Positions 1 through 29,255 of a stretch of DNA of 29,255 nt are shown here, in pieces. Numbering within the stretch: position 1 is the stretch's first letter; every line of letters begins with the position of its first letter. The DNA is taken from IMG/VR virus record IMGVR_UViG_3300048928_000617, positions 1 to 29,255 of that record; one strand, 5' to 3'. The DNA is from a virus. The notes beneath the pieces are model-generated. The model did no database searches. It was not told the DNA's origin and saw only the letters and a list, made by a program, of their open reading frames with translations. A program made the translations under genes and the position numbers.

Positions 1-3
1 GCC

Positions 4-336
4 ATGTTGGCGCTTGGCCGGCTCAAGGTCGGCCAGATGAACAAGACCGAGGCCGCCTACGCGGAGCGGCTACGCCAGCTAGAGGCCGCCGGTGAGATCC
101 AGTGGCACAAGTTCGAGGGCATCAAGCTGCGCCTGGCTGACGGCATGTTCTACACGCCCGACTTTGCGGTGCTAGCCGCTGATGGCGTGATGGAGCTGCA
201 CGAGGTCAAAGGCTTCTGGATGGACGATGCCAGGGTCAAGATCAAGATGGCTGCCGCGCTTTACCCCATGCGCTTCATTGCGGTCCGGGTGAAGCCGAAG
301 CGGGACGGAGGCGGTTGGGCCGTCGAGGAGTTCTGA
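4..336 (+). CDS. DUF1064 family nuclease-like protein
   Basis: This 110-residue protein resembles the DUF1064 family, common in phage replication-to-packaging junctions and related to PD-(D/E)XK nucleases. The visible signature is P52-D53 in FYTPDF and E67-x-K69 in HEVKG, with the following FWMDDARVKIK stretch conserved in the family. It may act on branched or phage DNA, but no activity can be read from sequence alone. The start at 4 keeps the GRLKVGQMNKTEAAYA segment that relatives seem to share; an internal ATG at 37 is the alternative, and the ribosome binding site would lie left of the window. It is the first of three tightly packed genes: its stop overlaps the next start by one base. Confidence 0.78.
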   Translation: MLALGRLKVGQMNKTEAAYAERLRQLEAAGEIQWHKFEGIKLRLADGMFYTPDFAVLAADGVMELHEVKGFWMDDARVKIKMAAALYPMRFIAVRVKPKRDGGGWAVEEF

Positions 337-551
337 TGGACGAGCGCATAGACCGCCTACTGTCGTTGGCCGAGCAGCAGCACGCCACGATCGCGGAGCA
401 GGGACGACAGATCGCTCAACAGGCTGAACAGATCGGACTGCTCACGCAGTCGGTCGTTCTGCTGCTGGGCGAAGAAGTGGGCGTGCCGGTGCCGGAGGGT
501 GACGCCGCGGCAGAGCCGCAGCGCACCGACATGGACGGGAACCCGTACTGA
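336..551 (+). CDS. Small coiled-coil phage protein, function unknown
   Basis: This 71-residue protein starts MDERIDRLLSLAEQQ. The start ATG at 336 shares one base with the stop of the upstream nuclease-like gene, and the stop shares one base with the HNH gene start, so all three are probably translationally coupled. Residues about 4 to 45 form a heptad-like, Gln/Ala/Ile-rich helix (AEQQHATIAEQGRQIAQQ) expected to be a coiled coil. The last 20 residues are acidic and probably unstructured. I do not recognise a family. The TGATG junctions decide the start over an upstream in-frame codon at 315. Confidence 0.7.
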   Translation: MDERIDRLLSLAEQQHATIAEQGRQIAQQAEQIGLLTQSVVLLLGEEVGVPVPEGDAAAEPQRTDMDGNPY

Positions 552-937
552 TGCCAACCAGGCCCGCCCAGCACCGGCCGGCCGGCTGGAAACCCTACAA
601 GGAAGACGCGCTACAAGTTAAGCGGCGGCAGGCCCGAAGGGCGCTGCCGACCAATTCGGCCGCATGGCGCAAGATCCGCGCGGCTCAACTGGCGCGGGAG
701 CCGCTATGCCGACACTGCGCCGAGTTGGGCAGGGTAAAGGCGGCAACGGATGTAGACCACATCGACGGCGACGACGCCAACAACGATCCAGGCAACTACC
801 AGTCCCTCTGCGGGCCCTGCCACAGCGCGAAGACCGCGCGCGAGAACGGCGGGTTCGGGCGGCCGGCGTGGAACCCCAACGGCCGTGACGCGTTCCACGG
901 AGGAGGTCGCCAAGGGAGGGGGGAGGGTGAAAGTTGA
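551..937 (+). CDS. HNH endonuclease (packaging-associated)
   Basis: This 128-residue protein has a complete HNH beta-beta-alpha-metal site: C53-x2-C56 and C87-x2-C90 form a zinc knuckle, and D69-H70 (in DVDHID), N82 and H91 are the expected metal-binding and catalytic residues. The N-terminus is basic, as usual for DNA binding. In HK97-like phages an HNH protein encoded next to the terminase genes works with TerL to nick or cut DNA at cos during packaging. Its position directly before TerS fits that role. The C-terminal 25 residues are Gly/Arg-rich and are encoded by a purine-rich stretch that may overlap packaging signals. Confidence 0.88.
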   Translation: MPTRPAQHRPAGWKPYKEDALQVKRRQARRALPTNSAAWRKIRAAQLAREPLCRHCAELGRVKAATDVDHIDGDDANNDPGNYQSLCGPCHSAKTARENGGFGRPAWNPNGRDAFHGGGRQGRGEGES

Positions 938-1012
938 GGCTGAACGCCTCGCGATACGCGCCCCCTCTTTTGGTCGCATTTCCACAGAATTTGAATTTCG
1001 AGGTTGGCCCCG

Positions 1013-1393
1013 ATGGCGAGGCACAAGCAGCCGGCCGAGCTGGCCAAGCTAAAAGGGGCCGAGAAAAAGAACCCCCAGCGCTACAAAAAGGTCGCCCCGA
1101 CCACGGGCAAGGCACTCGGCAAGCCGCCGGGGCACCTGCCCGAAGAAGTGGTTGAAGTCTGGAAGGAGCTGGACAAGTGCTCGCTGCCGGGGGTGCTGAC
1201 CAGCGCGGACCGATTCGTCATGGAGGTGGCCGCGTCGCTGCTGGCCGAGTTCCGCGCGAACCGCGCCGACTTCAAGGCGGCCAAGTACTCGCACCTGATC
1301 GGCTGCCTGGCGCGGCTCGGCCTCACGCCGGCGGATCGCCAGAAGCTCGGGACCGAGAAGCCCCAGGGGGGCAATCCATTCGACGAGTTCTGA
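1013..1393 (+). CDS. terS: Terminase small subunit (P27 family)
   Basis: This 126-residue protein begins MARHKQPAELAKLKG, a Lys-rich N-terminus typical of P27/Terminase_4 small subunits, followed by helices with LPEEVVEVWKEL and a C-terminus rich in KLG-type residues. It should form a ring that recognises phage DNA at the packaging site and delivers it to TerL. ATG 1013 is chosen over the in-frame TTG at 1004 because a GAGG at 1000-1003 gives a 9-base spacing to 1013 and none to 1004. The gene follows a 75-base gap after the HNH gene and is four bases from the TerL start. Annotation pipelines may use the TTG. Confidence 0.88.
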   Translation: MARHKQPAELAKLKGAEKKNPQRYKKVAPTTGKALGKPPGHLPEEVVEVWKELDKCSLPGVLTSADRFVMEVAASLLAEFRANRADFKAAKYSHLIGCLARLGLTPADRQKLGTEKPQGGNPFDEF

Positions 1394-1396
1394 TGC

Positions 1397-3067
1397 ATGA
1401 CCCCGAGCGAATCTGCCAAGGCCTACGCACGCAGCGTGGTGGCCGGGAAGATTCCGGCCGGACGGTACATCATCCTGGCTTGCCAGCGGTTTCTGGATGA
1501 CCTGAAGCGCACGGGCCCTGACTGGCCGTACAAGTACGACGCGGCCAAGGCCGATCGCGCGGTCAAGTTCCAGGAGCTGATGCCCCACACCAAGGGCAAG
1601 TGGGCGGCGAAAAAGCAGCGCCTGGTGTACGAGCCGTGGCAGCACTTCATCGAGTGCAACCTGTTCGGCTGGGTCCGCAAGTCCACCGGCATGCGCCGGT
1701 TCCGCGAGTCCTACGAAGAGATCCCCCGAAAGAACGGGAAGTCGCTGCGCCTTGCGGCACGGGGCCTGTACCTGTTCGCCGCCGACGGCGAGGCCGGCGC
1801 CGAGATCTACTCGGGCGCCACCAGCGAAAAGCAGGCCTTCGAGGTCTACCGGCCGGCCTGGCAGATGGTTCAGAAGATGCCCGCACTTCGCGCGCGCTTC
1901 GGCATCGAGCAGTCGGGCAACCCGAAGAACCCCGGCTCCATGTTTGTCATGGAGGACATGTCGAAGTTCGAGCCGATGATCGGCAAGCCCGGTGACGGCT
2001 CCAGCCCACACGCGGCGCTGGTGGACGAATACCACGAGCACGACACCGACCACATGGTCGATGCGATGCAGACTGGCATGGGCGCGCGCGAGCAGCCCTT
2101 GCTGGGGATCATCACCACCGCCGGGACCAACCTGGGCGGGCCGTGCTACGAGAAGCGGCGCGATGTGATCCGAATTCTGGAAGGCGAGGTCACCGACGAA
2201 ACCATCTTCGGGATGATCTTCGGCATCGACGAGGGCGACCGGTGGGACGATCCGGCGAGCCTGCGCAAGGCCAACCCCAATTACGGTGTTTCGGTCTTCG
2301 AAGAGTTCCTGTTGGCGCAGCTGGCGCAGGCCAAGCGGTCTGCCAGCAAGCAAAGCGCCTTCCGCACCAAGCACCTGAACGACTGGGTGGGCGCCAAGCT
2401 CGCCTGGATGAACATGCTGGCGTGGCAGCGGCAGAAGCGGTCGTTCGACCTCGACGACTTCGACGGCTGCCGCTGCTGGGTCGGCGTCGATCTCGCATCG
2501 AAGCTGGACGTTGCGGCGGTGGTGATGCTGTTCGAGAAGGACGGCTCCTTCTACGTTGTTCCGCGCTTCTACGTGCCGGAAGCGGCGGTGGAGGAAAACG
2601 AGCGCTACCAGCTGTATGTGCTGGAAGGCCTGATGGTGGCGACGCCAGGGAACATGACCGACTACGCCTTCATCGAAGAAGAGCTGAAGGAGCTGGCGGC
2701 ACGCGGAATCGACATTCAGGACATCGCCTTCGATCCGACCCAAGCCACCTACGTCATGACCAGGCTTGGCCAAGAGGGCCTGCCAGTGGTGGAGATGGCC
2801 CAGTCGGTCCGCAACCTCTCCGAGCCGATGAAGGAAGTGGAGGCCCTGATCTTGTCCCACCAGCTGTGGCACGACGGCAACGCCGCGCTGACTTGGATGA
2901 TGGGCAACGTGGTGGCGCGGATAGACGCGAAGGAGCACGTGTACCCACGGAAGGAATCGAACGACAACAAGATCGACGGCGCGGTGGCGCTGATCATGGC
3001 CATGGCCCGCGCGATGCAAGCGCAGGACACCGGTCAAATTCAACAAGGCTTCGTGGTGATGGACTGA
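1397..3067 (+). CDS. terL: Terminase large subunit (packaging ATPase and nuclease)
   Basis: This 556-residue protein is a full-length TerL of the Terminase_1 type. The ATPase domain has a P-loop at residues 110-116 (PRKNGKS) and a Walker B acidic pair at D210-E211 in LVDEYHEH. The C-terminal RNase H-fold nuclease has the expected acidic triad: D365 (GVDLAS), D446 (AFDPTQ) and D527 (KIDGAVAL). It pumps DNA into the prohead through the portal and cuts genome ends. It starts four bases after TerS and its stop overlaps the portal ATG (ATGA), so the three genes form one translational unit. All catalytic motifs are intact. Confidence 0.96.
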   Translation: MTPSESAKAYARSVVAGKIPAGRYIILACQRFLDDLKRTGPDWPYKYDAAKADRAVKFQELMPHTKGKWAAKKQRLVYEPWQHFIECNLFGWVRKSTGMRRFRESYEEIPRKNGKSLRLAARGLYLFAADGEAGAEIYSGATSEKQAFEVYRPAWQMVQKMPALRARFGIEQSGNPKNPGSMFVMEDMSKFEPMIGKPGDGSSPHAALVDEYHEHDTDHMVDAMQTGMGAREQPLLGIITTAGTNLGGPCYEKRRDVIRILEGEVTDETIFGMIFGIDEGDRWDDPASLRKANPNYGVSVFEEFLLAQLAQAKRSASKQSAFRTKHLNDWVGAKLAWMNMLAWQRQKRSFDLDDFDGCRCWVGVDLASKLDVAAVVMLFEKDGSFYVVPRFYVPEAAVEENERYQLYVLEGLMVATPGNMTDYAFIEEELKELAARGIDIQDIAFDPTQATYVMTRLGQEGLPVVEMAQSVRNLSEPMKEVEALILSHQLWHDGNAALTWMMGNVVARIDAKEHVYPRKESNDNKIDGAVALIMAMARAMQAQDTGQIQQGFVVMD

Positions 3068-4404
3068 TGAGCGCAAAAATCGCACGCAACCGCTTGGATG
3101 TTGCCCTCGGTATAGAACGCGCGCTCCGGGCCAAGGCTCCGACCGTAAATGCGTTGACTGAGGGGGACACCGTAGCCTCGTCCGATCTTCGGATGTTTGA
3201 GGTCTTCGGAAACCCCGCGACGGCATCTGGCGCTGTTGTAACCGACAAGACCGCGATGCGGGTGGCGGCCGTCTACAGTTGCGTGAGCCTGATCGCTGGC
3301 TCGATCGCACAGCTACCGTTGCCGGTATTCGAGCGGATGGACGACGGTCGCCAGCGCGCCAAGCACGATTATTGGTGGATCCTGAACGAGCAATTTGGCC
3401 CGGCATGGTCCGCATCTACCGCCTGGGAGTTCCTGATCTCCCAGATGCTGTTGCGCGGAGACGGCATCGCCTACGCCACCCGCAACCGCAGCGGCGCGGT
3501 AACCGGCCTGATCCCTTGGCCACGCGATCAGGTAACGATATTGGAACAGGAGCGCTCCGGCCCGAAGGAACCGCGCCGGCTGCAGTACACGTTCCACGAC
3601 ACCATCGGCTATTTCACGGTGGATCAGGATGACGTGCTGCACATCCCGGGCTTCGGCTTCAACGGCGTGTCATCGATGTCGGTGATTCAGTGGGGTGCCC
3701 GGAACGGAATCGGCATCGCCATTCAAGGCGACGAACACGCCGGCAAGTTCTTCAGCGAGGGCGGCAAGCCGGAGGTGGCGATCACTTCCACCAGCAAAAT
3801 GACGCCGGACATGCAGGAAAGCTTCCGCGATGCCTGGGTGAAGAAGTACGGAGGCATCCAAGGGAACCGCCGCATTCCCCTGATCCTGACGGAAGGCCTG
3901 GACGTCAAAGAGCTGACCATGTCCGCTGTGGACCAGCAGCTGTTGGAATCGCGACAGTGGCAGGTGATCGACATCGCCCGCGCCTTCGGCGTTCCGCCGC
4001 ACATGATCGGTGAAACGACGAAGGCCAGTAGCTTCGGCACTGGCATCGAATCCATGGGCATAGGATTCGTGAAGTACACGCTGGGTTCCCATCTGAAGCG
4101 GGTCAAGGATGAGTTGAACCGCAAGCTGTTCCGGACGGAGCGGTTCTACGTTGAACACAACGTCGACGGCTTCATGGCCGGTGATTCCAAGGCCCAAGCG
4201 GAGTACTTCAGCAAGGCGCTCGGCGGCCCAGGCGCCCAAGGCTGGATGTACGTCAACGAGGTTCGCCGCCTGAAGAACCTGCCGCCGATCCCCGGCGGAG
4301 ACACGCTGTACCTGCCTACCGAGGCGGCCAAGCCTGCCAACAAGAACGATCCCGATAGGACTGATGACGATGCCGATTCCGAAGCTACTGCAGCTCGCGC
4401 GTAA
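3067..4404 (+). CDS. Portal protein (HK97 family)
   Basis: This 445-residue protein is the dodecameric channel at the capsid vertex through which DNA enters and leaves. Family features visible are the VAAVYSCVSLIAGSIAQLPL segment, the GDGIAYATR stretch, DDVLHIPGFGFNG and the FGVPPHMIGE motif, all typical of Phage_portal (PF04860-type) proteins. The start overlaps the TerL stop as ATGA. The reading frame is open far upstream to 2143, but that part lies antisense-like within terL in another frame and is not coding. The C-terminal tail is charged (Asp/Glu-rich) and overlaps the protease gene by about 35-41 bases. Confidence 0.95.
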   Translation: MSAKIARNRLDVALGIERALRAKAPTVNALTEGDTVASSDLRMFEVFGNPATASGAVVTDKTAMRVAAVYSCVSLIAGSIAQLPLPVFERMDDGRQRAKHDYWWILNEQFGPAWSASTAWEFLISQMLLRGDGIAYATRNRSGAVTGLIPWPRDQVTILEQERSGPKEPRRLQYTFHDTIGYFTVDQDDVLHIPGFGFNGVSSMSVIQWGARNGIGIAIQGDEHAGKFFSEGGKPEVAITSTSKMTPDMQESFRDAWVKKYGGIQGNRRIPLILTEGLDVKELTMSAVDQQLLESRQWQVIDIARAFGVPPHMIGETTKASSFGTGIESMGIGFVKYTLGSHLKRVKDELNRKLFRTERFYVEHNVDGFMAGDSKAQAEYFSKALGGPGAQGWMYVNEVRRLKNLPPIPGGDTLYLPTEAAKPANKNDPDRTDDDADSEATAARA

Positions 4405-5110
4405 CAACGCGAACGCCTCCAAGCCCCTCCGCGCCGAAGCAGGCGACGGTGTGGCCACCATCTACTTGCACGGGGTGATCGGCGGGTGGTGGGGCGATAT
4501 CGACGAAACCGCCTTTGTGCGTGAGCTGGCAGCGATGGACGTGGAGACGATTCACCTTCGGATCGATTCCCCGGGCGGTGATGTGTTCGCGTCGCGCTCA
4601 ATGATGACGGCCATTGCTCAGCACAAGGCCAAGGTGGTTGCCCACGTCGATGGCATCGCAGCCTCTGCCGCGACCGGCCTTTGCATGGCCTGCGACGAGG
4701 TGGAAATCAGCCAAGGCGCGCAGTTCATGATCCACAACGCCTGGACGATTGCGATCGGCAACAAGGCCGAGATGTCGAAAACCGGGGAGCTGCTGACCAA
4801 GATCGATGCTGGCCTCGCTGGCGACTACACCCGCCGCTCTGGCCAGACTTCCGAGCAGATTGTGCAGTGGATGGACGAAGAGACGTGGTTCACCGCTGAT
4901 GAGGCGGTGCAGCACGGCTTCGCCGACCGGGTGGTGGAAGTGGTGGGCAAAAAGGGCGCCAGCAACAGCTGGGATCTCTCGGCCTACAACAACGCCCCGG
5001 CTGCGCTCGGGAAGCCCAAGAACACAGCGAGCGATGACGATGCCGCCATCGCCGCTCACCGAACCGGGCTTGATCGGCGCCTTGCGCTGCTCGAGCGCGC
5101 GCCTGCGTAA
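4364..5110 (+). CDS. ClpP-like prohead maturation protease (S14-type)
   Basis: This protein of about 248 residues has a ClpP fold with a visible catalytic triad: S101 in DGIAASAATG, H124 in MIHNAW and D154 in GLAGDY, plus the oxyanion-type IDSPGGDV strand. In HK97-type phages with this arrangement it cleaves the capsid scaffold region during head maturation. The last 45 residues after VVGKK are a low-complexity tail, often involved in scaffold interaction. The start is ambiguous: ATG 4364 and ATG 4370 are in frame, and AGGA at 4357-4360 sits better for 4370 (9 bases). The gene overlaps the portal end and is followed by an intrinsic terminator. Confidence 0.92.
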   Translation: MTMPIPKLLQLARNNANASKPLRAEAGDGVATIYLHGVIGGWWGDIDETAFVRELAAMDVETIHLRIDSPGGDVFASRSMMTAIAQHKAKVVAHVDGIAASAATGLCMACDEVEISQGAQFMIHNAWTIAIGNKAEMSKTGELLTKIDAGLAGDYTRRSGQTSEQIVQWMDEETWFTADEAVQHGFADRVVEVVGKKGASNSWDLSAYNNAPAALGKPKNTASDDDAAIAAHRTGLDRRLALLERAPA

Positions 5111-5135
5111 GCGACTCCCGCCCGCAGTTCATCAG

Positions 5136-5156
5136 CCGCCGCAAGGCGGTTTTTTT
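5136..5156 (+). terminator. Intrinsic terminator between protease and capsid genes
   Basis: A 5-bp G+C-only stem (CCGCC at 5136-5140, GGCGG at 5145-5149) with a GCAA tetraloop is followed directly by seven T residues (5150-5156). It lies 26 bases after the protease stop and 21 bases before the capsid start, within a co-oriented operon. It may act as an attenuator or mark the end of the portal-protease transcript. Confidence 0.8.
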
Positions 5157-5176
5157 CGCCCAAAGGAAACTGACAC

Positions 5177-6415
5177 ATGCCCCTTAACATTCAGGCCGAG
5201 CGGGAGCGCCGCACCGCGCTGGCAAAGGAAACCCGCAACCTGCTGGACACCAGCACCGGTGATGGCAATACCTGGACCGCCGAGAACCAGGCCAAGTACG
5301 ACACCAACATCGCCGAAATCGAGCGTATCGACGCGTCCATCGAGCGCCACCAGAAGATCATGGACCTGACCGCAGACAACCACCTGCGCGATGCTGGCGT
5401 GCGTGAGCACGACGCGCCCAGCAACAGCGAGCGTCCGCAGGACCGCAAGCTCTTCGACAAGTGGGCTCGTGGTGGCGACAAGGCCCTGAGTGCGGAAGAC
5501 TGGACCCAGGTCAACGCCGCAATGAGCGGCAACCCGAATGTGAACCCGGAACAGGGCGGCTATACCGTCCCGACCACGCTCGCAGCGCAGATCCTCGAAG
5601 CCCTGAAGGACTTCGGCGGCATGCGCCGTGTGGCGGATGTCTTCACCACCGCCGGCGGCGAGCCGATGCAGTACCCCACCAGTGACGGCACCTCGGAAGA
5701 GGGTGAGGTCGTCGCGGAGAACCAGTCGGCGACCGACGATGACGTCGAGTTCGGCACCAAGGGCCTGGGCGTGCACAAGTACAGCTCCAAGGTCGTCACG
5801 GTGCCCTGGGAGCTGCTGCAGGACACGACCTCCGACATCGAGGGCTTCATTACCCGCCGCCTGCAGACCCGACTGGGTCGCGTCACCAACCGTCATTACA
5901 CGGTGGGCACCGGCGTCGGCCAGCCGATGGGTCTCATCACTGCTGCCAGCAACGGCAAGATCGGCGCGGCGTCTGCCATTCCGCTCATCCTGTATGACGA
6001 CCTGATCGACCTCGAGCACAGCATCGACCCCGCATACCGCGCCAACGGTAAGTGGATGTTCCACGACGACATGCTGAAGATGGTCCGCAAGGTCAAGGAC
6101 GAAAGCGGCCGCCCGATCTTCGTGCCGGGCTACGAACAGGGCAATCCGGGCGGCGCTCCGGATCGTCTGCTGAACCGTGATATCGAGATCAACCAGCATA
6201 TGGCCAGCCCGGCAGCTGGCGCCAAGTCGATCGTCTTCGGTGACTTCAGCTACTACAAGATCCGCGACGTGATGGCGGTGACGCTGTTCCGCTTCAACGA
6301 TTCGGCCTACATCAAGAAGGGGCAGGTGGGCTTCCTTGCTTGGATGCGGACCGGCGGCAACCTGATCGACGTGGGCGGCGCGGTCAAAACCTTCCAGCAC
6401 GGCGCCGCGGCGTAA
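5177..6415 (+). CDS. Major capsid protein (HK97 fold)
   Basis: This 412-residue protein forms the icosahedral head lattice. Its first about 110 residues are charged and heptad-like (ERERRTALAKETRNLL through IERIDASIERHQKIMD), the delta domain removed by the prohead protease. The remainder matches the Phage_capsid family: GGYTVPTTLAAQILEALKDFGGMRRVADV, the YPTSDGTSEEGEVVAENQ loop, the KYSSKVVTVPWELLQD spine helix and the C-terminal FGDFSYYKIRD segment. An AAAGGAA motif 8 bases before ATG 5177 is a good ribosome binding site. It lies just downstream of a terminator, so a local promoter or antitermination is needed for high expression; no clear promoter was found in the short gap. Confidence 0.96.
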   Translation: MPLNIQAERERRTALAKETRNLLDTSTGDGNTWTAENQAKYDTNIAEIERIDASIERHQKIMDLTADNHLRDAGVREHDAPSNSERPQDRKLFDKWARGGDKALSAEDWTQVNAAMSGNPNVNPEQGGYTVPTTLAAQILEALKDFGGMRRVADVFTTAGGEPMQYPTSDGTSEEGEVVAENQSATDDDVEFGTKGLGVHKYSSKVVTVPWELLQDTTSDIEGFITRRLQTRLGRVTNRHYTVGTGVGQPMGLITAASNGKIGAASAIPLILYDDLIDLEHSIDPAYRANGKWMFHDDMLKMVRKVKDESGRPIFVPGYEQGNPGGAPDRLLNRDIEINQHMASPAAGAKSIVFGDFSYYKIRDVMAVTLFRFNDSAYIKKGQVGFLAWMRTGGNLIDVGGAVKTFQHGAAA

Positions 6416-6477
6416 GCCGGCACCCTTGATTGGCCGGGCGGTCTGCTGACCGCCTGGCCTGTACCAGGAGCAGGACC

Positions 6478-6918
6478 ATGGCAAAACAGAAATCCCAAGC
6501 CTTGCCCGCCAGCGAAGCTGCGGCGGGTCCGGCTGCCGCGGCAGATGCGTCTGTCACTGAGGTGGCCAGCGCGGCGGAGGCTGCTGCCCCCACCGCACCC
6601 GATAGCGATCCAGTTGCGAGGCCGGACGGCGTCAGTGCCGAAGCGGATGCCGATAGCTCCACCGCCGGGGACGGCAAGGCGGCAGCGCCCGGTGCGGAGA
6701 CAGTCCGGGACCCCGGCCAGCCCCGGGGGCAGGACGAGCAGGCGCCAACCACTCACGCCCCGCCGGGCAAAAAGGTGCGCGGCCTGGTGCTGAGCGATAG
6801 CGCCTTCGGGCGTTGCGGCGAGGTGAGGGAATTCGACGCTGCACACGCAGCCGTAATCGAGGCGGGCGGCTTCATCGACACCCATCCCAATGCCGTAGCT
6901 TCCGCTGAAGGGGATTGA
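6478..6918 (+). CDS. Ala-rich small head protein, function unknown
   Basis: This 146-residue protein starts MAKQKSQALPASEAAAG; ATG 6478 follows CAGGAGCAGGACC, giving a GGAG-type site at good spacing, which favours it over the in-frame start at 6430. Residues 5 to about 95 are Ala/Pro/Asp-rich and low complexity, likely disordered. The last 50 residues (KKVRGLVLSDSAFGRCGEVR) form a compact predicted beta domain. It sits between the capsid and connector genes, where siphoviruses often carry small capsid-decorating or connector accessory proteins. I cannot name a family. Confidence 0.7.
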   Translation: MAKQKSQALPASEAAAGPAAAADASVTEVASAAEAAAPTAPDSDPVARPDGVSAEADADSSTAGDGKAAAPGAETVRDPGQPRGQDEQAPTTHAPPGKKVRGLVLSDSAFGRCGEVREFDAAHAAVIEAGGFIDTHPNAVASAEGD

Positions 6919-6921
6919 TCC

Positions 6922-7341
6922 ATGCTGCGTACGCGAGCCCCAGCCACTGAAGAGCCGGTGAGCTTGGCGGAAGCGAAAGCGCACCTGGCTGTGATCCATG
7001 CCGCCGACGATCTCCTGATCGGTGCCCTGATCGTGGCCGCCCGTGAGGTGGTTGAGCGCGCGACCGCCTACGCACTGGTGGTGGCCAGCTACGAATGGAG
7101 CCCTGTAGGCGAGCGGTGCGCGCCGCTACCGATTGAACCAGGCACCGTCACAAGCGGTCCCGGCGAGTACCCGATTCTGTTCGATACCGTTCCTGGTCCG
7201 GTGCCGGCGCCGCTACGCGCGGCGATGCTTCTGCTGATCGGCGACCTGTACGCGAACCGAGAGGTGGGCATTGCGGCAGGCACGATTGAGAACCCTACGA
7301 TCGAGCGCCTTATGTTCCCCTATAGGAGGGTGATGCCATGA
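6922..7341 (+). CDS. Head-tail connector protein (HK97 gp6-like)
   Basis: This 139-residue protein starts MLRTRAPATEEPVSLAEAKAHL and contains the family's characteristic PVSLAEAKAHL...DDLLIGALIVAAREVVERAT helix pair and the C-terminal LRAAMLLLIGDLYANRE helix. It is the adaptor ring that docks below the portal (Phage_connect_1/gp6 type). Only three bases separate it from the preceding gene, and its last four bases overlap the head-closure ATG. Length is slightly larger than the HK97 gp6 core because of a Pro-rich middle loop. Confidence 0.9.
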   Translation: MLRTRAPATEEPVSLAEAKAHLAVIHAADDLLIGALIVAAREVVERATAYALVVASYEWSPVGERCAPLPIEPGTVTSGPGEYPILFDTVPGPVPAPLRAAMLLLIGDLYANREVGIAAGTIENPTIERLMFPYRRVMP

Positions 7342-7670
7342 GGCGCGCCGGCAAGTATCGCCATCGGATCACGCTGCAGGATTTCGCCACGGTGCGCGAT
7401 CCGCTCGGCGGCGACCGGAAGGCCTGGGCAGACTGGCATCTGGACGTCCCAGCGGAGGTCGTGCCGCTGTCCGGGAGAGAGTTCACGGCGGCAAGCGCCG
7501 AGCATGGCCAGGTGACGGCACGCATGGAGATCCCGTATCTGCCGGGGGTCCTCAACACCATGCGGGTGATGTTCGACGGCCAGGTGTACGCCATTCGCGC
7601 GGTTCTGCCGGATCCGACTGCACGCAGCCACATCAACCTCATGGTGGATGCGGGGGTGTCGGATGGCTGA
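7338..7670 (+). CDS. Head closure / head-tail joining protein
   Basis: This 110-residue protein begins MRRAGKYRHRITLQDFATVRD, the typical opening of Phage_H_T_join (SPP1 gp16 / HK97 gp7-like) proteins: a short basic start, RITLQ strand, a WADWHLDVPAEVVPLSGREF segment and a late VYAIRAVLPDPT strand. It forms the stopper ring that closes the filled head before tail joining. ATGA overlap with the connector gene and an 8-base overlap with the next gene support translational coupling. An AGGAGG site in the end of the upstream gene serves as ribosome binding site. Confidence 0.9.
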   Translation: MRRAGKYRHRITLQDFATVRDPLGGDRKAWADWHLDVPAEVVPLSGREFTAASAEHGQVTARMEIPYLPGVLNTMRVMFDGQVYAIRAVLPDPTARSHINLMVDAGVSDG

Positions 7671-8169
7671 GGAACTACAGCTTCATGGTCTGAAGGGGCT
7701 GTTGACGACCCTGCGCGGCTTGCCGGACGAGGTCCGCGGAAAGCCATTGCGCACCGGCATGCGCAAGGGGGGCAACATCATCCGTGATGAGGCTCGGAAC
7801 CGGGTGGTGAAGCATTCCGGGTTCCTTGCCAGCGAGATCGTGGTCCGCAGAGCCAACGCGAGGAACCGGCGCCGAGCAGGCGTGGGCAAGGACGGTGAGT
7901 ACTTCACCGTCGGCGTGCGGGTTGGCCGAAAGGCCAAGTACTCGAACACGAAGCGGAACCAGCGCCTACGCCGAGTCGGCAAGGTTTATGAAACCACCGG
8001 CTGGGCGCACTACTGGCGGCACGTTGAGTTCGGGACCAAGAAGATGGCGGCAAAGCCATTCCTGACGCCCTCGGCGGAAGCCCGTGGTCCGCAAGCGGCA
8101 CAGGCCATCATCAACGAAACGTGGATCGCGATCACTCGCGCGCTGAAACGACAAGGCTGGGTGCTGTGA
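7663..8169 (+). CDS. HK97 gp10-like tail/neck component
   Basis: This 168-residue basic protein (MAEELQLHGLKGLLTTLRGL) matches the HK97-gp10_like putative tail-component family: an N-terminal LxGLxxLxxxLxxLP helix, AxRxGGxIIRxEAR helix, and the C-terminal HVEFGTKKMAAKPFLTPS stretch, which is nearly diagnostic. It is thought to be a tail-terminator or neck-associated protein. ATG 7663 overlaps the end of the upstream gene and is preferred over 7648. The stop overlaps the next ATG (TGATG). Confidence 0.88.
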   Translation: MAEELQLHGLKGLLTTLRGLPDEVRGKPLRTGMRKGGNIIRDEARNRVVKHSGFLASEIVVRRANARNRRRAGVGKDGEYFTVGVRVGRKAKYSNTKRNQRLRRVGKVYETTGWAHYWRHVEFGTKKMAAKPFLTPSAEARGPQAAQAIINETWIAITRALKRQGWVL

Positions 8170-8528
8170 TGGTTCCTCTGATCCAATCGATTTTGCAGGC
8201 CAGTGGCCCTGTGCGCGCGCTGTTGGGCGACCCGATTCGCGTGTGGCCCGGCGTGGCGCCCAACGGCGTGGTGCTGCCCTACGCGACGTGGAGCGTCGTG
8301 GGCGGGTCACCAATAGCGCAGCTTTCCGATCCACCACCGGCGGACGGCTGGCGGGTGCGCCTGACCGTATGGGGCGATGGGGCGAGTCAGGCCAACGCCG
8401 CCGCAATTTCGATCCGCGACGAGGTGGAACGGCATGGCAGTATTGAGGCCTACAACCCGACGCCTCATGACGACGACACCGGTGCATTCGGCATCTGCTT
8501 CGACGCGCGAGTGCTTTCCATTCGTTGA
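8169..8528 (+). CDS. DUF3168 tail completion protein
   Basis: This 119-residue protein starts MVPLIQSILQASGPVRALLGD and has the family's LPYATWSVVGGSP segment and the WRVRLTVWGD strand followed by the ISIRDEVERHG helix. These are hallmarks of DUF3168 proteins, which act as tail terminators/completion proteins (gp17-type) at the head-proximal end of the tail. The start shares a base with the previous stop; an in-frame start at 8121 would lie inside the upstream gene. It is the last gene before the opposite-strand insert. Confidence 0.88.
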   Translation: MVPLIQSILQASGPVRALLGDPIRVWPGVAPNGVVLPYATWSVVGGSPIAQLSDPPPADGWRVRLTVWGDGASQANAAAISIRDEVERHGSIEAYNPTPHDDDTGAFGICFDARVLSIR

Positions 8529-8536
8529 GCGTTACG

Positions 8537-9154
8537 TTATCGACGTTTTTTCTTTGGTCGGTTATCTGATTGCTTTTTCGATTGCTCTTTCGTCAGCTTC
8601 TTCTTCGCCTCCCCCAGCTTTGCGGGCTTTACGGCGTTCGCAACACTCAAAGAGCTGGCGGCGCTTTCTTTCTCCGCATTCCGCTCGGTATCTAAGCCGT
8701 TTTGCGCATTTTCGCCCTGCTTAGACTGAATTAACGCGTTAATGGTGCGGGATGCTGCTTCTCCCCACAGAAGGTTGCCTAGCATAAAGCCGGTTGCCAT
8801 TGCGGGTGATGTGCTCTTGAACATGATCGGGCTAAAGAGTCCTAAACGGAGATAGGTGAACCCAACGACGACCCCTATAAAAATAACGATGCAGTCGAGG
8901 AATTTCCGTCTTTTATTGGCTTCGCTCCAAAGGTCTCCTAAAGACCGCGCATAGAGGAAGTTCACGAACACGCTCGCGACAGCGGCTGTCAAGAACGCCA
9001 AGGAGTACCCAAATGCAAAGTCTGTAAATGGCTGTTTGTGCAGCCATGGCTGATCGCTGGTGACCATTACAAAGATCCCCACCGCCGCGAGGCCGATGGC
9101 CCCCCAGCCGACTCCATGGAAAACTGATTTCATTGCGATGTTTTTGATTTTCAT
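8537..9154 (-). CDS. Multi-pass membrane protein, moron-like insert
   Basis: This 205-residue protein is encoded opposite to all neighbouring late genes and its DNA is visibly richer in A+T than them. Four hydrophobic segments are visible at about 14-32, 44-68, 84-107 and 115-131, followed by a hydrophilic C-tail from about 140 that becomes strongly Lys-rich (KKKLTKEQSKKQSDNRPKKKRR). No signal for a known enzyme is present and I do not recognise a family. Position, strand and composition are those of a moron expressed from the prophage, where membrane proteins often alter superinfection or host surface. The stop lies eight bases from the DUF3168 stop. A GGA ten bases upstream is a weak ribosome binding site. 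Confidence 0.75.
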   Translation of the reverse strand: MKIKNIAMKSVFHGVGWGAIGLAAVGIFVMVTSDQPWLHKQPFTDFAFGYSLAFLTAAVASVFVNFLYARSLGDLWSEANKRRKFLDCIVIFIGVVVGFTYLRLGLFSPIMFKSTSPAMATGFMLGNLLWGEAASRTINALIQSKQGENAQNGLDTERNAEKESAASSLSVANAVKPAKLGEAKKKLTKEQSKKQSDNRPKKKRR

Positions 9155-9173
9155 CTATTGCAATTCCATTTCC

Positions 9174-9201
9174 TTGTGACGTGTTAACGGCACGGTACGA
9201 T
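9174..9201 (+). promoter_or_regulatory. Possible promoter for the tail operon restart
   Basis: TTGTGA (9174-9179) and TACGAT (9196-9201) are separated by 16 bases and lie about 65 bases before the tail tube start, in the only gap after the opposite-strand insert. Each hexamer matches the sigma-70 consensus at about four positions. A second pairing starting at TTGCAA nearby is equally arguable. Weak support from sequence alone. Confidence 0.3.
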
Positions 9202-9265
9202 GGAACTTTAAATGACCGCAACCCGCACCCTGCGCCCCTCCGGGGGCATGAATGGAGATTCTCTA

Positions 9266-9745
9266 ATGGGCCACGTAATTAAATCCAAGCACACCCAGTT
9301 GTTCATCGCGATCGGCGCGGACGAGGTCATCAAGGTGACCCGTCTGCGCTCGGTCGGCTTCCCCGACGGCCAAGCCTCGGAGATCGATATCTCCGACTTC
9401 GACGACGACTGGGACCAGTTCGTTGCCGGCCGTAAGGCCACGGGGAGCACGACCATCGAAGTCATCTATGACTCGACGGCCCATGAAGCCATTGAGACCC
9501 TGCACGCTACCGGCGCCGTCGTCGACTTCTTGGTCACCGCGCCGAAGTCTGAGACTGCCGGTGCCGATAAGCCGGTCGCTTTGGAAGGCGTGATCAAGCC
9601 GCCGGACGATATTGTTTCCAAGCAGTTCAAGGGCTTCATCCAGAACTTCGCGGCACAGGTTGCCGACAACGATGTCTGGAAGGCCACCATCACCATTCGC
9701 GGCACTGGCCCGGTGAAGACCAACCGGCCCGCCGGCGGAAACTGA
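9266..9745 (+). CDS. Major tail tube protein
   Basis: This 159-residue protein (MGHVIKSKHTQLFIAIGADE) has the features of siphoviral tail tube proteins: an early strand recording a property (VIKVTRLRSVGFPDGQASEIDISDFDDD), the DDWDQFVAGRKATGSTTIEVIYD segment, and a final WKATITIRGTGPVK strand. It polymerises into the hollow tail tube around the tape measure. GGAG at 9253-9256 lies nine bases before ATG 9266 and decides this start over 9212. It directly precedes the chaperone genes, as in lambda (V then G, T), and is followed by a strong terminator. Confidence 0.9.
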   Translation: MGHVIKSKHTQLFIAIGADEVIKVTRLRSVGFPDGQASEIDISDFDDDWDQFVAGRKATGSTTIEVIYDSTAHEAIETLHATGAVVDFLVTAPKSETAGADKPVALEGVIKPPDDIVSKQFKGFIQNFAAQVADNDVWKATITIRGTGPVKTNRPAGGN

Positions 9746-9770
9746 TCCGACCAACGGCTCTCTCTCTTTC

Positions 9771-9796
9771 GGCCCGCTTCGGCGGGCCTTCTCTTT
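9771..9796 (+). terminator. Intrinsic terminator after the tail tube gene
   Basis: A perfect 7-bp stem GGCCCGC/GCGGGCC (9771-9777 and 9782-9788) with a stable TTCG tetraloop is followed by TTCTCTTT. It lies 26 bases after the tail tube stop. It would give more tail tube transcript than transcript of the downstream chaperone and tape measure genes, matching the need for many tube subunits. Confidence 0.85.
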
Positions 9797-9872
9797 GGCC
9801 GGGCGCGCGGGATCCCCCGCGTGTTAGCCGTGCGCGGCCTGCGCGCCCAGCCACCATTTCAGGAAACGGCCC

Positions 9873-10250
9873 ATGAGCAAGACCAACGACACCCCGGCGA
9901 CCGATACGCGCGCCACCGAACAGACCGTGCTGCAGTCCTTCACCAGCCTGGGCATGTTTGCCTCCAAGGACGTGCATGCAGACACCATCACGCTGCCCAG
10001 CGGCGACAAGGCGCAGTTCCATGTGCGCGAGCTGCCGGATGCTGAGTTCCGCAAGCTCTTCCAGGACGGCGATCGCGCCAAGCTGATCGCGGCGACCATC
10101 TGCGACGAGAACGGCAAGTCGGTGATGACGGCCGCCCAGGCGGCGCAGCTCAAGCCGCTGGTAGCCGCCGAGCTGCAGCAGGTGGCCATGAAACATTCGG
10201 GTTTCGGCGAGAAGGCTGCTGACGCCCAGGCCGAGGCGGGAAACGCCTAA
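9873..10250 (+). CDS. Tail assembly chaperone, short form (lambda gpG-like)
   Basis: This 125-residue protein (MSKTNDTPATDTRATEQTVL) is the unshifted product. Features are a Thr-rich N-terminus, the TITLPSGDKAQFHVRELPDAEFRKLF core and an Ala/Glu-rich C-terminus ending EAGNA. By position (between tail tube and tape measure) and by the slippery heptamer just before its stop, it is the gpG equivalent, which coats the tape measure during tail assembly and is absent from virions. A gap of 127 bases with a terminator precedes it. A short CAGGAAACGGCCC gives the AGGA ribosome binding site. Confidence 0.88.
   Translation: MSKTNDTPATDTRATEQTVLQSFTSLGMFASKDVHADTITLPSGDKAQFHVRELPDAEFRKLFQDGDRAKLIAATICDENGKSVMTAAQAAQLKPLVAAELQQVAMKHSGFGEKAADAQAEAGNA
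10238..10244 (+). promoter_or_regulatory. Programmed -1 ribosomal frameshift site GGGAAAC
   Basis: The heptamer reads G GGA AAC in the gpG-like frame, a perfect X XXY YYZ slippery sequence, differing only in the last base from lambda's GGGAAAG. The zero-frame stop TAA follows at 10248-10250. After slipping to GGG AAA, translation continues CGC CTA AGG into the downstream frame, which is open through to 10543. Confidence 0.9.
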
Positions 10251-10543
10251 GGCAGCGGGGCGAGGACTGGTTTTGGCATGTGCTGGCTGGCCATCTGCAC
10301 CGCACGGTCGCCGAGCTACGCGGAACCATGTCGCGCAAGGAGTTCCTGCGGTGGTGGGAGTTCCACAAGCGAAACCCCATCGATCCGGTGGGGCTGCACA
10401 TCAGGCCGGCCGCATTCGCTGCCTTTACCTCCGCCGCTCACAGCCAGGGAGGCACGAAGCGCGGCATGCAGGACTTCATTGACGTGCTGGTGCCACGATC
10501 GGACGACGACGAGGCCCAGGACTGGTTCGATTCACTGGGATGA
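10244..10543 (+). CDS. Tail assembly chaperone, frameshift extension (lambda gpT-like; part of a GT fusion)
   Basis: This frame lies at -1 relative to the gpG-like gene and is open across its stop. Shifting at GGGAAAC adds 99 residues (RLRQRGEDWFWHVLAGHL...) to 124 residues of the short form, giving a fusion of about 223 residues. The WFWHVLAGHLHRTVAELRGTMS stretch and EFLRWWEFHKRNPID match the lambda T/DUF4035-like minor tail domain, where GT binds tail tube subunits and G coats the tape measure. Part of the domain lies before the first in-frame ATG (10319 region) and GTG (10280), so independent initiation would lose conserved residues. This supports expression only by frameshifting. Confidence 0.87.
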   Translation, partial: RLRQRGEDWFWHVLAGHLHRTVAELRGTMSRKEFLRWWEFHKRNPIDPVGLHIRPAAFAAFTSAAHSQGGTKRGMQDFIDVLVPRSDDDEAQDWFDSLG

Positions 10544-10546
10544 CCA

Positions 10547-12514
10547 ATGGCTGACAACTTCGGGCGCTTCGCGGCGGTTCCCATCGGCCCGCTGCTGGCT
10601 GCGCGAGACGGCGGCCTCACGCTCGCCACTACTGCGGCGGCCAACATCAACCGCATGGCCAAGTCGGACGTGGCGCAGAGCACGGGCACGGTGGGGGTCG
10701 AGGTCGCCGTATGGGGCGACGACCCGATGGCGGCCGTGATCGGCGTCGTTACCGCGGAGGCGCCGCTCAATTCCTACCCCGGGGCCACGGCCGCGGGGGT
10801 CGGTTGGGAGCTGGGAACGGGGCGGGTGATGTTGAGCGGCGCGGCTGTGGCCAGCGGCCTACCGATCGCCAAGCACGGTGATATCGCTGGTCTGCGGGTG
10901 GTATTCGGCACGCCGACCCGCCTGCAGCTCTACCTGGGCGCCACGCAGGTGCATCAGCGCGACATCACTCTGGCGGGCCCGTTGCACTTTGCAGGCGCCC
11001 TCGCGGCAAGCAAGGCCGGTGGTCTGTGCATGGTGGTGAACGCCGGACAGTGGAACGCGCGAGGCCCGGCTGCACTCGCCGGCTGGAAGGTGGCCGCGGC
11101 CTCCGGACCCGTCACCCGCCTGTCCGACGCCGACTGGCTGACCGCACCGGGCGACCTGCCCGCCAACGCTCGGTACGAGGGGCTGATCGCCGAAGGGGTG
11201 AACCTGATCAGCGAGATCAACTTCTGGCCGTGGGGTGGCAATCCGGTCACCCAGACCAGTGCCGCCGAATGCGTTGTGCTTGATGCGGATGGCCTGCTCG
11301 ACGGCTTGGCCCTGTCCGGTGCCTCGGGCATGCCTGTCCAGATCCGGTCGGGTAGCTCTGCCGGCATGCTGGCCGACACGGCGGCAGTGTTCCGATTCAC
11401 GGTGGATCGCATCGAGATCAACGACGACGGCAGCAAAACGGTTCACTTCCGCGATGCCCACGACGATCTGGACGAGACGATCAACCGCGGCGTGTTCATG
11501 CCGAACATCGCCGCTTTGGCGTGGAAGCCGCAACCGGTCGTGATCGGTGCGGTGGCCAGCGTGCCGGCGATGGGTGCCAACTCGGATGCGACGGCGATGT
11601 TCGTGGCCGACGGCCTGGTCTACGCCGATGCGGTGATGGACCGCGGTGACCTCATGGAGCCGGGCACCTTCTCTCTGTCGCCCGACGGGCAGCAGCTGAT
11701 CATGAAGTCGCCTCCGGTCACGCCGGTGGTGGCCGACCTTTCCAGCGTTGGGCCCGGCCAGCGGCCGGCCACCCTCCAGCAGGCGATCGCCGACATCATG
11801 GGCCGCCTGGGCAAAACCTCATGGTCGGCCGGCGACTGCGCCGCGGTGGATGCTGCAACCGGCTACGCGGGCGTCGGCTACTACGCCGGCAACGCGATCA
11901 CCGGCCGGGAAGCAATGAACGCCATCCTGCCGAGCTATGGCGCCGCCTGCTACCAGGACGCCACCGGCGTGCTGCGCTTCACCCGGGTGGTCGCCCCCGA
12001 GACGTTCTCCGGCGCCCCGGCGTTCGAGCTCACGGCCAACGACCTGGCCGAGGATCTTCTCGCGGTGCCTGACGACGCACCGAACCTGACGCGCCGCATG
12101 GCCTACCGGCCGAACGCTCAGGCGTTGGCCGCCTCGGATCTGGTCACTGATGTGGTGGACGTGCCGCAGGCGCGCCGCGACGAGCTGACCGGCCTGTTCC
12201 GCGCGCAGGTTTACGGCGGCGGGGTGCTGCACCAGCACTATCGCCGGGCGGACGCCGCAGATCCGGTGCTATCGCTGTTCTGGGATGCGGCCGACGCGCA
12301 GTCGGAGATCGACCGGGTGGTGGGCATGTACCGGCAGCAGCGGTTCTTCTACCAGGTGACGGTGCGCGGCGATCAGAGTTTGGCGCCGCAGCCCGGCCAA
12401 GTCGGCCGCCTGACGTACCCGCGGTACGGCCTGGAAGAGGGCAAGGCGGTGCTGGTACGGCGCGTTGAGCGCAACCCGGCCAGCGGCGACGTGGTCCTGA
12501 CGATCTGGGGCTAG
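10547..12514 (+). CDS. Large tail protein, probably baseplate hub-like
   Basis: This 655-residue protein starts MADNFGRFAAVPIGPLLAAR three bases after the chaperone stop. The C-terminal 80 residues, with the DAQSEIDRVVGMYRQQRFFY helix and the GQVGRLTYPRYGLEEGKAVLV strand ending DVVLTIWG, resemble the ends of siphoviral hub proteins. The first about 190 residues (LGTGRVMLSGAAVASGLP...LRVVFGTPTRLQLYLG) resemble a SPRY-like or lectin-like beta domain. Placement before the tape measure gene is unlike lambda, where hub gene J comes last. Function as hub or distal tail protein is an inference from the C-terminal motif and position. Confidence 0.72.
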   Translation: MADNFGRFAAVPIGPLLAARDGGLTLATTAAANINRMAKSDVAQSTGTVGVEVAVWGDDPMAAVIGVVTAEAPLNSYPGATAAGVGWELGTGRVMLSGAAVASGLPIAKHGDIAGLRVVFGTPTRLQLYLGATQVHQRDITLAGPLHFAGALAASKAGGLCMVVNAGQWNARGPAALAGWKVAAASGPVTRLSDADWLTAPGDLPANARYEGLIAEGVNLISEINFWPWGGNPVTQTSAAECVVLDADGLLDGLALSGASGMPVQIRSGSSAGMLADTAAVFRFTVDRIEINDDGSKTVHFRDAHDDLDETINRGVFMPNIAALAWKPQPVVIGAVASVPAMGANSDATAMFVADGLVYADAVMDRGDLMEPGTFSLSPDGQQLIMKSPPVTPVVADLSSVGPGQRPATLQQAIADIMGRLGKTSWSAGDCAAVDAATGYAGVGYYAGNAITGREAMNAILPSYGAACYQDATGVLRFTRVVAPETFSGAPAFELTANDLAEDLLAVPDDAPNLTRRMAYRPNAQALAASDLVTDVVDVPQARRDELTGLFRAQVYGGGVLHQHYRRADAADPVLSLFWDAADAQSEIDRVVGMYRQQRFFYQVTVRGDQSLAPQPGQVGRLTYPRYGLEEGKAVLVRRVERNPASGDVVLTIWG

Positions 12515-12897
12515 TGGGTGTACTCGGCAATGTGGGCTTGGAGCTGGAATATGTAGTAGGAAACGTCTGACGACGACTCGTACAGTCCCGATACCCACTG
12601 AGCCGGCGGGGCATTGACCCTCAGACTGAAGTGGGCCGAAGCCGACCTTATAGCTGGATCGAAGAACGACGACTCCAAAATCGTGACGGCTCGCTTGCGG
12701 CCATCAACGGTGGGCATTTTGCTCCGTTCCTTGAGATAGGCCTTCAACGCAGTGAGGCGCTCCCGATGTTCTTCGATCTCGTAGGCCCGGCTGTTCTTTA
12801 GCCGGTCGCCGGCGCTCATCAATTCCTCAAATTCCCCATGAATCCGTCGCAGCTCGGCAAGGATGGCCCTTGCCTCTTGGAGATAAACCGTGTCCAT
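12511..12897 (-). CDS. Small helical protein on the opposite strand, function unknown
   Basis: This 128-residue protein (MDTVYLQEARAILAELRRIH) has an N-terminal region to about residue 60 that looks like a helical hairpin or coiled coil, followed by a mixed C-terminal part (SSSDVSYYIFQLQAHIAEYTH). It runs against the tail operon: its stop overlaps the hub-like gene stop by four bases, and its start overlaps the divergent small gene by eight bases. AGGA nine bases before its ATG is a good ribosome binding site. I do not recognise a family. Composition is less G+C-rich than the flanking tail genes, suggesting an inserted accessory (moron) gene. Confidence 0.68.
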   Translation of the reverse strand: MDTVYLQEARAILAELRRIHGEFEELMSAGDRLKNSRAYEIEEHRERLTALKAYLKERSKMPTVDGRKRAVTILESSFFDPAIRSASAHFSLRVNAPPAQWVSGLYESSSDVSYYIFQLQAHIAEYTH

Positions 12898-13135
12898 TCA
12901 ATTCGATCCTGAAAAGTGCGACGTCCGTGTAGTGGTATGCGTGCGCGGCGGAGAACCCGGTGACCTCAACAAGAGCTTGGTCGCGGGCGCCATGCACACG
13001 CTGAATTCTATTTCCGCGTTGGATCAGGGCGCTATGAGACGAAGTCTGATTGCGTGCCTCGCTCGCCAAGTGCGATCACTCAAACGCAATGAGGACGAGG
13101 TTCGCGCCGCGAAAAGGGGACCGGCCGCGTGTTGA
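12890..13135 (+). CDS. Small phage protein divergent to the opposite-strand gene, unknown
   Basis: This 81-residue protein starts at GTG 12890, supported by GGAG at 12879-12882 with a seven-base spacer. It reads MSIQFDPEKCDVRVVVCVRGG, then a helical, basic C-terminus (RSLIACLARQVRSLKRNEDEVRAAKRG). The first strands (CDVRVVVCVRG) suggest a small alpha/beta fold. The start overlaps the divergent gene by eight bases and the stop overlaps the next tail gene by seven, so it is likely co-translated with that gene. No family recognised. Confidence 0.65.
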   Translation: MSIQFDPEKCDVRVVVCVRGGEPGDLNKSLVAGAMHTLNSISALDQGAMRRSLIACLARQVRSLKRNEDEVRAAKRGPAAC

Positions 13136-13890
13136 TTGGATATGGAATGCCAGCCCCTCAATCGGTGGCGCTGGTGGGTGGGACCTGGCTAACGGCAGAC
13201 GGCGGCGCGGCGCTGTTCGATGGCAAGCCCGCGCGCCGGGCGCGCATCGCCCGCACGGGTGCGCTGTCCATCGGCATCACCCTGACCGACGTTGTCGTGC
13301 CGGGCATCGTGGCCGTGCTGGGCCTGAACCTGCCCGCTGGTGTCACCGTGCGGGCCGCGGGCGCCACCGGGAAGACCGTACGGCTACCGACCGGGACCGT
13401 ATGTGCTTGGCTGTTCCCGGGCGGCACCGCCGCGGTGACCAGCGTGGCGGTCGAGATCGACACCACTGCGGCGAACGTTGAGGTCGGGGAGATCGCGATC
13501 TTCCGCGTGGTGGACGTTGGGATCACGGACGGATGGGCGGTGGCGGCGGTTGACGCCAGCACCCACACGCGTACCAAGGGCGGGCAGGTGAACACCGTGG
13601 CCGGTGCGCTGTACCGCCGGCTGACCGCCACGCTGTCCGGCCGCGCGACTGAGGTGGTGCGCAAGGGCGGCCTGGCCGGTACGGACTGGGAGACGGTCGC
13701 AATGGCGATGGCTGGAAGCCAGCGTGCATGCGTGGTGCCGCAGTATCGCGACATTCAGACCAAGGCGTTCGATCCGGCTCTGGCTGCGCGCGCTGCGATG
13801 TACGGCCACGCCACCCAGCTGCCGTCGGCCGAGAACATCAGCCGGCAGTACTTCAGCGGATACATGGAGTTTGAGGAAATCCCGGGCTGA
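13129..13890 (+). CDS. Putative tail protein (beta-rich, hub-associated)
   Basis: This protein of about 253 residues starts at GTG 13129 (LIGYGMPAPQSVALVGGTWL); GGGGA about eight bases upstream acts as ribosome binding site. An internal ATG at 13147 is an alternative. The sequence is dominated by short beta strands (ARTGALSIGITLTDVVVPGIVAVLGLNL) like a jelly-roll or galactose-binding fold, with a C-terminal segment RQYFSGYMEFEEIPG that looks like the edge domain of distal-tail proteins. It lies between the hub-like gene and the tape measure, so a tail-tip role is likely, but the exact role is not clear. Confidence 0.65.
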   Translation: MLIGYGMPAPQSVALVGGTWLTADGGAALFDGKPARRARIARTGALSIGITLTDVVVPGIVAVLGLNLPAGVTVRAAGATGKTVRLPTGTVCAWLFPGGTAAVTSVAVEIDTTAANVEVGEIAIFRVVDVGITDGWAVAAVDASTHTRTKGGQVNTVAGALYRRLTATLSGRATEVVRKGGLAGTDWETVAMAMAGSQRACVVPQYRDIQTKAFDPALAARAAMYGHATQLPSAENISRQYFSGYMEFEEIPG

Positions 13891-13931
13891 CGCTGGCAAT
13901 ATCTGCCGTCAATCAAACGAAGAGGGTCGAT

Positions 13932-14156
13932 ATGGAAGCTGATCAAGAACGTGCAAGCAGCACGCTCCTGCCCGAAATGATCAAGACAGTAGGACACCTG
14001 TCCGTGGCAGCTGGCGTTGCGGGGCTCGCCGTTGCCCTGCTGGGCGTGGCGCCGTGGGTATTCACCGCGTCCGTGTCGTCGCTGCTCTCGGCGCCGTTCC
14101 TATACGGATTCGCCGACATCGTGCTCAGCCTCAGGAAACTCTGCCAGAAGACCTGA
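13932..14156 (+). CDS. Small membrane protein (74 residues)
   Basis: The protein starts MEADQERASSTLLPEM and has a hydrophobic stretch from about residue 24 to 66 (SVAAGVAGLAVALLGVAPWVF, then SVSSLLSAPFLYGFADIVLSL), long enough for two membrane spans joined by a short turn, and a basic C-terminus (RKLCQKT). GAGGG five bases upstream of ATG 13932 is the ribosome binding site. It is a separate small transcript unit, closed by a strong terminator before the tape measure gene. It could be a holin or a superinfection-exclusion protein; with no endolysin nearby, a holin role is only a possibility. Confidence 0.65.
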   Translation: MEADQERASSTLLPEMIKTVGHLSVAAGVAGLAVALLGVAPWVFTASVSSLLSAPFLYGFADIVLSLRKLCQKT

Positions 14157-14182
14157 TTGCAGGACATCTACCGTCATCCCAA

Positions 14183-14207
14183 GGCCCGCCAAGTGCGGGC
14201 CTTTTTT
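14183..14207 (+). terminator. Intrinsic terminator before the tape measure gene
   Basis: A perfect 7-bp stem GGCCCGC/GCGGGCC (14183-14189 and 14195-14201), loop CAAGT and six T residues. The same stem sequence occurs at the terminator after the tail tube gene. It lies 12 bases before the tape measure ATG. Confidence 0.87.
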
Positions 14208-14218
14208 ATTGGTGAAAC

Positions 14219-16534
14219 ATGGCCCTCTACACCCTGACCGTTGACCTGTTGGCGGAAACCGGCAGCTTCGAACGTGACCTGGGCAAAGCATCGCGGATAT
14301 CCGAACGGTCCGCGCGAGCAATGCGTCAGATGCAGCGCGAGATGTCCGACAGCTTCGCTCAGGCTGCGCGCGACGCGAAGCTGTCGATTACAAGCATCGA
14401 CCTCAGCATGGCGACCCTGGCGAAAGGGTTCGGCGCACTCGGCGGCGGCGCGGTGCTGGGCATGTTCATCACCGAGACGATCAACGCACAGAATGAGCTG
14501 GCTCAGCTCAATGCCGCGCTGAAATCCACCGGTCAGGCTGCTGGCTACAACAGTCGGCAGCTCGTGGACATGGCCAACAAGATGGAGAAGGCGACCACGC
14601 ACTCGTCGGGCGAGATCGTGGCAGCGCAAACCCGGTTGCTCTCCTACTCCAGCATCGTGGGTGAGAATTTCCCGCGCGCCCTGCAGCTGGCGATCGATCA
14701 GTCCGTGCGCCTCAGTGAGAACATCACTGCATCGGCAGAGACGATCGGGAAGGCGCTGGAATATCCCACTGAGGGAATCTCCGCCCTGACGAAGCAAGGC
14801 TTCCGCTTCACCGACCAACAGAAGGCCATGTTGAAGGCCATGGTGGACACCGGGCGCTTGGCCGAGGCCCAGGCCATGGTGATGGGGGTGATGGAAGAGT
14901 CGTATGCCGGTGCCGGTCTGGCTGCCCGTGAAACACTCGGTGGAGCGCTCGGTGCCGTCAAGAAGTCGTTTGAGGATCTGCTGGGGAGCGGTGCGGAAGG
15001 CGGTACTGTTCGAGCTGCTACCGCAGCAATAAACGGCTTTGCCGATAACTTGGGCGTCATCGCCGCCGCGGCTCTGCCAGTCGGGGTGGCGCTGGGCATC
15101 TTCTACGCAGGCGGAAAGCTGGCGGTCGGCCTGAAGGAGCTCACCACGCTCTGGGCGGCGCACAGCATTGTGGCCAACCGAGCGGCGGTGGGGCTCACCG
15201 GTATGACCGCAGCCACCGTGCGACTGACCACTGCGCAGACCGCCGCCGCCGTGGCGGCAAAAGGTCTGTCCGCTGCTTACGCAGCGATCGGTGGGCCGGC
15301 AGGGCTCGCCGCGGCCGGCGTGGCGGCTATCGGCTTCGGTATCTACAAAGCGGCCGAGGCAGCGGGGGAAAGCAAAGAGCGCTTCGAAGGCTTTAAAGCA
15401 TCACTGGACGCAATCGCTGAAGCATCCCGCGAGCTGCGCAAGGACCTTCTGGAAGGCTCATCGATACGGGAGGCCATGGAAGGCTTCGGCAAGATGGTTG
15501 TGCCCCTGCGCGATGCACAAGCGGAATTGGAGGCGCTCCAGCAGAAGCTGCAAGGCCTGTATCGCGATCAAAGCAGCGCCACGCGTGGTGACGGCGCAGG
15601 CGCGCTTGCTTATGCAGGTCAGATTGAAGCGACCAGCAAAGCCATCGAGACACTTCGCGGGAAGCTCAAACCCGCAGAGAGTGACCTCGCGGCTATGGAG
15701 AGCGTCCTCCGGCAGCGGATGGGGCCTGCATTCGGTGAGTTGAAGGGTGCGATCGAGCGCCTCCGGCAAGATGGAAACTGGGAAGCGTTCTACAAGAGCA
15801 TCGGTCCAGGCGCGACCGCGGCGATCGGGGACCTTGACCGCCTCGAACAGCGCTTTAAGACCCTTTCGGCGACGATCAGCAACGGTATCGTCAATCTTCC
15901 GGGGCAGATTGAGCGCATCGGAAAGAGCGCAAAAGAGGTCGCACGCCTTGATGTTCGGGACATGCTCCAGGCGGGCATGGACCAAGGAAAGTTGAAGCCA
16001 GGCACCGCGGATTGGGATGCAGCAGTCGCGCAAGGCACGACGTACATCCGCCTGCGCATTCAGCAAGAGAAGGCCGAAACAGCCTTCACCGCGTCCAAAA
16101 AGCAGGCGACCGCCGCCGACCGCGCCGCTGCCAAGGACCAGAAGGCCGCGACTGAGTCACTGGAGCGCTACCGCCAGCAGGCTCAGCTGGCCGCAGCGGC
16201 GATGAACGGCCCGCTCGACGAGGCGATGGCCAAGCACCTGCAGAACATGGCCGAGTACAACGCCGCCCTGGCCAAGGGCAACATCGCGCAGGCTGATGCC
16301 AACGTGCTCATGGCCCAAAGCGCAATGGAATACGCCAAGGTGGCGGCAGAGGTTGATCGGGCGATGGCCAGCCCGGAGGCCCTGCTGGCGACCATGGACG
16401 GCGAGCTGGCCATGCTGGGCAAGGTCGGCCGTGCGCGGGAGCTCTACCGCCGGCAGCTGCTCAACGAGCGCGACATGCGCCAGGAGCTGCAGAAGGCGGT
16501 GGAGGCCGCCGGTGGCAAGGAATCGCTGGCGTAG
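14219..16534 (+). CDS. Tape measure protein, N-terminal part up to an in-frame TAG
   Basis: This 771-residue open part begins MALYTLTVDLLAETGSFERD, the usual opening of lambda-like tape measure proteins, followed by long helices, a hydrophobic segment at about 280-300 (LGVIAAAALPVGVALGIFYAG) and another Ala/Gly-rich hydrophobic region at about 340-385. It ends GGKESLA at TAG 16532-16534 (codon 772). The same frame continues open directly after the TAG for another 708 codons with clear tape measure sequence, so this is an interrupted gene, not a natural end. The full gene would encode about 1480 residues. The protein sets tail length and enters the host envelope with the DNA. Confidence 0.88.
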   Translation: MALYTLTVDLLAETGSFERDLGKASRISERSARAMRQMQREMSDSFAQAARDAKLSITSIDLSMATLAKGFGALGGGAVLGMFITETINAQNELAQLNAALKSTGQAAGYNSRQLVDMANKMEKATTHSSGEIVAAQTRLLSYSSIVGENFPRALQLAIDQSVRLSENITASAETIGKALEYPTEGISALTKQGFRFTDQQKAMLKAMVDTGRLAEAQAMVMGVMEESYAGAGLAARETLGGALGAVKKSFEDLLGSGAEGGTVRAATAAINGFADNLGVIAAAALPVGVALGIFYAGGKLAVGLKELTTLWAAHSIVANRAAVGLTGMTAATVRLTTAQTAAAVAAKGLSAAYAAIGGPAGLAAAGVAAIGFGIYKAAEAAGESKERFEGFKASLDAIAEASRELRKDLLEGSSIREAMEGFGKMVVPLRDAQAELEALQQKLQGLYRDQSSATRGDGAGALAYAGQIEATSKAIETLRGKLKPAESDLAAMESVLRQRMGPAFGELKGAIERLRQDGNWEAFYKSIGPGATAAIGDLDRLEQRFKTLSATISNGIVNLPGQIERIGKSAKEVARLDVRDMLQAGMDQGKLKPGTADWDAAVAQGTTYIRLRIQQEKAETAFTASKKQATAADRAAAKDQKAATESLERYRQQAQLAAAAMNGPLDEAMAKHLQNMAEYNAALAKGNIAQADANVLMAQSAMEYAKVAAEVDRAMASPEALLATMDGELAMLGKVGRARELYRRQLLNERDMRQELQKAVEAAGGKESLA

Positions 16535-16573
16535 GCCAAGGGCGCGGCGAGCTATGAAGAATACGAGCGGTCG

Positions 16574-18661
16574 ATGCTGGCCGCGGCTGGTGCTTCCGCT
16601 GCGCTGTCGCTGCAGGTGGAAGAGGCTGCGGCCAACGTCGAGGCTTGGGCCAACGTGGTGATCTACGGTGTCGGCGATGCCGCGGACGCCATGGCGGACT
16701 TCGTTGCCAGCGGGATGCGCGACTGGCGCAGCCTGTGGGGCGACATGAAGGACGTAGCCAAGCAGGGCCTGCGCGACCTTGCTCGCCAGCTGCTGCAGCA
16801 GAAGCTGGTGCTGCCGATCCAGACGAGCATCCTTGACCGGGTCGGCTATAGCATTTTGTCGGGCAATGGGACCGCCGCCGGTGGCCAGAATCTGGCCAGC
16901 GTGGCCGCGCTGGTGTCCAAGGGACGGGCCGCTGCAGGCTTCCAGACCCGAATCGCCACAGGCGCCCGCACGGACCCGGCGTCGATGATGGGGTTCGGCA
17001 ACAACATGCCAGCCTTCGCCGGCCCTGGCGGCAAGGCGTCCTCGCTGTCGGGCATCAACTGGGGCGGCGCGCTTGCCGGCGGCATGATGGGGATGCAGGG
17101 CGGCGACGGCCTGTTCACCAAGGGCCTTTCCACGCTGGCCGGCGGCTTTGCGGGGAATGCCGTAAGCGGAGCCATCTCCGCCGGCATGGCCGCTTACAAG
17201 GGCGGCTCAGGGCTGATGGGCGCGCTGACCGGCGGACTCAAGAGTATCGGGCCGGCCGGCTGGATCGGCTTGGGTGCCTTCGCCCTGGACAAGGTCACCG
17301 GGGGCGGCCTGTTCGGCACCAGCTGGAAGACGACGGGCGGCGCCAGCCAGTTCAGCATCGGCGATGGCGGCGTGTCGGGCGTCAACGAGACCAGCCAGTC
17401 GAAGAAGCGCAGCCTGTTCCGTGGCTCCAAGAGCCGCACCAACAGCACGTCCATGGATGACGCTGCACTGCAGTCGGTGCGCGATCTGTTCGATCAGATC
17501 GAGAAGGCCATGGGCCAGGGCGCCGCGGCGCTTGGCATCAAGGTTCCGCCGATGATCGCCGGCAGCTTCCGCCAGGAGTTCGACAAGAGCGGGAACCTGA
17601 CCAAGCAGTTTGGCCAGATCGCCGGTCGCGTCTACTACGAGGCGGAAGAGGCCTTCGCCCAGCGCTTGGCGGGCGAGAACATGTTGGCGGTGGCCAAGGC
17701 CTACGGCGCGGCGGACGAGATTGAGCGCATTGCCCAAAAGTACCGGGCCGACGCATCGAAGCTCAACGAGGTGGCCGGCCTCACGCTGGCCATCCAGGCC
17801 GATATTGCCAACGCCACGCAGCTGTGGAACAGCAGTGGCAACGGGACGATCACCAAGGTGGTGGAGCGCATGGGCGACCTGGCGCGAGCCGGCGAGACCA
17901 TGAACGAGGCGTATGCCCGGCTCACCGGTGCAGCTCGGGACTATGGCGCACTGATGGCCGACGTTTCGACCCAGCTGCTCACGGGCAACCTGACGCAGTA
18001 CCAGTCGCAGGCGCTCACGATCGAGCGCACGTACCGCCAGCAGGTGAAGGCGGCCAATGACTACGCGAAGGCGCTCGGCTTGTCCGGCGCCCGGGCGGAA
18101 GACCTGGCCAAGATCGAGGCGCTGCGGGCGACCAACATGGGCAAGCTCCAGGCTCAGATCGACGCTGACAAGAAGGCGATGAAGTACGGACTATCGATCA
18201 GCGACCTGTCGCCGCTGACCGATCAGGAGAAGCTGCAGGAGACGATGCGCGAGCTGGAGCGCGCCGTGTCCGGCGGCGACAGCAGTGCGGCGCAGGCGGC
18301 GGCACAGGCGGCCCTGGGCTTCGGTCGGAACCTCTACGCCAGTGGCCAGGACTACAACAGCCTCTACGGGCAGGTCACCGGTCTGATCGACAGCATTAAG
18401 GTTGGCAACCTCGACCTCGAGGACGGCACCAGCATGGGCAAGCTGGCTGACGTGATCGAGGCGCTGCCGGACAACTTCAGCCGCGCGGTGTTCGACCTGG
18501 TGGTCGATGGGAAGGGGCAGGCCGAGACGACCGCGGCCGTGCAGCAGGGCAACACCCTGCTGGCCGAACAGAACCAGGTGCTCCGCGAACTGCTGCGCGT
18601 GACCACATCGGGCGTACGCACGAGCAACAGCTCCGCTATCCGCGAAACCCTCAACAGGTAA
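16574..18661 (+). pseudogene. Tape measure protein, C-terminal part beyond the nonsense codon
   Basis: The frame is identical to that of the N-terminal part; coding sequence resumes at 16535 (AKGAASYEEYERSMLAAAG) and the first ATG is at 16574. The 695 residues include the amphipathic DAADAMADFVASGMRDWRSL region typical of lambda tape measure C-termini, Gly-rich stretches and helical repeats, ending IRETLNR. No convincing ribosome binding site precedes 16574, so independent synthesis is doubtful. Either the gene is inactivated by a point change (for example GAG or CAG to TAG), the codon is suppressed, or the base is a sequencing error. Codon use is the same on both sides, implying a recent event. 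Confidence 0.82.
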
Positions 18662-18665
18662 CCCC

Positions 18666-21600
18666 ATGCAAGAACGGAAAATCACCCTGATTGATATCGG
18701 GGCGGGCGCGTTGCCGTCTGTCACCCCGGTGACGGCCCAGAACTCGTCCTGGTTCCCAACGGTGTACGTCTCCCCCGAGACGCCGCCGGTGGACGGCGTG
18801 ACGCCTGAGCCGGTGGCCGATGGCGTTCTGATCGAGTGGGACGCCGTCGACCAGGCCGGGGTCGTCTACATCATCGAGCGTGGGCCCAGCCAGAACGGCC
18901 CGTGGACGGAGATCCATCGCACTACCGAAACCCGTTACCTCTACAGCGATGGCAGCGGGCAGAAGTGGTATTTCCGCATCACCGCTTCGGTGCGCGGCAA
19001 GCCGGGGCAGGGCACGGTGGTTGAGGCCACGCCGGCGCCTACGACGGCCCAGCTGGTTACCGCCCAGCAGAAGCTGGACAAAGAGATCGTGGACCGCGCG
19101 CTGGCTGACGCCAACGAGGCGGCCGCCCGTGCTCGCGATATCGGCTCGGTCAACGCCAGCCTGGTGCTGGAGGCGCAGACCCGCGTCACCCAGATCGGCC
19201 AGGCCATGGACGCGATCGCGGCCGAGGGGCAGACCCGCGCCACCGACCTGCTGAACGAGAAGCTGGAGCGCGAGGCCGCCATCACCGCGGTCAGCGAGAC
19301 GCAGCAGAACGGCTTCGACTCCCTGTCACGCGCGCTGTCGGAGGTCGCCGCCGGCAGTGGAACGCAGTTCGACAGCAAGCGGATCTGGGACTTCAATCTG
19401 ACCACGGAGAGCTGGACCGGCAACGGCGCGCCCGCGCTGGTGGACGGTTGGCTGCGGCCGGCCAACGCCGCGGCCAATCCCTACGTGCAGTCGCCCGGCG
19501 GCTTGGGTATCGACGGCAGCGGCTACCGCTTCGTGAAGATGCGGATCAAGAAGGTGGGCAACCCGACTTGGGCGGGCGCCCTGCAGTGGACCACCACGGC
19601 GGACGCCACTTGGAACACGACCAAGCGGGTGACGATGGCAGAGCCGGCATGGGACAGCGCCGGCGTGGCCACCTTGGACGTGTCCGACATTGCGTGGCGC
19701 CCCAGCACCATCTCGGCCGTTCGACTGCAGTTGGGCGCCGCGCAGGGCGTGTCCGACTACTACCTGATCGACTGGCTGGCCATTGGCCGGCCGATGCCGG
19801 CCGCCAGCGTGGCACTAGTGCAGGAAGAGACGCAGGCCCGCGTGACCGCGCTCGCGTCTGAAGCCACCCAGCGGACCACCCTGGCCGTGCAGATGCGCGG
19901 CAACTACACGGGCACCGACCTCAGCCAAGCGCAGGGGTTGATGGGCGATGAGCGCACCGCCCGCGCGGCGGCCGACAGCTCGCAGGTGCAGCGCATCACG
20001 ACCATGGAAGCCCGCATGCCCGCCGGCATCGGCGGTCTCGCCACCAGCGCATCGGTGACCACGCTGCAGGACGCAATGGTCGCGGCGGATCAAGCCAATG
20101 CCCAAGCGACGACAGCGGTGAACAGCAAGCTCAATGGGTTGCGGACCACAGGCGACAACCTAGTTCCCAACAGCAATTTTGTGTCCGGGATGGACTGGTG
20201 GACTCGCGCAGCCGGTCCTGCTGGCAACAGTATTGAGTGGGGTGCCACAAGTGGCGATGGCGGCCCTGGTGTAGTCCTTTCGCGCGGTGCCAGTACCTCC
20301 AATTCTCCATATGTCGCGGCAAACGAAAACACGTGGCAGCCGATAAAGGCACCACGCCGATTTCAGGCAATTCTGAGAGCTCGTGCTATCGGCGCAGGCG
20401 GGAATGTGCTCGCCCGGCTCAGTGTCCGCGATGCTGCAGGGGCAGAGGGTACTTCGGACATCAATGTCACGGTCACGAGCGCCAGCTGGTCCCGGTACAC
20501 CGTGGACTGGTCGGAAACGCTGGCCTCGCGGGTTGACGCCAAGTTCCTGTTCTTTGTCACCACGGCCGGGGCGTCGGTCGCGTTTGATCGAATTGAGGTA
20601 TACGACTTAACCGATCAGGCGGCGAATGAACTGACGGCTTCCGGCCTTCAGTCCATCACTACGCGGACCGGCGTCATCGAGGGCACGCTGGTCGCACAGG
20701 GAAGTGCGCTGACGCAGGTTCAGGCGGACGTGGCCGGCAAGGCCAGCAACGCGGCGCTGACCTCGCTGGACAGCAAGGTCACCCAGCTTGGCAACACGGT
20801 CACCAGCCAAGGCACAGCGCTTACGAGCGTCAATGCCAAGCTGTCCGCGCTGGGCGAAGTGAAGAGCTATCAGATTACGGCGAACGCTACGATCTCCGGC
20901 CAGCCCACCAACGGCCCTCGCGCCACCGGCATTCGCAACCCTACGGGCGCGCTCGTCGCGCCCGCGGGCCGGGGCTTCGGTGTGGTGCTGATCAATGCCG
21001 ACAGCACGTTGGGATCGCGAAACGGCTTTGATACTTGGGCAGACGCCAACGGCAACGCGCAAGCGATGGCCGATTTCATCGCCACGATTCCCGAGAATCA
21101 GTATTTCATCGTCTACACCAGCGACAGCATCGGCACGCTATTGCCCGGAGGCGTCGGCGCCGCGGCACTGCGCGCGGCCTTGGTGGACGCGGGCGGGACC
21201 ACGGCTGCAGTCGGCTCCCTGACCAGCTCGCGTATGTACATCCTCATCGGCCGGCGAAAGTTTGGAGCTGGCGCTGGCACGGAGGTTTTGAGTCCCGCGT
21301 CAACGAGCGCCCGTGTTGACCTGTGGTGTGAGTACACCCTGCAGGTACTGAATGGCGTGCCGATCGGGGCGGACGACAAGCGGGCGATGTCGCAGTCGCT
21401 GGATGCCACCGTTGCGGCCACCAGCACGCTGACCGGGAAGGTGACTGCGCTGGAGGGCACCACCACCGCTCAGGGCCAAGCGATCACCACGGTGAACGCA
21501 CAGCTCGCGGCCACTCAGCAGGCCGGGCCAAACATCATGATCGACGGGGGCTTTGAGGCCTATGCCGCCGACGTGCTGATCTATCAGGCCGGCACCGGCA

Positions 21601-23615
21601 CGCTGCGAGCGATCGCTGGTGTCGCTGGCGCCCGTGCGTACGTTGGTGCTCGAGCTGCGCGGCTGCTGCGTACCGGTGTGCCCAGCAATACGAACACGGA
21701 CACCTACTTTGGTCCTGAGATCCTGACAAACGAAGGGCGCGTGTACTTCGTGGAGGCATGGCTCAAGAACGATCCGGATGCTGTCGCGCCGGGTGGCGCA
21801 ACCTACTCGATCGGCGTGACCGGAATCAATTCGGCAGGCGTGCGGGCATGGTATTCCGCGCCAACAACCAGCGCGCAGCGAATGGATGCCTTGGCGAATT
21901 GGACGAAGATCTCGGGCTACGTCACGATCAGCAACCCCACCGTGAAAGCCCAACTCTGGGCAACCATCCAAGGCCGCAACGGGCAGACACCGCAGAATGT
22001 CGCGCTGCTGATCGACAACGTGATGTGGCAGGACGTGACCGATGCGTATGGCGCCAAGACGACGGCCGATGCGGCCGCGACCGGGTTGACCGCGCTGACG
22101 ACTACCGTCACCCAGCAGGGGGGCCAGATCACTGCGCTCGGGCAGCAGGTCAACCAGGTGGGTGCCAGCGTGGGAGAGAAGGCCGACGCAAGCACGGTGC
22201 AGACGCTCACAGCTCGCGTGGCTTCGTCGACTCAGGGAGGCGGCAACCTGGTTGCAAACGCGTCGTTCAAGGATGGTGCTCGCGGGTGGGTATGGGAATG
22301 GAACGACCAAGGGTTCTGGATTGACCCCGTGGTGAATCTGGAGAATCCCCGATACTGGCCCGTCGGCACTAACGCCATTGGTATCCGCGCGGTCAACTTC
22401 GAGAACCCGCCCGCTGGGCAGACGCGGTACGGATATGTGCGAAATCAGGTTGCGCTGGCGGCCGAGCCCGGTAAACGCTATGGCGGCTCGGCTTGGCTCA
22501 ACCCGTTCCGGTGCATCGCACATGTGGTGCTGTATTTCTATGACGAGAATAACCAGCTGATCCGCAACGATCACAGCGCACCACTTCCTCCGCAGAATGC
22601 TCAGTTCCCAACTCTGGCAACGTTGCCGCGTATCTTTGTGTCAGGCGTAGCTCCACCCAATGCGCGCAAGGTCTGTGTCGGCTTTCTTGCTGCCGCAACT
22701 GGGCCACAGCACACGAATCCTTATCTCTGGGCTGTTCAGCCGATGCTTGAACAGATGCAAGATGGCCAGGCAGGCCCGTCGCCATGGAGTGTTGGTGGTA
22801 GCGAGACGTTCGCAGGATACGACTTGTTCGTGAACGCCAACGGCCAGGTGGGCGGGATGCAGGTCAAGAACAATGGCAACGTCGTGTCGTTCGATGTCTT
22901 GGCTCATGTCTTCCGCGTGCTCTCTCCAAATGGCGCGGCGGACGGGATGGAAGTCCGCGACGGCTATATCCGTACATGGAAGGGAAACAGTCAACGGATC
23001 ATTGGCAACGGCTTCGGCGTTGGCGGTGAAGGGTTGATGGACTACTTCGGTCCTAACGTCGGCGCTGCCGCGGCAAGCAAGGCGAACGCCACCGTCTGGA
23101 TGGACGTAAACGGCAACGCCTACTGGGGTGGATCGCTGGCGGCGGGTGTGTTGCGTAACGCGGTGCAGAGCACGCAGACCAGCACCGTTGGCACCGAAGT
23201 GGTCAACGGGCCGTTCGGCACCAACGGTCGCAACAAGAGCGTGGTGGTTAGCTTCAGCCGGCGCGTGAATCGGCAAAAGAACCAGTACGGCACGCCGGGC
23301 TTCGTTGCGGGCGTTGGCACCAACACCTGCACGGTCAACGTGTACCGCAAGATCGATAACGACCCGGAGACGTTCTGGACGTCCTTTACCGCCGGCGGCG
23401 GCATAGACATCTACAACGAGACGGACGGGCCGGATATCGCCACGTCGTACTGGGCCGGCTCGGTGACGCTCAACGATGGCGGCGATGGGAGCCGGCCCAG
23501 GCAGTACCGGGCGCAGATCGTTTCCTACAGTGAGCAAGGCGTCTCGCACCAGTCCGGTAGCTACGACTTCCAGAGCACCAATCAAAGCCTGTCGATCGTA
23601 TCGACTGAGGTTTAA
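18666..23615 (+). CDS. Long tail fibre / host-recognition protein (1649 residues)
   Basis: The N-terminus (MQERKITLIDIGAGALPSVT) is followed by a fibronectin III-like domain (about 45-120), coiled coil (about 125-235), and beta-sandwich modules that look carbohydrate-binding: one at about 236-375, and three starting with a similar N-[LI]-x-x-[ND]-x-x-F signature at residues 498, 956 and 1194. They are linked by heptad-like repeats (KVTQLGNTVTSQGTAL, TVTQQGGQITALGQQV). Residues about 733-880 resemble an ILEI/FAM3 (GG) domain. The C-terminal about 170 residues form the tip. It lies four bases after the tape measure frame. It replaces lambda's L-K-I-J block in position. It probably forms a trimer that binds surface glycans. 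Confidence 0.85.
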   Translation: MQERKITLIDIGAGALPSVTPVTAQNSSWFPTVYVSPETPPVDGVTPEPVADGVLIEWDAVDQAGVVYIIERGPSQNGPWTEIHRTTETRYLYSDGSGQKWYFRITASVRGKPGQGTVVEATPAPTTAQLVTAQQKLDKEIVDRALADANEAAARARDIGSVNASLVLEAQTRVTQIGQAMDAIAAEGQTRATDLLNEKLEREAAITAVSETQQNGFDSLSRALSEVAAGSGTQFDSKRIWDFNLTTESWTGNGAPALVDGWLRPANAAANPYVQSPGGLGIDGSGYRFVKMRIKKVGNPTWAGALQWTTTADATWNTTKRVTMAEPAWDSAGVATLDVSDIAWRPSTISAVRLQLGAAQGVSDYYLIDWLAIGRPMPAASVALVQEETQARVTALASEATQRTTLAVQMRGNYTGTDLSQAQGLMGDERTARAAADSSQVQRITTMEARMPAGIGGLATSASVTTLQDAMVAADQANAQATTAVNSKLNGLRTTGDNLVPNSNFVSGMDWWTRAAGPAGNSIEWGATSGDGGPGVVLSRGASTSNSPYVAANENTWQPIKAPRRFQAILRARAIGAGGNVLARLSVRDAAGAEGTSDINVTVTSASWSRYTVDWSETLASRVDAKFLFFVTTAGASVAFDRIEVYDLTDQAANELTASGLQSITTRTGVIEGTLVAQGSALTQVQADVAGKASNAALTSLDSKVTQLGNTVTSQGTALTSVNAKLSALGEVKSYQITANATISGQPTNGPRATGIRNPTGALVAPAGRGFGVVLINADSTLGSRNGFDTWADANGNAQAMADFIATIPENQYFIVYTSDSIGTLLPGGVGAAALRAALVDAGGTTAAVGSLTSSRMYILIGRRKFGAGAGTEVLSPASTSARVDLWCEYTLQVLNGVPIGADDKRAMSQSLDATVAATSTLTGKVTALEGTTTAQGQAITTVNAQLAATQQAGPNIMIDGGFEAYAADVLIYQAGTGTLRAIAGVAGARAYVGARAARLLRTGVPSNTNTDTYFGPEILTNEGRVYFVEAWLKNDPDAVAPGGATYSIGVTGINSAGVRAWYSAPTTSAQRMDALANWTKISGYVTISNPTVKAQLWATIQGRNGQTPQNVALLIDNVMWQDVTDAYGAKTTADAAATGLTALTTTVTQQGGQITALGQQVNQVGASVGEKADASTVQTLTARVASSTQGGGNLVANASFKDGARGWVWEWNDQGFWIDPVVNLENPRYWPVGTNAIGIRAVNFENPPAGQTRYGYVRNQVALAAEPGKRYGGSAWLNPFRCIAHVVLYFYDENNQLIRNDHSAPLPPQNAQFPTLATLPRIFVSGVAPPNARKVCVGFLAAATGPQHTNPYLWAVQPMLEQMQDGQAGPSPWSVGGSETFAGYDLFVNANGQVGGMQVKNNGNVVSFDVLAHVFRVLSPNGAADGMEVRDGYIRTWKGNSQRIIGNGFGVGGEGLMDYFGPNVGAAAASKANATVWMDVNGNAYWGGSLAAGVLRNAVQSTQTSTVGTEVVNGPFGTNGRNKSVVVSFSRRVNRQKNQYGTPGFVAGVGTNTCTVNVYRKIDNDPETFWTSFTAGGGIDIYNETDGPDIATSYWAGSVTLNDGGDGSRPRQYRAQIVSYSEQGVSHQSGSYDFQSTNQSLSIVSTEV

Positions 23616-23650
23616 ACGCTGACGCGGCGGCCAGCGTTCCTTGCCGCCGC
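23615..23650 (+). promoter_or_regulatory. Overlapping inverted repeats after the tail fibre gene
   Basis: Two mutually exclusive stems are visible: AACGCTG (23615-23621) with CAGCGTT (23632-23638), and GCGGCGG (23624-23630) with CCGCCGC (23644-23650). Neither is followed by a T run. They lie between the fibre stop and the next ribosome binding site and could affect RNA stability or translation of the next gene. Confidence 0.3.
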
Positions 23651-23667
23651 ACCGCTAGGAGATACAC

Positions 23668-23865
23668 ATGCAATTCCGTGCAAAGCTGCAGATGAAGATG
23701 GAAATCGCCGATCAGCCCGGCGTTGTGACGCTGAACTTCGTGCCAGTCGAGGCGGGTGTTCCGCAGCTCAGCCTGACGGTGACGCCCGCGGCCGCCGCGG
23801 GGCTGGTCACCGGGCGGAACTACAAGTTCACGGCAGTCGAAGACCAGGAGGAGGTCGCGAGCTGA
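23668..23865 (+). CDS. Small fibre-adjacent phage protein, unknown
   Basis: This 65-residue protein (MQFRAKLQMKMEIADQPGVV) follows a strong TAGGAGATACAC ribosome binding site. It looks like a small all-beta or alpha/beta protein: charged first strand, LNFVPVEAGVPQLSLTVTPA, then a GLVTGRNYKF strand and acidic end. Its place directly after the fibre gene suggests a fibre chaperone or tail accessory, but I recognise no family. Confidence 0.72.
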   Translation: MQFRAKLQMKMEIADQPGVVTLNFVPVEAGVPQLSLTVTPAAAAGLVTGRNYKFTAVEDQEEVAS

Positions 23866-23977
23866 TTATTCAGGTCACTGGATCGAGCAGGCCGGGCTGG
23901 TTGTTCCGCGGGGTGTCATCGCGCGCGTGATGCGATGCGCCCCATCGCCGGCGGCTCACTGGCCAGCAGCATCGCCG

Positions 23978-24265
23978 TTACCGGCTCCTGTGGCCGGCCT
24001 CCATGGCCGGCAGGTGAGACGTGCCGCCAACTCGGCTCACGAACTCGGAGAACCTGACGAAGCTGACTGCCTGCCTGTTATCGCAGTGCGGGCACTTGAG
24101 TACCGCGCCGCCCACAAGGGTGGTAAGGCCATGGCCGGGCGTGGCGGTGAAGGTCCAGCCGCAGGGCAGGCAGCTGCATTCTACGGCGGTCACCTCAAGT
24201 AGCCTCTCGGCCTCGTCGGCTTGACCATCAACGCGTAGGAGATAGAACTGTCCGGTGTTGGGCAT
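23978..24265 (-). CDS. Zinc-ribbon protein, unknown function
   Basis: This 95-residue protein (MPNTGQFYLLRVDGQADEAER) contains C30-x-C32-x2-C35-GW and, about 20 residues later, a C-P-H-C knuckle (LKCPHCDNRQAV), together a plausible structural zinc ribbon. AAGG lies three bases before the ATG on the minus strand. It is transcribed away from the SRAP gene, with a 122-base divergent gap between them. A plus-strand open frame over the same bases (23927-24202) has no such motifs and is rejected. It is the only opposite-strand gene in the right accessory region. Function unknown; DNA or RNA binding is possible. Confidence 0.62.
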   Translation of the reverse strand: MPNTGQFYLLRVDGQADEAERLLEVTAVECSCLPCGWTFTATPGHGLTTLVGGAVLKCPHCDNRQAVSFVRFSEFVSRVGGTSHLPAMEAGHRSR

Positions 24266-24387
24266 GGGCCTTCTCGTCGGAAACGGGGCCGAATCGCCTC
24301 GAGACTGAATAATATCCGTCCGCGTGTTAAGCGAGAGCAGATTTCGTCGCTCACGGCGCCTTTCGGCCCCCGTGATGTAATCCGCCC

Positions 24388-25320
24388 ATGTGCTACTCCG
24401 CTCAGATCAAGGCCGATTACCACAAGCTCGTGCGCGAGTTCGGCGCGGTCGTGTCCATGGACGAGTTCGCGGCGCTGTATGCCCACGACCCGGGCAAGAA
24501 GCGGCCGAAGACCCCGAAGGCCATGGATGATGCGTTCGCCGCGGGCAAGACCCCTGCCGAGCGCTCGGTCTGGGCGGCGATTCAGGACTGGAACGGCAGG
24601 GATGCAACAGCCTTCGAGCAGGAGCTGTTCACCCAGAAGACCCGCCTGGTCAACGCCGAGCGCGCGCTGCAGACGAAGGTCACGAAGAAGGCCGAGAACG
24701 ACGTCCGGGTGGCCACCAACAAGATCGCCCGGGCCCAGGGCAAGCTGGCCGACCTCCGGCGCACGGACCACGTGGCAAGGGACTCGCGCATCTTCCCGGG
24801 CGTGTATGGCACCGTCATCGTGTCCGAGGGTGGCAGCCGAGTGGTGAAGCCGATGCGCTACCAGTGCCGGCTCGCCGGGAAGCCGGCCAGCTACGACCAG
24901 CGCTACCCCGGCACCTACAACGCCAGGCGCGACAGCCTGGAGGGTTTCTGGCGGCCGGCCTTCGGGTACACCCACGCGCTCATGGTGGTGGACACGTTCT
25001 ATGAGAACGTCGAGGGGCCGGACGGCGGCAACCAGATAGTGCAGTTCACCCCCCGCACCGGCGATCCGATGCTGGTGGCCTGCCTGTGGTCGCACTGGGT
25101 GGATCCGGCCGGCAAGGAGCCTGATCTACTGTCCTTCGCGGCGATCACCGATGACCCGGAGCCCGAGGTCGCTGCAGCGGGTCACGACCGGACGATCATC
25201 AACATCAAGCCCGAGCACGTGGACGCCTGGCTCAACCCCGACCCGGCAGACTTGGGCGCGCTCTACTCGATCTTCGACGACAAGCGGCACCCGTTCTACG
25301 AGCACCGCCTGGCGGCGTAG
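24388..25320 (+). CDS. SRAP (YedK/HMCES) family abasic-site-binding protein
   Basis: This 310-residue protein starts MCYSAQIK, so removal of Met exposes Cys2, the residue that in this family forms a covalent thiazolidine crosslink with abasic sites in single-stranded DNA. The other catalytic residues appear present: N178 in YNARRDS, E206 in FYEN and H266 in GHDRTIINI, matching N75, E105 and H160 of E. coli YedK. It is larger than YedK (about 220 residues) owing to a charged helical insert at about 50-150. It may protect phage DNA damaged during the lytic cycle or excision. It lies among accessory genes; expression from the divergent gap is likely. Confidence 0.9.
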   Translation: MCYSAQIKADYHKLVREFGAVVSMDEFAALYAHDPGKKRPKTPKAMDDAFAAGKTPAERSVWAAIQDWNGRDATAFEQELFTQKTRLVNAERALQTKVTKKAENDVRVATNKIARAQGKLADLRRTDHVARDSRIFPGVYGTVIVSEGGSRVVKPMRYQCRLAGKPASYDQRYPGTYNARRDSLEGFWRPAFGYTHALMVVDTFYENVEGPDGGNQIVQFTPRTGDPMLVACLWSHWVDPAGKEPDLLSFAAITDDPEPEVAAAGHDRTIINIKPEHVDAWLNPDPADLGALYSIFDDKRHPFYEHRLAA

Positions 25321-25516
25321 GGCTGTTCCGACTCTTTCTCGCGCACTTGGCCTATGGTCCCAGGGTGCGGCGCGGTCGATGATTGGCATGTCGGATCCGG
25401 GAGCCGCAGGCAGCTCAGCCCGGGTGCCGGGGCGCCTGAGCAGCGCCCCGCCGACCCTTCGCGGGCCGGTTACGGCCAGTCGCGGAATCTGAGATCCCGG
25501 CCCGTATCCTGCGCGC
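25321..25516. other. Intergenic stretch with a G+C-rich hairpin
   Basis: No gene is supported in this 196-base gap. A perfect 7-bp stem GGGGCGC/GCGCCCC (25429-25435, 25443-25449) with loop CTGAGCA is visible but no T run follows, so it is not a standard terminator. A promoter for the following gene was not clear. Confidence 0.4.
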
Positions 25517-25819
25517 ATGCTTCCTCCCGACTTCCGCTGGCGTTCGGTCGCCAGCCGCCCTGATGAACTTCCGGATGCGCTCTACTGCGGCGCCACGGAG
25601 GTATTGCGCCTTCAGAAGCGCGTGGACAATCACGTCTGGTGGGTTGAGGTGGACCGTCATCTTGACGACCAGTACCGGGGGCGCCGGGACTGCACCAGCT
25701 ACGAGCAGGGCGTGATCGGGTCTGAGCTGTGGGCGGTCAGGCATCAGCAGCGGCTTCGCCTGGAGATTGACCAGCGCGAAGTGGCCCGCGCTGCCACGAG
25801 GAAGAACCGGACCTGGTAG
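25517..25819 (+). CDS. Small phage accessory protein, unknown
   Basis: This 100-residue protein (MLPPDFRWRSVASRPDELPD) is rich in Arg, Trp and acidic residues: LYCGATEVLRLQKRVDNHVWWVEVDRH forms strands, and the C-terminal RLRLEIDQREVARAATRKNRTW is helical and basic. No recognised domain. No good ribosome binding site is seen in front of ATG 25517, so the start is uncertain. It sits among right-end accessory genes after SRAP. A longer minus-strand frame over the same place (25415-25882) is a compositional shadow. Confidence 0.6.
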   Translation: MLPPDFRWRSVASRPDELPDALYCGATEVLRLQKRVDNHVWWVEVDRHLDDQYRGRRDCTSYEQGVIGSELWAVRHQQRLRLEIDQREVARAATRKNRTW

Positions 25820-25880
25820 GCAGTCAGCCGGCGTTGCCTCCGTATCGGCGCGTGCGACCCCCGGCGGCGACAGTGGCTCC

Positions 25881-26093
25881 ATGGATCAAAAGAGCATCGG
25901 CAAGGCGCGCTGGGCGCGCGCGAGGGCGGCTTTGCTATGGCAGCAGGCCGACGATCTGGACAGCATTCGCAGCGGTGACTGGCGGGCGAGGGCGACGCGT
26001 CGTCGTGGCGCTAACCGCCTCCGCGCCGAGGCCGCCCGGTTCGACGGTATCGCCAACCGGCTGCAGCCCTTGGAAGACGATGAGGCCGCTTAA
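25881..26093 (+). CDS. Small basic helical protein, unknown
   Basis: This 70-residue protein (MDQKSIGKARWARARAALLW) is Arg/Ala-rich and predicted fully helical, ending acidic (LQPLEDDEAA). The frame is open upstream to 25767, overlapping the preceding gene, but ATG 25881 gives the natural N-terminus. No clear Shine-Dalgarno is seen. No family recognised. It could be a small DNA-associated protein; evidence is weak. Confidence 0.5.
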   Translation: MDQKSIGKARWARARAALLWQQADDLDSIRSGDWRARATRRRGANRLRAEAARFDGIANRLQPLEDDEAA

Positions 26094-26145
26094 CGGCGAC
26101 AGTCTGTCTGCGGGGCCGCAGGTGGCCGATGCTGTTAGTTTTTTT

Positions 26146-26166
26146 GCTAATTGATTGTCGATTAGC
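26146..26166. repeat. Imperfect inverted repeat upstream of the membrane-protein gene
   Basis: GCTAATTGA (26146-26154) and TCGATTAGC (26158-26166) are inverted copies with eight of nine bases paired and a three-base centre, in an AT-rich patch right after a T run. It lies 20 bases before the predicted -35 box and could be an operator or a protein-binding site. Confidence 0.4.
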
Positions 26167-26185
26167 GTTCGCCCCGGCGCAATGT

Positions 26186-26215
26186 TTGCCAGGGCTGTTC
26201 AAAGTTGGTTAACAT
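26186..26215 (+). promoter_or_regulatory. Sigma-70-like promoter of the DUF4760-like gene
   Basis: TTGCCA (26186-26191) and TAACAT (26210-26215) with an 18-base spacer lie about 34 bases before the gene start, in a locally AT-rich gap. This would allow expression independent of the late operon, i.e. in the lysogen. Confidence 0.5.
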
Positions 26216-26248
26216 TTGTAAAAGGGGAGTGCCACAAGGAAGCTGGTG

Positions 26249-26911
26249 ATGAACGTTTTGGAAAAGGCCTCTCGGCAGGTAGGGACGCGCGGGTTTGCGA
26301 CCGTATTCGCCCTGACTGTGGCGGTCGGGTGTGCCCTCACTGTTTGGTTCATGACGCCCGAGGAGCGGAACTATGCCAGTGTCGCAGCGGTCATACAGAC
26401 GGGTGCCATTTGCATCGGCCTGTTGTCGCTGGTGCTGATAGCGAGGCAGACTAGGACCACTGCCACCCTTTCCAAAATCAATTCGTACCACCAGTTTTTT
26501 GGGGATCTCATCACAACTGAGACTCGGCAACGGCTGCGGGATTTGGCAGAGACGTGTAAATTCACGAAGGAGATGGAGGAGCAGCGCCCTCTGACTGTAG
26601 AGTCGGTGAACTTGCTCCAGAAGCCCGAAAACCGGCCGGTGATGTCCTCCTACTTAGATGAATTCGAGGAGTTTTGCGGGGCTGTTCACGCTGGCGCGGT
26701 GAGCGAAGAGTATGCTTATCGCCTAGAAGCCACACGTGTCATCCGGACTTGGGTAGTGTTTGAGCCATTCATCAAGGCAATTCGGATCAAGGCTGAAAAT
26801 GAGCGTTGCTACCGCGAGATCGCAAGACTTGCGTCAGACTGGCAAGCTCGGCGTGTGAAGGAGTCAAGCGACGAGCACAAATCAAACGGTATGGCAAAGC
26901 ACATCGATTGA
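26249..26911 (+). CDS. DUF4760-like membrane protein, probable lysogenic-conversion gene
   Basis: This 220-residue protein starts MNVLEKASRQVGTRGFATVF. Two hydrophobic spans are visible at about 16-36 and 45-66, followed by a cytoplasmic helical domain. SYLDEFEEFCGAVHAGAVSEEYAYRL and TRVIRTWVVFEPFIKAIR resemble the DUF4760 family. Function in that family is unknown. AAGGA eight bases before ATG 26249 is the ribosome binding site; a GTG three bases earlier is an alternative. Own promoter, AT-richer composition, position at the phage right end beside the attachment site and a terminator downstream are typical of cargo genes such as exclusion or defence functions. Confidence 0.75.
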   Translation: MNVLEKASRQVGTRGFATVFALTVAVGCALTVWFMTPEERNYASVAAVIQTGAICIGLLSLVLIARQTRTTATLSKINSYHQFFGDLITTETRQRLRDLAETCKFTKEMEEQRPLTVESVNLLQKPENRPVMSSYLDEFEEFCGAVHAGAVSEEYAYRLEATRVIRTWVVFEPFIKAIRIKAENERCYREIARLASDWQARRVKESSDEHKSNGMAKHID

Positions 26912-27021
26912 GCAGTGCGCGGTTGAAGAGATTTTTCATCCTGAGAATGGAGTGGCATATGAACGACAAGACTGGCTGGTAAAGCGGCCTCTGGGTCGTC
27001 AGTAGACCAAGAACTCTAACG

Positions 27022-27048
27022 CGGCCCCGGAGCAATCCGGGGCCGTTT
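27022..27048 (+). terminator. Strong intrinsic terminator at phage right end
   Basis: A perfect 10-bp stem CGGCCCCGGA/TCCGGGGCCG (27022-27031 and 27036-27045) with a GCAA loop is followed by TTTCTATTTG. It closes the transcript of the DUF4760-like gene and insulates the phage from the attachment site. Confidence 0.85.
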
Positions 27049-27127
27049 CTATTTGTTCAATCGTCAGAGGATTCGCCGCAAAGCTTTGGGGTTCGATCTC
27101 CGCGAGAGCCTCGCGGATGGAGGCGTC

Positions 27128-27202
27128 CCGCTCCGCAATCTCCGAAAACCTGTACGAAACACCGGCGATTGCGTGGCCTTCATTTGCGCCATTGCGGAGC
27201 GG
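27128..27202. repeat. Spaced 12-bp perfect inverted repeat near the attachment core
   Basis: CCGCTCCGCAAT (27128-27139) and ATTGCGGAGCGG (27191-27202) are perfect inverted copies 51 bases apart, 41-115 bases from the tRNA core. In tyrosine-integrase phages the att arms carry repeated binding sites for integrase or its helper proteins; that role here is inference. Confidence 0.5.
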
Positions 27203-27242
27203 AAAGGCTACCTAAGGCATTGATCTACTTGGATTGCTCGCG

Positions 27243-27289
27243 AGCTTCCCAAGCTACTGACGAGGGTTCGATTCCCTTCACCCGCTCCA
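27243..27289 (+). other. attR: 3' half of a tRNA-Gly(CCC) gene
   Basis: The sequence holds the anticodon loop TTCCCAA (anticodon CCC), the 3' anticodon strand, a T arm with loop TTCGATT closed by GAGGG/CCCTT, a 3' acceptor strand CACCCGC, T and an encoded CCA (27287-27289). No matching 5' half (expected to begin GCGGGTG) precedes it. Of the five anticodon-stem pairs, the three next to the loop (AGC/GCT) form, while the two outer ones (CG against AC) do not. That places the start of the tRNA-derived segment close to 27243. An intact tRNA should be rebuilt at the other phage end. Confidence 0.82.
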
Positions 27290-27413
27290 TATCCCCGCGT
27301 CTGGCAGGGCATGAGCTAACGGCGACGCCGGAAGTGCTTTCTTTTTTCGCTTCCAGGTGCTTAGGGCAAGTTCCAGCATTGCCTGTGCGTTCGTGGACGC
27401 GTTCAATAGCGGT

Positions 27414-28238
27414 ATGAACGAAACCGAGCTCAGGCAACAAGTGGATATCAAGATTGAGCGTGAAGACCGGCAAAGCGACATTCTTGCGCTTGAAGTGCTC
27501 GAATCCCTCGCTTCAGGGGCTGAGCGAGTTCACTGGCTGCTTGTGGAGACAAACACTTCGCTAAGACAGACCCAGGTGGAAAGCGTCCGGTATACGGATG
27601 CGACGATCCATGTGCGTGCAACGTACCTTTTCGGTGACGCGTCCAGGTTGCGTCCGGGGGATCTTGTCTCCGACATGGGAGGGAGAGTGACCAGTCACGA
27701 CCAAAGCATTCGAATCACTAACGGTGGAGTGATGGTCGATGAGGGCCTCCGTGACATGCATGTAGGGACGTTCCTGTTCCACAAAATCGTGAGCTGGGCT
27801 TCCGAATTCGACCCCTTGTTGCGTGTTGTCCCGATAAGGGTGATCGCCGGCGATGCTGGCCCTCGCAATGGGCCGCGTCGGAACAAGTTCTACGCCAACT
27901 TCGGTGTCCGGTTTATCTGGAGCCAAGAGGAGAAAGAAGGAATATCTGATTCTTCACTCACCATTGGTGACTTGGTTGCCTACCAGAATTGGCCAAACAT
28001 TCGCGTCCATCGCCGTCTAACGCCGCTTCAGCAGCTTTGGAGGACGAATGAAAGGCTGCGCAGGGAGGTAAGAGGATCGCGAAACGTTGGGCGTTATCAC
28101 AGAAAGCACTATCAGCGTATTGAGGCGCGCTTGCGTACGATTGCTTTGCTTCTGAGCTGGCCTCTTTTCGTACTTCTCGCAGTCGGCGGCTTCATCTTGG
28201 GAATGGCGTACCGGACGTGGAGCGACGCTGGAAACTGA
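27414..28238 (+). CDS. GNAT-like protein with C-terminal membrane anchor
   Basis: This 274-residue protein (MNETELRQQVDIKIEREDRQ) has a central region like a GNAT acyltransferase: MHVGTFLFHKIVSWA corresponds to the acetyl-CoA-binding loop and helix, PIRVIAGDAG to the next strand and RNKFYANFGVRF to the conserved FYxxxGF motif. Residues about 241-266 (ALLLSWPLFVLLAVGGFILG) form one membrane span, preceded by an Arg-rich segment. The catalytic substrate is unknown. ATG 27414 is chosen for lack of a ribosome binding site at the upstream GTG 27357. It lies just outside the phage junction and is clearly AT-richer than rimK, so it looks like an earlier arrival at the same tRNA locus. Confidence 0.68.
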   Translation: MNETELRQQVDIKIEREDRQSDILALEVLESLASGAERVHWLLVETNTSLRQTQVESVRYTDATIHVRATYLFGDASRLRPGDLVSDMGGRVTSHDQSIRITNGGVMVDEGLRDMHVGTFLFHKIVSWASEFDPLLRVVPIRVIAGDAGPRNGPRRNKFYANFGVRFIWSQEEKEGISDSSLTIGDLVAYQNWPNIRVHRRLTPLQQLWRTNERLRREVRGSRNVGRYHRKHYQRIEARLRTIALLLSWPLFVLLAVGGFILGMAYRTWSDAGN

Positions 28239-28361
28239 TGTGCTCCCACATCGAGTGTTAGAGATGAAGATCCGATGTTCTGTCTGTGAATGAAAGGCGT
28301 AGTCGACACGTCCGATACCCCCAGCACGCTATGCTTCGCGCTTTCCAGCCCCTGCGCCGCG
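28239..28361. other. Gap upstream of rimK
   Basis: These 123 bases hold no gene I can support. The rimK frame is open back to 28290, but the family's N-terminus begins at 28362. No convincing promoter boxes or terminator hairpin were recognised. Confidence 0.4.
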
Positions 28362-29255
28362 ATGAAACTGGCCATCCTCTCCCGCAACAGTAAGTTGTAC
28401 TCCACGCGCCGCCTGGTAGAGGCTGCACGTGCGCGCGGCCATACCGTACGCATCCTCGATCCGCTGCGCTGTTACATGCGCATCGCCGCGGATGGCTTCA
28501 CGATGCATTACAAGGGGCGTCCGATCACCGGGGTGGACGCGGTGATCCCGCGCATCGGTGCCTCGGTCACCCGTTACGGGACGGCCGTGCTGCGCCAGTT
28601 CGAGATGATGGGCGCGCGTACGCCCAACCCCTCCGATGCGATCCTGCGCGCCCGCGACAAGCTGCGTGCCCACCAGATCCTGGCCTCCAAGGGCATCGAC
28701 ATGCCGGTCACGGTGTTCGGTGACAACCCGGACGACACCGTCGATCTGCTCTCCATGCTGGGCCCGCCGCCACACGTGGTGAAGCTCAACGAAGGCACCC
28801 AGGGCCGCGGCGTGATCCTGACCGAGAAGGCCAGCGCCTCGCGCGGCATCGTGGAGGCGCTGCGCGGGCTGTATGCCAACTTCCTCATGCAGGAGTTCAT
28901 CGGCGAGGCGCAGGGTGCCGACCTGCGTTGCCTGGTGGTGGGCGATCAGGTGGTCGGGGCGATGCAGCGGCAGGCCCCGGAGGGCGATTTTCGCTCCAAC
29001 CTGCATGCCGGCGGCAGTGCCCGGGCCGCCAAGGCCAGCCGGGCCGAGCAGCTGGTCGCGGTGCGCTCGGCCAAGGCGCTGGGCCTGGGCGTGGCCGGTG
29101 TGGACCTGATCCGCTCCAGCCGCGGCCCGCTGGTGCTGGAGGTCAACTCCACGCCCGGGCTGGAAGGCATCGAGGCGATCTGCCAGGCCGACCTGGCCGG
29201 GCGCATCATCGATCACGTCGCATCTCTTAAAAAGCCAGTAAATACAAAGGGTTGA
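28362..29255 (+). CDS. rimK: RimK, ribosomal protein S6--L-glutamate ligase
   Basis: This 297-residue protein begins [20 protein letters not shown], the typical RimK N-terminus, and is about the length of E. coli RimK (300). It is an ATP-grasp ligase that adds glutamates to the C-terminus of ribosomal protein S6. Visible elements are the pre-ATP-grasp domain ([23 protein letters not shown]), the ATP-binding [14 protein letters not shown] loop, [19 protein letters not shown], and the metal-binding [16 protein letters not shown] 28362 is chosen from family alignment over 28290. It is a chromosomal gene, G+C-rich with host-like codon use, and marks the host side of the prophage junction. The window ends exactly at its stop. 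Confidence 0.95.

Follow-up and report, generated by a model that had tools for sequence, protein, structure and literature searches.

A private in-frame amber codon in the tape measure gene of a prophage in a Stenotrophomonas-like bacterium, probably a recent nonsense mutation

The stretch of DNA analysed here, referred to as the window, is the complete IMG/VR virus record IMGVR_UViG_3300048928_000617, 29255 bases in length. Its genes follow the order truncated RusA-like resolvase, HNH endonuclease, large terminase, portal, protease, major head protein, connectors, tail tube, tail chaperone, tape measure and a 1649-aa tail tip protein, and its terminase shares ~72% identity with the corresponding proteins of Pseudomonas phages, PMG1 and phi1 among them. 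Near the other end of the record lies the right attachment region (27243–27301, + strand), which in Stenotrophomonas nematodicola corresponds, at 93% identity, to the 3′ part of a tRNA-Gly(CCC) gene plus the sequence flanking it. After this junction comes a chromosomal rimK-like gene (28290–29255, + strand) that runs off the contig, with 88% identity and the same order as in the S. nematodicola genome. With a junction at tRNA-Gly and rimK next to it, the sequence identifies the contig as an integrated prophage whose left side is cut off and whose early genes are missing, and, since the right junction falls inside the 3′ part of tRNA-Gly(CCC), it places the integration site at tRNA-Gly, adjoining rimK. 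A literature search, judged by titles, returned no described phage that matches a Stenotrophomonas prophage at tRNA-Gly.

Several further features accompany the structural genes. The tail assembly chaperone gene (9873–10250, + strand) carries the heptamer GGGAAAC close to its end, and the −1 frame stays open up to position 10543 (10236–10543); the pair may be a candidate for programmed −1 frameshifting of the lambda G/GT kind. Just ahead of the tail tube gene, ~750 bp of lower G+C content (8526–9280) stand where relatives have ~100 bp; this stretch holds a reverse-strand ORF of 205 aa (8537–9154) with no Pfam match, and it looks like a moron. A second extra stretch of ~615 bp (12511–13128), whose left edge coincides with the stop of the gene upstream, is absent from relatives, the flanking matches being almost adjacent in genomes G002 and G004. 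It contains a reverse-strand ORF of 128 aa (12511–12897) and a small forward ORF (12890–13135), neither with a Pfam match. Internal direct or inverted repeats, as a sign of mobile elements, were found in neither of the two insertions. Between the tail tip gene (18666–23615, + strand), which is intact, and the right junction, the interval 24388–26911 carries an SRAP-family (SOS response associated peptidase) gene and a DUF4760 gene, both of which are possible lysogeny-expressed cargo.

The tape measure gene occupies a frame on the + strand from 14219 to 18661, consisting of 1480 codons and a terminal TAA, with a single internal stop, the TAG at 16532–16534, which is codon 772. The remaining two forward frames across the same interval contain 31 and 32 stops, so the open tape measure frame is no product of chance and is clearly coding. 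In the 5′ part, which runs through the in-frame TAG (14219–16534, + strand, 771 aa), residues 1–771 match several PHROG tape measure families (best E 2.6e-27) and share 95–96% amino acid identity with the related loci L061, L062 and L063. The 3′ part (16535–18661, + strand) has a Pfam match to Tape_meas_lam_C that is weak and below the curated cut-off (E 0.002). In relatives, both halves are continuous within single uninterrupted ORFs, as in L061, where 1479 residues align at 92.8% identity. The gene follows that of the tail chaperone and precedes that of the tail tip protein, and its neighbours have normal ends. By these sequence criteria the frame encodes, in both halves, a siphophage tape measure protein (TMP). 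The sequence-only reading had described one frame interrupted by this TAG, with tape measure sequence on both sides of it and neighbouring genes that end normally, and its coordinates and description hold throughout, with the PHROG matches speaking for the 5′ side and the single ORFs of relatives for the 3′ side.

The gene is also mosaic. Residues 1–771 are closest to L061, whereas L002/L071 are the nearest match to the sequence beyond the stop, with 98% identity over the 695 residues that follow the ATG at 16574; modules within the gene have thus been exchanged by recombination.

To place codon 772 among its relatives, the window protein, with an X at the stop, was aligned to all fetched loci, and duplicate loci of one contig were counted once. 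Forty-nine distinct related records aligned across the codon. None of the 49 has a stop there, and the aligned tape measure frame is open in every one; the codon specifies Leu in 32 records, Arg in 15 and Val in one, and the last (L033, Asn) is misaligned. The nearest records, L061/L003 and L004/L062, are ~93% identical over the whole protein, and all relatives of the tape measure gene in the genome collection are Stenotrophomonas. Since all aligned relatives carry a sense codon within an intact, single open frame, the outcome of an alignment that the earlier reading had proposed, the TAG is private to the window. That reading had also pointed out that the TAG in GCG TAG GCC is one base away from GAG or CAG. 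This is right as to the letters, but the relatives speak against a Glu or Gln ancestor: they have mostly Leu codons, and neither Glu nor Gln is present at this position. In addition, the exact 33-mer around codon 772, with the codon itself left free, has no copy in viral contigs, and a degenerate pattern with TAG at the site has no match in the viral collection, so that no independent copy of the allele was recovered. In the GenBank phage collection, a DNA search gave no match and a protein search gave distant matches only, such as Pseudomonas phage P7869 with 42% over the first third.

Most probably, a lambda/D3-type siphophage prophage of a Stenotrophomonas-like host acquired the TAG recently, as a private nonsense mutation in its single tape measure gene. 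Its age was approached through the part after the stop only; the N-terminal half was left out of the comparison with L071, because the gene is mosaic and the divergence there is deep. Relative to L071, the post-stop part has 64 synonymous and 12 nonsynonymous changes, with a dN/dS of 0.057. When the changes were polarised with other relatives, 7 nonsynonymous and 24 synonymous changes were assigned to the window line and 3 and 21 to the L071 line, a difference that is not significant (Fisher p 0.49). Neither dN/dS nor the polarised changes against L071 give any indication of relaxed selection beyond the stop, and no second stop or frameshift was found in the tape measure gene. Moreover, projection of relatives' ORFs onto the window showed every other comparable long structural gene to be intact, and the remaining flags in this comparison were read as non-coding shadow frames; the TAG at codon 772 is the only lesion found in those late genes for which a comparison was possible. 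As the post-stop part is still constrained and no other lesion accompanies it, the stop would be recent, in agreement with the earlier proposal of a recent inactivation; on the sequence evidence, either its age is small compared with the divergence from L071, or the consensus is wrong at this point.

The latter alternative, that a one-base sequencing or assembly error entered the consensus while the tape measure gene of the real prophage is intact, is considerably less probable, though not negligible. A solitary lesion, the unrelaxed downstream sequence and the failure to find a second copy of the TAG allele in the viral collection are all what such an error would produce, and ~3% of single-base changes in the tape measure gene would create a stop. 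However, the consensus gives no sign of poor quality, the other long genes being free of frameshifts, and one clean substitution is equally expected from a real mutation.

It could also be supposed that the TAG is read through or suppressed, which would yield tape measure proteins of two lengths, a short and a long one, or would tie the production of particles to a suppressor host. Sustained readthrough would be expected to maintain the same downstream constraint, and in-frame stop readthrough has been argued to be possibly common in prokaryotes (PMC7918605), but the constraint is explained equally well by a recent origin, and several observations make readthrough or suppression very unlikely. 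The stop is not conserved in relatives; the window contains no tRNA gene, and hence no suppressor, and no suppressor tRNA was found in five related loci either. The 100 nt downstream of the TAG are predicted to fold no better than shuffled sequences (z −0.74). The codon is the only in-frame TAG among the genes of the window, the early half of the phage lying outside the contig, and an intact 655-aa gene (10547–12514, + strand) ends with TAG exactly where its relatives have TGA; TAG is thus the terminator of at least one other structural gene here. On these grounds, neither a short and a long form generated by suppression or readthrough nor conditional production in an amber-suppressing cell, both of which had been raised by the sequence-only reading, found support.

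Two related candidates were rejected on parts of the same evidence: a recoded genetic code, on the single in-frame TAG, the lack of tRNA genes in the window and the TAG that terminates the 655-aa gene, and a programmed readthrough site, on the unconserved stop and the downstream fold. More speculative still, and regarded as highly improbable, is the idea of a host-gated phage, in which a host amber suppressor or inefficient RF1 termination would gate tape measure expression and particle release. As the contig covers neither the host genome nor the early half of the phage, a suppressor tRNA could be encoded beyond the window, with nothing pointing to one.

The last alternative holds that two genes meet at this site, the first ended by the TAG at 16532, the second begun by reinitiation coupled to that stop, and both halves acting together. 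The nearest in-frame ATG, at 16574, is 39 nt past the TAG and would leave a product of 695 aa, and reinitiation there could be conceived, but it is not supported, no strong Shine-Dalgarno match being present ahead of this ATG. Relatives that encode two separate proteins with a conserved stop and start, which the sequence-only reading had named as evidence against itself, were not encountered among the 49 aligned records, and a conserved two-gene boundary was rejected for this reason. Furthermore, from established knowledge of lambda gpH and the TMP of TP901-1, a ruler protein that spans the tail is unlikely to function in two pieces, and the arrangement is scarcely credible.

If the TAG is a genuine nonsense mutation, translation would end at residue 771, and with such a truncated TMP tails would be either not built or non-functional. 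The lambda tape measure gene H scores as essential and is needed for plaques (PMC10695390), and in TP901-1 the removal of parts of either end of the TMP damages or abolishes infectivity and can leave tailless particles (PMC5099701). Because lambda requires H and TP901-1 requires both ends of its TMP, defective tail assembly is to be expected, as had been predicted earlier from the sequence. After induction, to judge from other phages, the prophage would give no infectious particles. In the integrated state a mutation in a late gene would be hidden from selection, so that such alleles would arise and persist for a short time. The best reading, in our analysis, is an ordinary young loss-of-function allele that would block tail formation. 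Taken alone, a single prophage that is probably dead and has a young nonsense codon in one of its late genes is of little weight; it illustrates that a gene-complete prophage can be disabled by a single base, which matters when activity is scored from annotation alone.

With respect to known systems, the gene resembles lambda gpH and the PHROG tape measure families in its position, its length, its PHROG matches and the weak Tape_meas_lam_C match in its second half. Unlike homologous tape measure genes, which are single open frames, the window copy is interrupted by TAG at codon 772. With TAG-reassigned phages such as phAss-1 (PMC10607447) it shares the presence of TAG within the frame of a late gene; the window differs in having one such TAG only, no tRNA gene and a TAG that ends a gene at the homologous terminus. 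In prokaryotes at large, in-frame stops are mostly short-lived, show low dN/dS and reach their highest frequency in the mobilome category (Belinky et al. 2021, PMC7918605). The stop described here is likewise private, is surrounded by sequence of low dN/dS and lies in a prophage gene; readthrough is neither needed nor shown for it, and, differing from that pattern in nothing, it constitutes one further case.

Follow-up and report, generated by a model that had tools for sequence, protein, structure and literature searches.

In the part of its description drawn on here, Islander takes displaced tRNA fragments accompanied by a restored tRNA as its basis, and lists 2083 islands with an anticodon-centred site (PMC4383910). 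Its class A islands have a 3' tRNA fragment at the far end, as does the locus described below, and an intact tRNA restored by the island, as this locus presumably has at its other end; relative to the same part of that source there is no difference in principle, and what is added is the phage family, the tRNA-Gly(CCC) target and the arm repeats (PMC4383910). Another close system, as presented in the sections of its report considered here, is Smp131, a temperate Stenotrophomonas phage with a tyrosine integrase and a 46-nt perfect repeat that corresponds to the 3' end of a tRNA (PMC3931495). The 3' tRNA piece is used in the same way in both cases (46 nt there, 47 nt here), but the target of Smp131 is tRNA-Thr, whereas the core in the present locus is tRNA-Gly(CCC); those sections also describe P2-like phages with repeats on one side of attP only (PMC3931495). 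Finally, in Xylella, a plant-associated relative, prophage-like elements have tRNAs including tRNA-Gly nearby, as here, but in the text covered the tRNA-Gly carried inside some elements is not directly involved as the insertion site (PMC2605562).

The stretch analyzed here, referred to as the window, is an IMG/VR virus record of 29,255 nucleotides, possibly a fragment; its own attL and integrase lie outside the record. We interpret the feature at 27243-27289 as an attR, left by a temperate tailed phage whose tyrosine recombinase inserted it into the tRNA-Gly(CCC) gene of a Stenotrophomonas-like bacterium, and assign this reading a probability of about 95%. The arrangement is ordinary and belongs to a known type of tRNA-integrated prophage. 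It comprises the following features:

1-27242, + strand: prophage DNA, right-hand part, with the left end beyond the record (from structural genes and similarity to the IMG/VR locus L124)
1397-3067: terminase large subunit, phage side
5177-6415: major head protein, phage side
18666-23615: long tail protein, phage side
26246-26911, + strand: DUF4760 protein, last phage-side gene before attR (Pfam PF15956, 4e-15; phrog_2284, 6e-11; membrane segments by eye only)
27130-27139, + strand: probable arm-type site GCTCCGCAAT, 113 nt left of the core, from a conserved pair; presumptive integrase binding
27191-27200, - strand: probable inverted arm-type site ATTGCGGAGC, 52 nt left of the core, from the same conserved pair; presumptive integrase binding
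27243-27289, + strand: attR core, positions 28-74 of tRNA-Gly(CCC) (its 3' 47 nt), which the prophage has displaced (exact-core comparison)
27290-28361, no strand: variable stretch from the tRNA fragment to rimK, taken as host, with a 293-aa ORF inside; no matches in the genomes searched
28362-29255, + strand: host rimK, right flank (Pfam RimK)

The sequence of the core, AGCTTCCCAAGCTACTGACGAGGGTTCGATTCCCTTCACCCGCTCCA, corresponds exactly to positions 28-74 of a 74-nt tRNA-Gly(CCC) that reads GCGGGTGTAGCTCAATGGTAGAGCTGT followed by the core, and intact genes show the 5' part GCGGGTGTAGCTCAATGG(T/C)AGAGCTGT upstream of it. ARAGORN detected no complete tRNA anywhere in the window, and a 131-nt query around the core has a single matching place in the record. 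A set of 127 distinct rows with the exact core was compared, consisting of at least 117 genome-contig loci, nine IMG/VR loci and the window. Among the matches listed, tRNA-Gly(CCC) is intact in 121 of these rows, including all 117 genome-contig loci (more such loci exist) and four of the nine from IMG/VR; the 5' part is missing in six, namely the window, L119, L121, L122, L124 and L126. At the junction the anticodon stem reads CGAGC/GCTAC as against GTAGC/GCTAC in the intact gene, so that the outer two pairs, and no others, are lost. On the left, the shared block has a sharp edge: it stops at the identical base in eight of ten distinct junctions, and in the other two it reaches two bases further out, taking in the whole anticodon stem. 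The earlier note had proposed from the window that only the 3' half of this tRNA is present, that pairing in the anticodon stem is lost at its outer two pairs and that this fixes the left edge of the shared core to within a few bases, and all of this is borne out. The exact match over 47 nt is not a matter of chance, and both a chance match and a free-standing tRNA pseudogene were rejected on account of the common left edge and of the arm repeats, which occur at the junctions and not at intact tRNAs. Two records titled Bacillus subtilis (L063) and Candidatus Eremiobacteraeota (L019) carry exactly the same tRNA-Gly(CCC), which is otherwise found mostly in Lysobacterales-type records; their titles perhaps reflect contamination or mislabelling.

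All ten distinct right-end junctions share an inverted pair of 10-mers, GCTCCGCAAT at -110 to -115 and ATTGCGGAGC at -49 to -53 (one mismatch allowed in the matching). The inverted pair was found in none of 124 distinct intact tRNAs, two of which have a single such 10-mer, and at random positions a pair so spaced occurs once in 24,400 (122 sequences). Of the 124 intact tRNAs, eight have the 10-mer as a direct pair (+31/+50 or +32/+51), and each of the eight is a left-end locus. The arm-type repeats are accordingly seen on both sides of the core, to the left in the window and to the right in relatives. Judged from this pattern of sequence conservation, the inverted 10-mers are probably arm sites to which the integrase would bind. 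No arm repeat was detected 3' of the core in the window, nor at the Stenotrophomonas rhizophila locus L022. At L119 the core (1249-1295) is followed by a decayed phage right arm, with one 10-mer at +31 and no integrase match in the DNA covered, which suggests repeated use of the site, in serial occupancy.

The phage side of the window encodes, in addition to the structural proteins given above, an SRAP-domain protein; ten window proteins were taken into the PHROGs scan. The nearest relative found is G005, the record of the IMG/VR locus L124. Segments 24042-25453 and 25489-26089 are 93% identical to L124, and 27188-27291, comprising the arm end plus core, is about 80% identical; the similarity is patchy, amounting to ~2 kb of the 9.3 kb of L124 left of the core and little else. 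Near matches to window bases 1-25000 came from four phage records, and involve the terminase region of Pseudomonas phage phi1 and the major capsid gene of the three others. The segment 26090-27187 is unshared, and the DUF4760 gene that it contains in the window has no match in L124 or L119. By eye, these two loci hold other short genes in its place. This variable slot before attR is possibly a place for lysogeny or exclusion genes.

On the opposite side of the core, host DNA is established from rimK rightward only. The window rimK is 98.4% identical in DNA to that of L124 and 93% identical to that of S. rhizophila L022. Among the matches listed, 75 of 117 loci have rimK 3' of the intact tRNA-Gly(CCC) and in the same orientation, the gap between the two genes ranging from 15 to 3158 nt across loci with an intact tRNA. 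In the window the two are 1072 nt apart, and in L022 913 nt. The remaining 42 of these 117 listed loci show no rimK match, 17 of them covering at least 3 kb downstream and 25 less, and because 3 kb or more of downstream DNA gave no such match, the 17 have a different gene order. The uninterrupted arrangement that the earlier note had predicted, with tRNA-Gly next to rimK, thus exists at L022, where the two are 913 nt apart and arm repeats are absent, as well as in the loci with rimK downstream. Its label for the ORF at 27357-28238, a GNAT-like gene, found no backing: at the thresholds applied, the ORF matches no family of Pfam, PHROGs or NCBIfam, and its 293-aa protein has none in 247 family genomes (searched with no positive control).

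An unlikely reading, but one that has to be weighed here, is that the tRNA fragment belongs to an older element, such that 27290-28361 would be the remnant of an earlier phage or island and the junction would join two elements instead of phage and chromosome. In its favor, the DNA of this 1-kb stretch has no match in 91 genus genomes (a search that also had no positive control), the sequence between core and rimK differs in L124 and L022, and the decayed right arm of L119, with its lack of an integrase match, suggests serial occupancy. These points are countered by the core of the window, after which no arm repeat occurs, by the ORF, which matches no phage family, and by the gap between tRNA and rimK, which varies even where the tRNA is intact. 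The seven bases after the window core (TATCCCC) also follow the core in L127, a phage left end; they may be a trace of an earlier phage and are too short to judge.

The interpretation of the feature as an attR between phage and host can be followed to the other end of the prophage in relatives. Arm region and core together were found in at least four of the 91 genomes of the genus to which the S. rhizophila genome belongs (G074, G039, G076 and G052), this being a lower bound that rests on the matches listed, and one that leaves out any locus whose arm has diverged so far that it matches in the core only. In all four, another copy of the block, full or partial, lies upstream on the same contig. 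The intact tRNA-Gly(CCC) lies 40.5 kb from attR in G074 and 41.7 kb from it in G052, only the ends being compared, in G076 an intron divides the left-end copy of the tRNA, and in G039 the two ends are only 4.4 kb apart and the integrase is shortened. The last of these loci (L156; G039:C1:3538500-3548000) is a 4.4-kb mini-element between an intact tRNA-Gly(CCC) and attR, which represents either a decayed prophage or a small satellite.

A tyrosine integrase of ~349 aa is encoded just inside tRNA-Gly(CCC) in nine of nine left-end loci, one of them intron-split (L077, L120, L123, L125, L127, L154, L156, L157 and L159). These integrases show 77-87% amino acid identity to that of G005, over 206 aa in the case of the G039 copy (L156), and all three integrases scanned match PF00589. 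G005 itself has its integrase at 1066-2115 and its attR at 41839-41885, and 78 relatives of this integrase were found among phage records, all at less than 60% identity. No integrase match was obtained in the window or in the right-end loci L119, L121, L122, L124, L126, L155, L158 and L160. The expectations of an intact tRNA-Gly about one phage length to the left and of an integrase near the opposite end have therefore been realized in relatives, the former in G074 and G052 and the latter in the left-end loci and G005. We infer that the lost left end of the window is the same as the left ends of these relatives.

Starting from what was observed, i.e. the identity of the fragment, both ends in relatives, the position of the integrase, the empty sites and the arm repeats, the following course of integration can be proposed. 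The attP of the phage would carry the 3' 47 nt of tRNA-Gly(CCC), and recombination in the shared block would join the 5' half of the host gene to the phage copy. Because of this joining, the tRNA would be rebuilt whole at attL beside the integrase gene, and the host's own 3' part would be pushed to the far end, at 27243-27289 before rimK. The core site of the integrase would probably be the stem-flanked anticodon block AGC-TTCCCAA-GCT, and its arms would be the GCTCCGCAAT 10-mers, in an inverted pair left of the core and a direct pair right of it. The sublocations used by integrases are reportedly the subject of Williams 2002. Our best guess is that the crossover occurs at or near the anticodon, and the left edge common to the junctions fits, at the level of sequence, a core made up of the anticodon stem and loop. 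A comparison of attL with attR, made to place the crossover within the block, found the paired ends identical throughout the core.

This identity of the paired ends also accommodates a crossover further right in the block than the anticodon, e.g. in the T loop, which we regard as improbable. A T-loop crossover site would leave a shorter shared block, and the block observed starts three pairs into the anticodon stem in eight of the ten junctions and spans all five pairs in two. Its extent fits the anticodon-centred site of class A, as defined in the part of the Islander description used (PMC4383910). That the junction is an assembly chimera, in which a phage contig and a host contig meet at the tRNA, is scarcely credible: the IMG/VR record is possibly a fragment and tRNA repeats are able to cause misjoins, but the succession of phage end, core and rimK recurs in a separate IMG/VR contig (L124, with rimK at 98.4%) and in the genome contigs of G074 and G052. 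The attR reading gives the host-side boundary of a Stenotrophomonas-type prophage together with its target gene and candidate integrase sites, which is useful for annotation and expected.

The split tRNA-Gly(CCC) at the attL of G076 is interrupted after AAGC by a 2614-nt group II intron (L157:418-3031), which matches Rfam RF02012 and RF00029 and encodes reverse transcriptase, maturase and HNH domains. A complete tRNA-Gly(CCC) is contained in this intron, 15 nt ahead of the probable initiation codon of the intron protein. Within the attL (L157:379-3140) the intron sits inside the core, right of the anticodon loop, and an excising phage could carry it away if the exchange takes place at the anticodon loop.

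We identified ten such introns in nine genomes (L157, L195, L196, L197, L198, L199, L203, L204, L209 and L211). The intron DNA, including its tRNA, was searched in 398 genomes of the order, and the intron protein alone in 91 genomes of the genus, 369 of the class and 398 of the phylum, these sets overlapping. Because the DNA query contained the tRNA, the tRNA cargo of L195-L199 does not count as independent evidence; L203, L204, L209 and L211 were recovered with the protein query alone. The ten share one insertion position within a tRNA-Gly gene, and each carries a whole tRNA-Gly, just upstream of the reverse transcriptase gene, with an anticodon matching that of the interrupted gene (nine CCC, one UCC). 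The UCC case (L209/L220, G845:C49) is found in a tRNA-Tyr/Gly/Thr cluster, whose tRNA-Gly gene it splits; at C21 of this genome another of the introns is inserted in tRNA-Gly(CCC). The protein frame of L198 is broken or shifted at the start. A motif complementing the last six bases of the 5' exon, GCTTGG, is found in a hairpin loop at 419-497 in every one of the introns, with a second copy in L211. In a tree of related reverse transcriptases (n=23), a single branch with support 100/100 divides the ten tRNA carriers from 13 relatives that have no internal tRNA. In one of these relatives (L214), two whole tRNA-Leu genes closely follow the reverse transcriptase gene.

Between the internal and the interrupted tRNA, 2 to 8 of the 10 bases of the anticodon stem differ, as do 0 to 6 of the remaining 64. 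The five stem pairs are kept in all ten internal copies and in nine of ten interrupted genes, that of L211 having four. The altered stem may make the intron-borne tRNA a poor target for the intron. Among the nine hosts, in each of the eight searched (all except G1256) the intron-borne tRNA is the only full-length tRNA-Gly(CCC) match above 85% identity; weaker matches, which may have any anticodon, lie below that value. The flanks place three of the intron hosts nearest a Rhodanobacter MAG. Two further loci retain the intron-type tRNA-Gly as a whole tRNA gene, with the 3' or 5' part of the intron missing: L200 (G394) has the 5' part of the intron and the tRNA with no protein after it, near a contig end, and in L201 (G335) host DNA is followed by the tRNA and the first part of the protein, where the contig ends. 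These look like stages of intron loss, but with both so near contig ends the assembly may account for part of the pattern. The spare copy is presumed to be functional and to shield the host.

These observations incline us, with some reservation, to the view that two unrelated mobile elements compete for the anticodon arm of tRNA-Gly as a landing site, each with its own means of repair. The phages bring a 3' half, and a clade of group II introns, whose insertion point follows base 2 of the 3' strand of the stem, brings a whole spare tRNA-Gly of the same anticodon just before the reverse transcriptase, which would leave the host a working tRNA even if splicing does not occur. The window displays the phage half only of this picture. 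The literature searched, mostly outside subscription journals, gave no description of a tRNA carried by a bacterial group II intron, nor did the portions of PMC8919778 and PMC4390854 considered.

The prophage finding is in this sense a pointer, as its target gene led to the tRNA-carrying group II introns. If confirmed at the bench, these would represent a retroelement that insures its host against its own damage, and selection for harmless insertion would become directly measurable.
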